DNA of 64,000 nucleotides from Desulfacinum sp. (GTDB lineage: Bacteria > Desulfobacterota > Syntrophobacteria > Syntrophobacterales > DSM-9756): positions 1 through 64,000 of the forward strand of contig JACIYN010000020.1 of assembly GCA_014359885.1 (NCBI GenBank). The letters are read 5' to 3'. The position numbers and the translations under genes were made by a program. The notes beneath the pieces are model-generated. The model did not search any database and had not been told where the DNA came from. It worked only from the letters and a program-made list of their open reading frames with translations. Positions 1-64,000 of the stretch are shown piece after piece. Each line of letters starts with the position of its first letter. The stretch's first letter is position 1.

Positions 1-370
1 TCATCATGAGCCGATGAAGGACCGTGGTGAAAATGGCCCGTTCCACATCGAAGCCGAACAGGCGATGCCGAAGCAAGTCTTGGAGGACTTGCCGAAATCC
101 AAGCTGATCCCACAAGCGTCCGAAGATCAGAGCTGGGCCGATGGTCCTTCCCTCGGCTCGAAGTTGGGTTTGGGCCGAAAGAACGAGCACCGCCTGTTCC
201 GAGAAGCGGACAAGGGATCGGGCCAGCTTTTCAAGTTCTCCAGAGGCATTGAGCTTATCCAATCGCCCGACGGTGGCGATGACGCGCTGACGAACCTTGG
301 GACCCTCTCGCCTACTCTCGACGATCTGAACGTATTGATAGGGTCCTGATTTCTTAATGCGAGCGAACAT
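1..370 (-). CDS. IS1634-family transposase, N-terminal part (runs off window)
   Basis: On the minus strand an ATG at 370 opens a frame that stays open to base 1 (about 123 codons). The protein starts MFARIKKSGPYQYVQIVESR and continues with KVRQRVIATVGRLDKL. This is the typical N-terminus of IS1634/IS1549-type DDE transposases (repeated basic motif, then RQRVIATLGRLD). The catalytic DDE residues would lie further along, outside the window. The element inserted in recB in the same orientation as recB. The frame has lower GC than the flanking recB. Family assignment rests on the N-terminal motif only. Confidence 0.8.
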   Translation of the reverse strand, partial: MFARIKKSGPYQYVQIVESRREGPKVRQRVIATVGRLDKLNASGELEKLARSLVRFSEQAVLVLSAQTQLRAEGRTIGPALIFGRLWDQLGFRQVLQDLLRHRLFGFDVERAIFTTVLHRLMM

Positions 371-530
371 GGGCGCCTCCACTACAAGATGGTGCCCCCA
401 TGCTACAGAACCTGTAATCGACTATCAAGAATTGAATGGGTCTCTTTTGGCACTACATTTTTGGCCGCTAGAAACCAGACCCCTAGATTTCATGCGGGTT
501 TGCGGGCGCAAAAAGCCGATTTTGGCCAAA

Positions 531-545
<15 letters not shown>
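1..545 (-). mobile_element. IS1634-family insertion sequence, partial
   Basis: The first ~545 bases are one end of an insertion sequence. They hold the 5' part of a transposase gene on the minus strand and about 170 non-coding bases ahead of it, after which the recB reading frame takes over. The inner boundary is placed at about 535-555, where recB-like protein sequence stops and an AT-rich junction begins. The exact terminal inverted repeat cannot be fixed because the other end is outside the window. IS1634 elements are known for long, variable target duplications, so target duplication cannot be checked here. Confidence 0.75.
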
Positions 546-2870
<2,325 letters not shown>

Positions 2871-2947
2871 GCCGTGATCTCCGCCGTGCGTACCGTGTCA
2901 AACTGAACTTTCATGGCCCACTTTGCGCACCCCGCATGGATGTCATG

Positions 2948-2980
2948 TCCATTTGCGTCCATTTGCGGTTCTATTTCACC
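2948..2980. repeat. Dispersed repeat, 'TTTGCGTCCATTTGCGG' type
   Basis: A short intergenic repeat with the phrase CATTTGCGTCCATTTGCGG followed by TTCTATTTCAC. Similar copies occur at 49456-49499 and 61535-61576. It sits just upstream of recB and carries no gene. Confidence 0.6.
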
Positions 2981-3027
2981 TGGCCTGAGCGATTTCACCG
3001 GGTTTCTCTCTCTCCGTGCGATTTGCG

Positions 3028-3052
3028 GGCGGGGATAAACCCCGCCCCTACG
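3028..3052. repeat. Palindromic repeat, GTAGGGGCG family
   Basis: An interrupted palindrome: GGGCGGGG, a short TAAA-type loop, then CCCCGCCCCTAC. The same family occurs at 29087, 46547, 49392 and 62910. No T-tract follows, so it is not a normal intrinsic terminator. It flanks the 3' side of the group II intron. Confidence 0.6.
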
Positions 3053-3065
3053 CAGTGTCTCTATG

Positions 3066-3836
3066 ATAGGGGTAGGAAGGACTCGTTGCCGAGTCCCTCC
3101 CCCCTCCGAACCGTGCGTGCGGATCTCCCGCACACGGCTCTCCGGTCGGTGGTTTTACCTCATGAGGACTGAAGGAACGCTTATGAGTCTTCCAGAGGCT
3201 GAAACACTCATAGACGAGAAACCCAAATGGCTTCAACCCAACATCAGGGTCCTTCAGCATGCGCTCGACTGCGATGACAGATTGCGCCTGTACGGTGCAT
3301 CTCTCTTGCTTAGCCCACAAGGGCACTGGCGAGAGGGAAAATTCATGCCAACCCAGCCTTGCACATCCACCTTCCTGCGTCCCTTCGCTCCACGGGCATT
3401 ACCCCGCTTCCTCGCTACTATGAACGCTCTGACTCCTGCCCGACTGGCTCTTCGTGCCCTACGTGGCGGCAATGAACACCAACCTCTCATCGGGCAGGTC
3501 TCCCCGATTCACTCGACACACACTTCCATGCATTCCGTCTCCAACAACCTGACGCGCCCTGTCATCGCTTATGTGCTGCCGCCCAGCGTAACAGACTTCC
3601 CAGTGACCGCCCTGATGGGTTTGCCCTGTCGGTCCTTGGGTCTGGACTTCGCCTTTCCCTAGTAAGCTCGTCGCGACGCCCGGCCGAATCGAGTTTGTCA
3701 TCCTACGGACTGCATTTTCCTCTCCAGTTGCACTCCACCTCGCCTCACGGCGACGTAGTTACCTTCGACTACCGCTAGCGGGCATCTCCCGGGAGAGGAC
3801 TTTCACCTCTCTGTGTGCGCCAGCTCTCGGGCGCAC
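3066..3836 (-). mobile_element. Group II intron (probably class C), ORF-less
   Basis: On the minus strand the 5' end is GTGCGCCCGAGAG at 3836. The domain I text TAGTCGAAGGTAACTACGTC follows at about 3770. Domain V is a 33-nt hairpin at 3108-3140: GAGCCGTGTGCGG, loop GAGA, then the complementary arm ending in ACGGTTC. It carries the catalytic AGC. A domain VI-like hairpin (GGACTCG-GCAA-CGAGTCC) follows, and the intron ends at CCTAT near 3066. These are established group II ribozyme features. At about 771 nt there is no room for the ~400-codon reverse transcriptase/maturase and none is present, so mobility would need a maturase in trans. It lies between recC and recB, immediately after a GC-rich stem-loop, which is the target preference of class C introns. 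Confidence 0.85.
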
Positions 3837-3840
3837 TAGG

Positions 3841-3859
3841 GGCGGGCTTTACGCCCGCC
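3841..3859. other. Stem-loop at group II intron 5' insertion site
   Basis: GGCGGGC, loop TTTAC, GCCCGCC forms a perfect 7-bp stem whose edge is 5 bases from the intron 5' boundary. Class C group II introns are known to insert just after terminator-like stem-loops, so this is the likely target hairpin. Confidence 0.55.
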
Positions 3860-3910
3860 TTTCGGGGCCGCCCCTGAAAGAGGATCGTCCGTCCGGGTTG
3901 CGGAAGCCCT

Positions 3911-4351
3911 AGGAGGCTGTCCAAAAACGTCGCGGATGATCTCTTTTCTCGTAGCGCAGCCCTTTAGGGCCGCGGATAAACCCCCGAACGTTGGATGGAC
4001 CATCGCGTATTTCCTGTCACTTCATGAAGTTGCGATGGCCCTTTCCGCGGGGCTGAAGCCCCGCGGCTACGAAAAGAGGGGCCATAGCCCGGGCTCCTGC
4101 CTCGGAGAGCCATTGTCGGACAAGCTCCTAGGAGCTTGTCCGAGAATCGTTTTCCTGCTCAAGATGCAGGGGAGTTCCCGCTCCTTTCTTAGCCGCGGGG
4201 CTTCAGCCCCGCGGGATAGAGCCATCGTAACCCCTTGAAGTGCCAGGCAGTACCCGACAGCCTATCCGACGCCTGAAGGCCCATCCGCAGCCCTAAAGGG
4301 CTGCGCTACGAAAAAAAACGGTCATCCGGAACATCATCGGACAGCCTCCTA
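3911..4351. repeat. Head-to-head dimer of a ~215-bp palindromic repeat unit
   Basis: The block is bounded by TAGGAGGCTGTCC on the left and the inverse GGACAGCCTCCTA on the right. Its centre is a perfect 28-bp palindrome at 4116-4143 (half: TCGGACAAGCTCCT). Each arm carries the same parts in mirror order: an outer end, a CGCAGCCCTTTAGGG-type palindrome (3955 and about 4290), a block with CACTTCA and CGATGG, and a CCGCGGGGCTGAAGCCCCGCGG-type palindrome (about 4050 and 4190). The two arms are therefore inverted copies of one unit. The block occupies the rest of the recC-recB gap and contains no gene. Confidence 0.7.
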
Positions 4352-4386
4352 GGGCAAGCGCCAATGGGGATTGCCGTCATTTTTGA

Positions 4387-7300
4387 TCATGCTCCGCTGG
4401 CCTGGAGGATGGGATGGAAGACGGCGCGGGCGATCCGGCGAAAGTCGTCGTCCAGGGGATCCCTTCCGCGGAACGCCGTGGCGACGCAGGCATGGAAGCC
4501 TTCAGCCCTTTGGTTGTAGTCGTTCTTTAAGGTGCCCTCGCACCGGGTCCGGAGGGTGTCCGGCGGCTGGCCCTTGGCGGCTCCGGCAGCGAATTCCCAG
4601 CTGGTGTCGGGAAAGAAGGGAATCGGTCTTTCCTGCCCTTGCCGCCAGAGGTCCAGGAGGGTGCGCAGGTGATCTTCGGGCTCCGGCACCTCGCCTAAGC
4701 GAAAGACCACGTCCTTGGCCACGTAAACACTTTCCAGGGCGACTCCCGGAGGACGTACGGAGCAAAGGGCCAGGTGGCGGATGCCCAGGCGGATCCGGTC
4801 CTTGCCCTTGATTTTCGCCGGGCGCACCTGCATCAGGCCCCGCTCCGTCACCTGGGGAATCCAGCCCCGGAGCCGCACACTTCCGAGATCCAGGTCCACC
4901 TCCACCGCCTTCCTGGATGTTCCCGCCCATTCCCGCGCCCTTTCCGCCATCTCCTCCATGGCCCGAAAGGTGTCTCGAAAGACCACCTTCCCGGCCGCTC
5001 CATGGGGGAGCACCCCCCGGGCGCGGAGGAGTTCCCAGGTTTCTTCGGGATCCCGACCGTCCAGGACCGCCTGGAAGATGTCCGTTTCCACCCGGTATCG
5101 GTCCAGCCCCGCCACGGTGAAGGGCTCTTCGTCCTGGATCGGGTCTTCCTCCCGGTAGGGGGTCATGCCCAGCGCCTTTTCCAGGAACCACTGGGACGGG
5201 TTTTCGAAAAAGCGCACTAGATCCTCCAGGTTCACTTCCGATACGGTATGGACTCCCGCTTGCGCGGGAGTGACGGTTTGAGAAGTTCCCGTATCGTTTC
5301 CCGGGTCCGTGTGGCCGGGAAAGAACGGCGGCGTCTCATCCCGTTCTTCCGTCCTGGCGGCTTCCAGCCACTGCCGGTCGTAGGAGAAAAGCCTCGGGTC
5401 GGATCCGTCGTAGAGGCGGCGGCTGAAGGGCTGCAGCGGGTGGCGCACCACGATGTCCGCCGACGGCGGCCGCCCGTCCGAAAGCACCCGGGATCCGTCC
5501 AGGTAGTCCAGCAGTTCCGACACCAGGACGCTCGGAACCCGCTCGCTGTCGTCCCGGATGTCCCGGCCCACGTAGCTCACGTAGAAGACGTCCCGGGCCG
5601 AAAGCAGGGCTTCCAGAAAAAGGAACCGGTCTTCCCGGTTGCGCAGCCGGTCCCCGGGCTGCGGATCCCGGGCCGCCAGGTCGAACTGCGGCGGGTGGTC
5701 CATGCGGGGAAAGTCGGAGTCGTTCATGCCCAGAAGGCACACCACCCGGAAGGGAATGGTGCGCATGGGAACCAGGTTGCAGAAGGTGACGCCCCCGGAA
5801 AGGAAGCGGCGAATGCTGGGGGCCGAATCCAGGAGCGCGCCCAGGTGGGCCTGCACCACCTGGACGGAAACGGGCTCGGTCATGCCGGCCAGGTCCGCAA
5901 AGCCGCGGAACCGGTCCAGGACCCTGCGGAACGAACGGAGGCTCCCTTCCCAGTCCCCTTCAGGGTGGAAGAAGTCGTCCAAGAGCCGGTTCAGGAGTTC
6001 CTGCCAGCGGGACGGAGGGTGGGCTTCCTTGAAGGTTTCCTGCCAGAAGGCGATCCGGTCCAGCACGTCCTGGAGCTTTCCCAGGCATTCGGCCCAGGCC
6101 GCTTCCACGTGGGGATAGGCGAGCACACGGCCGCAGAAGATCTCCCGGGGCGGCAGGGCGTAGCCCGCAAAGAGCCGGTCCAGTCCCATCTGCCACGTGT
6201 TGGCGGGATCCGCCGGAAGTCCCCATTCCTTCTTTCGCTCGCCGTCCAGGCCCCACCGGATGCCCGTTTCCCGGACCCAGGTGCGGATCCGGGCCAGGTC
6301 GTCCGGGGTGAGGTCGAACCGGGCGGCCACAGCGGGCGTTTCCATCAACGAGAGCACATCGGAGGCGGTGAGGCGCCGGCGAGGGAGGCTCAGCATCTCC
6401 AGGATCTTTTCCAGCAGGGGATCTTCCAGGGGGGCCTTTCGTTCCGACAGGTTCCACGGGATGCGCGGGTCGTCCCGGGTGCCGAAGACGGCCTCCACGT
6501 AGGGGGCGTAGACGTCGATGTCCGGCGCCATGATCACGATGTCTTCGGGCGCGAGGTCCGGCAAGTGGTCCAGCATCCAGGCGATCCGGTCGTGGAGCGC
6601 CTGCACTTCCCGCATAGGGGAATGGCAGGCGTGGACCTGGATGGACGCATCCGGCCCGCAGAGGGGCTGCTTCGCATCGGGGTCTTGGGGGCGGCCATCG
6701 GCCAGGCGAAAGATGTCGTGTTGCACGCATCCCAGAAGGGAGGCGGGGGCGGGTTCTTCGAAGAGGTCTTCTTCCAGCGCCTCCGTCTCTTCGTGGATCT
6801 TCTGGAGGCTGTCGAAGAAGAACCTCCCGGACTGGGCCCACGATCCCATGAGCGGGTTGGCGTCGTCGGAGAAGGCGGACGCCGGGGCCCCGGTTCGGGC
6901 TTCCCGCCGGATCCGCTGCTTTTCCGTTTCCACGTCGCCCCAGTAGGCGCCGCTGGGATTGGGGTAGTAGAGGGTCACGGGAACTCGGGAGGCCAAGCGG
7001 ACGAAGACTTCCAGGTGCACGGGGGCCAGATGGTTCACGCCGAAGAGGCTCACCCGGCGCGGAAGGCCTTCCGGCCGTTCAGGCGCCCGGCCGCCGCCCG
7101 CGGCCTTGCGGAACTGTTGGTGAAGACGGGCCAAGTGCGGTTCTCCGATGGCTTCCGCCAGGCGGCGCCACAGCACCGGTTGCCAGCCTTCCCCGCTCCC
7201 GTCTTCCCAGGAAAGGAGCATCTCCTGCCGATAGACCAGGTAGCGGTCGAAGACGGCGGCGATCCGTTCCGCCAGCTGGTAGGCCTTGAGGCCCAGGGGA

Positions 7301-7650
7301 TCTTCCGAAATGTAGCGCCGAAGGTCCGCGAATTCCTCCCGATCCAGGAAGTCGGGAAGGTGCCGGAAGATGTGCCAGGTGAGCACCGGGCGGCTCCAGG
7401 ATTCCGGCTGGATCTCTTGGCCCAGCCATGCCCCGTAGACCGTCCGGACCAGGTCCGCCGGGACGAGAAAGCGGATGTTGGCCGCAACGCCCGCGGTGAC
7501 GGCCAGCCGGTGGGTGAGCCACCGGGCCATCCCCATGTCCTGCACCACCACGGTTTCCGGTTCCAGGGGATCCGGAGGCGGCGAAGAGATGTCCCTCGCA
7601 AAGGCTTCGAAGAGTCTTTCCGTTCGGTTGCTCTGAACTGTCCGCCACAT
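4387..7650 (-). CDS. recC: RecC, exonuclease V gamma subunit
   Basis: RecC is the non-catalytic subunit of RecBCD. It splits the duplex and reads Chi. The protein starts MWRTVQSNRTERLFEAFARD, matching the family start (SNR-x-E-x-L). Later conserved parts are VQDMGMARWL, SLFGVNHLAP, VIMAPDIDVYAPYVEAVF, GGVTFCNLVPMRTIPF and LLGMNDSDFPR. At about 1,087 residues it is near the usual length. The ATG at 7650 is chosen because GGGAG precedes it; a GTG at 7689 is in the same frame but has no ribosome site. An intergenic-type palindromic repeat is translated in frame near residue 800. The gene is complete, but its partner recB is broken, so a working RecBCD is doubtful. Confidence 0.9.
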   Translation of the reverse strand: MWRTVQSNRTERLFEAFARDISSPPPDPLEPETVVVQDMGMARWLTHRLAVTAGVAANIRFLVPADLVRTVYGAWLGQEIQPESWSRPVLTWHIFRHLPDFLDREEFADLRRYISEDPLGLKAYQLAERIAAVFDRYLVYRQEMLLSWEDGSGEGWQPVLWRRLAEAIGEPHLARLHQQFRKAAGGGRAPERPEGLPRRVSLFGVNHLAPVHLEVFVRLASRVPVTLYYPNPSGAYWGDVETEKQRIRREARTGAPASAFSDDANPLMGSWAQSGRFFFDSLQKIHEETEALEEDLFEEPAPASLLGCVQHDIFRLADGRPQDPDAKQPLCGPDASIQVHACHSPMREVQALHDRIAWMLDHLPDLAPEDIVIMAPDIDVYAPYVEAVFGTRDDPRIPWNLSERKAPLEDPLLEKILEMLSLPRRRLTASDVLSLMETPAVAARFDLTPDDLARIRTWVRETGIRWGLDGERKKEWGLPADPANTWQMGLDRLFAGYALPPREIFCGRVLAYPHVEAAWAECLGKLQDVLDRIAFWQETFKEAHPPSRWQELLNRLLDDFFHPEGDWEGSLRSFRRVLDRFRGFADLAGMTEPVSVQVVQAHLGALLDSAPSIRRFLSGGVTFCNLVPMRTIPFRVVCLLGMNDSDFPRMDHPPQFDLAARDPQPGDRLRNREDRFLFLEALLSARDVFYVSYVGRDIRDDSERVPSVLVSELLDYLDGSRVLSDGRPPSADIVVRHPLQPFSRRLYDGSDPRLFSYDRQWLEAARTEERDETPPFFPGHTDPGNDTGTSQTVTPAQAGVHTVSEVNLEDLVRFFENPSQWFLEKALGMTPYREEDPIQDEEPFTVAGLDRYRVETDIFQAVLDGRDPEETWELLRARGVLPHGAAGKVVFRDTFRAMEEMAERAREWAGTSRKAVEVDLDLGSVRLRGWIPQVTERGLMQVRPAKIKGKDRIRLGIRHLALCSVRPPGVALESVYVAKDVVFRLGEVPEPEDHLRTLLDLWRQGQERPIPFFPDTSWEFAAGAAKGQPPDTLRTRCEGTLKNDYNQRAEGFHACVATAFRGRDPLDDDFRRIARAVFHPILQASGA
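5247..5297. repeat. Palindromic repeat inserted in frame within recC
   Basis: GGACTCCCGC-TTGC-GCGGGAGTGACGG is the same repeat that occurs between genes at 42921 and 49208. It is nested inside a further inverted pair (CGATACGG at 5247, CCGTATCG at about 5290). On the recC strand it reads as the peptide TVTPAQAGVH, the typical translation of this repeat, so the insertion keeps recC open. Confidence 0.7.
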
Positions 7651-7740
7651 CGCTGGGATCTCCCGGGGGATGGGTCCGCGCGTTGTCACAGGGTCGACGA
7701 TGGACGCCGTGTCCGAAGATATGCCACAGGGCCGCTCTCA

Positions 7741-8449
7741 TCACAAGCCGTTGGGAAGGGAGTCGGGCGACGACCGTTCGACTTCCTGGATCGCCTCATA
7801 GTGAGGTTCGATGGCCTGGGACACACGATCGATCACCTTCTGGATCCCTCCTTGGCTGATGGGGACCCCGAGCACGGAGGCGAGAAAGGTCTGGATGGTT
7901 TCCCTGCCGGCCCCGTCGATGCCGCCCAATTCGGCGATCAGGGCGGACAGCCGGGGACCATAACCTGTTTGGTATTCTGGGGGCACATGCCCTTTGACGG
8001 TTTTACCGCAATGACGACATCGGCCCTTGAAAAGCACAAAGGGAAGGACCTGCATGACGATTTCGGGCAACTCGATGTGCTGGTGGGTATAGTAGGGCTC
8101 GGGGTGCTCGAACTCGGTGCGGCCGCAGTCACAACGAGTGGGATGAACCTCTCTCACTTCCGTTGGCTTCAGGAACTGCTGACGACGGCCTTTACGAGAT
8201 TTGCGTTGAGTCTCCGTCTCTTGTCCTTCTTTTTGGTGCTGCTTTTTTTTGTTTCCGGTAAGGGGGATCGGAGGAAGGCGGCTTGTTGGAGTTGGAGGAG
8301 TTTTGGTTGATCCGGGCTTCAAACTCTTCGATGTGAGCTTTCAGTTGGGCTATACTTGCCGCCTGAAACTCGGTGATTTGTATAACGGTTTCCCTGGACG
8401 CCTTTTCCAGGATGGCCCTGTTGATCTCCATGTCCTTGGGCTTAGGCAT
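7741..8449 (-). pseudogene. IS66-family transposase (TnpC) remnant, frameshifted and truncated
   Basis: The minus-strand ATG at 8449 starts an IS66 TnpC-like N-terminus: a helical segment, then NQNSSNSNKPPSSDPP, the typical NSSNSSKPPSSD motif. The frame is broken at a run of eight A at about 8243-8251. The continuing frame reads QHQKEGQETETQRKS, then zinc-finger-like CDCG and CRHCGKTV, then a start of the catalytic region (GIDGAGRETIQTFLASV). It stops at 7741 after about 260 residues in all. Full TnpC proteins are near 500 residues, so the DDE core is lost. Its start overlaps the end of the DUF4338 pseudogene by 8 bases. Confidence 0.8.
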
Positions 8450-9309
8450 GAAGCATCTCCCGGAAGTCCTTGCGCAGGGGGTAGAGGAAGACGGCCTTGA
8501 CGGGCTTGGAGTAGGTGTGCTGGTCGTATTATCCCCGGCCTTTGGTGAGCCCCACTTTCAGCCAGTTGGCCGCTTTGTAGCAGGTGCCTTCAAAGCGGTC
8601 CTTCTCCACGAAGGTTTCCAGCAGGGACAGGGGTTGTCGATAGAAATCGTGCAATCGCGCACCAGAATCTTGACGTTGGCAGCCAGGAGCTTCGAGGCCA
8701 GGTGGGGCACTCGGACCCAGGGGAGGATAAGGAATCGGACATTGTTGACCACCTTGTGAAGGTTCGCCTCGCGGGTGGCTGGGTCCCAGCCGATAAAGGC
8801 ACCTCGACAGCCGACCTTCCACGCGCCGAAGCCCACCCCAGGCCAGCGACCGGCCGACCCTCCAGGGGGGCGATGTATTTGAGGTAGGCCCCAACAATCG
8901 TGGGATGCCCCAGATAGTGGTAACGCTCGATCAGGTAGTCCCGCAGTTGCTCGTCGGGGCTGGAGCGGACCACGGTGAACGTGAGTGAGCGGAAATCGGC
9001 CACAGACCCGCATATTGGCGAGGTGTCGATCTCCTGAGGACAGCAGCGGGGCCGCTTCGTAGAACGCCGAACCCGCACCGTTTTCGGTGGCGGAAGCTCA
9101 AGGGCGCCTTCGCGTTGGAGGTTGAGAAGCAGGACTCGGCAAGCCCGCTCCTTCAAAAGACCATTGGTTTGACGCCAGTCCCGTTACTCGCACAGGATCC
9201 TTGAGATGGCCGTTCTACCCTTGTGCCAGTGCTTTGCAACAGTGGCGCGGATGCAATCGAGTTCGGCCTGGCCGATGTGGCGACCCCGGATGGTCCAAGA
9301 TTGTTCCGG
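8442..9309 (-). pseudogene. DUF4338 (DruA-like) protein, degraded
   Basis: Three minus-strand frames read together as one DUF4338 protein. The parts in order are GRHIGQAELDCIRATVAKHW, an in-frame TAA at 9184-9186, NGLLKERACRVLLLNLQREG, LIERYHYLGHPTIVGAYLKY, a frameshift near 8840, GAFIGWDPATREANLHKVVN, RFLILPWVRVPHLASKLLA, a second frameshift near 8640, LLETFVEKDRFEGTCYKAAN, GLTKGRG, a further TAA at about 8535, and YPLRKDFREML. DUF4338 is the domain of DruA from the Druantia defence system; solitary copies are common near transposons. Here there is no other Druantia gene and the gene is dead. The 5' end is approximate because no clean start codon survives. Confidence 0.75.
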
Positions 9310-9395
9310 CAACGGTTACCCTTCGCTTGATGACGGAGGAACCGTACCAAAAATCAGCTCACGTCATCAGCAAAGTCTACCCTGTGAGAGCTTAC

Positions 9396-10052
9396 ATGCG
9401 AAGAGCTGCCATTCTGATTGCCGCCCTGTTTTTTTTCCCCAGCTTTTCCTTTGCCTGGCCCGGCAAGGTCGTGGGAGTCATGGATGGAGATACCCTCGAG
9501 GTTTTACACCAGGGACGGGCGGTGCGGATTCGCCTCTACGGTGTAGACTGTCCGGAGAAACGCCAGGATTTCGGCCAAAAGGCCAAGCAGTTTGCATCAT
9601 CCAAGGTTTATGGCGCCATAGTGCGGGTGGAACCAAAGGCCAAGGACCGCTACGGCCGTACCGTGGCCATAGTGTTTCCCGAGAAATCCTCTGTGAGTCT
9701 CAACCAGATGCTCGTCAAAAACGGCCTTGCATGGGTCTATCGAAAGTATTGCAGGGCCCCCGAATGTTCGACCTGGCTGGAATTGGAGCGACAGGCCCGG
9801 GAGCGCCGTCTGGGCCTTTGGAGCCACCCGAACCCTGTTCCTCCTTGGGATTATCGCCACTCCAAAAAGAGACCCGCTGTGAAGTCCTCCCCGACCGGCC
9901 CCTGCGCCTGCAACCGGGACTTGGACTGCCGGGATTTCCGGACCCGGTCGGAAGCCGAACAATGTTTTGAGCATTGTCTCCGACTGACCGGCCGGGACGT
10001 GCATCGGCTTGATCGGGACGGGGACGGCAGGGTGTGCGAGAGCCTTCCGTGA
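9396..10052 (+). CDS. Secreted thermonuclease-like (SNase) protein with Excalibur tail
   Basis: Predicted Ca-dependent staphylococcal-nuclease-type endonuclease, exported. The protein opens with a signal peptide (MRRAAILIAALFFFPSFSFA). The SNase domain spans residues ~22-150 and shows VMDGDTLEVL, RIRLYGVDCPEKRQ and KDRYGRTVAIVF, which carry the usual Asp, Arg and Glu active-site residues. The C-terminus (~180-218) has paired cysteines and DRDGDGRVCESL, an Excalibur-type calcium-binding motif. The ATG at 9396 is chosen because the signal peptide begins there; longer in-frame starts upstream precede it with unrelated sequence. It is a single gene, divergent from the decayed DUF4338 gene. Confidence 0.88.
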   Translation: MRRAAILIAALFFFPSFSFAWPGKVVGVMDGDTLEVLHQGRAVRIRLYGVDCPEKRQDFGQKAKQFASSKVYGAIVRVEPKAKDRYGRTVAIVFPEKSSVSLNQMLVKNGLAWVYRKYCRAPECSTWLELERQARERRLGLWSHPNPVPPWDYRHSKKRPAVKSSPTGPCACNRDLDCRDFRTRSEAEQCFEHCLRLTGRDVHRLDRDGDGRVCESLP

Positions 10053-10571
10053 TGCCGCCGAGGATTGAACGCAAATGGGACGGACAACCAGCACATCCCG
10101 GATTGCCCGCCCCTTTTCTCATCCCACCTCAGTCTACTTGCCCGGGGCCATTCCACGTGATCGGCTTCTTGTATTCTTGGTTTTCGGATACGACACCCTG
10201 TACCACCCAGAACGTTTGCCGTTGCTCATGGCGAGTCTCATGCGCTCGTTGCCCTCGTCATAAAACCACAAGAAGACCAGAGAGACAGACAAAGCGGCTA
10301 CTCTCATCAAGAAGTTTTACCGCAGCAGCAGTTTGTTCCACTTCAGAATGACCAGGACCTGCCTAACGTCGCGAATTCTCTCCTTGCCGAAAAGCCCAGG
10401 ACCTGAAGCCGGCATTCCTCCGCCCTCAGGCGGTTTAGGATATCGATCTGGTTGGAAATTTCCTGTATCGGGTGATATTTTAACACATACCTTGCGGTGT
10501 TTTGCGCCAACGCGGCCATATGGAAATGCTACGATCCCTAACCGACATCGCCAGACTTGGAGGGGAAAATC
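10053..10571. other. Intergenic region, no supported gene
   Basis: 519 bases between the nuclease and the first PilZ gene. A CCGCC-CTCA-GGCGG hairpin lies near 10420. A minus-strand frame of 57 codons from about 10308 starts with a hydrophobic stretch, but it has no recognisable relatives or ribosome site, so it is not called. GC falls here compared with the recBC side. Confidence 0.5.
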
Positions 10572-11030
10572 ATGCAATTAAGCGAGAAGCTAGGGAAAAA
10601 ATTGGATAAGGCTCTGGAGATCCTCAAGGCACGCAACCCCGATGAAGGCTTGGATCGGAATCAGTTGATCGAACACGCATTGGATCGTGGCCTGGATGTT
10701 CTTCTAAGGGACGAGCAACGGGTTCCCGTCGATTTTCAGGGAACTGCTTCCAGCCTGCATTCGCCGGATATGTTCGTCCCGATCAAGGTTGTGGATATGT
10801 CCGTTTCCGGGGCAGCTTTCGTTACACAAGGGCCAGGATCATTCAGGGAGAATGAGATAGTGATTCTTCAGTTCTCGCAGGGGGATGTCCACTTCCACAA
10901 GATGGCGATCGTTCAGTATGTTCGGGAAGGGAGAATCGGCTGCGCCTTTGTTGATCCAAATGGAAACAAGGACATCGAAGCTTATCTGGTGATCTCGGGG
11001 CTTCTGGACTCAGAACACGATGAAGATTGA
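10572..11030 (+). CDS. PilZ-domain protein (copy 1)
   Basis: A 152-residue cytoplasmic protein predicted to bind cyclic di-GMP. The C-terminal half is a PilZ domain with both nucleotide-binding motifs intact: R46-DEQ-R50 (RxxxR) and D75-MSVSG-80 (DxSxxG). The N-terminal 45 residues are a charged helical region (LDKALEILKARNPDEG) shared with copy 2. The ATG at 10572 is chosen over an in-frame ATG at 10557 because GGAGGGG lies just before it and the second copy starts at the same point. It is followed 190 bases later by copy 2. What it regulates cannot be seen here. Confidence 0.8.
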   Translation: MQLSEKLGKKLDKALEILKARNPDEGLDRNQLIEHALDRGLDVLLRDEQRVPVDFQGTASSLHSPDMFVPIKVVDMSVSGAAFVTQGPGSFRENEIVILQFSQGDVHFHKMAIVQYVREGRIGCAFVDPNGNKDIEAYLVISGLLDSEHDED

Positions 11031-11221
11031 AAAAGACAAGACAAACCGGACATCGCAAAACCACATCGCCTCAAGAGGTATCTCTTCCGCCCAGATTCCC
11101 TGACCCCTTTGAAAGCGAAACTTGATTACTTGACCCACTCCGGAGCGGAGCGATCAAGTTCTTCTTTCACTCACATGAGATCCTCTCATGCTCGCATTGG
11201 GGCAACCTAAGGGGAAAGATC

Positions 11222-11665
11222 ATGATTCTCGGCAAGTTGCTCGAAGACAGAATCAAAGAAGCCTTGGCGATACTCAGGACCCGGAACCCCGACGTTGAAT
11301 GGGACCAGGAGCAGCTAATCCGCTTGGCACTGGGCTACGGACTCAACGTGCTTTTCAGGGAACATCGAAGAGTGCCGGTCGATTTCCGGGGAACGGTTTG
11401 CAGGCTCTATCCTGCCGGGCCGGTAGTACCGGTAACGGTAGTTGATCTGTCCATCTCGGGGGCCGGTCTGCTGCTTCAAAAGGAAGAAAATTTTAGGAAA
11501 AGCGAGATCCTTCTCCTGGATTTTGACGCCGGGCAAGGTTTACGCTTTGAGAAAACCGTCCTGGTCCGGTCGGTTCACGAAGAGAAAGTGGGATGTGTCT
11601 TCGTTGATCCCGATGAAAACAGGGACGTCGAGGCCTACCTGGCCGCAATAGGAGACGGTCGATGA
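11222..11665 (+). CDS. PilZ-domain protein (copy 2)
   Basis: A 147-residue paralogue of the upstream gene. It has the same layout and spacing: helical N-terminus (IKEALAILRTRNPDVEWDQE), R46-EHR-R50 and D75-LSISG-80, followed by a PilZ barrel ending in GCVFVDPDENRDVEAYL. The c-di-GMP contact residues are intact. GGGGAAAG precedes the ATG. Its stop codon overlaps the start of the next gene (ATGA), so the two are translationally coupled. The pair is most simply a tandem duplication that diverged. Effector role unknown. Confidence 0.8.
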   Translation: MILGKLLEDRIKEALAILRTRNPDVEWDQEQLIRLALGYGLNVLFREHRRVPVDFRGTVCRLYPAGPVVPVTVVDLSISGAGLLLQKEENFRKSEILLLDFDAGQGLRFEKTVLVRSVHEEKVGCVFVDPDENRDVEAYLAAIGDGR

Positions 11666-11964
11666 AAAAAGCCCTTCTCGCTCTTGTCCTCGTGTTTGCG
11701 GGATGGGTCCAGCCGGTTCCGGCTGAGGAGCCGGAGAACTATTGCCACGACCCGGCCGCCGAGGCCCAATGGCAGGCACTTGTAGCCAAGCACCCCAAAG
11801 ACTATGACCTCCAGGCGCTGCATGCTTTGCGGATCGGATTGTGCCTCAAGGTCGATCAAGGGGTTCTTACCGTGCCGGAGGCGACAGCCATCTTCGAAAG
11901 AGCAAGGAAGGCCCTGATTCAGCAAAGAAGCACACCAGAAGAGAATTCACAGCCTTCGCTATAG
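11662..11964 (+). CDS. Small exported protein of unknown function
   Basis: A 100-residue protein beginning with a clear signal peptide (MKKALLALVLVFAGWVQPVPA, cleavage likely before EEPEN). The mature part is about 80 residues, helical, with two cysteines (in ENYCHDP and RIGLCLKV) that could form a disulfide in the periplasm. I do not recognise the family. It starts inside the stop codon of PilZ copy 2, so it is probably co-translated with it. A hairpin terminator follows at 11981. Confidence 0.7.
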   Translation: MKKALLALVLVFAGWVQPVPAEEPENYCHDPAAEAQWQALVAKHPKDYDLQALHALRIGLCLKVDQGVLTVPEATAIFERARKALIQQRSTPEENSQPSL

Positions 11965-12389
11965 ACACATCCCCAAAAGACGGGCAACCGAGGTTCCCCT
12001 TGGTTGCCCGCTCTTCTTGCCTCTCGGCCTACATCCGCAGCGCCGCCATCCTCCGGAACCGAATTTTCACGCTCCAACCGTCGGAATCAGGGCGCTCAGT
12101 TTTTTGCGGCTTGCGGCTGGGGATCCCAGGAAAGGGGAAGAAAAAAGAAAGTAACTTTTTCCCTAGTTTGTTTCGAGACGCATCTTTCCCAGCTTTCCCC
12201 TTTATCGCCTTCCTTTTAATCCCTCTAGGACGTCACGGTCAGTCCTCCCTTAAAGCAAGAAATTAGTTTTCTTCCCCTTCCCCTTATTAAGTGCGGGCCC
12301 GGGACACCGCAAAAGATCCGCTGATCCTCGTATTACTGAATTCAGCTTCGTGCTGCCGGAGAATTTTCAAAATTCACTGGAGGTCTGAC
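11965..12389. other. Intergenic region after the PilZ operon
   Basis: It contains the terminator at 11981-12016. The rest, to 12389, shows no supported gene, RNA or repeat. The stretch near 12130-12300 is AT- and pyrimidine-rich compared with neighbouring DNA. Confidence 0.5.
11981..12016 (+). terminator. Intrinsic terminator after PilZ operon
   Basis: CGGGCAACC pairs with GGTTGCCCG across a 12-base loop and is followed by CTCTTCTT. It lies 16 bases after the stop of the small exported protein. Confidence 0.65.
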
Positions 12390-12626
12390 ATGAACGACAA
12401 CTACCTGACCATAAAGGACGTGGCCAAGAAGCTGAGCATTTCTGAACGCACTGCCTGGACCCTGGTCCATGACAGGATCCATCCTCTGCCCACATTCCGG
12501 ATCGGAAGGAAAATCGTTCGAGTGAAGGAAAGTGAACTCCATGAATGGATGGACAAGCATTTTCGCATGGATCCCCAGCAAATCGACACCATCGTCGATG
12601 AAGTGATCGACTCGCTGGGACTGTAA
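12390..12626 (+). CDS. Excisionase/MerR-like HTH DNA-binding protein
   Basis: A 78-residue protein with a helix-turn-helix of the excisionase (HTH_17) type. LTIKDVAKKLSISERTAWTL is the winged-helix recognition part, followed by the typical FRIGRKIVRVKESELHEWM. The ATG at 12390 follows CTGGAGGT at proper spacing. The gene lies 88 bases before the tyrosine recombinase on the same strand, so it may be the directionality factor or a regulator of the integrated element. It has no domain beyond the HTH and a short acidic tail. Confidence 0.8.
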   Translation: MNDNYLTIKDVAKKLSISERTAWTLVHDRIHPLPTFRIGRKIVRVKESELHEWMDKHFRMDPQQIDTIVDEVIDSLGL

Positions 12627-12714
12627 GGAAGCAGGAACACAACCAAAGGAAGACGAAGCCATCCGCCTCTGTTATCATGGGCCTGCGGATTGGCGCACTT
12701 GGAAAGGAGGGAAG

Positions 12715-13905
12715 ATGGGAGTCAAAGTGCGCGAACGTCCGAAGGGTTCGGGCGTGTGGTGGATTTTCATAGATCATCAGGGAACGAGAAAGGCAAAAAG
12801 GGTTGGCAAGGATCGCAAACTCGCCTTGGAGGTGGCCAAGAAAATCGAAGCCAGGATGTTCCTGGCTGCCGAAAAGCCTGACTCAAGCAAAGAAGAATGT
12901 CCGACTTTCAAAATGTACGCTGCCATGTGGTTATCTACATACGCATCGTACTCACTGAAGTCATCCACAAGAAAGGTTTACAAATGCAATCTCAAAAAAC
13001 ACATCATCCCAGCCATTGGCACGAAAAGAATCGATGAAATAACCACAAAGGACATCAATGCTTTTATCTACAAAAAGTTTAAGGAGGGCCTGAGAAGCCA
13101 AACGATAAAAAACCTTCGAAATTGCATTAGCGCCATTTTGCGTGCTGCAAAAGAAGCAGATGGCTTCATAGACACCAACCCGGCTAAGGGAGTCAGGATC
13201 CCGGTACCGGAAAACGAGAAATCCAGAAGGCAGCCGGATCCATTCACCAGGCACGACTGGGTCGTTTTCGAGAGCACTGTGAAGGAACATTTTCCAGAGC
13301 ATTATCCACTTGTGGTGACCGGATTCCGAACCGGAATGCGGATTGGAGAACTCCTTGCGCTTCAATGGGGCGACATCGATTTTCGCAATCGCATTATCCG
13401 GGTCCAAAGGAATCTCGTGGGAGGAAAAGTGACTACGCCCAAGTCCAAGGCCGGGTTTCGGGACATCCGAATGACGACCTACCTGGCCAAGGTTCTGACG
13501 GAACTGAAGGCGAGGCGGAAGCAGCAGACTTTGGAAAAGGGCTGGAAGCAAGTACCCCCGTGGGTTTTCGTAAACGAACGCGGCAACCCTCTGTGGACAG
13601 ACAACTTCCGGAGCAGGATCTGGAACAGAGCCATCGAAAAGTCGGGACTAAGGCACAGAACACCCCACGACATGCGCCACACCTACGCCACGTTACGTTT
13701 GAGCAAAGGGGATCCGTTAGCGGAAGTGGCCAAGGAGATGGGGCACAGCTCGGCCGAGGTGACTTTTAAGACCTACTACAAATGGCTGCCCAAAGAGAGC
13801 CTTTCGGACATCGACGAATTGGACTGTGTGGTAAAAGACCACACGCAACCATCCGCAACCTATACGCAACCTCACGTTAACGTTAACTGCTGGAAGTTGA
13901 TCTAA
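12715..13905 (+). CDS. Phage-type tyrosine recombinase (integrase)
   Basis: A 396-residue site-specific recombinase. Domains in order: N-terminal Arm-binding region (residues 1-60), SAM-like core-binding domain (~65-170, TYASYSLKSSTRKVYKCNLK), and catalytic domain (~180-375). Catalytic residues are visible: R209 in TGMRIGELLAL, K245 in PKSKAGFRD, H318 and R321 in PHDMRHTYAT, H344 in EMGHSSAEV and the nucleophile Y354 in FKTYYKW. GGAAAGGAGGGAAG precedes the ATG. The gene ends 15 bases from the 3' end of tRNA-Arg, the usual place for an integrase that uses a tRNA attachment site. Codon use and GC are lower than in the flanks. Confidence 0.9.
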   Translation: MGVKVRERPKGSGVWWIFIDHQGTRKAKRVGKDRKLALEVAKKIEARMFLAAEKPDSSKEECPTFKMYAAMWLSTYASYSLKSSTRKVYKCNLKKHIIPAIGTKRIDEITTKDINAFIYKKFKEGLRSQTIKNLRNCISAILRAAKEADGFIDTNPAKGVRIPVPENEKSRRQPDPFTRHDWVVFESTVKEHFPEHYPLVVTGFRTGMRIGELLALQWGDIDFRNRIIRVQRNLVGGKVTTPKSKAGFRDIRMTTYLAKVLTELKARRKQQTLEKGWKQVPPWVFVNERGNPLWTDNFRSRIWNRAIEKSGLRHRTPHDMRHTYATLRLSKGDPLAEVAKEMGHSSAEVTFKTYYKWLPKESLSDIDELDCVVKDHTQPSATYTQPHVNVNCWKLI

Positions 13906-13919
13906 GTGGTTGAATTTGT

Positions 13920-13995
13920 TGGAGGGCGACCCGGGGATCGAACCCGGGACCTTTGGTTCCGGAGACCAACGCTCTATCCACTGAGCTAGTCGCCC
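13920..13995 (-). tRNA. tRNA-Arg (anticodon CCG)
   Basis: Read on the minus strand, a full cloverleaf is seen. The acceptor stem is GGGCGAC/GTCGCCC, and the D arm contains GCTCAGTGGATAGAGC. The anticodon stem TTGGT/ACCAA holds loop CTCCGGA, giving anticodon CCG for Arg codon CGG. The T arm is CCGGG-TTCGATC-CCCGG. CCA is encoded after an unusual T discriminator. The 3' end faces the integrase. Confidence 0.95.
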
Positions 13996-14164
13996 TTCCT
14001 TCGTGAGAAGCGGCTGCTATCTACCACAGCCCGACAGTCGTGTCAACGAGGCAGCATTCTTTTCTTCATGGAATCCGGGGGTGGTGCCGATAAGATTCAT
14101 GATGCAACATTCACCGTTCATAAGTCCACGTGAGGAGACAAGGCGGAAGAGAGCGCGTCACGTC

Positions 14165-14500
14165 ATGGGCTTTATTCTCGAGCAGACATCCACGGTTCGC
14201 GCCGAAGCCAAGGGGCGCCGCTTCTTCTTTCTGTCCTTCACCGGCCGACTCATCCTGGAAGACGGCAAAGAGATCGCCTTCACCACGTCCTACGAACCGT
14301 TCTCCGGCTGGGTCCTGCAGGAGGTGGACGATCCGGCCGCCTTTCATACGCGGGTGCCCGAGGGTTACCTCCAGGCCTTTTGCCTGGATGTGCTCAAGGA
14401 ATCCCACGTGGGGTTCAAGGTCCGCTGGCACTTGGAAGAGGAAGACGGAAGGCTTCGGATCACCAAGCTGCGCGCCGTCACCTCCCAAAGTATCCTGTGA
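14165..14500 (+). CDS. Conserved hypothetical protein, 111 residues
   Basis: The protein begins MGFILEQTSTVRAEAKGRRF and contains FTGRLILEDGKEIAFTTSYE and VRWHLEEEDGRLRITKLRAV, giving a compact alpha/beta pattern without membrane segments. I do not recognise the family. The ATG at 14165 is chosen because the frame further upstream runs into the tRNA flank; an in-frame ATG pair at about 14100 is the alternative. Its last 23 bases overlap, tail to tail, the PEBP gene on the other strand. Confidence 0.55.
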   Translation: MGFILEQTSTVRAEAKGRRFFFLSFTGRLILEDGKEIAFTTSYEPFSGWVLQEVDDPAAFHTRVPEGYLQAFCLDVLKESHVGFKVRWHLEEEDGRLRITKLRAVTSQSIL

Positions 14501-15020
14501 GAGTCGCCTTCTTCAGCACGCGCCCTTGCACCGCCCGCCAAAACCCCTCCAGTCCCGCCTGATCGTTCAGGTCGAGGCGGTCCGTATCCAGCGCATAGAG
14601 GGTGACCACATAGGGGTGGTCGCCCGTTCCCGGGGGCGGCTGGGGCCCCCCGTAACCGCGGAATCCGTAGGAATTCACGAGCTCCCGACACCCTTGGGGC
14701 ATGGCCCGCCCGGAAGCCCCCTCCCGGAGTTCCTTCACGTCCGGTGGAATATGGATCACCAGCCAATGGAGCCAGTTTCTCGCCACCGGATGGGGGTCCA
14801 CGATGGTGAGCGCAAGGGACCGCGCCCGTGGCGGCACCCCGTTCCATTCCAGGGGAATGGAGACGTTGTTTCCTCCGGCCGCCGGCATGACGTATCGAAG
14901 GGGGATCCGCCCTCCGTCGGAAAAGGCGGAGGAACGCAGATCCAAATCCCCTGCAACGGCCTGGAGCGCCCCCAAGACAATCCCGGCGATGACGGCAATG
15001 CCGGAAAACCCGACTCTCAT
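14478..15020 (-). CDS. YbhB/YbcL family (PEBP-like) protein, exported
   Basis: A 180-residue member of the phosphatidylethanolamine-binding protein superfamily (Raf kinase inhibitor-like YbhB/YbcL). A signal peptide (MRVGFSGIAVIAGIVLG) leads to a mature domain with LRSSAFSDGGRIPLRYV, SIPLEWNGVPP, SLALTIVDPH, WLHWLVIHIPP, GYGGPQPPPGTGDHPYVVTL and LYALD. These include the conserved ligand-pocket motifs DPH/P and GPxPP-GxHRY-like. GGAGG precedes the ATG at 15020. The start overlaps the stop of the DUF1848 gene by 4 bases, so the two are co-translated. Physiological ligand unknown. Confidence 0.85.
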   Translation of the reverse strand: MRVGFSGIAVIAGIVLGALQAVAGDLDLRSSAFSDGGRIPLRYVMPAAGGNNVSIPLEWNGVPPRARSLALTIVDPHPVARNWLHWLVIHIPPDVKELREGASGRAMPQGCRELVNSYGFRGYGGPQPPPGTGDHPYVVTLYALDTDRLDLNDQAGLEGFWRAVQGRVLKKATLTGYFGR

Positions 15021-15910
15021 GGCCCACCTCCTTTCCCGCCCCGCCCCTTGGCGCGTACGGGGTTTCCATAGCAATAAAGACAGCCGTGCCCGCAGGGCTG
15101 CTGCCTGTAGGAACCCACGTCCCGGGATTCGTGGCAGCCGCAGCCCGCCGCCGACCGTTGCCCCCTGTCCCGGCGATGAGACAGCCCCAGCGGGCCGTAG
15201 ACCGCTTCCAACCGGTCGTGGGAAATGCACGCCCCGGGCAGGATTTCACCCCCCGGCCCCAGGACCTCCTGGAGCTCCCTTTCACAGCAGACCTGCAACC
15301 GGATCCCGAGGGATTTCAAGACCTCGTTCATTCGCAAAAGCACATGGATCCGCTTTTCCAGGCCCACATCCAGAAAGTCCAGGCGGGCCTCCCGCCCGGC
15401 CCTTCGCCGAACCTTGGGATAGATGTCCACAAAGCTCGTGGTGCACGCGGTCACGCCGGCCCGGGCCATCCCATCGGCGATTCTTACAAAATCCGCCAGG
15501 TTGTTCTGCACGTCTCCCCGTCCGTTTCGAAACCAGCAGACGGGATCGAAGCGCCAGTTGACGGCTTCGGGCGGCACCAGCTCGGTTAGTTTCCGAACCT
15601 GCTCCAATCGTTCATCGAGACCGGGCAATCCGGGTTCCAATAGGGCATGGGGCGAATTGACGGTGAAGTGAAAGAAGAGGCGGTAGCCCCTTTCCAGGAG
15701 CTCCCGGGCGTAGCCTCCTTCCAGGAAGGCATGATAATTTTTGGACCAGAAAACGATGGCGGCCACCCGGCCCGGGTCCGCCGGAACCCGGCTCACACGA
15801 CCGTTGTACGGATTTTCCACCTGGAAGGCACCGGCACGGATCCCCGCCATGAACCAGTCCATGTAGAAGGCGGGGATGTCGGTTCGCCGGGATGCGGAAA
15901 GAACAATCAT
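15017..15910 (-). CDS. DUF1848 family protein
   Basis: A 297-residue DUF1848 protein. The start MIVLSASRRTDIPAFYMDWF and VAAIVFWSKNYHAFLE are family hallmarks (SxSRRTDIPA, FWTKNP-like). The C-terminus has CGCHESRDVGSY and PCGHGCLYCYGNP, a cysteine-rich cluster typical of the family and consistent with Fe-S binding, as in radical-SAM-like folds. The exact reaction is unknown. It is translationally coupled to the PEBP-like gene downstream and divergent from the DUF72 gene, with 20 bases between starts. DUF1848 and DUF72 proteins often occur near each other, but their roles are not established. Confidence 0.85.
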   Translation of the reverse strand: MIVLSASRRTDIPAFYMDWFMAGIRAGAFQVENPYNGRVSRVPADPGRVAAIVFWSKNYHAFLEGGYARELLERGYRLFFHFTVNSPHALLEPGLPGLDERLEQVRKLTELVPPEAVNWRFDPVCWFRNGRGDVQNNLADFVRIADGMARAGVTACTTSFVDIYPKVRRRAGREARLDFLDVGLEKRIHVLLRMNEVLKSLGIRLQVCCERELQEVLGPGGEILPGACISHDRLEAVYGPLGLSHRRDRGQRSAAGCGCHESRDVGSYRQQPCGHGCLYCYGNPVRAKGRGGKGGGP

Positions 15911-15930
15911 GTGCTAACGGAGGCCTTTTC

Positions 15931-16695
15931 ATGCAAGAAAGGGTTCGGATCGGCACGTCCGGATGGATCTACAAACACTGGCAGAAACGATTCTATCCCG
16001 CAGGGGTGCCCCAAAGGAAGTGGCTCGAATACTACGCGCAAATATTCGACACCGTGGAACTCAACGCCACCTTCTACCGGCTTCCTTCCGAAAACACCTT
16101 CGAAGGCTGGCGGCTCAGAACCCCCGAAGGATTCTTGTGGGCCGTGAAGGCCCCCCGGACCATCACCCACCACCGAAGGCTCAAGGACGCGGCCGGGGAC
16201 CTGGAAAGATTCCTTTCCCGATGCGCCCTGCTCGGCCCCAAGCTCGGCCCGGTGCTCTTTCAGCTTCCCCCGAGCCTCCCCTACGACGCCCAACTCTTTT
16301 CCCATTTCGCAGGCCTTCTCCACGGAGTCAACCAGGCCGTGGTGGAGGTCCGCCACCCGTCCTGGCTGAACGATGGGTTCTTCCAGCAGCTCCGGACCCA
16401 CGGCATCGCCTTCTGCCTTTCCGACACCGCCGGACGCTACCCCTACGCGGAAGTGATCACGGCCTCCTTCGTCTACATCCGCCTCCACGGGTCCCGGACG
16501 CTGTACGCCTCGTGCTATTCCGAAGAGGAACTCCGGCGGTGGGCGGAAAAGATCCTCGGTTGGCAAAGGGCGGCCTACGTCTATTTCGACAACGACTTTG
16601 AGGCTTATGCACCGGCGAACGCCCGGCGCCTCAGGCAAATCCTGAACGAGCGGCTGTCCCGTGCGGCCGAAACCGCGGGGCGCGACCGCCCTTGA
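15931..16695 (+). CDS. DUF72 family (YecE-like) protein
   Basis: A 254-residue TIM-barrel-like DUF72 protein. The start VRIGTSGWIYKHWQKRFYP, the segment YYAQIFDTVELNATFYRLPS and the motifs FLWAVKAPRTITH, LGPVLFQLPPSL and AYVYFDNDFEAYAPANA are the conserved family features. The ATG at 15931 is chosen because CGGAGG stands 8 bases before it; the longer frame would overlap the divergent DUF1848 start. Function is unknown; no membrane or export signal is seen. Confidence 0.88.
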   Translation: MQERVRIGTSGWIYKHWQKRFYPAGVPQRKWLEYYAQIFDTVELNATFYRLPSENTFEGWRLRTPEGFLWAVKAPRTITHHRRLKDAAGDLERFLSRCALLGPKLGPVLFQLPPSLPYDAQLFSHFAGLLHGVNQAVVEVRHPSWLNDGFFQQLRTHGIAFCLSDTAGRYPYAEVITASFVYIRLHGSRTLYASCYSEEELRRWAEKILGWQRAAYVYFDNDFEAYAPANARRLRQILNERLSRAAETAGRDRP

Positions 16696-16931
16696 GTGAG
16701 CGCACACCCGTTGGATTGCCGGAAACCTCCATAAAGCCTCGCGGCGCTCCCACAGGGCGGACGACACCCCGGTGCAGGCTCATCCATCCCTGGGCGGTGA
16801 CGGGCCTCCCCATGGTCCCTTGGATGAAAGTCCCATTCGGGCTGAAACCACAAGACTTACGTCCTTTTGTATCACGGGGCATCCGTAATGGGAGCTAAAC
16901 GGAAAGGATCCGATGTCCTTCCGGGCCACCG

Positions 16932-17810
16932 TCATCCGACGTCGGGGTTGAAGAAGATGTCGTTTTCCCTGTAGACCGCCTCCAACCTTTCCAGGTGAGC
17001 CCGAACGGAACCGTCGCCGCTTCGCAGCAGCTCGTGGAGAAGGCACCGGGCCAGGCAGATAAGCGGCCCCGGGCTCCCAAAAACGGGGATATGGCGCGCG
17101 GGCGCCACCAGGTGCTCATCGCTGAAAGCAAGAAGAGGAGATCGGAAGCTGTCGGTGAGAACGACGACCCGGTGGCCCACCCGGCGGGCCGCCTTCGCCA
17201 CTCGCACCAGTTCGTTGGGATAGCGGGACGTGGCCACAAGGATCACCACATCCCCTTCGCCCCCCGTCAAACTCAACCGATCGATGGCGGTAGTGTCGCT
17301 TCCTTTGAGAAGCTCCACCCCGGAGCGGATCTTGATGAGAGACCACGCCAAGTAGTAGGCCACCGTGTAGGAAAGGCGGGATCCCACCACGTAGATGCTG
17401 CGGGCCGATTGCACCTGTCGAACCACGCGGCGGAACGCCTCCATGTCCAGGTTTTCCAGAAGGCCCTTGAGGATTTCGATCTCTTCGAGGATGATCCGGG
17501 CCGCCCGCTCGCCGTCCGCCCCCTGCCTCTCCATCAGCTCGATGCGGGCCATCAGCGTCAGGCCGGCATCCACATGGTCGCGAAGCGCCTGAATCAACTC
17601 TCCGTAGCCCGAAAAGCCAAGCTGTTCGGCAAACCGCACCACCGTGGATTCGCTCACCCCGCACGCGGCCCCCAGTTCCCGGGTCGTCATGAAGACCGCC
17701 TTCCTCGGGTTGGCCCGAATGTAATCGGCCAAGATCTTGCCTTTGGGCGTCAGATTGTCCCTGATTTCCGCCAAAATTTCCATGATGGACGGCTTTTTTT
17801 CTCGATGCAT
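16932..17810 (-). CDS. RpiR/MurR-family transcriptional regulator
   Basis: A 292-residue repressor-type regulator. The N-terminal HTH_6 domain (residues ~10-85: GAACGVSESTVVRFAEQLGF) binds DNA, and a C-terminal SIS domain (~115-250: SIYVVGSRLSYTVAYYLAW, VILVATSRYPNELVRVAKAA) senses a small molecule. The ATG at 17810 follows GGAGAAG; an ATG at 17852 in the same frame would place the start inside the palindromic operator, so it is rejected. It is divergent from soxB, and TGCAAC/GTTGCA sites lie between the genes. It therefore probably controls itself and the sox-mtt-opu genes. SIS-type regulators usually bind phosphosugars, so the ligand here may differ. Confidence 0.88.
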   Translation of the reverse strand: MHREKKPSIMEILAEIRDNLTPKGKILADYIRANPRKAVFMTTRELGAACGVSESTVVRFAEQLGFSGYGELIQALRDHVDAGLTLMARIELMERQGADGERAARIILEEIEILKGLLENLDMEAFRRVVRQVQSARSIYVVGSRLSYTVAYYLAWSLIKIRSGVELLKGSDTTAIDRLSLTGGEGDVVILVATSRYPNELVRVAKAARRVGHRVVVLTDSFRSPLLAFSDEHLVAPARHIPVFGSPGPLICLARCLLHELLRSGDGSVRAHLERLEAVYRENDIFFNPDVG

Positions 17811-17833
17811 TCGCTTCTCCCCGGGCCACTGAT

Positions 17834-17853
17834 TATGCAACCTTTGTTGCATA
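17834..17853. promoter_or_regulatory. Palindromic operator for the RpiR-type regulator
   Basis: TATGCAAC-CTTT-GTTGCATA is a perfect 8+4+8 inverted repeat, 24 bases upstream of the regulator start. The half-site GTTGCAT recurs at 18015-18021 before soxB. Location and symmetry suggest autoregulation; this is inferred. Confidence 0.6.
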
Positions 17854-18002
17854 CCGATCGCATCCTGTCAATTCGCAAGGCTTCCTCTTTCCCGTTTTCC
17901 ACCTCGGCCATCTTCAGGCGTTCATCCAGTTCATATCGCATAAAATCACGCTCTCGGGATCGGGCTCAAGCCCGCGGGCCGTCTTGACCCCGCGTTTTTT
18001 GT

Positions 18003-18031
18003 TTGACAGGTTTTGTTGCATCTGCTAGTCG
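18003..18031 (+). promoter_or_regulatory. Candidate promoter of the sox-mtt operon with operator half-site
   Basis: TTGACA at 18003 is a consensus -35 box. Seventeen bases later comes only a weak -10 (TAGTCG-like). The half-site GTTGCAT at 18015-18021 falls between the two boxes, where a bound repressor would block RNA polymerase. The -10 is poor, so confidence is limited. Confidence 0.4.
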
Positions 18032-18085
18032 GCAATCCGTCGCAATCATCGTCCCATCCACCGCGTCCGCACCAGGGGGCAGCCC

Positions 18086-19303
18086 ATGTTCGAACCCTTC
18101 GGAAGACTTTGGAAGCAGGCACCGTTTCGATCCACCTACGATGCGGTCATCGTGGGCGGCGGGCTGCACGGCCTGGCCACCGCCTACTATCTGGCCAAGC
18201 ACCACGGCGTCCGCCGTGTGGCGGTCCTGGAAAAGAACTACATCGGCTACGGCAGCGCCGGCCGCAACACCGCCATCGTCCGCGCCAACCAGCGCACCCA
18301 GGAAAACATCCCCCTCTACGACGAGGGGCTCAAGATGTGGCCGCAGTTGATGGACGAACTGGATTTCAACCTCATGTTCTTCAACTGCGGTAACCTGAAC
18401 CTGGCCCACAGCGAGGCGGCCATGGGGGCCTTGCGCCTTCAGGTGGCCTCGGCCCAGTATCTGGGGGTGCGAAGCGAACTGCTGGACCGCAAGCAATGCC
18501 AGGAACTCATCCCCCATCTCAACATCTCGGAAGACATCACTTACCCCGTCTTCGGGGGCATGTACCACCCTCCCGGGGGCACCGTCCGCCACGACGCCTT
18601 GGTGTGGGCCCTGGCCAAGGGTGCTTCGGCCCAGGGGGTCCACATCCATCAGCAGACGGAAGCCACCGGCATCGTCGTGCACCGTGGCCGAGTTACTGCG
18701 GTGGAGACGTCCCGGGGCACGATCCACACCCCCAGGGTTCTGAATGCAGCCGGTCCCTGGAGTGTCTTGGTTTCGGCCATGGTGGGCATCCGGCTTCCCA
18801 TCCATGTGCTGCCCATCCAGGCCATGGTCACCGAACCGCTCAAGCCCTTCCTCCATCACGTGATCTCCTCCGGGGCCTACCATTGTTACGCCAACCAGAG
18901 CCTCAAGGGCGAGGTGGTCACCGGCGCCCACATGGATCCCTGGGTCAGTTACGGCACCCACGTCACCGCACATTACATCAAGCATCAGGCGGAAGCTCTC
19001 ACGGAGCTCCTACCCTGCCTGCGCGGAGTGAAATTCATGCGCATCTGGGGCGGCCTGGCCGACATGACCCCCGACATGGCGCCCATCATCGACGGCAACG
19101 ATCCCATCGAGGGCTACTACATGGACTGCGGCTGGGGCTATTTCGGATTCAAATCGGCCGCCGTCACCGGAAAATACGTGGCCGAATACATGGCCACCGG
19201 CCGGTGCCCGGAGATCCTTCGACCGTTTCGCCTTAAGCGTTACCAAGAAAATCGTCTGCTGGGCGAGACAGCATCGCCGCCGCAATACGGCCCGTGGAAC
19301 TGA
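18086..19303 (+). CDS. soxB: Sarcosine oxidase beta subunit
   Basis: Flavin subunit that oxidises the N-methyl group of sarcosine. The 405-residue protein has the N-terminal dinucleotide fold DAVIVGGGLHGLATAYYLAK (GxGxxG) and the DAO-type C-terminal motif WGGLADMTPDMAPIID. H169 in GGTVRHDALVWAL matches the histidine that carries covalent FMN in heterotetrameric enzymes, so this is the tetrameric type rather than monomeric MSOX. It is the first gene of a soxBDAG operon in canonical order. The enzyme normally uses O2, which is notable in a likely anaerobe; an alternative acceptor is possible. Confidence 0.92.
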   Translation: MFEPFGRLWKQAPFRSTYDAVIVGGGLHGLATAYYLAKHHGVRRVAVLEKNYIGYGSAGRNTAIVRANQRTQENIPLYDEGLKMWPQLMDELDFNLMFFNCGNLNLAHSEAAMGALRLQVASAQYLGVRSELLDRKQCQELIPHLNISEDITYPVFGGMYHPPGGTVRHDALVWALAKGASAQGVHIHQQTEATGIVVHRGRVTAVETSRGTIHTPRVLNAAGPWSVLVSAMVGIRLPIHVLPIQAMVTEPLKPFLHHVISSGAYHCYANQSLKGEVVTGAHMDPWVSYGTHVTAHYIKHQAEALTELLPCLRGVKFMRIWGGLADMTPDMAPIIDGNDPIEGYYMDCGWGYFGFKSAAVTGKYVAEYMATGRCPEILRPFRLKRYQENRLLGETASPPQYGPWN

Positions 19304-19357
19304 ACCGACGCGGCCGGCCCCAGGGTTGAGCCGCGCTCCAATCGCCGGGAGAATGTC

Positions 19358-19618
19358 ATGTCCTTTACCATCACCTGTCCGATCTGCGGAAAGCGCGATC
19401 TCTATGAATTCCGATTCGGCGGCGAAGAACGTGGCGTCCGCCCCGAGTACGAGGACCTCACGCCCCAAGCCTGGTGCGATTACGTGCACCTGCGCACCAA
19501 CCGCCCCGGCCCCCAGCAGGAATGGTGGTTTCACCGCGACGGCTGCGGCCGGTGGTTCACCGTGTGGCGGGACCCCATGACCAACCGGGAAACGGCATCC
19601 TCGGAGACGGCCAGATGA
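19358..19618 (+). CDS. soxD: Sarcosine oxidase delta subunit
   Basis: An 86-residue small subunit. Zinc ligands are visible as CPICGKRD near the N-terminus and HRDGCGRWF near residue 58. EEWWFHRDGCGRWFTVWRD-type sequence and RPGPQQEWWFHR are family signatures. It lies 54 bases after soxB, and its stop overlaps the soxA start (ATGA), so soxD and soxA are co-translated. Length and position are as expected for soxBDAG. Confidence 0.92.
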   Translation: MSFTITCPICGKRDLYEFRFGGEERGVRPEYEDLTPQAWCDYVHLRTNRPGPQQEWWFHRDGCGRWFTVWRDPMTNRETASSETAR

Positions 19619-22524
19619 AACGACTTGCCCACAGCCCCACGCAGCGCATCGACACCCGGCACCCTCTCCCGTTCTCCTACGGAGGCCGGCTCTTGGAAGG
19701 CTACCGCGGGGACACGGTGGCCACGGCCCTTTTTGCCAACGGGGTTCGGATCTTTTCCCGGAGCCTCAAATACCACCGCCCCCGCGGCCTGTACAGCCTG
19801 GATGGTGAATCCTCCAACTGCCTCATGGAAATCGACGGGCTGCCCAACATGCGCGCCGAACAGGTGCCCTTGCGGGGGGGGATGCAGGTGCGGCCCCAGA
19901 ACGTCCTGGGAAGTCCCGAGCGGGATCTTCTGGGTTTCCTGGACGCCTTCCATTGGGCGATGCCCGCCGGATTCTACTACCGCGTCTTCCACAAGCCCTA
20001 CCGGCTCTGGCCCTTCTTTCAGAACCTGATCCGAAGGGCCGCCGGCGCCGGCAAGGTAAATCCCGCGTGGGAACCGGGCCGTTATGACGAGCTCCATCTC
20101 CATGCGGATGTGTGCGTGGTGGGCGGCGGGCCCGCTGGCATGCAAGCCGCCAAGGCCGCTGCCCAAGCGGGGCTTCGCGTGGTCTTGCTGGAAGCGCGCC
20201 CCTGGCTGGGCGGATTCTACGACTGGCGCGCGGCGGAACACGATGGGACCCCGCTCTACGAGCGAGCCCGACATCTCGCCCGAGAACTGGAATCCCTGTC
20301 CAACGTCCGTGTTTACACTTCATGCACGGCCACGGGCCTCTACGGCGACCTCCTGGTGACGGCCGTTCAGGAGGGAGGCCCGGAGGATTTCTTCCATCAA
20401 AGATACCTGGAAATCCGGGCCCGAGCCGTGGTGGCGGCCACGGGATGCACGGAAAGGCCGCTGGTCTTCGAACACAACGAAAGACCCGGGGTCATGCAGC
20501 CTGCCTGCGCCCACCGGCTGGCCCGCACCTACGGCCTGCTCGCCGGCACCACGGCCGTTTTCAGTGTGGGGCACGATCTGGGCCTGGAAGCCGCCGCCGA
20601 TTTGCACGACCAGGGCCTGCAGGTGGCTTGCGTAGCGGACTGCCGCCCGGACGGACAAGACCCCCGACGGGTGGCCGCCTTGGAGGAGCGAAACATTCCG
20701 TTTCTCAGAGGATGGGTGGCCGCACGGGCCCTTGGGAAGAAGGCCGTGGAAGCCGTAGTGCTCTCCACCACCGAGGGAAGCGCCACGCGGACCATCTCCT
20801 GCGACGTGCTGGCGGCTTCCGCGGGACTCACCCCCCTCACCGGCCTCCTTTCCCTTGCCAGGTTGCCTTTTTCCTACGACGAGCGTACAGGTTTCTTCCT
20901 ACCCACGTCCCTGCCGGAAGGACTCTATGCCGCCGGGCGCCTCGTGGGCTACGACGACCCCGGATCCATCGAACTTTCCGGAACCGCGGCCGGCCTGCGG
21001 GCGGCGGTCCACTGCGGGGCCCTGGATGCTCCAAGGGCGGAGGAAGCCCACGCCGACCTCCAGGCCAAGCACCGCGTGCTTCGCGGGTCCAAGCTGGTCA
21101 TGGCTCCCGGGGCCGGAGCCAGAAGCTTTGTCTGCTTCGACGAGGATGCCACGGTCAAGCACGTGCGCCAGTCCGTTCGCATGGGTTTCGATGTTCCGGA
21201 GCTGGCCAAACGGGTGACCGCCATCGGAACGGGGCCCAGCCAGAGCGGCATTCCCGGTCACAATCTGCCGCTTATCATGGCGCACCTGCGGGGGGAATCC
21301 ACCGGAACCCTTCGCCCCACCACAGTGCGCCCTCCCTTGAAGCCCACGCTTCTGGCCACCTACGCCGGCCTTCATGGGGACGTCCACAAGAAGACGCCTC
21401 TTCACGACGTGCAGGAGCGGGCGGGAGCCGTCTTTCGCCGCGTGGGCGCCTGGAAACGGGCCAGGTACTTCAGCCCGGACGAGACCTGCCGGGACGAGGT
21501 TCTGAACGTTCGCAACAACGTGGGGATCCTGGACGGGTCCACTCTTGGAAAGTTTCGAATCTTCGGACCCGACGCCGAAAAGGCCCTGCAGCGGGTTTAT
21601 GTGGGCGACATGAGCCGGGTTCCCGCCGGAAGACTCAAGTATTCGGCCATGTGCACCGAAGACGGCTGCCTGCTGGACGACGGCGTGGTGACCAAGGTGG
21701 GCGAAAACGACTACTATTTCACCACATCCACCGGACGTGCAGGCGCCACCGTGGAATGGTTCCGTTTCCACACCCGACACGAAGATTGGGAATACTACCT
21801 GGTCAACCTCACCGATGCCCTGGCGTCCATTAATCTGGCGGGGCCCAAGGCCCGGGAGGTTCTTCAGCAGTTGACGGACGCGGATGTCTCCAACGAAGCC
21901 TTTCCCTTCCTGGGGTATCGGGAATTCGTGCTGAAAGGATTGGTTCCGGCCCGTGTGCTTCGCCTCGGTTTCGTCGGCGAGCTTTCCTACGAGATCCATG
22001 TTCCTTCTTCCGTGGCCCCCACGGTCTGGCAGTGGCTCCTGGAGGCGGGCCGTCCCCTGCGCATCCGGCCCTTCGGTCTGGAGGCGCAAAACGTGCTTCG
22101 CATGGAAAAGGGCCACGTGATCATCGGCCAGGAAAGCGAGATCCGAACCACCCTGATTGACTTGGGGCTGGGCTTCTTGTGGGACCGGAAGAAGACCTGG
22201 GCCAAGACGGTGGGGGTACCCGCCCTCCAGTTCGCGGAAAGCCAAAAGGGACGCCTGAAGCTCGTGGGATTCCTGGTGGACGGCTCCCGCCCACCCTTGG
22301 ACGGCTCCATCGTGGTGGACGGGTCCATCCGTGGTCACGTGTGCACTTGCCGCTACAGCCCCACCCTGGACAAGCCCATCGGCCTGGCGCTGGTGGACGA
22401 CGATCTGGCGGCCGTGGGATCCCGCCTGCGGATTTTCGAGCCGGGAGATCCCCCCGAACACTTCGACGCCCGGGTGGTGCCCACGCCCTTTTATGATCCC
22501 GAAGGCCAGCGAATGAAATGTTAG
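19615..22524 (+). CDS. soxA: Sarcosine oxidase alpha subunit
   Basis: A 969-residue large subunit. In order: a ferredoxin-like N-terminal domain (residues ~15-100, SRSLKYHRPRGLYSLDGE), an NAD-binding dinucleotide fold (~160, VCVVGGGPAGMQAAKAAAQA), a disulfide-reductase-like fold with GCTERPLVFEHNERPGVM, and a C-terminal glycine-cleavage T-type domain (~600-960, with MCTEDGCLLDDGVVTKVGEN and LGFVGELSYEIHVP) that binds tetrahydrofolate and captures formaldehyde as methylene-THF. The ATG at 19615 overlaps the soxD stop. Its length matches known SoxA. The T domain links N-methyl oxidation to C1 metabolism. Confidence 0.93.
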   Translation: MKRLAHSPTQRIDTRHPLPFSYGGRLLEGYRGDTVATALFANGVRIFSRSLKYHRPRGLYSLDGESSNCLMEIDGLPNMRAEQVPLRGGMQVRPQNVLGSPERDLLGFLDAFHWAMPAGFYYRVFHKPYRLWPFFQNLIRRAAGAGKVNPAWEPGRYDELHLHADVCVVGGGPAGMQAAKAAAQAGLRVVLLEARPWLGGFYDWRAAEHDGTPLYERARHLARELESLSNVRVYTSCTATGLYGDLLVTAVQEGGPEDFFHQRYLEIRARAVVAATGCTERPLVFEHNERPGVMQPACAHRLARTYGLLAGTTAVFSVGHDLGLEAAADLHDQGLQVACVADCRPDGQDPRRVAALEERNIPFLRGWVAARALGKKAVEAVVLSTTEGSATRTISCDVLAASAGLTPLTGLLSLARLPFSYDERTGFFLPTSLPEGLYAAGRLVGYDDPGSIELSGTAAGLRAAVHCGALDAPRAEEAHADLQAKHRVLRGSKLVMAPGAGARSFVCFDEDATVKHVRQSVRMGFDVPELAKRVTAIGTGPSQSGIPGHNLPLIMAHLRGESTGTLRPTTVRPPLKPTLLATYAGLHGDVHKKTPLHDVQERAGAVFRRVGAWKRARYFSPDETCRDEVLNVRNNVGILDGSTLGKFRIFGPDAEKALQRVYVGDMSRVPAGRLKYSAMCTEDGCLLDDGVVTKVGENDYYFTTSTGRAGATVEWFRFHTRHEDWEYYLVNLTDALASINLAGPKAREVLQQLTDADVSNEAFPFLGYREFVLKGLVPARVLRLGFVGELSYEIHVPSSVAPTVWQWLLEAGRPLRIRPFGLEAQNVLRMEKGHVIIGQESEIRTTLIDLGLGFLWDRKKTWAKTVGVPALQFAESQKGRLKLVGFLVDGSRPPLDGSIVVDGSIRGHVCTCRYSPTLDKPIGLALVDDDLAAVGSRLRIFEPGDPPEHFDARVVPTPFYDPEGQRMKC

Positions 22525-22535
22525 GAGCCCACATC

Positions 22536-23171
22536 ATGAACCACGCTTACCGCCATGCTCCGCTCACCCTGCCGGGAACGCCCCTGGATCAGGTCGTCCG
22601 GGACGGCTGGAACGTGACCCTTCGCTTCCGAGACGAAGGCGACGGGCCCTGGCTTGTGGATCTCAGCCATGTGCCCAAGTGGGACCTGCAGGGTCCCTCG
22701 CTGGATCGCACACCCGGTTTGGAGGGCATCGTACCGGCGCAACCCGGATCGAGCACCTTCCAGGAAGGCTGGATCATCAACCGGCTTAACCCCGTCCAGG
22801 CCAGCCTTTGGCGGCTCCGCCCCGATGCCCCTCCCCTGGCCCTCAAAGGCGTGGGAACGACGGATCTGACCGACGGCCTGGTCCTGCTGGCCCTTGCCGG
22901 CCCCGGGGCACTGGACGTCATGGAACGGGTCGCCTCCCTGGACTTCCGCCGCCCCGATATTTCCTGTCCAGTGGTCTTTCAGGGGCCGGTCTGCCGCGTG
23001 CCGAGCCAGGTGGTCCTGCTTCGAAGGGAGGACCTTTCGGCCGCGGTCTTGGTGGCCTTTTCACGGGGCTACGGCCCGTCCATGGCCGAGGCGTTGCTGC
23101 ATGCCGGTGAGCCCCTGGGACTCCGAGCCGCCGGCGAAGAACGGTTTTTCCAACACCTGGTTCAGCCATAG
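22536..23171 (+). CDS. soxG: Sarcosine oxidase gamma subunit-like protein
   Basis: A 211-residue protein related to the SoxG/T-protein fold. It has LVDLSHVPKWDLQGP near residue 35, LVLLALAGPGALDVMERVAS in the middle, and a C-terminal VLVAFSRGYGPSMAEALLHAG. GGAGCCC stands before the ATG at 22536; an in-frame ATG at 22518 overlaps soxA and lacks a site. Position directly after soxA completes the soxBDAG order. Gamma subunits diverge strongly, so assignment relies partly on context. Confidence 0.8.
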   Translation: MNHAYRHAPLTLPGTPLDQVVRDGWNVTLRFRDEGDGPWLVDLSHVPKWDLQGPSLDRTPGLEGIVPAQPGSSTFQEGWIINRLNPVQASLWRLRPDAPPLALKGVGTTDLTDGLVLLALAGPGALDVMERVASLDFRRPDISCPVVFQGPVCRVPSQVVLLRREDLSAAVLVAFSRGYGPSMAEALLHAGEPLGLRAAGEERFFQHLVQP

Positions 23172-23180
23172 GAGAAAACC

Positions 23181-24632
23181 ATGAAGAGCAAAGGCCGCCG
23201 AGGCGGTATCTACCGCCCCCTCACCCAGGATCAGGTCGAAACGATTCACGACGCCGCGCTGAACGTCCTGGAGCGTGTCGGTTTCACCTACGAATCCGGC
23301 CTGGACGATCTGTTGGAGATGCTGGAAGGCGCAGGGGCCCATGTGGACCGCGAAAAGGCCCGCGTCACCTTCCCCCGCGCCCTCGTGGAAGCTCAGACTG
23401 CCAAGGCTCCCAACCGGGTCATCCTATACGGCCGGAGCGACGACAGCCACCTGGATCTCCAGGACGACCTGGTTCATCTGGGTACGGGAGGCGCCGCCAT
23501 CAAGATCGTGGACCCCGAAAACGGAACGGCCCGACCTTCCACGCTCAAGGACGTTTACGATTTGGCCCGCCTGGTGGACAAGCTGGACAACATCCATTTT
23601 TACCTCCGGCCCTGCATCCCCACGGACATTCCCGAAGCCGCCTACGACGTGAACGTCTTCTATGCGTGCTTCAAGGGGACGCGCAAGCACGTGATGGCCG
23701 GAGTGAACAATGAAAAATCCTTCCACGACGTCCTGGAATTGGCGGCGCTTCTGGCCGGCGGTATGGACGCTCTCAAGGCCAGGCCGTTCTTCTCCGTCAT
23801 CACCTCTTTTGCCATCAGCCCCTTGAAGTTCTGCACCCAATCCACGCGAATCATGCGGGAAGCCAACCGCCACCGCATCCCCGTGGCCCTTTCCTGCGCC
23901 CCCATGGCCGGATCCACGTCCCCCATCACCATGGCGGGCACGCTGGCCCAGATCCATGCGGAGCAACTGGCCGGCATCACCGTCTGCCAACTGACCCAGC
24001 CCGGCGCCCCGGTTCTCTACGGCGGCATTCCGGGAATGGCCAATCTGAAAACCATGGGATATCTGGGCGGCGCCGTGGAATGCGGCATGATGAACGCCGC
24101 CATCCACCAGATGGCCGCTCACGTGGGCGTGCCCAACTACAATTCGGCGGGGCTTTCCGACGCCAAGGTTCCCGACGCCCAGGCCGGCTGGGAAAAGGCG
24201 CTCACCATCGTCCTGGCCGCCATGGGCGGTTCCAACTACGTGCATCATGCGGCGGGCATGCTGGAATCCATGCTGGCCGTGGCCTACGAACAGTTTGTGA
24301 TCGACGACGAGATCATCGGCATGAGCTGCAAGGTGCTCGAAGGGATTTCGGTGGACACGGATCGCCTGGCACTGCAAGTCATCGAATCGGTGGGCCCCGG
24401 CGGCAACTTCATGACAAGCCCCCATACCATGGCGCATCTGCACGACGAATACTTCGAAGGCAACGGCATCACCGATCGAAAGAGCCGTCCCAAGTGGGAA
24501 AAGGACGGTGCGGCGGACACGTGGGCCCGTGCCCGCCGCCTGGTGGAGCGGTTGCTGTCCGGGGAAGAAACCCCTTATATATCCGAGTCTCTCGATGAAC
24601 GAATTCGGGAGCGTTTTGAGATCCTTCTTTAG
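23181..24632 (+). CDS. mttB: MttB-superfamily corrinoid methyltransferase, non-pyrrolysine type
   Basis: A 483-residue TIM-barrel methyltransferase that moves a methyl group from a quaternary or tertiary amine to a cognate corrinoid protein. Family features include AALNVLERVGFTYES, VHLGTGGAAIKIVDPENG, GTRKHVMAGVNN, LSCAPMAGSTSPITMAGTL, YGGIPGMANLKT and GLSDAKVPDAQAGWEKAL. The frame is uninterrupted and has no in-frame amber codon, so it lacks the pyrrolysine of trimethylamine MttB. Characterised members without pyrrolysine (MtgB) use glycine betaine. Next to a betaine transporter and sarcosine oxidase, glycine betaine is the likely substrate. AGGAG precedes the ATG, and mttC follows 19 bases later. 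Confidence 0.9.
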   Translation: MKSKGRRGGIYRPLTQDQVETIHDAALNVLERVGFTYESGLDDLLEMLEGAGAHVDREKARVTFPRALVEAQTAKAPNRVILYGRSDDSHLDLQDDLVHLGTGGAAIKIVDPENGTARPSTLKDVYDLARLVDKLDNIHFYLRPCIPTDIPEAAYDVNVFYACFKGTRKHVMAGVNNEKSFHDVLELAALLAGGMDALKARPFFSVITSFAISPLKFCTQSTRIMREANRHRIPVALSCAPMAGSTSPITMAGTLAQIHAEQLAGITVCQLTQPGAPVLYGGIPGMANLKTMGYLGGAVECGMMNAAIHQMAAHVGVPNYNSAGLSDAKVPDAQAGWEKALTIVLAAMGGSNYVHHAAGMLESMLAVAYEQFVIDDEIIGMSCKVLEGISVDTDRLALQVIESVGPGGNFMTSPHTMAHLHDEYFEGNGITDRKSRPKWEKDGAADTWARARRLVERLLSGEETPYISESLDERIRERFEILL

Positions 24633-24651
24633 GAGACAGGGAGAGGAAACG

Positions 24652-25284
24652 ATGAGCGATTGGGCACAACTGCAGCAGGCTTTGATTTCCGGCGATGGGG
24701 AAGAACTGTGCCGCCGGGTCCGTCAAGCCCTGGATCAGGGCGTTTCGGCCAAGGACATCCTCAACCAGGCCCTCATCCCCGCCATGGACGTGGTGGGCGA
24801 GCGCATGGAAAACGAAGACATGTTCATCCCGGAAGTTCTCATGGCGGCCAAGGCCATGAGCGCCGCCGTGGACATCCTGAAGCCGCTGCTGGCGGCCGAT
24901 GATCTGAGCGCCGCCGGCAAGGTGGTCATCGGCACGGTCAAGGGCGACCTCCACGACATCGGCAAGAACCTGGTGGCCATGATGATGGAAAGCGCCGGCT
25001 TTGAAGTGAAGGACCTGGGTGTGGACGTGGCGCCGGACGCCTTCGTGGCCGCCGCGCGCGACAACGGCGCCCAGCTCGTCTGCCTGTCCGCCCTTCTCAC
25101 CACCACCATGCCCATGATGAAGGAGACCGTGGAGGCCTTGGAATCCGCCGGGCTGCGCGATAAGGTAAAGGTCATGGTGGGGGGCGCTCCGGTGACCCGG
25201 GCTTTCGCCGCTTCCATCAACGCCGACGGATACGCTCCGGACGCCGGTTCCGCCGCCAAGCTGGCCAAGTCGCTGGTGCAGTAG
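24652..25284 (+). CDS. mttC: Corrinoid (B12-binding) methyl carrier protein
   Basis: A 210-residue methyl carrier for the MttB-type enzyme. The N-terminal cap (residues ~1-85) is a four-helix bundle with VGERMENEDMFIPEVLMAAK. The B12 domain (~88-210) has the lower-ligand motif D99-L-H101-D-I-G104 in KGDLHDIGKNLV, followed by CLSALLTTTMPMM (the SxL element) and VMVGGAPV (the GG element). GGGAGAGG precedes the ATG. It is co-directional with the methyltransferase. Neither a reductive activator (RamA-type) nor a methyl-corrinoid:THF methyltransferase is present in the window, so these must be elsewhere. Confidence 0.92.
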   Translation: MSDWAQLQQALISGDGEELCRRVRQALDQGVSAKDILNQALIPAMDVVGERMENEDMFIPEVLMAAKAMSAAVDILKPLLAADDLSAAGKVVIGTVKGDLHDIGKNLVAMMMESAGFEVKDLGVDVAPDAFVAAARDNGAQLVCLSALLTTTMPMMKETVEALESAGLRDKVKVMVGGAPVTRAFAASINADGYAPDAGSAAKLAKSLVQ

Positions 25285-25460
25285 TCTGTAGAAATGCGGG
25301 CCTGCGCCTGCTTCTCACCTGCCGCGCAGTGGGTGAGACAGGCTCGGACCCGCTCGTTTACCCCATTCACGCTCTCATCTTCCCCGTTCAGCGCTCCGTG
25401 GTTTCGGTCGCACCTTTCGGATCCAAACGTATCCGTCCTTTTCCGGCATGAGGTCTTTTT

Positions 25461-26111
25461 ATGAGTGTGTGGGAATTTTTCGCCAACAACTGGCAGGAGA
25501 CGCTGCACCTTGCCACCCAACACTTCACCTTCGTCACCATTGCGGTCCTGATCGCCATCGTGACGGGCGTGCCCATCGGCATCTGGATCAGCTTCAACCG
25601 GAAGGCGGCGGACGTGGTGCTCTATCTGGCCGGGATCATCATGACCATCCCGTCCATCGCCCTTTTCGGCATCATGATCCCCATCCTGTCGGTCTTCGGC
25701 TACGGCATCGGCACGGTCCCGGCCGTGGTGGCCCTCGTCCTCTATTCCCAGCTGCCCATCATCCGCAACACCTACGCCGCCCTCAATGCGGTGGATCCCG
25801 CCATCATCGACGCGGGGACCGGCATGGGCATGACCCGCCGGCAGGTGCTCTTCAAAGTTCAGATTCCCATGGCGCTGAGCGTCATTTTCGCCGGCGTCCG
25901 CGTGGCCGTGGTCATGTCCATCGGGATCGGAGCCATCGCCGCCTTCATTGGAGCCGGCGGCCTGGGCCATTACATCTTCATGGGCATCAACCAGAGCTAC
26001 GACGCCATGGTGAACGCAGGCGCCATTACCGTGGCGGTTATGGCCGTCGTCACCGATTACCTTTTCGGATTGGCCGAAAAACGCATGGTCAGCAAAGGAT
26101 TAAGGAACTAG
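25461..26111 (+). CDS. opuCB: Glycine betaine/osmolyte ABC transporter permease (OpuCB-like)
   Basis: A 216-residue inner-membrane permease with five or six membrane segments and the BPD_transp_1 EAA loop (NAVDPAIIDAGTGMGMTRRQVLFKVQIP). SIALFGIMIPIL and IRVAVVMSIGIGAIAAFIGA-type segments are typical of OpuC/OsmW permeases. GAGG lies 8 bases before the ATG. It is the first of four transporter genes, and the next starts 2 bases after its stop. A hairpin-like sequence near 25313 lies between it and mttC, but no T-tract follows, so read-through from the methyltransferase genes is possible. Confidence 0.88.
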   Translation: MSVWEFFANNWQETLHLATQHFTFVTIAVLIAIVTGVPIGIWISFNRKAADVVLYLAGIIMTIPSIALFGIMIPILSVFGYGIGTVPAVVALVLYSQLPIIRNTYAALNAVDPAIIDAGTGMGMTRRQVLFKVQIPMALSVIFAGVRVAVVMSIGIGAIAAFIGAGGLGHYIFMGINQSYDAMVNAGAITVAVMAVVTDYLFGLAEKRMVSKGLRN

Positions 26112-26113
26112 CG

Positions 26114-27268
26114 ATGATTCGACTGGAACGCGTCACCAAGATTTATCCGGGGAGCGCCTTTCCCGCCGTGGACAGCGTGAGCCTGCAGGTGGCCGAAGGC
26201 GAAATCTGCATGCTCATCGGCTCCTCCGGCTGCGGAAAGACCACCATCATGCGCATGATCAACCGCCTGACGTCCATCTCGTCCGGAACCATCCACATCG
26301 GGGACCAGAACATCATGGACATGGACCCCATCCAGCTGCGGCGTCAGATCGGCTACGTGATTCAGCAGATCGGTCTTTTTCCGCACATGACGGTCTATGA
26401 CAACATCGCCACCGTCCCCAAGCTGCTGGGCTGGGACAGGAAGCGCATCGCCGAGCGGGTCGATGAACTCCTGGACCTGGTCAACCTGGATCCGGATACC
26501 TACCGATTCCGCTACCCTCGGGAACTCAGCGGCGGCCAGGCCCAACGGGTCGGCGTGGCGCGAGCCATGGCGGCGGACCCCCCCGTGATGCTCATGGACG
26601 AACCCTTTGGGGCCATCGACCCCATCAACCGGGAAGTCCTCCAGGAAGAATTTCTCAGGATTCAGGCACGACTCCGAAAGACCATCGTCTTCGTGACCCA
26701 CGATATCGACGAAGCCATCAAGATGGGCGACAAGATCGCCCTGCTGGACGCCGGCCGCCTCATCCAATTCGGTTCTCCGGAAGAGCTGCTCACCAGGCCC
26801 AAGAACCAGTTCGTAAAAGATTTCGTGGGCGCCGATCGCACCCTGAAGCGCCTCAATCTCCTGCGGGTAAAACACGCCATGCTGCGCAACCCCGTCCACT
26901 GTCTGGTGGATGACCCCAGCGAGCAGGTGGCCGAAAAGATGCTCGAGCAGGACATGAGCTACCTTCTGGTGACGGACCGGCAGGGGCGCCTCAAGGGCTA
27001 TGTGAATCTCTACGATCTGCGCGGCCACCAGGGTACCGTCGGTGACGTGGTGCGGCCCCTAAGCTTGACAGTGAAGCCCGAGACCAACCTGAAGGACGCG
27101 CTCAGCAAGATGCTCAGCTACGATCTGGGCATCGTGGTGGCCGTGGACGATGCGGGCCGCCTCCAAGGATTTCTCAATACCCGTACCCTCTTTTCCGTGG
27201 TGGGGGAGTCCTACGACGAACGAGGCGGCCATTGGGGCCGCATTACGGCGGATGGGAGGATCTTGTGA
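26114..27268 (+). CDS. opuCA: Glycine betaine ABC transporter ATP-binding protein with CBS domains (OpuCA-like)
   Basis: A 384-residue ATPase. The nucleotide-binding domain shows Walker A GSSGCGKTT, the Q-loop IQQIGLFPHMTVYDN, signature LSGGQAQRVGVARAMA, Walker B VMLMDEPFGAID and switch FVTHDIDEAI. Residues ~260-370 are two CBS repeats (HCLVDDPSEQVAEKMLEQDM and LGIVVAVDDAGRLQGFLNTR), which in OpuA/OpuC-type transporters sense ionic strength. The start at 26114 is 2 bases after the first permease, and the stop overlaps the second permease start by one base (TGATG). Confidence 0.92.
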   Translation: MIRLERVTKIYPGSAFPAVDSVSLQVAEGEICMLIGSSGCGKTTIMRMINRLTSISSGTIHIGDQNIMDMDPIQLRRQIGYVIQQIGLFPHMTVYDNIATVPKLLGWDRKRIAERVDELLDLVNLDPDTYRFRYPRELSGGQAQRVGVARAMAADPPVMLMDEPFGAIDPINREVLQEEFLRIQARLRKTIVFVTHDIDEAIKMGDKIALLDAGRLIQFGSPEELLTRPKNQFVKDFVGADRTLKRLNLLRVKHAMLRNPVHCLVDDPSEQVAEKMLEQDMSYLLVTDRQGRLKGYVNLYDLRGHQGTVGDVVRPLSLTVKPETNLKDALSKMLSYDLGIVVAVDDAGRLQGFLNTRTLFSVVGESYDERGGHWGRITADGRIL

Positions 27269-28020
27269 TGCGTCCGGCACAGTCGGATCGAAGCGGTCGT
27301 GTCTGGATCCTGTTGGCCGTGGTGTTGGCTTTCGCGTCCGGCGCCTTTGCCGAACGCCAGGGGTTTCTTTCCTTCGCCCTGGAACACCCCCGCGACATCT
27401 TTCGGCTTCTGGGCCAGCATCTCCAGCTGGTCCTCACCTCCAGCGCCATCGCCATCGCCGTGGGCGTCCCCGTGGGCACCCTGCTGACCCGGGGGTTCAT
27501 GCGCCGATACCGGGACTGGATCCTCAACCTCCTCGGCATCTGCCAGACGGTACCGTCCTTGGCCGTCATCGCCATTGCCATGGTTTACATGGGAATCGGC
27601 AAGCAAACGGCCATTTTCGCCCTGGTGATCTACAGCCTCCTGCCCATCATCCGAAACACCGTGGCGGGGCTGGCGAGCATCGACCCGGTCGTGCTGGACG
27701 CCGGCCGGGGCATGGGCATGACCCCATGGCAGGTCCTTTGGCGGGTGGAATATCCCAACGCTCTCTACATCATTTTGACCGGCATTCGAACCTCCACGGT
27801 CATCAACGTGGGCACCGCCGCCCTCAGTTTCCTGGTGGGCGGCGGAGGCTTGGGCGACCTGATTTTTACGGGCATCGCCATGGTGGACCCGGCCTACATG
27901 CTGGCGGGCGCCGTTCCCACGGCTGCCTTGGCCATCGCCCTCAACTGGGTCTTCGGCCAGCTGGAAAAGAGGATCATCAGCCCGGGTCTCGTCTACGAAC
28001 ACCACACCACGGCGGCCTGA
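27268..28020 (+). CDS. opuCD: Glycine betaine ABC transporter permease (OpuCD-like)
   Basis: A 250-residue second permease. The N-terminus has a signal-anchor-like segment (VWILLAVVLAFASGAFA). Further membrane segments and the EAA loop ASIDPVVLDAGRGMGMTPWQ follow, with the betaine-permease segment ICQTVPSLAVIAIAMVYMGI. GGGAGG stands before the ATG at 27268, which overlaps the opuCA stop. It is about 35 residues longer than the first permease at the N-terminus. It pairs with that permease to form the channel. Confidence 0.9.
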   Translation: MRPAQSDRSGRVWILLAVVLAFASGAFAERQGFLSFALEHPRDIFRLLGQHLQLVLTSSAIAIAVGVPVGTLLTRGFMRRYRDWILNLLGICQTVPSLAVIAIAMVYMGIGKQTAIFALVIYSLLPIIRNTVAGLASIDPVVLDAGRGMGMTPWQVLWRVEYPNALYIILTGIRTSTVINVGTAALSFLVGGGGLGDLIFTGIAMVDPAYMLAGAVPTAALAIALNWVFGQLEKRIISPGLVYEHHTTAA

Positions 28021-28121
28021 TCGCCACCACTTTCGGCTACGTTCTCGCCCCAAGGGGCCTGTGACCATGGATCCGGTGGAAGCCGATCCATCCTTCAACA
28101 CTCAACCCAAAGGAGGACACC

Positions 28122-29045
28122 ATGAACAGGAAAAGACTGAAACTCACGGCCGTCGCCCTTTTCGCTTTCCTGGGCTTTGGGATCTTTTTCGCCGCTCACC
28201 AGGCCCATTCGGCCGACAAACGGATGGTGATAGGATCCAAGGAATTTACGGAGCAAAGAATTCTCGGGCAGATCATGATCGCCCTGCTCCAGAAGCACGG
28301 CTTCCAGTGCGAAGACAAGACGGGCTTGGGCGGCACCCTGGTCGCCCGAAAGGCCCTCCTGGCCGGTCAGATCGACACCTACATGGAATATACGGGCACC
28401 GGCCTCCTGGTGCACCTCAAGCACAAGGAAGCCATCACCGATCCGGTGAAGTGCTACGAAGCGGTCAAGAAGGAGGACCTGGAAAAGAACGGGCTGGTGT
28501 GGCTGCCCTACATGGCTTTCAACAACACCTACTGCCTCATGATGCGACGACAGGCCGCGGAAGCCAGCGGCATCAAGACCCTTTCGGACCTGGCCGCCTT
28601 CGTCAAAGCCAACCCGGACAAGGTCCGCTTCGGTCTTAACGCCGAATTCTATGCCAGGGCCGACGGTTACCGGGCCCTGCAGAAGGCCTATGGTTTCGAG
28701 TTTCCCTCGGACAAGATCATTAAGATGAGCTCCGGTCTTCTTTACAAGGCCCTGAAGGATGGACAGCTGGAGGTGGCCATGGGGTTCGCCACCGACGGTC
28801 GCATCAAGGGTTTCGATCTGGTGGTGCTCCAAGACGACAAACAGTTCTTCCCCGTCTACAACCCGGCTCCGGTGGTGCGCAAGGAAACCGCCGAAAAATA
28901 CCCGGAGCTGGAAACCATCTTCGCCGAACTGGCCGGGAAGCTGGACACCGATGCCATGACCCAGCTCAACTACGAGGTGGACATTGAGCACAAGTCGCCC
29001 AAGGACGTGGCCCAGGAATGGCTTAAAAGTGTGGGATTGATTTAG
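28122..29045 (+). CDS. opuCC: Glycine betaine/choline substrate-binding protein (OpuCC/OsmX-like)
   Basis: A 307-residue periplasmic binding protein with a signal peptide ending at about AHS-A (residues 1-30; FAFLGFGIFFAAHQAHSA). The mature domain starts MVIGSKEFTEQRILGQIMIA, the hallmark of the OpuAC/OsmF betaine-binding family, and includes GQIDTYMEYTGTGL and FNNTYCLMMRRQAAE. No lipobox cysteine is seen, so it is probably free in the periplasm. AAAGGAGGAC precedes the ATG. It completes the four-gene transporter. No terminator is visible before the palindromic repeat at 29087. Confidence 0.92.
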   Translation: MNRKRLKLTAVALFAFLGFGIFFAAHQAHSADKRMVIGSKEFTEQRILGQIMIALLQKHGFQCEDKTGLGGTLVARKALLAGQIDTYMEYTGTGLLVHLKHKEAITDPVKCYEAVKKEDLEKNGLVWLPYMAFNNTYCLMMRRQAAEASGIKTLSDLAAFVKANPDKVRFGLNAEFYARADGYRALQKAYGFEFPSDKIIKMSSGLLYKALKDGQLEVAMGFATDGRIKGFDLVVLQDDKQFFPVYNPAPVVRKETAEKYPELETIFAELAGKLDTDAMTQLNYEVDIEHKSPKDVAQEWLKSVGLI

Positions 29046-29086
29046 CCCCCATCCGCACGTTCCCACCGGGAACAGCTAAGAAGCCT

Positions 29087-29114
29087 GTAGGGGCGAAAGA
29101 TCTTTCGCCCCTAC
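29087..29114. repeat. Palindromic repeat, GTAGGGGCG family
   Basis: A perfect 28-bp palindrome (half: GTAGGGGCGAAAGA) in the gap after the transporter operon. It has no T-tract, so it is not a classic terminator. Related copies are at 3028, 46547, 49392 and 62910. Confidence 0.75.
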
Positions 29115-29246
29115 ATACCGTGCCCCTCCGGCACTCCATACCACGTCTCGCAAGAATAGTCGGACTACTGCTCCCACGGACGATGCGATGATCGCCAGAG
29201 CTCTGCTTCTTGCCAGAACACGCTCCATTCAACCGAGGGTTAAGGC

Positions 29247-30563
29247 ATGATCCACACACACGCCGTTTTGGATTTCATGGAGTCGGCCGGTTGGGATGAA
29301 TTTCCGCCGGAGGTTCAACACCAGGCGAAAAGATGTCTTTTGGACACGCTGGGATGCCTTTTGGCGGGCATGCGCACTCCGGTGGCGCGGATTGTTGCGG
29401 ACACGGCCGTTTCCTGCTTCGGGGGGACCCCCGCCGCCCGGATTCTGGTGGACGGACGCTGTGCCTCTCCGGTCGGTGCGAGCCTGGCTCACGGATTCGC
29501 CGCCAACGCCCTGGACATGGACGACGGCTACCGGCTGGTCAAGGGCCATCCCGGAGCATGTATTTTGCCGGTTCTTCTCACCTTTGCGCAGACCATCCCC
29601 CTTTGTTCCGGTCGTGATTTCCTCACGGCCCTGGTGGTGGGCCACGAAGTGGGCATCCGGGCCGGGATCCTCCGTCATGCCGCATCTCCTTCCTACCACG
29701 CTTCCGGAAGCTGGGGGGCGTTGGCCGGGGTGGCCGCGGGGGCCAAGCTTCTGGGCATGAACCGTCGGATCATCCGGGAAGCACTGGGCACCGCGGAATA
29801 TCACGCCCCCATCGCCCCCATGATGAAATGCATCGATGTACCCGCCATGAGCAAGGACGGGATCGGGTGGGGAGCCATGGCGGCGGCGGCTTCGCTCATC
29901 CTGGCCGAAAGAGGCTTTACCGGCATACGGCCGCTTTTTGACGATAGGACGGATGACGTTCAGGTTCCCCCATTGGGGGGGCGATACGAAATATTGAATC
30001 TCTACTTCAAGCCCTACGCGGCCTGCCGCTGGGCGCAGCCGGCCATACGGGGAGCCCTTTTGCTGCAGCGCCGGCACGGCCTGTCCGTGGACGACATCGC
30101 CCGCATCCAGGTGAGGACCTTCCGCGCCGCCAAGGCTCTGGGCTGCGGGATGCCTGCCAATACGGAAGAAGCCCAGTACAACCTGGCCTATCCTTTGGCA
30201 ACCGCCTTGCTGGACGGGAAAGTGGGGCCGGATCAGGTGCTGGGCGAAGGACTTGGGGATCCCGAACGGATCCGCCTGGCGGGCAAGGTGCAGGTCATCG
30301 ACGATCCCGGGATGGACGCCGCTTTTCCCGCGAAAACACTGGCGGAAGTGTCGATCACGCTGACGGACGGAAGGGTTTTCCGATCCGGCGTCGTGGAGCC
30401 TGCTTGGGAACCGCCCCACACCCTTCCCGCCGACCGGGAACTGGAGGAAAAGTTCCTCTCCCTGTCATCTGCGGCGCTGGGAGACGGTAAGGCGCACGAC
30501 CTGTTGCGTCGTCTATGGGACCTGGACGCTTGCCACGACATCGCGTTCCTCTTCCAGATCTGA
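29247..30563 (+). CDS. MmgE/PrpD family protein
   Basis: A 438-residue member of the family that includes 2-methylcitrate dehydratase and iminodisuccinate epimerase. Family motifs are CLLDTLGCLLAGMRTPVARI, HGFAANALDMDDGYRLVKGH, VVGHEVGIRAG, YHASGSWGALAGVAAGAKLL and LYFKPYAACRWAQPAI. There is no signal peptide. The reaction cannot be fixed from sequence; dehydration or epimerisation of a hydroxy or imino acid is the family norm. It lies 40 bases before the giant glutaminase/SIS gene on the same strand, so they may share an operon. The methylcitrate cycle genes prpB and prpC are not nearby, which argues against a propionate role. Confidence 0.85.
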   Translation: MIHTHAVLDFMESAGWDEFPPEVQHQAKRCLLDTLGCLLAGMRTPVARIVADTAVSCFGGTPAARILVDGRCASPVGASLAHGFAANALDMDDGYRLVKGHPGACILPVLLTFAQTIPLCSGRDFLTALVVGHEVGIRAGILRHAASPSYHASGSWGALAGVAAGAKLLGMNRRIIREALGTAEYHAPIAPMMKCIDVPAMSKDGIGWGAMAAAASLILAERGFTGIRPLFDDRTDDVQVPPLGGRYEILNLYFKPYAACRWAQPAIRGALLLQRRHGLSVDDIARIQVRTFRAAKALGCGMPANTEEAQYNLAYPLATALLDGKVGPDQVLGEGLGDPERIRLAGKVQVIDDPGMDAAFPAKTLAEVSITLTDGRVFRSGVVEPAWEPPHTLPADRELEEKFLSLSSAALGDGKAHDLLRRLWDLDACHDIAFLFQI

Positions 30564-30602
30564 AAAACCCGAGTCGTCTTTCCACGGAGTGCGCTGAGAC
30601 TC

Positions 30603-33600
30603 ATGTGCGGCATTGTGGGATATGTGGGAGGCGCCGGAAACAGCCTCACGCGGGTGCTCACGGCCATGTCCGCCCTGGTCTACCGGGCCCCGGACAGCAC
30701 CGGCGTGGCGACCTTCGGAGATCCCTGGGAACCCGTTCGGGCCCTCAAGGCCGTGGGACCCGTGGACCGGCTGGCGGAAGCGCTTCTCCACCGATCGTTG
30801 TACGGAGGGCACAGCGAAGCCCTGGCCGCCATCTGGTTCGATGCGGGCCGTGAGGCGGACCTGAAGCCCCTTCAGCGCCGCGTGTTGGCTCTGGAAGGTT
30901 TCACCCCGGAAGACTTCGAACCCTACCTGAACGGCGAAAAGACCCCTCCGTTCTTTGATTCTTTGGTGGATTTAGATCCCTCCAAGCAGCAAGTTCTCCG
31001 GCCCGGGACCCCGGGTCGGCCGGCGCCGCTGCCGCACCATACCATCCGCTCCCGGAAAGGCCTGGCTCAACTGGTGGATACTTTCGCTCTCCACTACGAT
31101 CTTTCGCCGACCATCACACAGGCTCTCGTGCGCAAAGCCTTCCTGGACCGATTACGCCACCTGGACCCGCCCATGGGCCAAGGCTTTTCCGACGAGCAGA
31201 TCAAATCGGCCTTCGACATGGTCTTTGAAAGGATCCTTCAGCACCGAAGCCCCCTGAGACGTTCCCGACTGGACTACCCGGCGTCTTCCACTGCCGCTTC
31301 CCTCCACAAGCTCCTGTGGAAGACGTTGATCGGCACCCGGGTAGCGATTCCTCCCGACTTTGACCGCGACGGTGTTCGCTGCGTCTTCCGGCTCCTGGAT
31401 TCGGCCATCGTGGGTGAGCGCCTCTGGGAGGATGAACCCCGGCGGGACCGCGTCCAGGCACTCTTCCGAGATCTCATCCAGGCTCCGGCCCTGGGCGGGA
31501 GTTCCTGGCGTGTCGCCTACTGCGCCGAACGAGGTGCCAACGTCTATGGTTGGGCCGCCGCGGCTGTTCTGGAATTCCTTCGTGGGCGCCTTCTTGGCTC
31601 GGCGCCGACTTCCTTGATCCAGGACACCGCCACAGAGGCCTGGCAACCCGGGACCACCGGCCCGTCTGCACTGCGTTTCTTTTCCGCCCCCATCCTGGCC
31701 CATGGTCGCTACGCGCTCCAGTCCGCCGTCACGCAGAAAAATTCCCACCCCTTTTTCGATCGAGACAGGCAGCGGGCCATCGTTCTCAACGGCCAGTTCA
31801 GCCCCGCCGTGGAAAACGAGATCAAGGACTACCTGCGGCTCGCCGGATATGGCTTCCGATCGGAAAATTCCGCCGAGTACATGTCTCTTCTCTGGGGACA
31901 CTACTTCGCGTGCTTTCAAAAGGACAAGGATCGGTTCGAAGCCGTCACCGCCCACACCCAGGTCGGGGTGGATCACATCTCGCCCGCTTCCCAGACCATC
32001 GACTTCAAGGTCTGGCACGAACTCAGAGACAAGGGCCTCGAGGACTTGGACGAAAAGGCCTTTGTGGAGGCTACCCGGCAGCTCGCCCGGGATGGCGGGC
32101 AGATCGCCGTGGCCGGCATCAGCACCCGTTCGCCCGGCAGGATGTACGTGGCGTCCCACAATCGGCCCGTTTTCATCGTCCAGCGGCCGGAAAACGATGA
32201 TTTCATGGTGGTCTCCGACGTGAACGCGGCCCTCGGCCTTTTCCCTCAGAAACTGATCCGTGAAAAGAGCGAGCAATTGCGGGCCGCCCGGGAAGCTTTC
32301 GCTCGCGAGAGAAGAGATCTGCGTGGACGGGGCGCCTCCCCCGGAGAGCTCCGGGCGCTGGAACAGCGCCACAACGCGATTCGCGAGCAGATCCTTTCAC
32401 CTTTCCATGTGAAGGTGTACGCTCTGGAAGGGCCGGAGAATCTCGCCATCATCCACACATACCGCCTCGGGTCGGAGGTCCATCGCCGGGTGGCCTTCAA
32501 GAGCTTCGAGGGGGAGTTGCTCGAGGATCCGGAACCATTGGAGACGACCATTCATCCCTTGCAGGGGCGAAAGGATCTCCACCGGTCTTTCTTCGAATCC
32601 CATTTGAGCGAGATCCCGGACCGCCTGGAGACCATCTTCCGATTCTACGCCCCGGACGGTCGGCCCGAACTCACACACATACCCCTGCGGATCCGCCGCC
32701 AGGAAAAGAAGTTCGGCGGACGACTCCGAAACCTGGAGCGGCTTTTCCTGGTAGGCATGGGAACCAGCTATCACGTGGGCGGTATGGCCACGGAGATCTT
32801 CCAGGAGGTCGACCCGTCTGTCCACGTTCACGTGCTCAGCCCGATGGAGATCGAAGATCCGTCCGCGGTCTTCGAACCCGATCGGGATCTTGTGATCTTC
32901 ATGAGTTGGTCCGGAACCACGGCGGATGTGATCGAGTGCGCCAAGGCGTGCCTTGATCAGCGAGTGCCGATCCTGGCCCTCACGGAAAAGCCCTTTTCCG
33001 ATCTGGCTCTGCTGACAGCCAAGAGCATGGGGGTTTTGCCTGTCATGAGCGGCGAGGAGGTGACCGTTTCAGCCGTCAAGAGCCCCCTGTGCATGCTTCA
33101 CGGCCTCACCCTCTTCGCTCTTTGGCTGGCGTCGACACGGGAATCCGGCCTGGATCCCGACGAATATCTGCGGGTGGTGGAACAGTTGCCGGAGGCTGTG
33201 AGAAGCGTCCTGGAAGGCGAAGAAACCCTGGCGTTTGCAAAGGCCATGGCCCGATTCTACAGCGGCAGCCATGCGGCCTTTGTGGTGGATCGCCTGGCCA
33301 GTGGATCGCCGGCTGCCGAAATCGCCTTGAAGCTGGAAGAAACCACATGGCGCACCGTGGCACGGGCGGTGGATTCCCACCACCTGCCGCTCCGGGCCAT
33401 GGGCGGAAAACCTTCCGAACACCTGGTCTGGGTGCAGGCCACTCGTTCCTCGTGCCTCAAGGCAGCCCGCACCTGCATGAAAGAACTTTTCCTGGCGGAC
33501 ATCGCCTTCATGGCCACAGCGTGCCGCGGACCAGATGACCAGGAACTCAAAGCCCTGTGTGGAGATCGTGTTCATTTCCTACCGGAACTGCCGGAAACTT

Positions 33601-36047
33601 TCCAGGTGTACGTGGATCTGCCTTTCGCCTACCTTTTCGCCTACCATTTCGGCAGGGCTCAGGGGCGACGAGAAGACGACTTCCCGCGCAATCTGGCGAA
33701 ATCAGTGACCACGTCCCGGGCTCGCAAGGAAACGAGACGTTCCCGAAGCCGTCACTGGACCCGGATCAAAGAGGCGGCCCGCGCGGATGCGGATTTCAGT
33801 GAGGCGGCCCGGCGGCTCCGATCTCCTTCCCGGCTGGAAGAAACCTCCACGTTTGACTACGAGCGCAGCCGGCTGGAAGCCTTACGTTCAGCAGCCGCAG
33901 CCCTTCTTCGGAATCCTTGGGAGCAGGTTGTTGAAGAGGCAAACCTGTCGCTGGAGACGATGTGCTCCCTGCTGGAAGAAGACTCGGATATCTCCGGGCA
34001 AGTCCTTCTCGTGCCGTCGGATCCGCCCGGGCTTTCGGCCGCCACCGCCGCTGCGCAAATGTGGCGACGTCTTCTCGGCCGCGCTTTCAGGATCGTGTCG
34101 TCCCACGAACTGCACCTCACTCGGCTCCAAACGGACGATTTCTTGATCCCCGTCTCTGGCTCTCCCCCCTGCCCGACGCTGGTGCATCAACTGCAGGAAG
34201 CGGACACATCGAACATTGTGTGGATCGCGGCCGGCCCCTTCGAATCCCTCGCCGGGTGTCCTTATAAGATCCTTCCCACCCGCCGATTCCGACAGGACGG
34301 ATGGGTCGCCTGCTACCTCCTTTTGCTCCTCGTGCTCCACAAGGTGGTGGAAGCCGTGCGCCCCGAAAAAGCCCGCATCCTCATGGACGCGTTCCGCGCG
34401 GGAGCCGCCGGCCTAGAGAGGCTATTGAACCGCCCGGCCCTCCGCCAAGAGGTGTCCAACGTCATGGAAGCCAATCGGAGCTATGCGTCCGCCTATCTCA
34501 TCGGGTCGGGCGCAAGTCCGGTATCCGGGTGGCTGGCCGCCTTCGACCGCACACGTTCCCTCACCCTTGCTTTTCACCCGTACGGGGAAAGCGCCCATGG
34601 GTCCTTGGTCACCGTGGATCCGCGCAGCGAGCTGAAGTACATCCGCATGGAATCCCGAGACCGCATGGTGGCGCGCTACGGGGAATCCGCCGTTTCCTCC
34701 TGGGAAGCGATGTTCCTGGGAGGGAGAACCGTGGATGATTTTCTGGCCCAGCCCGATCCCTCAGGCCTCACGGTCCCGGTTCGCCCCTTCTACGACGAAC
34801 ATTGGTACCTCCCCGTGCTGCGCCCGGACTACGACCCGGCCGAGGACAATCTGATCTTTCTCGATGCCACGGACGCTCACACCCTGCCCGCCGCCTTGGA
34901 TGAACTGAACTCCTACGGATGTCGGGCGGCGCGCATCGTTCTCCTCACCCAGGGTGCTTTTCTCCGTGGATCCGTCGGCAAGGCGCTTTTGGCCCAACCC
35001 ATCAGCCACCTTCTCACCCTTCCTTCCCCGGACACCGAATCCCCCGCACGTCCGGTTCCGGACCCGGTCGTGCCCTTGTGCACCCATGCCTTGGCGGCGG
35101 TGCTCGCCGCCGAGCGATGCCGCCTGGAGCAGAGTTCGCTCGACGGCGAACCCTGGTCTGAGCATTTACTCCGCGCCTTCGGACCTCTGCGCCTCATTGT
35201 GCAGGACAAGCAGGCGGACCTGCCGTGTTTGACCCATCACCTCATCACCTCCCTCAGGAATCTGGCGCCCGTGATCGACCGGGTCCACACCATGACCACC
35301 CGGCGGGTCCGGAAGGTATTGGAGGAAAGGGATTTAAAGGATCTCGCCGCGGCGGGAGCCCTGGCTTCCCCCGCAGAAGCGCTGGCCCATTTCCGGATGC
35401 AAGCAAAGCGGGATGCCCCCTTTTTCCTCATCGCCGAGTCCCGGGACGAGCCTTGGGAAGGTTCACCCCCCCCCCCGGCGGCGAAAGGCCATTGGGACAC
35501 CCCCCTGTGGGTGGAGGCCCATGGCGATCCGTGGCGGGTTCTGGCCCATGGTGTGGTGGGCATGGGACCCGGGACGAACGGGCAAGGCCTTCTCCTGATC
35601 CCCCTGCTGAACGACGGCCCCGGTCGCCTCGTCTTCCTGGCCGTCTCTTACAAGGACTGGAGCGCAGAAGGCGACCTTTCTTCGGCCATTGATCAGACCT
35701 GCAAAGCCCTCGGCAAGGATGCCGTAACCACGGATTTTCAAAGTCCCCGTTACATGAAGATCGTCAGTCGCTTCAACAGTCTCATGTTTCCAGAAGGGGT
35801 TTCCTGGAATGACCGCTTTTTGCTTTCGGTCCCGAGGGCGCGGCTCTTTGTCGACAGGAGCCGGGTGGTGGCGGATTTCATTGCAGAGCAGATTCGCTCA
35901 GCTCTGATGCTCGTGCCGCACAGCGCCGACCGCCCTCGTCTTTTTCTGCGTCAGATGGAGGTCTTTTTTCGAGAAACGTGTGGCGCTGCTGAAGCCCGGC
36001 CCGGGCCGCTCCCTTGGTGGGAATCCTTCCTCCGGTTCCTGAAATGA
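30603..36047 (+). CDS. Giant GlmS-like glutamine amidotransferase/SIS protein, 1,814 residues
   Basis: The protein begins MCGIVGYVG, so Cys2 would be the N-terminal nucleophile of a class II glutaminase; this fixes the start although the ribosome site is weak. The glutaminase domain is split. After residue ~75 an insertion of about 285 residues follows, and the domain resumes at ~365 with ILAHGRYALQSAVTQKNSHP and VLNGQFSP. A helical linker spans 550-595. SIS domain 1 (~710-860) has LFLVGMGTSYHVGGMATEI and FMSWSGTTADV, and SIS 2 (~885-1020) has AFVVDRLASGSPAAEIALKL. After an Arg-rich linker (~1035-1085), a second degenerate SIS-like pair follows (~1130-1360, AYLIGSGASPVSGWLAAF), then an unassigned C-terminus. 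GlmS is normally about 610 residues. Product unknown; it may transfer Gln amide nitrogen to a sugar phosphate. Confidence 0.85.
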   Translation: MCGIVGYVGGAGNSLTRVLTAMSALVYRAPDSTGVATFGDPWEPVRALKAVGPVDRLAEALLHRSLYGGHSEALAAIWFDAGREADLKPLQRRVLALEGFTPEDFEPYLNGEKTPPFFDSLVDLDPSKQQVLRPGTPGRPAPLPHHTIRSRKGLAQLVDTFALHYDLSPTITQALVRKAFLDRLRHLDPPMGQGFSDEQIKSAFDMVFERILQHRSPLRRSRLDYPASSTAASLHKLLWKTLIGTRVAIPPDFDRDGVRCVFRLLDSAIVGERLWEDEPRRDRVQALFRDLIQAPALGGSSWRVAYCAERGANVYGWAAAAVLEFLRGRLLGSAPTSLIQDTATEAWQPGTTGPSALRFFSAPILAHGRYALQSAVTQKNSHPFFDRDRQRAIVLNGQFSPAVENEIKDYLRLAGYGFRSENSAEYMSLLWGHYFACFQKDKDRFEAVTAHTQVGVDHISPASQTIDFKVWHELRDKGLEDLDEKAFVEATRQLARDGGQIAVAGISTRSPGRMYVASHNRPVFIVQRPENDDFMVVSDVNAALGLFPQKLIREKSEQLRAAREAFARERRDLRGRGASPGELRALEQRHNAIREQILSPFHVKVYALEGPENLAIIHTYRLGSEVHRRVAFKSFEGELLEDPEPLETTIHPLQGRKDLHRSFFESHLSEIPDRLETIFRFYAPDGRPELTHIPLRIRRQEKKFGGRLRNLERLFLVGMGTSYHVGGMATEIFQEVDPSVHVHVLSPMEIEDPSAVFEPDRDLVIFMSWSGTTADVIECAKACLDQRVPILALTEKPFSDLALLTAKSMGVLPVMSGEEVTVSAVKSPLCMLHGLTLFALWLASTRESGLDPDEYLRVVEQLPEAVRSVLEGEETLAFAKAMARFYSGSHAAFVVDRLASGSPAAEIALKLEETTWRTVARAVDSHHLPLRAMGGKPSEHLVWVQATRSSCLKAARTCMKELFLADIAFMATACRGPDDQELKALCGDRVHFLPELPETFQVYVDLPFAYLFAYHFGRAQGRREDDFPRNLAKSVTTSRARKETRRSRSRHWTRIKEAARADADFSEAARRLRSPSRLEETSTFDYERSRLEALRSAAAALLRNPWEQVVEEANLSLETMCSLLEEDSDISGQVLLVPSDPPGLSAATAAAQMWRRLLGRAFRIVSSHELHLTRLQTDDFLIPVSGSPPCPTLVHQLQEADTSNIVWIAAGPFESLAGCPYKILPTRRFRQDGWVACYLLLLLVLHKVVEAVRPEKARILMDAFRAGAAGLERLLNRPALRQEVSNVMEANRSYASAYLIGSGASPVSGWLAAFDRTRSLTLAFHPYGESAHGSLVTVDPRSELKYIRMESRDRMVARYGESAVSSWEAMFLGGRTVDDFLAQPDPSGLTVPVRPFYDEHWYLPVLRPDYDPAEDNLIFLDATDAHTLPAALDELNSYGCRAARIVLLTQGAFLRGSVGKALLAQPISHLLTLPSPDTESPARPVPDPVVPLCTHALAAVLAAERCRLEQSSLDGEPWSEHLLRAFGPLRLIVQDKQADLPCLTHHLITSLRNLAPVIDRVHTMTTRRVRKVLEERDLKDLAAAGALASPAEALAHFRMQAKRDAPFFLIAESRDEPWEGSPPPPAAKGHWDTPLWVEAHGDPWRVLAHGVVGMGPGTNGQGLLLIPLLNDGPGRLVFLAVSYKDWSAEGDLSSAIDQTCKALGKDAVTTDFQSPRYMKIVSRFNSLMFPEGVSWNDRFLLSVPRARLFVDRSRVVADFIAEQIRSALMLVPHSADRPRLFLRQMEVFFRETCGAAEARPGPLPWWESFLRFLK

Positions 36048-36440
36048 CCGTGAAGCGGCTTCCTCGACGTTCGTCCCCCGAGTGGGGGGAGCGCCTCGGC
36101 TGGGCCCGGAACCCTCGACGACGGAAACGGGCCATCCGCCTTTGGCTCCGCCCGCCTCTCCCTGTGCTTCGACTGGAAGGGACGCCGGCCCTATATTGCC
36201 GTCCCACCCAACAGGGAGTGCCACCGCGTTTTGCGAAGTGGAGGTTCCGCCCCTTATCCGGGGATCCTGAAACCAACGGAACATGGTTATTCACTTTCCC
36301 TCCCCTTTCCCGCCGTCCTCTCCCCCAAAAAAACACTACAGGAACGCTGGAATTTTTCCGATCCATCAGGTACACGGAAGCACTGGGGACTGCAGCCCCC
36401 AAGCAAGCATCGAAATGCAGGAAGGAAACTCCTCAGGCCC
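36048..36440. other. Intergenic region before the hybrid kinase
   Basis: 393 bases with small GC-rich hairpins, for example GTCCCCCGAGTGGGGGGA near 36076. The frame of the kinase extends upstream to 36231 in the plus strand but has no domain there and no ribosome site. No other gene is seen. Confidence 0.45.
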
Positions 36441-39101
36441 ATGGACGTTCAGCAAAACCGCGACCGTGTTTTCCCCATCGACCTTTACCGTTCTCTTCTG
36501 GAAGCCAGCGACAAGATCGCCCTGCGCATGACCCCGGACGGGCGCATCCTCTATATGAACCCTTTCGGACTCCGATTTTTCGGCTACTCGGAAGTGGAGC
36601 TCATCGGTCAGAAGCTTTCCGACACCCTGCTCCCCTTCGGCGAGCCCGACGAACCGCTTTATGAGGACCTGGCCCCCCGCATCGCCTCGGATCCCGCCCG
36701 GCACCTTCATCACGTGAACCGGAACCGGCGTCGGGACGGCTCCCTGGTCTGGGTGGCTTGGACCAACCTTCCCCTCTTCGACTCCGCAGGTCGGGTGGAG
36801 GAAATCCTCTGCATCGGGACGGACATCACCGACCTTATGACGGCCCAGAGCCGCTATCAGATCCTCTTTGAACACACCGGGCAGGCCATGGCCCTGCTCG
36901 ACAAATCCGACACCATCCTCATGGTCAACCGTCGTTTCGAGGACCTGACCGGCTACAGCAAGGAAGAAGTGGAGGGCAGGCTGGCGTGGACGGAACTGAT
37001 CCGCGAGGAAGACGGCAAACACGAGCCGGATTGTCGAGAAAGACGCCCCACAGGGGACCCCGAAGCCCCGGCGCAACACGAGTTCCGGCTGCGGACCCGA
37101 TCCGGACGGCAACGTCACGTCCTCGCGACCCTGACCCGGATGCCCGGGACCAAACAGACCATCTGCGCCCTGCTGGACATCACCGACCGGGTACGGGCGG
37201 AACGGGACCTGGAACTGCAGAAAGCTTATTTTGAAGCCATCTATCAGAACTCTCCGGACGCCGTGGCCCTGGTGGACCCCCAAGACCGCATCGTCTCGAT
37301 CAACAACGCCTTCTCGCGACTCTTTCAATACGAACCCGATGAGGTCATCGGCCTTCCCATCAACGACTTGATCACAGATGCCTCGTCCCGGGCCCATGCC
37401 GACAACCTCTCACGCCAGGCGCTGCAGGGCATCCCCTTCGAAGTGGAATCGAAGCGCAAGCGCAGGGACGGTTCCCTGGTGGACGTGGCCATCGTGGCCG
37501 CCCCCATTCGCCTCGACGGTCGACTCGTGGGGGTATATGCCGCCTACCGGGACATCCGCCCCCGAAAAGAAGCGGAACGGGCCCTCCGGGAGATGGACGA
37601 AAAGTACCGGCTCATCGTGGACCATTCCAACGATGCCATTTTCGTTCTCCAGGACGGTTTCGTCCGGTTCTGGAACCCCCGGTTCCGGACATGGACCGGA
37701 TACAGCGATGGGGAAATCTCCCGGCTCCCTGCCGAGCAACTGATCCATCCGGAAGACCGCAGCTTCGTTCTCAACTACCACCGGAGAAGGCTTGCCGGGG
37801 AAGACAACGTTCCTTCCAGCTATCGTTTCCGCGCTCTGACCAAAGACGGGTCCATCCTGTGGATCCACATCAACGCCATCGTGGTGGACTGGGACGGGCG
37901 GCCCGCCACGATCAACTTCGCCCGGGATTTCACGAGGGAAAAGGAGCTGGAGTCCCAACTGCTGCAGGCCCAGAAAATGGAAGCGGTGGGGACCCTGGCC
38001 GGCGGTATCGCCCACGATTTCAACAACCTTCTCCAGAGTATCCAGGGCTACACGGAACTGCTGCTGCTCAACAAGGACCCGGACCATCCGGATCGAAGAC
38101 GGATCCAGCGCATCCTGGAAAGCATCGAAAAAGGCACGGAACTGGCCCGGCAACTGCTCACCTTCAGCCGGAAGCTGGAAAGCCGCCTGAAACCCCTGAA
38201 TCTCAACCGGGAGATCATACAGATCAAGACCCTCCTGGAGCGCACCATTCCGAAGATGATCCGGATCCGCCTGGATTTGGATCCCACCGTTCCGGCCATC
38301 CTGGCGGACACCGCTCAAATCACCCAGCTCATCATGAACCTGGTGGTCAATGCCAAGGATGCCATGCCGGAAGGAGGGCGGATCACCATAGCCACCGAGG
38401 GGGTTGCGGATCCGAGCAAGCTGCCGCCCTCCCTTCCTCCCGGCTCCTATGTGCGGCTCACCGTGCAGGATACCGGCCCCGGCATCCCGCCGGAAGTCCA
38501 GGACAAGATCTTCGAGCCGTTCTTCACCACCAAGCCCATCGGACACGGCACCGGCCTGGGCCTCTCCATGGTTTACGGCATCGTCCAGAACCACGGAGGA
38601 ACCATTTTCTGTGACAGCGAACCCGGTCGGGGGGCGCGCTTTCGCATCTACTTTCCGGCCATTCCCGACAGGCCCGCCGGGAACATGCCCCTGGATTCCT
38701 TCGGCCCGACGGCGCGGCGGGCGGGAAACATTCTCCTGGTGGACGACGAGGAGACCATCCGCGAGTTCGGTCGGGAGATGCTGGAATACTGCGGCCACAA
38801 GGTCTTCACAGCCCGAGACGGCGAGGAAGCCGTGGACGTATATCGCCATCACCTCGGAACCATCGACCTGGTCATCCTGGATTGGATCATGCCGGGAATG
38901 GGCGGCCGGAAGTGTATGGAACAGATCCTGGCCCTGAACCCCCGCGCCAGGATCATCATCGCCAGCGGCTACTCTCCCAGCGAAGCGCCCCAGGAGGTTG
39001 TGCGCGCAGCGGCTTTCGACTTCGTGGCCAAGCCCTATCAGATGCAAAGGCTTCTCGAGATCATCGACCGGGCTCTGGAGGACTCCGTCAGTGAACCATG
39101 A
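36441..39101 (+). CDS. Hybrid sensor histidine kinase with four PAS domains and a receiver
   Basis: An 886-residue cytoplasmic signalling protein with no membrane segment. PAS domains lie at about 10-130, 138-255, 262-380 and 388-500 ([80 protein letters not shown]). HisKA has phospho-acceptor H525 in [11 protein letters not shown]. The ATPase domain has N-box [18 protein letters not shown] and [13 protein letters not shown]. The C-terminal receiver has ILLVDDEE and phospho-acceptor D814 in [12 protein letters not shown]. The ATG at 36441 is chosen because the domains begin right after it; a frame extension to 36231 lacks conserved sequence. No partner response regulator is adjacent. Its 3' end overlaps the convergent emrB by 14 bases. 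Confidence 0.88.
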
Positions 39102-40641
39102 CCGGGCCCCCGGAAGCCTTGGGGCCCCGCATCACGAAGGTGAGCGGCACCAGGGCCGCCGTGAACCAGGCAAACAGCCAGAAGGTGTCGTTGAAGGCCA
39201 TCATGGTGGCCTGCCGGATGACTTCCTGATAAATCCCCGCCAGAGCCAGCTTCCGGTCGTAAATGGATGCGGGATCCCCTCCCAGCAGCGCCAGCATCTT
39301 GTCCATGGCCATCTGGAACGGCTTGGCGAACGGCGTCAGGTGGTCCACCAGCATGTTCTGATGGAACTGGGACCGCTGGGAAAGCACCGTGGTGGAAAAG
39401 GCCACCCCGAAGCTTCCGCCCAGGTTCCGAAGCAGGTTGAAGATCCCCGTGGCGTTGCCCATTTGTTCTTTGGGGATGTTCACGTAGGTGGCGGCGGAAA
39501 GGGGAACGAAAAAGAGTCCCATGCCCAAGGCCTGAATGACCCGGGGCAGGGCCACGGTCAGGAAGTCCGCCTGCAGGTTGAATCGCGACATCTGCCACAG
39601 GGCCACGGCGGCAAAGACCAGGCCCACGGCCAGCAGCCGACTGGGCCGAACGCCCCGCTTCATGAGATTTCCCGCCACGGGCATGATCATGAGGCTTGCC
39701 AATCCGCCCGGCCCCAGCACCAGCCCCGCCCAGAGCGCCGTATAGCCCATGAGGTTCTGCAGATAGAGAGGCAGGAGCACGATGCTGCCGAAGAGGCAGA
39801 AGAACCCTGTGAACATGATGATGTTTCCCGCCGTGAAGGTGGCGTCCGAAAAGACCCGGAGGTTCACCACCGGATGGCGCACCCGAAGCTCCACCACCAC
39901 GAAGAGGGTCAGGGCCACCGCAGCGATCACCGAAAGCGCCACGATGAAATGCGAGGCGAACCAGTCTTCCCGCTCCCCCTTGTCCAGAACGATCTGCAGG
40001 CAGCCCAGTCCCACCACCAGCAGCGCCAGGCCCCAATGGTCGATGCGGATCTTGCGGGCCCGGATATAGGGCGGGTCGTGCACGAACAGAAACGCCATGA
40101 AGACGGCCACCAGCCCGATGGGCACGTTGATGTAGAAGACCCAGCGCCAGGCCCAGTTGTCCGTGATCCATCCGCCCACCACGGGACCCAGGATCGGGGC
40201 GAACACCACGCCCATGCCGAAGATGGCCATGGCCACGCCGTGCTCCCGAACGGGAAAGGTCTCCAGCAGGATGGCCTGGGAAAGGGGCTGCAGGCCGCCC
40301 CCTCCCAGCCCTTGGAAGATCCGGGCCACAATGAGCATTTCCAGGGTGGGGGCCGCTCCGCACAGGATGGAACTCAACGTGAAAAGCACAATGGAAAAGA
40401 TCAGGTAGTTGCGGCGGCCGAAGATGCTGGCCAGCCACCCCGTGATGGGGATGACGATGGCGTTGGAGACCAGATAGGACGTGAGGACCCAGGTGACCTC
40501 GTCCACCCCCGCATTGAGGCTCCCCTGGATGTGGGGAAGCGACACGTTCACCACGCTGGTGTCCATGACCTCGATGAAGGTGGGGATGATCACCGTCATG
40601 GCCACGGCCCACTTGCGGGCCTCCGGGTTGGGGGCGTTCAC
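39088..40641 (-). CDS. emrB: DHA2-family drug efflux permease (EmrB-like)
   Basis: A 517-residue inner-membrane proton antiporter with 14 predicted membrane segments. DHA2 signatures include FIEVMDTSVVNVSLPHIQGS, the loop motif LASIFGRRNYLIFS (motif A) and ILGPVVGGWITDNWAWRWVF (motif C region). A GTG at 40641 starts the gene and overlaps the emrA stop (GTGA). With EmrA and an outer-membrane TolC partner it would expel hydrophobic compounds; no TolC gene is in the window. It is the last gene of a tetR-emrA-emrB operon. Confidence 0.92.
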   Translation of the reverse strand: MNAPNPEARKWAVAMTVIIPTFIEVMDTSVVNVSLPHIQGSLNAGVDEVTWVLTSYLVSNAIVIPITGWLASIFGRRNYLIFSIVLFTLSSILCGAAPTLEMLIVARIFQGLGGGGLQPLSQAILLETFPVREHGVAMAIFGMGVVFAPILGPVVGGWITDNWAWRWVFYINVPIGLVAVFMAFLFVHDPPYIRARKIRIDHWGLALLVVGLGCLQIVLDKGEREDWFASHFIVALSVIAAVALTLFVVVELRVRHPVVNLRVFSDATFTAGNIIMFTGFFCLFGSIVLLPLYLQNLMGYTALWAGLVLGPGGLASLMIMPVAGNLMKRGVRPSRLLAVGLVFAAVALWQMSRFNLQADFLTVALPRVIQALGMGLFFVPLSAATYVNIPKEQMGNATGIFNLLRNLGGSFGVAFSTTVLSQRSQFHQNMLVDHLTPFAKPFQMAMDKMLALLGGDPASIYDRKLALAGIYQEVIRQATMMAFNDTFWLFAWFTAALVPLTFVMRGPKASGGPVMVH

Positions 40642-41915
40642 GACCGGTCTCCTTCGGGTGCCGCACGCAGCCGCGGTCCGCTTCGGTCCGACGTGTCCAC
40701 CGTCACTTCCAGGCTGAAGCCCACACGCAGAGGGAATTCAGGGGAAAACGGCTCCTCCAGCTCGATGCGCACGGGCACCCTCTGGGTGATCTTCACCCAG
40801 TTTCCCGTGGCGTTTTCCGGCGGAAGCAGCGAAAAGGCCGCCCCGGTGCCCGAGCGGATCCCCACCACCCGGCCGCGGAAGGTCTTTCCCGGATAACAGT
40901 CCGCTTTCACCTCCGCCGGCTGCCCGATCCGGATCTCGTCCACCTGGGTTTCCTTGAAATTGGCCTCCACATAGACATCCTGGAGCGGCACCACGGCCAG
41001 AAGCAGCTGTCCGGGCTGCACCCGCTCGCCCACCTGGATGCGCTTCTGGGCCACGTACCCGTCCAGGGGCGCCGTGATCCGACAGTAGGAAACATTGAGG
41101 CGGGCCTTTTCCAGCTTGGCCTCCAGTTCCTTTTCCTGGGCCCGCATGGCCGCGATCTTCCGCTCCTGCACCTGAACCTGAAGCCGGGCCGCCTTGGCTT
41201 CGTCCAGCCTGGCCCTCGCCAACAGGACATCCTTTTCCGCCGCCTCCACGGCGCTCACGGCCGCCCGGTAGCGGGCTTCCACGGACGAAAGTGCGGCTTC
41301 GGCCTTCCGAAGGGCCGTTTTCATGCGGTCCCGGTCCCGAACGGAGGCCGCCCCTTCCCGGGCCAAGGCGTCGAACCGTTCCCAGTCCCTTTTGGCGTGG
41401 CGCCAGTCGGCCAGAACCCCGTCGCGTTGTCCCGCCACCTCCTCAAGCCGCTCCTTGGCCCCCGCCAGCTGGGCCTCGGTTGCGGAAAGGGTGGCCTGGG
41501 CGCCCCGAACGGACGCCTCCGTCGAGGCCTTGAGGTATTCGAGAACCGTGACGGCGGCCTCCATTTCCGCCCGGAGCCGCTTGAGCGCCGCCTCCGCCTC
41601 GGCCTCCTGCACCCGGTAGTCCGTGGGATCAAGGCTCACCAGTTCCCGGCCCCTTTCCACGAAGTCGTCGTTTTCCACATGCACGGCCACGATGGTTCCC
41701 GGAATCCGGGCGCTCACCGCGGCCACATCCGCCATCACATAGGCGTTGTCCGTGGATTCCTTGTTGCGGACAAAGAACCACCAATAGGAGGCGCCCAAAA
41801 CGACGGCCCCCGCCAACACCAGGAACAGGACCTTCTTCACGTTGTTTCGCCCGGGAACGGACGTCGGTTCAACAGGCGATCTTTCTTCCGCCTTCTCCAC
41901 CATGGCGACCTTCAC
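40638..41915 (-). CDS. emrA: HlyD/EmrA-family membrane fusion protein
   Basis: A 425-residue periplasmic adaptor. One N-terminal membrane anchor (VKKVLFLVLAGAVVLGASYW, residues ~26-45) is followed by a lipoyl/barrel-sandwich half (STDNAYVMADVAAVSARIPG, typical of EmrA), a long alpha-helical coiled-coil hairpin (~100-265) and the second barrel half (RITAPLDGYVAQKRIQVGER). It would link EmrB to an outer-membrane channel. It starts at GTG 41915, overlapping the tetR stop by 4 bases; an in-frame ATG at 41903 is an alternative. Confidence 0.92.
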   Translation of the reverse strand: MKVAMVEKAEERSPVEPTSVPGRNNVKKVLFLVLAGAVVLGASYWWFFVRNKESTDNAYVMADVAAVSARIPGTIVAVHVENDDFVERGRELVSLDPTDYRVQEAEAEAALKRLRAEMEAAVTVLEYLKASTEASVRGAQATLSATEAQLAGAKERLEEVAGQRDGVLADWRHAKRDWERFDALAREGAASVRDRDRMKTALRKAEAALSSVEARYRAAVSAVEAAEKDVLLARARLDEAKAARLQVQVQERKIAAMRAQEKELEAKLEKARLNVSYCRITAPLDGYVAQKRIQVGERVQPGQLLLAVVPLQDVYVEANFKETQVDEIRIGQPAEVKADCYPGKTFRGRVVGIRSGTGAAFSLLPPENATGNWVKITQRVPVRIELEEPFSPEFPLRVGFSLEVTVDTSDRSGPRLRAAPEGDRS

Positions 41916-42550
41916 TCCCGCCCTTCCGGCTCTTCACCACGAATCCCCCGCCAAAAGACATCCGCTATGGCGTCGCTCCAAGCCTCCAGTTCCAGGCCTT
42001 TGGTAAAGCCTTCCCCGAACACCTCCCGCAACAGCACCACGTAATGGGCCATGCCGATCAGAAGCCGCGCCGCCACATCCCCATCCAGATCCCGTACGGT
42101 GCCCTCGTTCATGCCTTTTTTGAGATAGGAGGATAGAAGCTCCAGAAACCGGGCCCGGGGACCCCGCACAAAGTCCCTGGCCAGCTCATGGCCTTCCAGG
42201 GCGCTGAAAAGCACGATGCGAACGAAGGCGGGATCCGAGGCGTGCCGCTGCAGGAAGGAACGGACCACGCGGCGCAGCACCGTGGGGACATCGCCCAGGG
42301 TCCCCCAGTCCAGATCCCAGGCCGAACGCATCTCCTCCACCTTTCTTTCCAGGATGGCGTGGTAGAGGGCTTCCTTGCTGGGGAAGTGCTGGTAGAGCAT
42401 GGCTTCGCTCACCCCCGCCTGCCGTGCCAGGTCCCGGACCGTGGTGCCCTGGAAACCCTTCTGGGAAAAGAGCCGGATGGCGGCTTCCAGGATCTTTCGG
42501 CGCCGCTCTTCCGCCGACAGTCTGGATCTGGGTGGAGCCGAAGCCGTCAC
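41912..42550 (-). CDS. TetR-family regulator of the emrAB operon
   Basis: A 212-residue repressor. The N-terminal TetR HTH (residues ~12-60) reads RRKILEAAIRLFSQKGFQGT, then VRDLARQAGVSEAMLYQHFP. The C-terminal domain binds the inducer and is divergent. The GTG at 42550 is chosen because GGGAGGCAGG lies 6 bases before it; a GTG at 42571 would sit at the edge of the operator. A perfect palindrome just upstream (42572) suggests that it represses its own operon, with efflux substrates as inducers. It is the first gene of tetR-emrA-emrB, with 4-base overlaps throughout. Confidence 0.88.
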   Translation of the reverse strand: MTASAPPRSRLSAEERRRKILEAAIRLFSQKGFQGTTVRDLARQAGVSEAMLYQHFPSKEALYHAILERKVEEMRSAWDLDWGTLGDVPTVLRRVVRSFLQRHASDPAFVRIVLFSALEGHELARDFVRGPRARFLELLSSYLKKGMNEGTVRDLDGDVAARLLIGMAHYVVLLREVFGEGFTKGLELEAWSDAIADVFWRGIRGEEPEGRE

Positions 42551-42571
42551 GGGTCCTGCCTCCCTTGGCAC

Positions 42572-42587
42572 AAGTAAACATTTACTT
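42572..42587. promoter_or_regulatory. TetR-type operator palindrome
   Basis: AAGTAAA-CA-TTTACTT is a perfect 7+2+7 inverted repeat, 22 bases upstream of the tetR start. It resembles known short TetR-family operators rich in GTAAA/TTTAC. Autoregulation is inferred. Confidence 0.65.
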
Positions 42588-43353
42588 AGTTTCTAAGGCA
42601 ATCGCCCCGGTCGGATCAACAAAAATCCTGCAAGTGAAGGATCCCCCTCCCCTGCGATGCCAAAGGGCACGCGTAAAGCCCGACCCCACAATTATGCGTG
42701 GACCCCGCAAGCGACCGACCCACCATTTGGGGGAGCGCTGAAAGCCGCCACAGGGGCGCCCGACCAGCCGAGGAGCTTGTCTGAGAACGGCATTTTCAAA
42801 GGAACGCGGCCGTTTTGCCCGCTTCCCGTGCGGGCCGGAGGCCCGCATTCCCGGGGGAAGAGGCCTTCGTGTTCGTTGTCGTACAACCTCCAAGGAAGCT
42901 GTCCGAGAACTGCGCAAACCGTCACTCCCGCGCAAGCGGGAGTCCATAAGTTCCCGGAAATCCGGGATCCCCGCTCCCCGTTCAAGCCGGGGACAAGCTT
43001 CGCGGGGATGACGAATGGGCGTTGAAAGCCGCACATCTGCCGTTTTCGGACAGGTTCCAAGGGCCTAGGCATCGCGCTTCGCGCCGCTCCCGCACAACGC
43101 CTTTGCTTCACCCGTTCTTTCATCCATGTGCCGTGGGGAACCTCGCCTGGATCGTTCAGGTGGATCCATCCCCGAAGGGGTCTGGCGCCCATCCCCCGGA
43201 GGCTAAAGCTTTTTCCTTGACTTTCCGGGTCGCAAAACACCATATAGTCAATTTTACAGCTTTTTCTTCGCTCATGAGGGGCCACCCCGTCCATCCTCCC
43301 GGTGGACGGTACCGGATTTCCAGACGACCCAATCAGGACAAGAGGAGCCGCAC
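42588..43353. other. Intergenic region between tetR and glyQ
   Basis: 766 bases without a gene. Bases 42772-43052 are a mosaic repeat cassette, listed separately. Bases 43053-43353 are the glyQ leader; TTGACT at 43217 and TATAGT at 43243 resemble promoter boxes, but their 20-base spacing is too long for confidence. I see no riboswitch or T-box. Confidence 0.45.
42772..43052. repeat. Mosaic palindromic repeat cassette
   Basis: It opens with GAGGAGCTTGTCTGAGAAC and closes with the inverse TTCGGACAGGTTCC, with an internal copy AGGAAGCTGTCCGAGAAC at 42892. Inside are a GCCCGC...GCGGGC hairpin element (42825-42860, also at 61265-61315) and the CACTCCCGC-GCAA-GCGGGAGT element with a following AAGCCGGGGACAAGCTTCGC block (42921-43014, also at 49208). 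Confidence 0.65.
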
Positions 43354-44232
43354 ATGACGTTTCAGGAACTGATTCTTGCCTTGAACAAGTTCTGGTCCGA
43401 CCGGGGCTGTGTCATCCAGCAGCCCTACGACCTGGAGGTGGGCGCGGGCACCTTCAACCCGGCCACCTTCCTGCGCGTGTTGGGCCCCGAACCGTGGAAC
43501 GTGGCCTACGTGGAACCGTCGCGGCGCCCCACGGATGGCCGCTACGGGGAAAACCCCAACCGTCTCCAGCACTACTACCAGTATCAGGTCATCCTGAAGC
43601 CTTCCCCGCCCGACAGCCAGGAACTCTACCTGGAAAGCCTCAAGAGCTTCGGGATCGATCCCCTGGACCACGACATCCGCTTCGTGGAGGATGATTGGGA
43701 GTCGCCCACCCTGGGGGCGTCCGGCCTGGGCTGGGAAGTGTGGCTGGACGGCATGGAGATCACCCAGTTCACTTATTTCCAGCAGGTGGGAGGCATCGCC
43801 CTGAGCCCGGTGAGCGTGGAGCTGACCTACGGCCTGGAGCGCATCGCCATGTATCTGCAGGGCGTGGACAACGTGTACGATCTCATCTGGTGCGGCAACG
43901 TGACCTACGGGGACGTGCACCACAAGGGAGAAGTGGAGTGGTCCCACTACAACTTCGAGGCGGCCGACGTGGACATGCTCTTCCAGCTCTTCAACATGTA
44001 TGAAAAGGAATCCATGCGCATGGCCGACCTGGGGCTGGTGCTCCCCTGCTACGACTACTGCCTGAAATGCTCGCACGTCTTCAATCTGCTGGACGCCCGG
44101 GGCGCCATCAGCGTGACGGAACGTACCAACTACATCGCCCGGGTCCGCAATCTGGCCCGGCTGGCGGCTCACGGTTACACGGCCCAGCGGGAAGCCATGG
44201 GCTATCCGTTGCTGAAGAAGGCAAAAGGTTAA
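43354..44232 (+). CDS. glyQ: Glycyl-tRNA synthetase alpha subunit
   Basis: Catalytic subunit of the bacterial alpha2beta2 GlyRS, which charges tRNA-Gly. The 292-residue protein starts [20 protein letters not shown] and has [59 protein letters not shown] and [16 protein letters not shown], which make up class II motifs 1-3 and the glycine pocket. Length is typical. GAGGAG precedes the ATG. glyS follows after about 200 bases that contain inverted short tandem repeats. Confidence 0.98.
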
Positions 44233-44399
44233 AGGGAAAAGGTTAAAGGCGAAAGGGCAAAGGTCAAAGGGGAAAGGAGAAAGGCAGGAGGCGAGCGGGT
44301 TCGCAGTATGGCCACACCAACCCCCTAGTCCCCTGCCCCTTTCACCTTGTACCTTTCACCTTGTACCTTTCACCTTGGGCCTTTTACCTTGCCCCTTGG
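44222..44399. repeat. Inverted pair of short tandem repeats between glyQ and glyS
   Basis: Bases 44222-44286 repeat AAGGTTAAAGG-like purine units, beginning within the last codons of glyQ. Bases 44336-44399 repeat the complementary CCTTTCACCTTGTA units. The two blocks could pair into a long imperfect hairpin within the glyQS transcript. The copy number looks prone to change. Confidence 0.6.
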
Positions 44400-44434
44400 A
44401 CCACTCACCTCCCACCACTGAGACGAGGACGAAT

Positions 44435-46507
44435 ATGGGACAGGAATTTTACCTGGAAATAGGCAGTGAGGAGATACCGGCGGGGTACATCGGCCCGGCG
44501 CTGGAAGCCATGGCCCGCCAAATGGTAAAATTTTTGGACGATCACCGCATCGGCCACGGAGAACCTGTGACCACGGGAACACCGAGGCGGCTGTGCCTGT
44601 GGATTCCCGACGTTGCGGAAAAGCAACAGCCCACCAGCACGGAGATCATCGGCCCGCCCAAGTCGGTGGCCTTCGACGAAGCCGGAAACCCCACCAAGGC
44701 GGCCGAAGGCTTCGCCCGCAACCAGGGCATCGATGTGTCCCAGCTCACCATCAAGAGCACGCCCAAAGGGGATTACGTCTGCCTGGTCAAGGAAGAGGCG
44801 GGCCTGCCCACCAAGGACCTGCTGGAACGCATGCTTCCGGACTTCGTGGCCCACATCCCCTTTCCCAAGTCCATGCGCTGGGGCGGTCTTTCCGTAACCT
44901 TTGCCCGCCCGGTCCACTGGATCGTTTGCCTGCTGGGCGACCAGGTGGTGGAGTTCACCTACGGGGATGTGGCCAGCGGAACCCGCTCCTTCGGCCATCG
45001 GTTCATGGCGCCGGAATGGATTTCCGTCAGCTCTTTTGAGGAGCACAAGAAGAATCTGGCTGCCCTCAAGGTCATCGTGGACACCGACGAAAGACGCGCC
45101 ATGATCCTGGAGGGGATCCGCCAAAAGGCCGCCGCCGTGGGGGGCGCCGTCCTGGAAGATCCCGATCTGCTGGACGAAGTGACCAACCTGGTGGAATTCC
45201 CTTATCCGCTCCTGGGAAGCTTCGAAGAAAAATACCTGGCCCTGCCGCCGGAACTGCTCATTACCGTCATGAAGGAGCACCAGCGCTACTTCGCCATCAC
45301 CGATGCCCAAGGGGCCCTGATGCCCCACTTTGTCACCGTGGCCAACACGGTCCCGCGGGATCCCGCGCTGGTGGCTGCGGGCAATGCGCGGGTGGTCCGG
45401 GCCCGCCTGGAAGATGCCCGTTTCTACTACGAAGAAGACCAGAAGGTGCGGCTGGAGGACAGGGCGGAGGAACTCAAGAGCGTGGTCTTCCACGCCAAGC
45501 TGGGAACCAGCTGGGAGAAGGTGGAACGTTTCACCGCTCTGGCCCAGTGGCTCTGCGAGCGCCTCTGCCCCGAAAAGAAAGACGTGGTGGCCCGGGCCGC
45601 CACCCTGTGCAAGGCGGACCTGGTGAGCGGCATGGTGGGCGAATTTCCGGAACTCCAGGGCGTCATGGGGCGCGCCTACGCCCGGCTGCAAGGAGAACCG
45701 GAAGAGGTGGCCCAGGCCATCTACGAACACTACCTGCCCAACCGGGCCGGCGGGCCGCTGCCGCAGGGCATGGAAGGTACGATCCTGAGCATCGCCGACA
45801 AGATGGACACCATCGTGGGCTGCTTCGGCGTGGGGCTGCTTCCCACGGGCACGGCCGATCCCTTTGCTCTCCGGCGCCAGACCCTGGGCATCATCCGCAT
45901 CGTGCTGGAAAAGAATCTGCGTTTTTCCCTGGGGGAACTCATCGACCAGGCCATTCCGCTTCTCAAGGAGAAGATGACCGAGCCCGAGACCACCGTGAAG
46001 GCCGGTGTCCTGGACTTCTTCCGCGGCCGGCTCCATCACCACCTGGTATCCCAGGAAGGGTTGCGTCCGGATATCGTGGAGGCGGCCCTCTCTGTGGGCA
46101 TCGACGACCTGGTGGACGCCGTGGCGCGCGTGCGGGCGCTGGCCGCTTTCACGCAGCGGCCCGACTTCGAAAGCCTGGCCACCGCGTTCAAGCGCGTGGG
46201 CAACATCATCAAGGACGGCGAAAAAGCACCCGTGGAACCGGATGCCTTCCAGGCGGACGTGGAAAGGGCCCTCTACGGGGCCTACGGCGAAGCGGCCGGG
46301 CTGGTGGAGGCCCGGGTGGCTTCCGGCGACTACGATGGCGCCCTGGCGGCGGTCGCCGCCTTGCGGGAACCCATCGACGCCTTCTTCGACGGCGTGCTCG
46401 TCATGGACAAAGACGACCAGGTCCGGCGAAACCGGCTGGCCCTGCTCACGGCTATCCACGACCTTTTCCATAAAATTGCGGACTTTCGCAAGGTGCAGAC
46501 GGCCTGA
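44435..46507 (+). CDS. glyS: Glycyl-tRNA synthetase beta subunit
   Basis: A 690-residue tRNA-binding subunit. The family start GQEFYLEIGSEEIPAGYIGP is seen, followed by TGTPRRLCLWIPDV, FPKSMRWGG, ELLITVMKEHQRYFAI, DARFYYEEDQKVRL, EFPELQGVMGRAYA, ADKMDTIVGCFGVGLLPTGT, DPFALRRQTLGIIRI and the C-terminal anticodon-binding-type region AFKRVGNIIKD...FFDGVLVMDKD. The ATG at 44435 follows GACGAGGAC; an upstream in-frame ATG at 44375 lies in the repeat region. Length is typical. Together with glyQ it forms the enzyme. Confidence 0.97.
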   Translation: MGQEFYLEIGSEEIPAGYIGPALEAMARQMVKFLDDHRIGHGEPVTTGTPRRLCLWIPDVAEKQQPTSTEIIGPPKSVAFDEAGNPTKAAEGFARNQGIDVSQLTIKSTPKGDYVCLVKEEAGLPTKDLLERMLPDFVAHIPFPKSMRWGGLSVTFARPVHWIVCLLGDQVVEFTYGDVASGTRSFGHRFMAPEWISVSSFEEHKKNLAALKVIVDTDERRAMILEGIRQKAAAVGGAVLEDPDLLDEVTNLVEFPYPLLGSFEEKYLALPPELLITVMKEHQRYFAITDAQGALMPHFVTVANTVPRDPALVAAGNARVVRARLEDARFYYEEDQKVRLEDRAEELKSVVFHAKLGTSWEKVERFTALAQWLCERLCPEKKDVVARAATLCKADLVSGMVGEFPELQGVMGRAYARLQGEPEEVAQAIYEHYLPNRAGGPLPQGMEGTILSIADKMDTIVGCFGVGLLPTGTADPFALRRQTLGIIRIVLEKNLRFSLGELIDQAIPLLKEKMTEPETTVKAGVLDFFRGRLHHHLVSQEGLRPDIVEAALSVGIDDLVDAVARVRALAAFTQRPDFESLATAFKRVGNIIKDGEKAPVEPDAFQADVERALYGAYGEAAGLVEARVASGDYDGALAAVAALREPIDAFFDGVLVMDKDDQVRRNRLALLTAIHDLFHKIADFRKVQTA

Positions 46508-46546
46508 TCGGCCCACAGGGCGAGCGGTTGTTTTCCTGAAGAAGCT

Positions 46547-46574
46547 GTAGGGGCGAATAATGATTCGCCCCTAC
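46547..46574. repeat. Palindromic repeat, GTAGGGGCG family
   Basis: A 28-bp near-perfect palindrome, GTAGGGGCGAAT-AATG-ATTCGCCCCTAC, 40 bases after glyS. No T-tract follows. Confidence 0.75.
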
Positions 46575-46678
46575 AACCTGTCGCATGAAACGACTCTTTG
46601 CCACGGCGCCGCACATGGGGAACGGCGCCTGCCCACGGCCCTGGACCCCGTGATTTTCCAAAAGGAGGCACCCCAGCC

Positions 46679-46993
46679 ATGCAACGATTCCGACCTGTCG
46701 TCTGTTTCCTGTTGGCGATCGTCCTGGTGGCCGGCCTCACCGCTTGCCAGACCCCGGCCGGCCGCAGCGCCGGCCAGGTGCTGGACGACGCCACCATCAC
46801 GGCCAAGGTGAAGGCCAAGCTTCTGGACGATCCCCTTGTAAGCGGCCTGGCCATCGATGTGGACACCTTCCAGGGGGAAGTGACGCTCACGGGTGTGGTC
46901 AATTCTCCCAAAGCCCGCATCCGTGCCGAAGACCTGGCCAGAAAGACACGAGGCGTCCGTTCGGTGCGCAATCTGCTGCGCATCCAACCGTGA
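46679..46993 (+). CDS. BON-domain lipoprotein
   Basis: A 104-residue protein with a lipoprotein signal peptide (VVCFLLAIVLVAGLTAC, lipobox LTAC, Cys at about residue 23). A single BON domain follows (DDATITAKVKAKLLDD, VDTFQGEVTLTGVVNSP, RKTRGVRSVRNLLRI). BON domains bind phospholipid membranes or ligands; OsmY and DolP-like proteins are relatives. AAAGGAGG stands 7 bases before the ATG at 46679. It is probably anchored to the periplasmic side of a membrane. A tandem repeat and a shared terminator follow. Confidence 0.88.
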   Translation: MQRFRPVVCFLLAIVLVAGLTACQTPAGRSAGQVLDDATITAKVKAKLLDDPLVSGLAIDVDTFQGEVTLTGVVNSPKARIRAEDLARKTRGVRSVRNLLRIQP

Positions 46994-47004
46994 GAAGCGG
47001 AGGA

Positions 47005-47077
47005 AGGATTAAAGGATTGAAGGATTGAAGGATTAAAGGGGTAAAGGGGTAAAGGGGTAAAGGGGTAAAGGGGTAAA
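47005..47077. repeat. 8-bp tandem repeats (VNTR)
   Basis: About four units of GGATTGAA/GGATTAAA are followed by five units of GGGGTAAA. The phase is kept across the change of unit, which suggests one array diverging into two sub-types. It lies just after the BON gene. Confidence 0.85.
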
Positions 47078-47097
47078 CATCCGAGAAGCGGTGTTGG

Positions 47098-47133
47098 AAA
47101 GGCACCACCCGAGGGCAAGGGGGTGCCTTTTTT
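47098..47133. terminator. Bidirectional intrinsic terminator
   Basis: AAAGGCACC pairs with GGTGCCTTT around a 15-base loop, with Ts on the plus-strand side and As at the other end. It sits between the convergent BON and MFS genes and can serve both. Confidence 0.7.
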
Positions 47134-48338
47134 CATGCGGAAATCTTTTCGGCGGGCTGCACCAGGTGAAGGGTCCTTCGGATGCTCGGCAGCAGCGCCA
47201 GGGTGGCGACCAGAACCACCATTCCGCTCACCGCGAAGACCCCCCGGTAGCCCACGTGCGGCATCAGGAGTCCCGCGCCGTAGTTCCCTGCAAAGACCCC
47301 AATGGTGCGCACCGCATAAACCACCGCCGAATGGCCCCCCAGCCGTCCCGCCGGAAAGAAGGCCGCCGTCATGATGCTCATGGCCAGCATGACGGGCACA
47401 TCCCCCAGGGTATGAAAGATCCGGACCAGAATCATCTGGGAAAGGTCGCCCGCAAAGCCCGTCAGCACCTGGAAGACTGAAGAGACCATAAGCCCCAGAG
47501 CCAACAGCCGGATCACGCTCTGGCGCACGTCGAACCGATGCCCCAATCCGGGCGACACCAACGCCATCCACACGCCGATGGCCAGGAAACACCAGCCGAT
47601 CTGGGCGTTGGTGAATCCCAGGCCCTTCTTCATGAGAAGCGTAAAGGCGGTGTGTTCCACTCCCAGGTGGGATGCGTAGATGACCCAGATGAGGAGGAAC
47701 AGGAGGGCGCGGGGCTGCTTGAGATCCTCCCTGTAGTCCTGGATCCCGAAGTGGATGGGCTCACTGTCCTCCAAGAGAAGCACGATCACCAGGAGCGCCA
47801 CCGCTCCCACCACGGCGAAGCGAAGCATCCGGACGTAATCCATTTCCCCCCAGACCGTTCCGGCCAGCAGCGGGCCCATTCCGAACCCCAGGAAGGTGCC
47901 CATCTGGAAGATCGCGATCTTCAGTCCGCGGTGCGAGGGCTTGATGACCTTGAGAAAAAGGGCCTGCAACACGATCTGAAAGATCGCCCACGCGATCCCT
48001 CCCAGGCAGGCCATCACCAGGAAGGCGGCGGTGGTCCGGGCGACCCGCAAACCCAGGAGATGGAAAAGCAGCAAGACCGCCCCCGCCATCAGCACCTTTT
48101 TGGGGCTCACCCTGTCGGACAAAACCCCCAGAGGAAGCATCAAAAGGAGAGCGGAAATGGAATAGGAACCCATGATGGTTCCGATCATGGAGTCGGAAAT
48201 CCCCACCTCCTGCAGGTGGACGGGCAGGAAGGAAAGGGTCATCCACAGCACGGTCACGAACGTGAATCCGCACAGGGGGAAGGTGATGAGGCGCATGGGA
48301 AACGGGAGTACCCGGGGAATCACAAGGGTCAGCTTCAT
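47133..48338 (-). CDS. MFS transporter
   Basis: A 401-residue major facilitator with about 12 membrane segments. Motif A is degenerate but visible as LGVLSDRVSPKKVLMAGAVL after segment 2. Further segments include FLGFGMGPLLAGTVWG and GGHSAVVYAVRTIGVFAGNY. The ATG at 48338 is chosen because GGAGCCC precedes it and membrane segment 1 begins shortly after; the longer frame to 48455 adds a sequence without features. The substrate is unknown. It is a single gene, divergent from the OmpA-type gene and convergent with the BON gene. Confidence 0.85.
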   Translation of the reverse strand: MKLTLVIPRVLPFPMRLITFPLCGFTFVTVLWMTLSFLPVHLQEVGISDSMIGTIMGSYSISALLLMLPLGVLSDRVSPKKVLMAGAVLLLFHLLGLRVARTTAAFLVMACLGGIAWAIFQIVLQALFLKVIKPSHRGLKIAIFQMGTFLGFGMGPLLAGTVWGEMDYVRMLRFAVVGAVALLVIVLLLEDSEPIHFGIQDYREDLKQPRALLFLLIWVIYASHLGVEHTAFTLLMKKGLGFTNAQIGWCFLAIGVWMALVSPGLGHRFDVRQSVIRLLALGLMVSSVFQVLTGFAGDLSQMILVRIFHTLGDVPVMLAMSIMTAAFFPAGRLGGHSAVVYAVRTIGVFAGNYGAGLLMPHVGYRGVFAVSGMVVLVATLALLPSIRRTLHLVQPAEKISA

Positions 48339-48518
48339 GGTATGGGCTCCAATCGCGGTGCACGCAAGACCTCCCACAAGGCAGAGGCGTATACTACAGC
48401 GCCAGCCGGGCAATGCAAGGTCATTGTTTCCATTCTTTCGTCTTGTTGCCGGCATGGGAAGGACTTAATATGAAGGGGTGAGCAGGCAAAATCGAGTCTT
48501 CAACCCGGGAGGTTTGAC

Positions 48519-49181
48519 ATGAAACGTTCTCTCTCTCTTTTTGCTGTCCTTTTGGTGGTCCTCATGCTTGTGAGTGCATGCGCCGGTCCGCGCAACCGTA
48601 CGGAAAAGGGCGCCATGATCGGAACCGGTGTGGGCGCCGCCACGGGTGCGGTACTGGGCCAGGCCATCGGCCGCAACACGGAATCCACCCTGATCGGCGC
48701 GGCGGCGGGCGCCTTGGTGGGCGGGATCGCCGGCGGGATGATTGGAAACTACATGGATCGTCAGGAACAGGAAATGCGCCAGGCGTTGGCCGGCGTGGAG
48801 GCGGCGAGCATCCAGCGGGATCAGAATGTGTTGGCCGTCACCTTCCGATCGGACGTCCTTTTCGACTTTGATTCGGCCGTCCTGAAGCCCGGCGCCTACG
48901 ATGAGATCGACCGGGTGGCAGGGGTACTCAACAACTACCCCCAGACCCGGATCCGGGTGGAAGGTCACACCGACAGCACGGGTTCGGAAACCTACAACCA
49001 GCAGCTGTCCGAACGGCGCGCCATGGCCGTCAAGAACGCCCTGGTGGCCCGCGGGGTGGATCCGGCCCGGATCGATGTGGTCGGCTACGGCGAATCCAAG
49101 CCCATCGCCACCAATGCCACGGAAGCCGGACGGCAGTTGAACCGGCGGGTCAACATCGTGATCACCCCGGTTCAGGGCTAG
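48519..49181 (+). CDS. OmpA-family lipoprotein with glycine zipper (YiaD-like)
   Basis: A 220-residue outer-membrane lipoprotein. The signal peptide ends in the lipobox VSAC (Cys21). A glycine-zipper region follows (residues ~30-75: GAMIGTGVGAATGAVLGQAI and GAAAGALVGGIAGGMIGNYM), then an OmpA peptidoglycan-binding domain (~105-218) with VLFDFDSAVLKPGAYDEIDR, VEGHTDSTGS, LSERRAMAVKNALVARGV and NRRVNIVI. It resembles YiaD/Pal-type proteins that tie the outer membrane to the wall. GGGAGG precedes the ATG. Its TAG stop is also the first three bases of the repeat cassette that follows. Confidence 0.92.
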   Translation: MKRSLSLFAVLLVVLMLVSACAGPRNRTEKGAMIGTGVGAATGAVLGQAIGRNTESTLIGAAAGALVGGIAGGMIGNYMDRQEQEMRQALAGVEAASIQRDQNVLAVTFRSDVLFDFDSAVLKPGAYDEIDRVAGVLNNYPQTRIRVEGHTDSTGSETYNQQLSERRAMAVKNALVARGVDPARIDVVGYGESKPIATNATEAGRQLNRRVNIVITPVQG

Positions 49182-49350
49182 GAGCCCGTCCGAAAACTCC
49201 GCCACCCGTCACTCCCGCGCAAGCGGGAGTCCATAGGTTCCCGGAAATCCTGGATCCCCGCTCCCCGTTCAAGCCGGGGACAAGCTTCGCGGGGATGACG
49301 GATGGAGACAAAACGGGGCAAAGCAACCATTCTCAGACCGCCTCCTAGGT
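49179..49350. repeat. Mosaic repeat cassette starting at the OmpA-family stop codon
   Basis: TAGGAGCCCGTCCGAAAAC on the left and the inverse CAGACCGCCTCCTAGG on the right bound about 170 bases. Inside is the CACTCCCGC-GCAA-GCGGGAGT palindrome and the AAGCCGGGGACAAGCTTCGC block, also found at 42921-43014. Confidence 0.7.
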
Positions 49351-49391
49351 CCACATAAGATATAGCGTGGTACGTTCGGTACGCCCGGGCT

Positions 49392-49419
49392 GTAGGGGCG
49401 AAGGATCCTTCGCCCCTAC
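49392..49419. repeat. Palindromic repeat, GTAGGGGCG family
   Basis: A perfect 28-bp palindrome (half: GTAGGGGCGAAGGA) in the gap between the OmpA-type gene and the rsmG fusion. Confidence 0.75.
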
Positions 49420-49455
49420 TTGCATTTGTGGACATGGGCTCCCGCACCCCCGTCC

Positions 49456-49499
49456 TTTGCATTTAAGTCTATTTGCGTTCCTTTGCGGTTTTTCACATT
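49456..49499. repeat. Dispersed repeat, 'TTTGCGTTCCTTTGCGG' type
   Basis: It contains CTATTTGCGTTCCTTTGCGG and TTTTTCACATT, matching copies at 2948 and 61535. It lies just beyond the 3' end of the rsmG fusion gene. Confidence 0.55.
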
Positions 49500-49538
49500 G
49501 GATGTCTGTGTCGGCGGTAGGCGCAGACGCTTGCAGGC

Positions 49539-51038
49539 CTATGCTTTTTCGGGCCGGATGTGGTCCTTTTCTTCGGACCGGCCCCGCCGCGCCCATTCGT
49601 AGAGGGCCACGGCCACCGCCGTTGCGGCATTGAGGGATTCCACCCCGTCGGTCATGGGAATGGACAGCGCGTTTTGCCTCCATGCGGCGGGAAGCCCCGG
49701 GCCCTCCACTCCGGGAAGAAAGGCGAAGGTTTCCGGAAAGACGGCGCGATCCAAGGGCCGGCCCTCCTGGGACAAGGGGATGAGGGGAAGATCCGCGGGA
49801 AGATCCTTGATGCCGGGCCCGCGAAAAAGACGCAGGTCCAGGGCGGCTCCCGCGGACGCTCGGAGCGCCTTGGGATGGAACGGACTGGCCCCCTCTTCCA
49901 GGATCACCACGGCGTCCACCCCGAAGGCGGCCGCGCTCCGGAGTACCGCTCCCACATTTTCCGGGTCCTGAAAGGGCACCAGGAGCGTCACGGGGCCCGG
50001 AAGTCCCGACCTCGGATCCCACGACTCCAACCGAGGCACGGAGATTTCCAACAGAGGCGCCTCGGTGCCGAAAACATCCAATTGGCGAAAGAGAGTCTTC
50101 TCCAGTTCGATCCACAGGGCGGCATCCGAAAGACTTTCAGGAGGCGGCGGCCCTCCCGGCCAGGACACCCAGGCGCGAACCCTTTCCGCACGGCGCCGGA
50201 TCACATCCCGCACCACTTTCTCCCCGCACACCAAAGCGGCCCCCTCCTTGCGCACACCCTTGGCCGTGAGAATCTTCTTCAGTCTTTTGAAATGGGCATT
50301 GGCGGTGCTGGACACCACCTTCCGGCGGCCGGCCGCGTCAAACACCTCCCGGATCTGCGCCGGCCTTTGGGAAACCCGGCGAAAGACCACCAGCCGCCTC
50401 TGGTGCGGCGTGCCCGGAATCGTGTAGGCCAGGTCCTTTTTCAGCTCAAAACGCCCGGTAAAACGCCGGGCGGCGTCGGCCACCTCGTCGTCGCAATGGG
50501 GGCCCTTCATGAAAATCGCCAGCCCGTCCCGGCACAGGCACCCTTCGATCCTCGTGAGCGTTTCGCCGATGGGCTCCACCGCCCGGGTGATCACCCCCTT
50601 CACCGGTTCACTGAAGGAGGCCGTGATCAGCCCGCCCTCGGTGCGGATCCCTTCCAGCTTGAGTTCGTCCACAACGGTTTGCAGGAAATCCACCCTCTTG
50701 GAACGGGCCTCGGCCAGGATCACCTGAAGATGGGGAAAGGCAATCTTCAGCGGGATGCCGGGCATGCCCGGGCCCGTTCCCAGGTCCAGCAAGGGGGACG
50801 GCAAGGAAAGCAACAGGCCCGGAAGGATGGAATCCGCGTAGAGCTTTTCCACCATGTTTTCGAAATTGTGGATCCGCGTCAGGTTCAGCTCTTCGTTGTA
50901 CTTTCTAAGCAGTTGGTGGTATGCCCACAGCCGACGGATTTGGCCGCGATCCAGGGAAATCCCGCACCGATTGAGGATGTCGCCGAGCGGCTCAGGGCCC
51001 GGCTTCCGACTTTGGGAGACGCGGTCGGCTTTCTTCAT
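49539..51038 (-). CDS. rsmG: RsmG-type 16S rRNA methyltransferase fused to a SPOUT (TrmH-type) RNA methyltransferase
   Basis: A 499-residue two-enzyme protein. Residues 1-220 are RsmG (GidB), which makes m7G527 in 16S rRNA: AYHQLLRKYNEELNLTRI, the SAM motif LLDLGTGPGMPGIPLKIAFP and ITRAVEPIGETLTRI. Residues ~235-490 are a TrmH/SpoU SPOUT enzyme with a substrate-binding N-domain (AHFKRLKKILTAKGVRKEGA), motif 1 VPFQDPENVGAVLRSAAAFG, motif 2 GASPFHPKALRASAGAALDL and motif 3 LSIPMTDGVESLNAATAVAV. The frame is continuous through the join, so this is a true fusion. AAGGAACAG precedes the ATG. The SPOUT target is unknown. It is divergent from the RluA-type gene. Confidence 0.9.
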   Translation of the reverse strand: MKKADRVSQSRKPGPEPLGDILNRCGISLDRGQIRRLWAYHQLLRKYNEELNLTRIHNFENMVEKLYADSILPGLLLSLPSPLLDLGTGPGMPGIPLKIAFPHLQVILAEARSKRVDFLQTVVDELKLEGIRTEGGLITASFSEPVKGVITRAVEPIGETLTRIEGCLCRDGLAIFMKGPHCDDEVADAARRFTGRFELKKDLAYTIPGTPHQRRLVVFRRVSQRPAQIREVFDAAGRRKVVSSTANAHFKRLKKILTAKGVRKEGAALVCGEKVVRDVIRRRAERVRAWVSWPGGPPPPESLSDAALWIELEKTLFRQLDVFGTEAPLLEISVPRLESWDPRSGLPGPVTLLVPFQDPENVGAVLRSAAAFGVDAVVILEEGASPFHPKALRASAGAALDLRLFRGPGIKDLPADLPLIPLSQEGRPLDRAVFPETFAFLPGVEGPGLPAAWRQNALSIPMTDGVESLNAATAVAVALYEWARRGRSEEKDHIRPEKA

Positions 51039-51099
51039 TCATCTGTTCCTTTGTTTGCCGAGCGCCCGAACCGCCTTGGGGCTTTCAGGAGTCGACGTC

Positions 51100-51888
51100 A
51101 TGGGGCAAGAAGAACGCAGGACCTTTTTCCACCCCGCCTGGCCGGTCCTCTACGAAGACAATCATATCCTCGGCGTATATAAGCCGGCGGGTCTTCTGGT
51201 TCAAGGAGATCGTACCGGGGATCCTTGTCTCCTGGAACTGGCCAAACGGTGGATCAAGGAAGAGTACGGGAAGCCGGGAAACGTCTTCCTGGGTCTGGTC
51301 CACCGCCTCGACCGTCCCGTTTCCGGGGTCCTGGTCTTTGCCCGCACCAGCAAGGCCGCCGCCCGCCTCAGCCGTTCTTTCCGGGAACGGGAGACCGTCA
51401 AGGAATACCTGGCGGTGGTGGAAGGACGACCGAAGAATCCCGAGGCGACGCTCGTCCACCATGTGCGCCACGTGCCCGGCGGATCCACGCGTGTGACCGC
51501 AGGCACGCACCCCGCGGCCCAGCGCGCGAGCCTCCGCTACCGGGTCCTGGAAACGGAAGGATCCCGGTCCCTCTTGCTCGTGCGACTCGACACGGGACGG
51601 AAACACCAGATCCGGGTGCAGCTGGCCGCCATGGGATGCCCCATCGCCGGGGACCTCCGCTACGGAGCCTCCAAGCCCTTGACCAACCGCCAGATCGCCC
51701 TCCATGCCCGGCGGATTTCCTTTCCCCACCCCACGCGAGCGTCCATGGTGGAGATCGTCTGCCCGGTACCCCGGCAGTGGCCCTGGGACGAGCCGCACAT
51801 CCCGGAGGCCTCCCCTGCGGGCATCCTTCGCCCCCTTTGGGCATGGGCCGATTATGAAAAATCCCCGCATCTTTCCCAAGTCTTGTAA
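51100..51888 (+). CDS. RluA-family RNA pseudouridine synthase
   Basis: A 262-residue enzyme that isomerises uridine in RNA. The start VLYEDNHILGVYKPAGLLVQ and the catalytic motif HRLDRPVSGVLVFARTSKAA (Asp in HRLD) are visible. LDTGRKHQIRVQLAAMGCPI and GDLRYGASKPL are further family motifs. There is no S4 domain, as in RluA/RluC-like short forms. The ATG at 51100 follows AGGAG at 8 bases; the frame extends upstream into the divergent rsmG fusion, which is not plausible as coding sequence. The target RNA position cannot be told from sequence. Confidence 0.9.
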   Translation: MGQEERRTFFHPAWPVLYEDNHILGVYKPAGLLVQGDRTGDPCLLELAKRWIKEEYGKPGNVFLGLVHRLDRPVSGVLVFARTSKAAARLSRSFRERETVKEYLAVVEGRPKNPEATLVHHVRHVPGGSTRVTAGTHPAAQRASLRYRVLETEGSRSLLLVRLDTGRKHQIRVQLAAMGCPIAGDLRYGASKPLTNRQIALHARRISFPHPTRASMVEIVCPVPRQWPWDEPHIPEASPAGILRPLWAWADYEKSPHLSQVL

Positions 51889-51975
51889 CCCCGGCATTCT
51901 TGTGAAAAAATGATATGTGAATGAAATCGTCTTTTCCCATTCCTTCAACCCACCTACATGCCAGGGAGGTGCCTC

Positions 51976-52518
51976 ATGGCGGAATTGATGGATGTCATAC
52001 GGTCCCGAAGAAGCATCCGAAACTTCGAAGACAAGGACGTCCCGGACGATCTTCTCAACCAGCTTCTGGAGGCCGTGAAATGGTCCCAATCCTGGGCCAA
52101 CACCCAGTGCTGGGAAGTGATCGTCGTGCGCGATCCGGACACCAAGGCCAAGCTCCAGGAAACCATGGGCAAAGGCAATCCCGCCACCAAGGCCATCGTG
52201 GCGGCCCCGGTGGTTTTGGCCCTCTGCGGCAAACTCCAAACGTCCGGCTACTACAAGGGGCAGGTGACCACCAAGTTCGGAGACTGGTTCCTGTTCGACC
52301 TGGGCATCGCCACGCAGAACATCTGCCTGGCCGCCACGGACCTGGGGTTGGGCACGGTCGTGGTGGGCCTCTTCGACCAGGACAAGGCCAAGGAGATCCT
52401 GGGGGTTCCCGAAGGCTACGAACTGGCGGTGCTCCTTCCCATCGGGTATCCTTCCAAGGTGCCTTCGGCGCCCAAGAGGCGGGAAGTGGAAGAATTCACC
52501 CACTACGAGAAGTTCTGA
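51976..52518 (+). CDS. Nitroreductase-family flavoprotein
   Basis: A 180-residue FMN-dependent oxidoreductase. The N-terminal [20 protein letters not shown] is the typical RRSxRxF FMN-phosphate motif. [18 protein letters not shown] contributes to the flavin pocket, and [20 protein letters not shown] and LLPIGYP are conserved C-terminal elements. GGGAGG precedes the ATG at 51976. The electron donor is probably NAD(P)H; the physiological substrate is unknown. A strong terminator follows directly. Confidence 0.9.
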
Positions 52519-52522
52519 CGCG

Positions 52523-52562
52523 AAAACCGGGCCCCGACCCCTGTCGGGCCCCGGTTTTTTCC
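52523..52562 (+). terminator. Intrinsic terminator after nitroreductase gene
   Basis: AAAACCGGGCCCCGAC and GTCGGGCCCCGGTTTT form a long GC-rich stem with one mismatch and a CCCT loop, ending in six Ts. Confidence 0.9.
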
Positions 52563-52811
52563 TTCAAACTCAATCGGACACGGACTGTCACTTTCTCTAG
52601 AATCCGCCCGTTTTGACTTTGAGATACACTGTTTGAACACCCGATCCTTCGTTCTTGCGCGCTGTGGGATCCGTCCAAGCCCAAACGGACCCTCGGTGCC
52701 CGCTGTGCCATCCTTATTGGGAACGATCCGGCCCATGGACGGCCGCGCTCCCTCGGTGGGAGCACCGGAAACGGCCGGAAAACCAGCCTTACCACCACAA
52801 AGGAGGGACCG

Positions 52812-54134
52812 ATGAAGTCAGGAAAATTCACAGGTGCGTTGCGAGGGATCCTGGCGCTTGTCCTGGCCGCGGTGCTGTTTGCGCCGGCCATGGCCCGTGC
52901 CGTGACCAAGATCACGTTCTGGCACGCCATGAGCGGCAAGCGGCTGCCGGCGGTGGAGCGCATCGTCAACGGCTTCAACGAGGCCCATCCCGACATCCAG
53001 GTGGAAGCCCAATTCATGGGCTCCTACAAAGAGGTTCTGGCCAAGACCATCGCGGCCGTGAAGGCGGGAAACCCTCCCCACCTGGCCCAAGTCTATGAAG
53101 TGGGGCTCCAGACCATGCTGGACAGCGGCGTGATCGTCCCCGTCCACACCCTTTTTGAAGAAGGGGAGGTGGATTTCGGGGACGTGGTGGGCCCCATCCT
53201 CGACTATTACTCCGTGGACGGGAAACTCTACTCCATGCCCTTCAACTCCTCCACCGCCATCCTCTATTACAACAAGGACCTCTTCAAGAAAGCCGGCCTC
53301 GATCCCAATCGGCCGCCCACCACCTACAAGGAACTGGAGGAGATGGGCAAGAAGCTGGTGGAATCCGGCGTGGTTCCCAACGCCTTTTCCACCGGCTGGC
53401 CGTCCTGGGTTTTCGAGCAGGCCCACGCCTACCACAACCAGTTCTTCGCCAACAACGAAAACGGCCGCAAGGGGCGGGCCACCGAGGTTCTCTTCAACGG
53501 CCCGTTCGGCGTGAAGTACCTGGAAACCATGGCCCGCATGGCCAAGGAGAAGGTCTACATCTACGGAGGCCGGGAATACTCGGCCAACAAGGCGTTTCTC
53601 GCCCAGCAGATCGCCATGCTGATCCAGTCCACCTCTTCGGTGGGCTCCATCGAGGCGGCCACGGAAGGGAAATTCGAGGTGGGCACCACGTTCCTGCCGC
53701 GCTTCGAGGAGTATCCGCGGGGCAATTCGGTGATCGGCGGCGCCACCCTGTGGGTTCTCAAGGGCCACAGCGATGCGGACTACAAGGCGGTCAAGGAATT
53801 CCTCAAGTGGATCATCCGCCCGGAAGTCACCGCCCAGTGGCACAAGGACACCGGCTACTTTCCGGCCACCAACAGCGCCCTCAAGCTCCTCATGGACGAG
53901 GGATGGTTCTCCAAGCACCCCAACCACCTGACCGCCTTCCTGCAGGTGCTTTCCGGCGTCAAGACCCCCATGAGCCAGGGCGTGCGGCTGGGCAATTTCG
54001 TGGAGATCCGAAACATCGTTCAGACGGCCCTGGAAAAGGCCTTTGCCGGCACGGCGGATCCCAAGACGGCGCTGGACGAAGCCGCCCAGGAAGCCAACCG
54101 GGTTCTCAAGGAGTATTCGGAACTCTACAAATAA
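52812..54134 (+). CDS. ugpB: Extracellular solute-binding protein, UgpB-like (CUT1 family)
   Basis: A 440-residue periplasmic binding protein. The signal peptide (GILALVLAAVLFAPAMARA) leads to KITFWHAMSGKRLPAVERIV, the typical UgpB start. Further family features are PHLAQVYEVGLQTMLDSGVI, DGKLYSMPFNSSTAILYYNK and GGATLWVLKGHSDADYKAVK. Known UgpB proteins bind glycerol-3-phosphate or its diesters; the substrate here is inferred from the B-A-E-C gene order and sequence likeness. AAAGGAGG precedes the ATG. A hairpin with Ts follows the gene and should lower expression of the downstream permeases relative to the binding protein. Confidence 0.88.
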   Translation: MKSGKFTGALRGILALVLAAVLFAPAMARAVTKITFWHAMSGKRLPAVERIVNGFNEAHPDIQVEAQFMGSYKEVLAKTIAAVKAGNPPHLAQVYEVGLQTMLDSGVIVPVHTLFEEGEVDFGDVVGPILDYYSVDGKLYSMPFNSSTAILYYNKDLFKKAGLDPNRPPTTYKELEEMGKKLVESGVVPNAFSTGWPSWVFEQAHAYHNQFFANNENGRKGRATEVLFNGPFGVKYLETMARMAKEKVYIYGGREYSANKAFLAQQIAMLIQSTSSVGSIEAATEGKFEVGTTFLPRFEEYPRGNSVIGGATLWVLKGHSDADYKAVKEFLKWIIRPEVTAQWHKDTGYFPATNSALKLLMDEGWFSKHPNHLTAFLQVLSGVKTPMSQGVRLGNFVEIRNIVQTALEKAFAGTADPKTALDEAAQEANRVLKEYSELYK

Positions 54135-54147
54135 CTTGACCCAGACC

Positions 54148-54186
54148 GGGCCGGGGCCTGATCGGGGTCCCGCCCCGGCCCTTTTT
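54148..54186 (+). terminator. Attenuating hairpin between ugpB and ugpA
   Basis: GGGCCGGGGC pairs with GCCCCGGCCC across a 14-base loop, followed by TTTTT. It lies inside the operon, as is common after binding-protein genes, so partial termination is likely. Confidence 0.75.
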
Positions 54187-54199
54187 CCCAAGGACTCGC

Positions 54200-55081
54200 A
54201 TGGAAAGCCGATTTCCCAACAAGGTTCTCCCTTATCTGCTGGTGCTGCCATCGCTGGTGGTGGTACTGGTCTTTCTCATCATCCCGTCCGTTCAGTCCTT
54301 TTACCTGAGCCTGTTCCGGGTGTCGCCTTTCGGGAATGTGCTCATCTTCAAGGGGGTTCAAAACTTCATCCACCTCTTTCAGGATCCGGCCTACTTGAAC
54401 AGCCTGGTCCGGAGCTTCTTCTTCACGGGTTTCATCGTGGTGGTGGGTTTGAGCATCTCCCTGGGGCTGGCCGTGCTGGCCAACCTGCCCCTGGCCGGGG
54501 TGGACATCTACCGCACGGCCCTCATTTGGCCCTTCGCCCTCTCCCCGGCCGTGGCCGGCACCATCTGGGCCCTGCTGGTGGACCCGTCCACCGGACCCAT
54601 CACCTATTTCGTGCACCTGGCCACCGGATTGCGGCTCAACTGGATGACCAACGGCGACCTGGCTTTGCTCATCGTCACCGTCGCCGCCACTTGGAAAATG
54701 CTGGGCTACAACGTCATCTTCTTCCTGGCCGGGCTTCAGAACGTTCCCAAGGAATTGCTGGAAGCCGCCCATATGGACGGGGCCGGATCGTTTCGGCGTT
54801 TCTGGAACGTGACCTTTCCTCTCCTCTCGCCCACCACCTTCTTTCTTTTCATCATGAATTCCTTGTACGGGTTCTTTGAGGTCTTCGGCCTCATCGACGT
54901 GATGACCAAAGGCGGACCCGGCAAGGCCACGGATCTCCTGGTCTACAAACTCTACGAAGACGGCTTCGTCAACTTCCGCACCGGCTACGCTTCGGCCCAG
55001 TCCATCGTGCTCTTCGTCTTCGTGGCCATCCTGACCATTTTCCAGTTCCGTTTCGCCGGAAAGAAGGTCTTCTACCGCTAG
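54200..55081 (+). CDS. ugpA: Sugar-phosphate ABC transporter permease, UgpA-like
   Basis: A 293-residue inner-membrane permease of the MalF/UgpA type with six membrane segments (first: LPYLLVLPSLVVVLVFLIIP). The EAA loop reads LEAAHMDGAGSFRRFWNVTF, which contacts the ATPase. The family motif RTALIWPFALSPAVAGTIWA is seen in the middle. The start at 54200 is 14 bases after the attenuator. It pairs with UgpE. Confidence 0.9.
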   Translation: MESRFPNKVLPYLLVLPSLVVVLVFLIIPSVQSFYLSLFRVSPFGNVLIFKGVQNFIHLFQDPAYLNSLVRSFFFTGFIVVVGLSISLGLAVLANLPLAGVDIYRTALIWPFALSPAVAGTIWALLVDPSTGPITYFVHLATGLRLNWMTNGDLALLIVTVAATWKMLGYNVIFFLAGLQNVPKELLEAAHMDGAGSFRRFWNVTFPLLSPTTFFLFIMNSLYGFFEVFGLIDVMTKGGPGKATDLLVYKLYEDGFVNFRTGYASAQSIVLFVFVAILTIFQFRFAGKKVFYR

Positions 55082-55100
55082 AGGGGGGGCGGCTTCCGTC

Positions 55101-55931
55101 ATGCAGATCACCCGTACACAACGCGTCCTGGCTCACGCCACGCTGGTGGTGAGCATTCTTGTTATCGCCTTTCCCGTCTTCTTCGCTTTGGTGACCAGCA
55201 CCCATTCCTTCCAGGAATCCTTTTCCTTTCCGCCCAAGTTCCACGTGGGCTCCCATCTTCTGGAAAACTACCGGACCGCCTGGGAACGGGTGAACCTGGG
55301 AAGGCTTCTTTTCAACAGTACCCTCATCTCCGTGGCGGTATCCGCAGGAAAGATCCTCCTCAGTCTTCTGGCGGCCTTCGCCTTCACCTACTTCGGGGAT
55401 TTTCCCGGCAAGACCACCTTCTTCATCCTGATCCTCATCACCCACATGCTGCCCCTGCCCATCCGGATCGTGCCCACCTTCGAACTGGTGGAAGACTTCG
55501 GCTGGATGAACACCTACTACGCCCTGACCATCCCCTTTTTCGCCAGCGCCACGGGGACGCTCCTCTTTCGCCAGTTTTTCCTCACCGTCCCCAACGATCT
55601 GGCGGACGCGGCCCGCATGGACGGAGCAGGCCCCATGAAGTTCCTGTGGAAGATCCTGGTGCCGCTTTCCAAGACGAACATGCTGGCACTCTTCATGATC
55701 GAATTCATCTACATGTGGAACCAGTACCTGTGGCCGCTCATCGCCACACATTCGGACGATATGCGCGTGGTGCAGATCGGATTGAAGATGCTCCTGGCCG
55801 GCGAAGAACAGGCGGCCGAGTGGAACGTGATCATGGCCGGGACCATCCTGGCGATGCTCCCCCCCCTCATCATCCTGCTCATCCTGCAGGGGAGCTTCGT
55901 CAAGGGCTTCGCCATGCGCCAGGAAAAATAG
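55101..55931 (+). CDS. ugpE: Sugar-phosphate ABC transporter permease, UgpE-like
   Basis: A 276-residue MalG/UgpE-type permease with six membrane segments. The EAA loop is LADAARMDGAGPMKFLWKIL, and the C-terminus ends QGSFVKGFAMRQEK, close to the typical GLTAGAVKG ending of MalG-type permeases. AGGGGGGGCGG lies upstream of the ATG. It is 19 bases after ugpA. Confidence 0.9.
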   Translation: MQITRTQRVLAHATLVVSILVIAFPVFFALVTSTHSFQESFSFPPKFHVGSHLLENYRTAWERVNLGRLLFNSTLISVAVSAGKILLSLLAAFAFTYFGDFPGKTTFFILILITHMLPLPIRIVPTFELVEDFGWMNTYYALTIPFFASATGTLLFRQFFLTVPNDLADAARMDGAGPMKFLWKILVPLSKTNMLALFMIEFIYMWNQYLWPLIATHSDDMRVVQIGLKMLLAGEEQAAEWNVIMAGTILAMLPPLIILLILQGSFVKGFAMRQEK

Positions 55932-55969
55932 AAATTTCCAACGATTCCCAAGGAGACCGGCGGGAAACC

Positions 55970-57076
55970 ATGGCAGAGATCAAGCTGGATCAGGTCAACA
56001 AGCGGTTCAAAAAGAATTGGGTGGTGCGGGACTTCACGCTGACCGTGGCGGACAGGGAGTTCGTGGTGCTGGTGGGCCCGTCGGGATGCGGCAAATCCAC
56101 CACGCTGCGCATGATCGCAGGGCTCGAAGAGGTGACCAGCGGCGAGATCTCCATCGCAGGACGGGTGGTGAACCATGTGCCGCCCAAGGATCGGGACATC
56201 GCCATGGTCTTCCAGAGCTACGCCCTCTACCCCCACATGAACGTCTACAAGAACATGGCCTTCGGGCTCATGAACCGGGGCGTGCCCAAGGACGAAATCG
56301 ACCGCAGGGTGAAGCAGGCGGCGGAGATTCTCGGCATCTCGGATCTGCTCCAACGCCGCCCGGCCCAGCTTTCCGGCGGCCAGCGCCAGCGCGTGGCCAT
56401 GGGCCGCGCCATTGTCCGGGACCCCCAGGCCTTTCTCTTCGATGAACCGCTAAGCAATCTGGACGCCAAACTCAGGGTGCAAATGCGGGCCGAACTGGCC
56501 AAGCTCCACGAACGCCTGCAGTCCACCATCGTCTACGTGACCCACGACCAGATCGAAGCCATGACCCTGGCCGACCGGATCGTGGTCATGAAGGATGGCA
56601 GGATCATGCAGGTGGGCCCGCCCCTGGAGGTCTACGAACGGCCGGCCAACCGCTTCGTGGCCGGCTTCATCGGCAGCCCGTCCATGAACTTCCTGGACGT
56701 GCGGATTGTGGAAGAGGCCGGCGATCTGTGGGTGGACGGCCAAAGCTTTCGCCTCAAGGTCCCGCGCCATCGCGCGCCCGCCTTCCAGGACTACGTCAAT
56801 CGAGCGGTGATCTTCGGCATCCGCCCCGAAGACATCAAGGAACGCCAAGGGGAGGCCTTGCCGGAAGGGGTCGAACCCTTGCGGGCGGAAGTGGACGTGC
56901 GCGAACCCATCGGATCGGAGGTCATCATCACGGCCACCGTGGGGTCCCACGCCTTCACCGCGCGCATCAGCCCCAACGTACCGGTGCGCGTCCACGACTC
57001 CATCGATCTCGCTGTGAACATGAACAAGATGCACCTTTTCGACCCGGAATCCGAAAAATCCCTGAACGGTCAGTAG
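55970..57076 (+). CDS. ugpC: ABC transporter ATP-binding protein, UgpC-like
   Basis: A 368-residue ATPase. Walker A GPSGCGKST, Q-loop VFQSYALYPHMNVYKNMAFG, signature LSGGQRQRVAMGRAIV, Walker B FLFDEPLSNLDAKLR and switch VTHDQIEAMTLADR are intact. Residues ~240-365 form the TOBE/MalK-type regulatory domain (FGIRPEDIKERQ). AAGGAGAC precedes the ATG at 55970. It is the last gene of the ugpBAEC-type operon and ends one base before the convergent HAD gene. Confidence 0.92.
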   Translation: MAEIKLDQVNKRFKKNWVVRDFTLTVADREFVVLVGPSGCGKSTTLRMIAGLEEVTSGEISIAGRVVNHVPPKDRDIAMVFQSYALYPHMNVYKNMAFGLMNRGVPKDEIDRRVKQAAEILGISDLLQRRPAQLSGGQRQRVAMGRAIVRDPQAFLFDEPLSNLDAKLRVQMRAELAKLHERLQSTIVYVTHDQIEAMTLADRIVVMKDGRIMQVGPPLEVYERPANRFVAGFIGSPSMNFLDVRIVEEAGDLWVDGQSFRLKVPRHRAPAFQDYVNRAVIFGIRPEDIKERQGEALPEGVEPLRAEVDVREPIGSEVIITATVGSHAFTARISPNVPVRVHDSIDLAVNMNKMHLFDPESEKSLNGQ

Positions 57077-57077
57077 A

Positions 57078-57920
57078 TCAGGATGGCAGGAGCGAGAGGA
57101 TTTTCTGCGCCAGCTCGGCGAAGCCCTCACCTCCGGCGCTCGAGGTGACGAAGGCGGGAAGATGCTCCATGCGGGAGGCGAACCGGGTAACATTGGCCAC
57201 CCCCACGGAAAGCTCAAAGGCGGCGAACATGGGTTCGTCGTTGGGGGAATCGCCGCAGAAAACGGCCCGGCGCCGGAGCACCTCCTCCGGGATTCCGAAA
57301 AGCTCCCGGGCGAGAAGCTGCGCCGTCCGCCTCTTGTCGTAATCGCCGAACCAGCCGTTCACGTGGATGGACGAAACCTTGCAGTGCGCTCCGTGGGCCC
57401 GGAAGATCCCAACGATCTCCTCCACCGCCTCCCATCCCGCATGCGGCACGTCTTCGCAGTAATCCACCGCCAGGTCCGCCTCCCGGTAGTGCTGGTCCGA
57501 GGCCAGGGCCACCCCGGGAACGCGCGTTCGGATCTCTTCCCAAACCGCCCGGAGCCGCCTTCGGTTTTCCCGCCGCTGGTCCTCGTCCGCCAGATACCGC
57601 TTTCGGAGTTTGCCCGCCTGGGCGTCGTAGAAGAAGTAGAAGGCGCCGTTTTCTCCCACCACGGCGTCCACGGGCCACATGCGCGCCATATGATCGCACC
57701 ACCCCGCGGGCCTTCCCGTGATGGGGATGAGCCGCAGGCCCGACTCCTTGAGGGCCCACAGAGCCGAATAGGCGCAGGCGGGAAGGCGCCCCCGCGTGGT
57801 GAGGGTGTCGTCGATGTCGAACAGAACCCCCCAGAGGCCCTCCACATCCCGCTTCGTCAGCCGTTCCAGGGGCCGCAGGCCGGAGCGCGGCCGGGTCCTT
57901 CGGGAAGTCCCAACGGTCAC
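57078..57920 (-). CDS. HAD-IIB family hydrolase
   Basis: A 280-residue phosphatase of the HAD superfamily with a C2-type cap. Motif I GVLFDIDDTLTT carries the catalytic aspartates, motif II is LIPITGRPAGWCDHM, and motif IV FCGDSPNDEPMFAAFELSVG binds Mg2+. VVGENGAFYFF is typical of sucrose-, mannosyl-3-phosphoglycerate- and trehalose-phosphatase-like members. A GTG at 57920 overlaps the marR stop (GTGA), so the two are co-translated. It is convergent with the ugp-type operon. The substrate, probably a sugar phosphate or glyceryl-sugar phosphate, cannot be fixed. Confidence 0.85.
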   Translation of the reverse strand: MTVGTSRRTRPRSGLRPLERLTKRDVEGLWGVLFDIDDTLTTRGRLPACAYSALWALKESGLRLIPITGRPAGWCDHMARMWPVDAVVGENGAFYFFYDAQAGKLRKRYLADEDQRRENRRRLRAVWEEIRTRVPGVALASDQHYREADLAVDYCEDVPHAGWEAVEEIVGIFRAHGAHCKVSSIHVNGWFGDYDKRRTAQLLARELFGIPEEVLRRRAVFCGDSPNDEPMFAAFELSVGVANVTRFASRMEHLPAFVTSSAGGEGFAELAQKILSLLPS

Positions 57921-58429
57921 GATCTTCCCTCTTCGGCCTTGGGGGCTGCGGCCGGTGCCGCTATTTGATCAAGCTCCGCATGATCCGGAACCCCTTCGCT
58001 CTCGGACGTGAGGAGCTGCACCAGGCGTTCGATGGCCCACAGGATCGATCGCACCTCCTCCTCGCTCAGCTGCTGCAGCCGCTCCACGAACGTATCCTGC
58101 AGCGGAGTGGGCGCGTTCTTAATGAATTCCACGCCCTCATCAGTGATCTCCACGTGAATCTTTCTCCGGTCCTTGCTCACCCGGGTGCGCCGCACCAGGT
58201 TTCTTTTCTCCAGACGATCCACGATGCCCGTCACCGTGCTGCTATTGAGGAAGACGATCTTGGTGAGCGCCCCCAGGGAGATGGGGCCGTGTTCGTAGAT
58301 CTCCCGCAGGCAGATGAGCTGGGGCACCGTAATCTTGTAGGTTTCCTGGATGTGCTTGGAATGGATATCCAGCTCGCGGGCGATCTGGCGCAACCTCTTG
58401 GTAATGTGCACCACCGTGGGATCAACCAT
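57917..58429 (-). CDS. MarR-family transcriptional regulator
   Basis: A 170-residue regulator. The winged helix (residues ~30-110) reads KITVPQLICLREIYEHGPIS, then LTKIVFLNSSTVTGIVDRLE and the wing RRTRVSKDRRKIHVEITDEG. Helices at both ends serve dimerisation; an Ala-rich tail of about 20 residues follows. GAGGAACGAGG precedes the ATG. It is coupled to the HAD phosphatase and divergent from the aminopeptidase gene. It may regulate either or both; no clear operator palindrome was found in the 150-base gap. Confidence 0.88.
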   Translation of the reverse strand: MVDPTVVHITKRLRQIARELDIHSKHIQETYKITVPQLICLREIYEHGPISLGALTKIVFLNSSTVTGIVDRLEKRNLVRRTRVSKDRRKIHVEITDEGVEFIKNAPTPLQDTFVERLQQLSEEEVRSILWAIERLVQLLTSESEGVPDHAELDQIAAPAAAPKAEEGRS

Positions 58430-58581
58430 CCTCGTTCCTCCGACCGGCGAACAAAAATTCTAAAGCCCTCCGGGCTTCCATGGGTTAAAAGGAATGCAAC
58501 GCGCACGGGTCCTATAGCATATTTTTTCCCCATCGTCGTCGTGGAATGAAGGTCCCCCAGGATGGAAACGGAGGTCGAACG

Positions 58582-61233
58582 GTGAACACCCGACGGTTCA
58601 AGTACATGCGGTCCGACTTTGGAGAACTCCCCCTGAGGCTTCGCCATATGGACATCACGGTGCGGTTTTACGAAGACCGCGTGGAGGCGGAGAACCGACT
58701 GCACCTGGAAGCAACGAAATCCCAAGACCTGATCGCCCTGGACGCCAACAACCTGGAAGTCCGTTCCGTGCGGTTCGCATGGGATTCGGGCGGCGCGGTG
58801 CCGGCTCCCCATCGGATCGATACCCGCAACCATAAGCTCCTCGTCACGCCGCCCCGTCCGGTGCGCCCGGGAGAGCGTTTCGTGGTGGAGACCCACACCC
58901 TCTGCTACCCCTCCGAGCACCTGCTGGAGGGGATCTACCGGGACGTGACCCCGCCGGGGGCCCCCCAGCAGTACATGTCCCAGTGTCAGCAATGGGGTTT
59001 CCAGCGGATCATGCCCGTACTGGACGACTGCCGGGCCAAGTGCACCATGACCACCACCCTGGAAGGGGACGCACGCTACACCCACCTCATCAGCAACGGC
59101 AACATCAGCCGCACCCACAACCCCGACGGCGTCCCCGTATCCCTGGAAGACGATCCCGGCCGAAAACGGATCACCTACCACAACCCTGTCCCCATGGCGC
59201 CCTATCTGTTCATCGCCTGCGCCGGCACCTGGGATGAACTGAGCGATTCCGTCACGTATCCCTCGGGCCGAACGGTGCGCCTGGAATACCTGGTTCCGCC
59301 GGGCAAGACGGACCAGGCCCGGATTCCCATGGAAATCCTCAAGCACTCCATCCTGTGGATCTACGAAACCCAAGGCTATGAATACCCGGGAGAAACCTAC
59401 CGAACCATCTGCATGACCAAATCCAACTTCGGCGGCATGGAAAACGTGGGCAACACCACCATCGTTACGGACGCCGCCCTGGTGACGGAACACAGTCTGG
59501 ACAGCCATCTGCTCTACGCCCACGCCGTCATCGTCCATGAATTCGAACACAACCAATGCGGCAGCGAAACCACCATGGAAACCCCCTTCGACATGTGGCT
59601 CAACGAAGCCTACACGGTGGACGTGGAACGCCGCTACATGGCCTCCGTCTTCGATCCCACCTTCATGCGCCTGCAGCAGGTGGACAGCATCCGAAACCCC
59701 CTCCTGGGGCCGCTGGCCATCGAAGACGGCGGCCATGCCGGGCGAATCGTCCGAGAAGGCTTCAACGATCCGGACGAACTGGTGGACGGGGTCACCTACG
59801 TGAAGGCCGCCGAAGTGATCCGCATGCTGCGCCTCCTGCTGGGGGAAGACGCCTTCGAAAGGGGAAAGAACCTCTACTTCCGCCGCTACCGGAACGCAAA
59901 CGCCAACACGGATCAATTCTTCCAATGTTTTGAAGAAACGTCCGGGCGATCTCTGGAAACCTTCAAAAGGAAGTGGCTCCACACCATCGGCTATCCCACG
60001 GTCACGGCCCGGTGCAGCTACGACGAGGCGGCCGGAGCGTTTACCATTTTCTTTAGACAGGAAAACGCCGGCGGCTCCGAACCGTTTCCGGTGCCCATCG
60101 AGCTGGCCCTGGTGGACCGCTTTGGACGAGACATCCCCGGCACCTGCCGCACCTTCCTTCTGGAAGAAACGGAAGCCCGGCTGCGGCTGGAAGGACTCCA
60201 TGAAGCCCCCGCCTTCGCCTCCCTCAACCGGGACATGTCCTTCTACGGAACCTTCCGGGTCCAGGATGTCTCGCCCGATACCCTCGCTCTTCAGGCCACA
60301 CGGGATCCCAACGCCTTCAACCGTGTGGAGGCCTTCCGTCAGCTGACGGATCGCCAGCGTCTCCGCCTCCTCCAAGACCCCGAAGCGCAAGTGGATACAA
60401 AATGGCTCGACCTTTACGGCTCCTTCCTTCGGGACGACACCCTTCCCCCGGCGCTCAGGGCCTACTTTCTCCGGATCGACGAACAGCCATTGGACCGGAG
60501 GTTCGCCACGTGGTTTCCGGAACTGGCGGCCGCCCGCGACCGGCTGATGACCGCCGTCAACTCCCGATACCAAGAGGAACTTCTCCGGCTCTTTGACAAG
60601 ATCGATACCTATCGGACCCCCGAGCATCCCCGGGACGGTCTGGAAGACCGGCTCCTCAAGGCGACGGTGACGGAACTTTTGGCGGTGGCGGACACCCCTG
60701 AAATCCACCGCCTCCTTTATGAACACTTCCAGCGGGCCACCACCGCCAACGATCGGGTGTCCGCCCTCGCCGCCCTGAACCGCACTTCCTGGCCGGAGCG
60801 CCGGCGTCTTTTGGAAGAGACCTATGGGGCCTGGCATTCCGATGTGAGCGGTTATGCCAACTACCTCAAGGTGGTGGCCTCCCGAACCCGCCCGGATGTC
60901 TTTAAGGAGATCGCCCTGGAAAAGGCCCGCCCGACCTTCGACATCACGCACCCCACCCAGAGCCGGGCCCTTTTCGTCACCCTGGCCTTGAACACCAAGA
61001 TGGTCTGGACCGCGGAAGGCATCCGCTGGATCCGGGACCGGGTGATCGAGCTGGCGCCGGTCAATGCCACCGTGGCGTCCCGGCTCTTGAACACGTTCCA
61101 GCACGTGGGATCCCTGAAGGAGGAGTTGAAAGGGCTGGTGGCGGAGGCCCTGCGGGAGATCCGAGCGCAGGTTTCCGAGGAGGTATGCCCCACGGTGGCG
61201 GGCCAGGCCGCGGCCTATTTGGAGGGGGTCTAG
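58582..61233 (+). CDS. M1-family metallo-aminopeptidase
   Basis: An 883-residue zinc aminopeptidase. The exopeptidase motif is GGMENVGNT (GxMEN). The zinc site is H319-E-F-E-H323, then 18 residues to E342 in WLNEAYT, which fits HExxH-x18-E. The usual HELAHQ is changed to HEFEHN, and WFGN is replaced by CGSE. The N-terminal beta domain (~1-220) contains QQWGFQRIMPVLDDCRAKCT, and the C-terminal helical domain (~470-880) is typical of PepN-length members. There is no signal peptide. The GTG at 58582 is chosen because GGAGG lies 7 bases before it; an ATG at 58546 is in frame but precedes this site. Its stop begins a repeat cassette. Confidence 0.88.
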   Translation: MNTRRFKYMRSDFGELPLRLRHMDITVRFYEDRVEAENRLHLEATKSQDLIALDANNLEVRSVRFAWDSGGAVPAPHRIDTRNHKLLVTPPRPVRPGERFVVETHTLCYPSEHLLEGIYRDVTPPGAPQQYMSQCQQWGFQRIMPVLDDCRAKCTMTTTLEGDARYTHLISNGNISRTHNPDGVPVSLEDDPGRKRITYHNPVPMAPYLFIACAGTWDELSDSVTYPSGRTVRLEYLVPPGKTDQARIPMEILKHSILWIYETQGYEYPGETYRTICMTKSNFGGMENVGNTTIVTDAALVTEHSLDSHLLYAHAVIVHEFEHNQCGSETTMETPFDMWLNEAYTVDVERRYMASVFDPTFMRLQQVDSIRNPLLGPLAIEDGGHAGRIVREGFNDPDELVDGVTYVKAAEVIRMLRLLLGEDAFERGKNLYFRRYRNANANTDQFFQCFEETSGRSLETFKRKWLHTIGYPTVTARCSYDEAAGAFTIFFRQENAGGSEPFPVPIELALVDRFGRDIPGTCRTFLLEETEARLRLEGLHEAPAFASLNRDMSFYGTFRVQDVSPDTLALQATRDPNAFNRVEAFRQLTDRQRLRLLQDPEAQVDTKWLDLYGSFLRDDTLPPALRAYFLRIDEQPLDRRFATWFPELAAARDRLMTAVNSRYQEELLRLFDKIDTYRTPEHPRDGLEDRLLKATVTELLAVADTPEIHRLLYEHFQRATTANDRVSALAALNRTSWPERRRLLEETYGAWHSDVSGYANYLKVVASRTRPDVFKEIALEKARPTFDITHPTQSRALFVTLALNTKMVWTAEGIRWIRDRVIELAPVNATVASRLLNTFQHVGSLKEELKGLVAEALREIRAQVSEEVCPTVAGQAAAYLEGV

Positions 61234-61630
61234 CAGCCTGTCCGAAAACGCGAATTTCCTGGGAGCGCGGGCGTCTCGCCCGCTTCTCGTGCGGGCCAGA
61301 GGCCCGCGCTCCCAGGGGAAAGGCCGCCCCCTCCCCCATCGTAGCCGCGGGGCTCCAGACCCGCGGAAGGGGCCAACGGAACCCCTGGAAGTCGCAGGCC
61401 GTATGCGACGGCCTATCCGACGACCGGGGGTTCCTCCGCAGCCCTTACAGTCATGGCTCCCCTCGCGCCACCCCGCGCCCATTGCATTGCCGGGCACCCT
61501 CATTGCGGCCTTCGCAGTTCCTAAAACTAGAAAGATTTGCGTCTATTCGCGTTCATTCGCGGTTCTCTTTCACATTAGGGCTACGCTACGGAAAACAAGA
61601 TCATCTGCGACGTTTTGGGACAGCCTCGTA
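61231..61630. repeat. Mosaic repeat cassette starting at the aminopeptidase stop codon
   Basis: The left end TAGCAGCCTGTCCGAAAAC contains the stop codon; the right end is the inverse GGGACAGCCTCGTAGG. Inside are a GCGGGC-TCTC-type hairpin element (61265-61315, matching 42825-42860), a TAGCCGCGGGGCTCCAGACC element in the same order as one arm of the 3911-4351 dimer, and a dispersed repeat at 61535. With the flank to 61712, no gene is seen. Confidence 0.65.
61535..61576. repeat. Dispersed repeat, 'TTTGCGTCTATTCGCG' type
   Basis: ATTTGCGTCTATTCGCGTTC and ATTCGCGGTTCTCTTTCAC match the copies at 2948 and 49456. It interrupts the repeat unit of the surrounding cassette. Confidence 0.55.
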
Positions 61631-61712
61631 GGGGTTGGTTTTGAGCCTTCCCGCCGGACCCTGGCGATTGGAAGGAATCGTCCGGTTGATGCAAAAATAT
61701 TTCTTTCACCCG

Positions 61713-61756
61713 TTGACAAAGTGGGCCGATCATCCTAAATAGTAATCGATACTATT
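61713..61756 (+). promoter_or_regulatory. Promoter and Fur/PerR-type operator of the perR gene
   Basis: TTGACA at 61713-61718 and TAAATA 17 bases later form a likely promoter. Overlapping the -10 is a perfect inverted repeat, AATAGTA-ATCGA-TACTATT (61738-61756), resembling PerR/Fur boxes. This suggests that the regulator represses its own gene and perhaps rbr and the flavodiiron gene. Confidence 0.75.
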
Positions 61757-61771
61757 TGAAAAGGAGAAACC

Positions 61772-62206
61772 GTGCCCCGGAAAGAAGCCCTTAAAATGAC
61801 ACCCCAAAGGCGCCACATTCTCCGCGCCCTGCGTAGCCGCCACTGGCACCCCACGGCGGATGAAGTCTATGCTGAGGTGCGTCGCGATCTTCCGCGCATC
61901 AGCCTGGGCACGGTCTACCGAAACCTTGAAATCCTGGCCAACACCGGTTTAATTCAGAAATTAGCAACAGCCGGACCTCAAAAGCGCTACGACGGTAATC
62001 CCGTCCGCCACTTTCACCTCCGGTGTCGCCGCTGCGGCAAACTGGAAGACGCTCCGGTACAGGAAGGCTTCGACCCCCTTGCCTTTCTGGCCGACCCTGC
62101 GGGATACGTGGTGGAAGGCTACGTGTTGGAATACCTGGGCCTGTGCGCATCGTGCCGTGAGGCCGAAGCGCACGCCCGGGAAAATCGGAGCCCTGCTCCG
62201 TCATGA
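61772..62206 (+). CDS. perR: Fur-family regulator, PerR-like
   Basis: A 144-residue metal-dependent repressor. The winged helix (residues ~8-80) has MTPQRRHILRALRSRHWHPT and LPRISLGTVYRNLEILANTG. The metal part has HFHLRCRRCGKLEDAP and LGLCASC, giving two CxxC pairs for structural zinc. Sensing of peroxide is inferred from the neighbours rubrerythrin and flavodiiron protein. The start is GTG at 61772 after AAGGAG. A perfect palindromic operator overlaps its promoter. Confidence 0.85.
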   Translation: MPRKEALKMTPQRRHILRALRSRHWHPTADEVYAEVRRDLPRISLGTVYRNLEILANTGLIQKLATAGPQKRYDGNPVRHFHLRCRRCGKLEDAPVQEGFDPLAFLADPAGYVVEGYVLEYLGLCASCREAEAHARENRSPAPS

Positions 62207-62313
62207 GAGAGCCGGTCCTCCGAGCCCCCCATCCGGCGGCTTGGAGGACCCTTTGCAGGCAAAACCCTGGAATCTGGTCAACGGCTGATTCAACAACAAG
62301 GAGGAGAGAAGAA

Positions 62314-62889
62314 ATGAGTCGACTGAAAGGCACCCGCACGGAAAAGAACCTGCTCACCGCTTTCGCCGGAGAATCCCAGGCGAGAAACCGCTACACCTAT
62401 TTCGCTTCCCAGGCCAAGAAGGAAGGCTACGTGCAGATTGCACAGATCTTCGAGGAGACGGCCAACCAGGAAAAGGAACACGCCAAGCGTTTCTTCAAGT
62501 TCCTGGAAGGGGGCGAAGTGGAAGTGAGCGCCGCTTTTCCGGCGGGCGTGATCGGATCCACCCTGGAAAACCTGAAGGCTGCGGCGGCCGGCGAGCATTA
62601 CGAATATTCGGAGATGTATCCCGAGTTCGCCAAGGTGGCCAAGGAAGAAGGGTTCGATGACATTGCGGCCGTCTTCATGAACGTGTCCGTTGCCGAAAAG
62701 CAGCACGAAAAGCGCTATCGGGATCTGGCGGCCAACATCGAGCAGGGTCGGGTCTTCAAGCGCGAGGCCCCGGTCAAGTGGCGCTGCATCAACTGCGGCT
62801 TCATTTACGAAGGCGCCGAAGCACCCGCCCAGTGCCCCGCCTGTGCCCATCCCCAGGCCTACTTCGAGCTGCTGGGCGAGAACTGGTAG
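62314..62889 (+). CDS. rbr: Rubrerythrin
   Basis: A 191-residue peroxide reductase. The diiron four-helix domain (residues ~1-140) has ExxH ligand motifs in AGESQARNRY, EETANQEKEHAKRFF, EYSEMYPEF and AEKQHEKRY. The C-terminal rubredoxin domain has CINCGFIYEG and CPACAHPQ, which bind one Fe through four Cys. GGAGGAGAG precedes the ATG at 62314. It reduces H2O2 with electrons from NADH via rubredoxin in anaerobes. It is 107 bases after perR. Confidence 0.95.
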   Translation: MSRLKGTRTEKNLLTAFAGESQARNRYTYFASQAKKEGYVQIAQIFEETANQEKEHAKRFFKFLEGGEVEVSAAFPAGVIGSTLENLKAAAAGEHYEYSEMYPEFAKVAKEEGFDDIAAVFMNVSVAEKQHEKRYRDLAANIEQGRVFKREAPVKWRCINCGFIYEGAEAPAQCPACAHPQAYFELLGENW

Positions 62890-62909
62890 TTGACGAATTG
62901 TCTTTTCAC

Positions 62910-62934
62910 GTAGGGGCGGGGTTTATCCCCGCCC
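62910..62934. repeat. Palindromic repeat, GTAGGGGCG family
   Basis: GTAGGGGCGGGG-TTTA-TCCCCGCCC, between rubrerythrin and the flavodiiron gene. It is nearly the same as the copy at 3028 in inverse orientation. Confidence 0.65.
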
Positions 62935-63016
62935 TTCAGGTACGCAGAGGTCCAGAAACACAACAAAGAAATCGCTCCGTTATAGGTCCTTAGCGCTGAA
63001 GGAGGCCCGAAGATTC

Positions 63017-64000
63017 ATGCATCCGGTTGAGATCAAGAAAGGCATCTACAATGTGGGCGTGGTGGACTGGAACATCCGGGACTTCCACGGGTATTCCACT
63101 TACAAGGGAACCACCTACAACGCCTATCTGGCTCTGGACGAAAAGAAGGCCCTTTTCGACACCGTCAAAAAACCCTTCTGGAGCCAGCTTCTGCACAACA
63201 TCCGAAAGCTCACCGACCCGCGCTCCATCGATTACCTCATCGTGAACCACGTGGAAATGGATCATTCGGGGGCCATCGCCGAGGTGATCGAGGCGATTCA
63301 GCCGGAAAAGGTCTTCTGCTCCGCCATGGGGAAAAAGGCCCTGGATGCCCATTTCGGCGCGGATCGCTGGCCGTTGGAGGTGGTCAAATCGGGCCAGCAG
63401 ATTTCTCTCGGCTCCCGGACCGTCACGTTCCTGGAAACGCGGATGCTCCACTGGCCGGACAGCATGTTCAGCTACATCCCGGAAGAAAAGCTTCTCATCT
63501 CCAGCGACGCCTTCGGCCAGCATTGGGCCACCAGCGAGACCTTCGACGACGAGGTGGCCCTTTCGGAACTATTGCGGCACGCGGCCAAGTACTACGCCAA
63601 CATCCTGCTCCCCTATTCCCCGCTCATTCAAAAGCTTCTGGGCACCGTGTCGGAGCTGGGCCTTGAGATCGACACGATCGCCCCGGACCACGGGATCATC
63701 TGGCGCAGCCGGCCGCAGGCCATCCTGGAGGCCTACGACACCTGGAGTCGCCAGGAAGCCCGACGCAAGGCTCTCATCATCTACGACACCATGTGGCAAA
63801 GCACGGAAAAGATGGCCCATGCCGTGGCATCCGGCCTCGCCGAGGAAGGGGTGTCGTTCAAGATCCTGAGTCTCAAGCACAACCACCGAAGCGACGTGAT
63901 GACGGAAGTCCTGGACAGCCGCGCGCTCATCTTCGGCTCCCCCACGCTCAACAACGGCATGCTCCCCACCATGGCCGACATGCTCTGCTACCTCAAGGGC
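63017..64000 (+). CDS. Flavodiiron protein (FprA/rubredoxin:oxygen oxidoreductase), truncated by window end
   Basis: The first 328 codons of an A-type flavoprotein that reduces O2 or NO in anaerobes. The beta-lactamase-like diiron domain (~1-250) shows the ligand motif HVEMDHSG (HxExD), MLHWPDSMFSY, ISSDAFGQH and IAPDHGIIW. The flavodoxin domain starts at about 255 with KALIIYDTMWQSTEKMAHAV (FMN phosphate loop) and continues SRALIFGSPTLNNGMLPTMA. GGAGG precedes the ATG at 63017. The frame has no stop before base 64000. It belongs with perR and rbr as an oxygen-defence cluster. Confidence 0.93.
   Translation, partial: MHPVEIKKGIYNVGVVDWNIRDFHGYSTYKGTTYNAYLALDEKKALFDTVKKPFWSQLLHNIRKLTDPRSIDYLIVNHVEMDHSGAIAEVIEAIQPEKVFCSAMGKKALDAHFGADRWPLEVVKSGQQISLGSRTVTFLETRMLHWPDSMFSYIPEEKLLISSDAFGQHWATSETFDDEVALSELLRHAAKYYANILLPYSPLIQKLLGTVSELGLEIDTIAPDHGIIWRSRPQAILEAYDTWSRQEARRKALIIYDTMWQSTEKMAHAVASGLAEEGVSFKILSLKHNHRSDVMTEVLDSRALIFGSPTLNNGMLPTMADMLCYLKG

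Follow-up and report, generated by a model that had tools for sequence, protein, structure and literature searches.

A giant GlmS-related protein of glycine betaine-type operons: a candidate fused pseudo-dimer with one composite active site

The stretch of Desulfacinum DNA analyzed here (64,000 nucleotides; “the window”) encodes at 30603-36047 on its forward strand, from an ATG start and with no internal stops, a protein of 1,814 amino acids that we refer to simply as “the giant.” What could such a protein be doing? Its features are most economically read as those of a GlmS-derived amidotransferase, or of a related amide-using SIS enzyme, for anaerobic betaine metabolism. In its fuller form, which we rate an even bet, the giant would be a GlmS/GFAT-derived amidotransferase dedicated to anaerobic quaternary-amine (glycine betaine-type) operons and built as a fused, asymmetric pseudo-dimer. 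If true, the anaerobic breakdown of glycine betaine, an important supplier of methyl groups in sediments, would gain a missing and very large enzyme in organisms whose other steps of the pathway are recognizable. It would also be a natural case of a homodimer with shared sites made into one chain with one composite site, and the keeping or losing together of the catalytic residues of its two halves would offer a testable model of how pseudo-dimers evolve. The parts are known folds, and the evidence below supports a distinct protein family that is not GlmS; what appears to be undescribed is their fusion into a pseudo-dimer, the change in the glutaminase and the association with betaine operons. 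A search of open-licence papers, which is weak evidence of novelty, turned up no description of such a giant.

Unusual length alone might suggest that assembly or annotation had fused unrelated genes, the very error that the original prediction had named as one that would refute it. We put the probability of such an artefact close to nil, because independent full-length reading frames occur in isolates and in metagenome-assembled genomes (MAGs) over a wide range of identities, which excludes a false join, and because dN/dS is low over the whole gene (0.21 against D. infernum and 0.25 against D. hydrothermale). In these same two comparisons, each segment longer than 70 residues gives 0.13-0.39, with the helical insert at 0.21-0.26 and both SIS pairs at 0.15-0.26; the N-terminal 66 residues are tighter still (0.00-0.09), and the sole looser segment is a 33-residue Arg-rich linker (0.39-0.50). 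The gene is intact and under purifying selection.

Where else are giants found? The Desulfacinum genome that matches D. infernum DSM 9756 has one 96% identical to the window's, and D. hydrothermale DSM 13146 has one at 67%; at 33-38% identity come relatives from Desulfobacterales, Desulfarculaceae (a sequence that ends at a contig edge) and Spirochaetes MAGs. Our alignment holds 49 homologues, mostly from Desulfobacteria, with full-length giants in Desulfobacteria, Desulfacinum and one spirochaete. We had at first counted the giant as rare, with seven cases from a two-pattern scan of contigs, an idea given up when a class-wide profile search gave far more: the profile of the second SIS pair matched 56 of the 389 genomes in the class around G343 (the genome of locus L045), and some 50 of those matches are long reading frames, mostly of 1,470-1,880 residues, a few weak ones being short GlmS-like stretches. 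Elsewhere giants are few (4/297 in a sample of the window's phylum, 1/296 in the phylum of the spirochaete and 1/85 in the class of G279). The viral contigs searched held no relatives, and in the plasmid collection all of the matches listed were GlmS or the SIS part alone. Archaeal matches (L048-L050) were considered as compact ancestors of the giant and set aside, L048 and L050 carrying ordinary GlmS.

Table 1. Features of the giant gene and its neighborhood in the window
Feature	Coordinates	Strand	Basis and remarks
Divergent RpiR/SIS transcriptional regulator	16932..17852	-	Divergent from the run of + strand genes
Sarcosine oxidase-like genes	18086..23171	+	SoxB 18086-19303, SoxA 19474-22524, SoxG-like 22518-23171; SoxG-like named by position, no Pfam match
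MttB-superfamily methyltransferase	23181..24632	+	Nearest solved: glycine betaine methyltransferase
Corrinoid protein	24652..25284	+	Best model glycine betaine-specific MtgC, 217 bits vs model cut-off 370
OpuC-type ABC transporter	25461..28020	+	Permease 25461-26111, ATPase ~26108-27268, permease ~27232-28020
OpuAC glycine betaine/choline-type substrate-binding protein	28122..29045	+	Binding protein of the OpuC-type transporter
MmgE/PrpD family protein	29247..30563	+	Nearest solved: cis-aconitate decarboxylase, IDS-epimerase
Giant, putatively fused GlmS-like gene, whole	30603..36047	+	Open reading frame, homologues, dN/dS
Glutaminase (class II, Ntn), N-terminal half, residues 1-66	30603..30800	+	GlmS alignment; Cys2 at 30606-30608, Arg28
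Helical insert, residues 67-357	30801..31673	+	Relatives: none detected
Glutaminase, second half, residues 358-560	31674..32282	+	Kept: Arg369, His382, Asn396, Gly397
Helical-then-beta linker, residues 561-640	32283..32522	+	AlphaFold secondary structure, block pLDDT 65-91
SIS pair 1 (GlmS isomerase-like), residues 641-1045	32523..33737	+	Pfam, NCBIfam, alignments
Arg-rich linker, poorly conserved, residues 1046-1078	33738..33836	+	Alignment, dN/dS
SIS pair 2 (degenerate GlmS isomerase-like), residues 1079-1520	33837..35162	+	Fold, alignment; His1332 at 34596-34598
Optional C-terminal domain, residues 1521-1814	35163..36044	+	Related to the tail of the ~1,250-residue GlmS of Desulfobacteria

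The giant begins, as had been claimed, with a Met-Cys-Gly-Ile glutaminase start (MCGIVGYV), and the insertion of about 285 residues noticed before the glutamine-binding part is there too, at residues ~67-357 and about 290 residues long, the two halves of the glutaminase having been placed by alignment with ten ordinary GlmS proteins; smaller insertions lie at ~449-484. The insert is predicted to be helical by a low-confidence AlphaFold model (residues 1-700, seven alignment rows, pLDDT 52) that was too poor for a fold search, and hhalign found no relation between the insert and either GlmS or the 1,250-residue GlmS discussed below (E 0.4-0.5). Two of the remaining descriptions needed amending: the Arg-rich linker is present in the window's protein (SRARKETRRSRSRHWTR) but is not conserved in the family, and the unassigned C-terminus, given as about 250 residues, is about 290 residues long and missing in most members, which stop at ~1,485-1,535 residues, only nine (the window's included) adding the extra ~285.

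Is the N-terminal domain still a glutaminase? Its hydrolytic core suggests so. Cys2, directly after the initiator Met, is found in 47 of the 47 homologues that cover the position, Arg28 (the Arg26 equivalent) in 48/48, Asn98 in 48/49 and Gly99 in 49/49, as in a class II (Ntn) glutamine amidotransferase; more broadly, Cys1, Arg26, Arg73, His86, Asn98 and Gly99 (E. coli numbering) are kept in practically all 49, and Trp74 is Trp or Tyr in the first 27. The recognition positions are changed. Asp123 of the E. coli enzyme, which we take to hold the alpha-amino group of glutamine, and where a class II glutaminase would have its Asp, is Ser in all 49 homologues (Ser423 in the window's giant). His77 is Gln in 48/48 (Gln373 in the window), and Thr76 is Leu, Ile, Met or Val, so that none of the three glutamine-site residues of GlmS is in place; in GFAT, the counterparts of Thr76 and His77 form part of the lining of the pocket for glutamate (PMC7000685). 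With the hydrolytic core kept and the recognition positions replaced, we infer an altered specificity: the giant would still hydrolyze an amide that it recognizes otherwise than GlmS does, and glutamine may not be its donor. One could go further and imagine that the re-specified site, with its invariant Ser for Asp123, its Gln for His77 and its retained carboxylate-binding Arg73, recognizes glycine betaine itself or the amide of an N-methylated or quaternary amino acid, in which case the giant would be a new enzyme or a betaine-gated amidotransferase in the quaternary-amine metabolism of anaerobes; we consider this speculation unlikely.

The SIS half was described in the original prediction as one clear SIS pair followed by a second, degenerate one, and both are borne out. 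The first (residues ~641-1045; Pfam SIS, E 1.6e-8) matches the GlmS isomerase by hhalign at E 5e-30 and carries the best stretch (656-1036) of an NCBIfam glmS match of E 6.8e-45, together with an intact PRNLAKSVT tail (PRNxAKSVT of GlmS). It keeps the phosphate loop as Ser768/Ser770/Thr773 (GlmS Ser347/Ser349/Thr352) and the isomerase residues as Lys910 (Lys485), Glu913 (Glu488) and Lys1033 (Lys603), with Thr1036 also kept and Lys1033 present in 48 of the 48 homologues that cover it. What it has lost is the His504 motif (KHGP).

A histidine at the missing position turns up in the second SIS pair. Residues 1079-1520 have no Pfam match and no match to PDB sequences, and it is structure comparison that identifies them: an AlphaFold model (pLDDT 68) has the overall tandem-SIS fold of the GlmS isomerase, superposing on the GFAT/GlmS isomerase with Z 28.7 over 330 aligned residues at rmsd 3.2 (VIA-align), with a Foldseek E of 5.9e-9 against the GFAT/GlmS isomerase domains. 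By hhalign the second pair aligns with an E of 7.7e-5, the best of 25 shuffled-column controls reaching 0.039. In that alignment the segment YGESAHGSLVTVD (GPLVTVD in most relatives) falls on GlmS AAGEMKHGPIALID, and hhalign and three MAFFT modes alike put His1332 on His504. The SIS half is thus duplicated and degenerate, as had been proposed, but not merely decayed, since the catalytic His absent from the first copy is present in the second.

In GFAT, the equivalent of His504 is supplied by the partner subunit. With His1332 in the second SIS pair, one fused chain would then hold all four residues, arranged as in the homodimer, and from its sequence the giant looks like a fused, asymmetric pseudo-dimer with one composite site. 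We infer both the spatial assembly of the composite site and the catalytic activity of the giant. In the mechanism that we favor, the Cys2 domain would release ammonia from an amide recognized otherwise than glutamine is in GlmS, and the ammonia would pass to the one composite SIS site, to which the first pair would bring the phosphate loop and Lys910/Glu913/Lys1033 and the second would bring His1332, whose GFAT counterpart comes from the other subunit. Amination of a keto- or aldo-phosphate would follow at that site. Our best guess at the reaction is that the giant aminates a keto-phosphate, in dependence on an amide, in the course of quaternary-amine catabolism; the substrates and the product are guessed.

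The family itself bears on the composite site. Thirty giants have the Lys/Glu/His pattern at 485/488/504 (two of them with one change), 18 have Asn, then Leu, Ile or Val, then Tyr or Gly at those positions, and mixtures number 0 of 48. The 18 appear to form a single group of relatives, so that the joint loss of Lys485, Glu488 and His504 was probably a single evolutionary event, and it supports the composite site without being conclusive. This Asn/Leu/Tyr subfamily should have lost the isomerization step. It also counts against our preferred explanation, since it lacks Glu488 and His504 and sits in the same type of operon, so that not every such operon can require complete GlmS chemistry. Might the giant be instead a sensor or regulator, its glutaminase and SIS parts binding small molecules (betaine or an amino acid; a sugar phosphate) and exerting control over the operon or over the methyltransferase while catalyzing little or nothing? 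The subfamily without Glu488 and His504 would fit, as would the changed glutamine-recognition residues of all members and the SIS-type RpiR regulator gene close by in about 11 of 50 loci. We nonetheless think it unlikely: pure binding would not require Cys2, Arg28, Asn396, Gly397 and Lys1033, which are practically invariant, and no DNA-binding or signaling domain rises above noise in the giant. (PADLOC likewise matched no defence model to it.)

Returning to the dedicated amidotransferase, we must ask how it differs from GlmS. The two share (TIGR01135 being the reference) an N-terminal Cys glutaminase and a SIS pair, with Arg26, Arg73, His86, Asn98, Gly99, Ser347/Ser349/Thr352, Lys485, Glu488, Lys603 and the PRNxAKSVT tail in common, yet the giant is three times longer, its glutaminase is split by the insert, its Asp123, Thr76 and His77 are replaced and its His504 lies only in the second fused SIS pair. 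That it is simply one more glucosamine-6-phosphate synthase, ordinary but for its added domains, could be argued from the larger subfamily, which keeps Lys485/Glu488/Lys603 and possibly takes His504 from the second module. We find this quite improbable, given a score of 153.6 bits against the curated GlmS equivalog cut-off of 418, glutamine-site changes without exception, the association with betaine genes and, in the window's own genome, a standard 610-residue GlmS. That last gene also disposes of a replacement of GlmS by the giant there, and it is why the earlier description of a distinct enzyme holds as regards a distinct family, separate from GlmS.

The tandem-SIS fold is shared as well with NagB-II, FrlB and FraB, enzymes that, unlike the giant, have no glutaminase and no fusion of two SIS pairs. 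The second SIS pair matches their folds too, the operon setting is catabolic and amide recognition is altered, all of which would suit a deglycase or deaminase running in the FrlB/FraB/NagB-II direction; the SIS site would cleave the amine-sugar phosphate conjugates of betaine-like compounds, their amides being hydrolyzed by the Cys2 domain. We judge this rather unlikely, because the first SIS pair is nearest to GlmS in sequence, down to the full PRNxAKSVT tail, and because comparison with named genes and inspection by eye brought no sugar kinase or sugar transporter to light in the shared neighborhood.

What, then, is that neighborhood? The giant closes a run of forward-strand genes from SoxB to MmgE/PrpD, the last of which ends 39 bp upstream (a spacing of 40 bases had been reported, and the two genes are found paired in further genomes as well). 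We compared 50 giant loci with the window's genes plus RACo, methyl-THF methyltransferase, Fe-ADH, AFOR and BCCT, and by hand count at least one quaternary-amine-type neighbor occurs in 40 of them (MttB in 30, OpuAC in 17, PrpD in 14, RpiR in about 11 and Sox in 8); several of the other ten end at contig edges. Of 25 genomes, 15 have an MttB gene no more than 15 kb from the giant, against the 1.0 expected from how many MttB genes each genome carries (Poisson-binomial P about 6e-16), a statistic that ignores kinship among partly related genomes and counts among the 25 the operon that supplied the query genes. The OpuC transporter was recognized by sequence, and its ATPase has tblastn relatives in other giant loci. 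OpuC and Sox genes go mainly with Lys/Glu/His giants, and the Asn/Leu/Tyr subfamily is mostly found directly beside an MttB of the window's type. The genomic-context survey that had been called for thus favors the breakdown of glycine betaine and quaternary amines over amino-sugar or cell-wall pathways, an unusual amino sugar having been the tentative product in the original prediction. With the known MttB/MtgB glycine betaine demethylation clusters, the giant loci share an MtgB-like methyltransferase, an MtgC-like corrinoid protein, OpuC, a RACo-type activase and a methyl-THF methyltransferase; a GlmS-like protein in such clusters was not found in the open-licence papers searched.

Several smaller observations belong with these loci. 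PrpD also stands beside the giant at L091, L093, L094, L103, L105, L106, L113, L115, L117 and L122. In D. infernum, the gene upstream of the giant (L041:98-1119) encodes an oligopeptide-type ABC ATPase and not PrpD as in the window (29247-30603), a difference that, between giants 96% identical, implies recent rearrangement of the locus. A protein of about 225 residues follows the giant at L045:13407-14078, L046:14579-15262 and L088:5762-6454 (minus strand), with no Pfam match in the two tested; beside RACo or a methyl-THF:corrinoid methyltransferase, it looks like an accessory of the corrinoid system.

Four Desulfobacteria genomes with giants carry an oversized GlmS of ~1,200-1,270 residues with an extra C-terminal domain (L055:1245-5060, minus strand; L056:1724-5512; L057:153-3875; L058:1608-5216). 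No GlmS above the curated cut-off was found in these genomes, the oversized gene being the sole full glmS-like gene found, and it is apparently an undescribed form of this essential enzyme. Like the giant, this ~1,250-residue protein is a GlmS relative with insertions, and its last ~185 residues resemble the giant's optional tail (hhalign E 1.6e-5, against 0.14 for the best of 25 column-shuffled controls and 0.27 reversed). Unlike the giant, it keeps the Asp123 equivalent and the canonical HTRW motif, has its insert elsewhere in the glutaminase and shows no detectable second SIS pair; descent of the giant's second pair from this form was considered and is unsupported (E 0.32). Elsewhere in the window, two adjacent small reading frames with like starts (10557-11030 and 11222-11665; LGKKLDKALEILKARNPD.. 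and LEDRIKEALAILRTRNPD..) lie upstream of an integrase-like one (12715-13905), possibly a mobile element.
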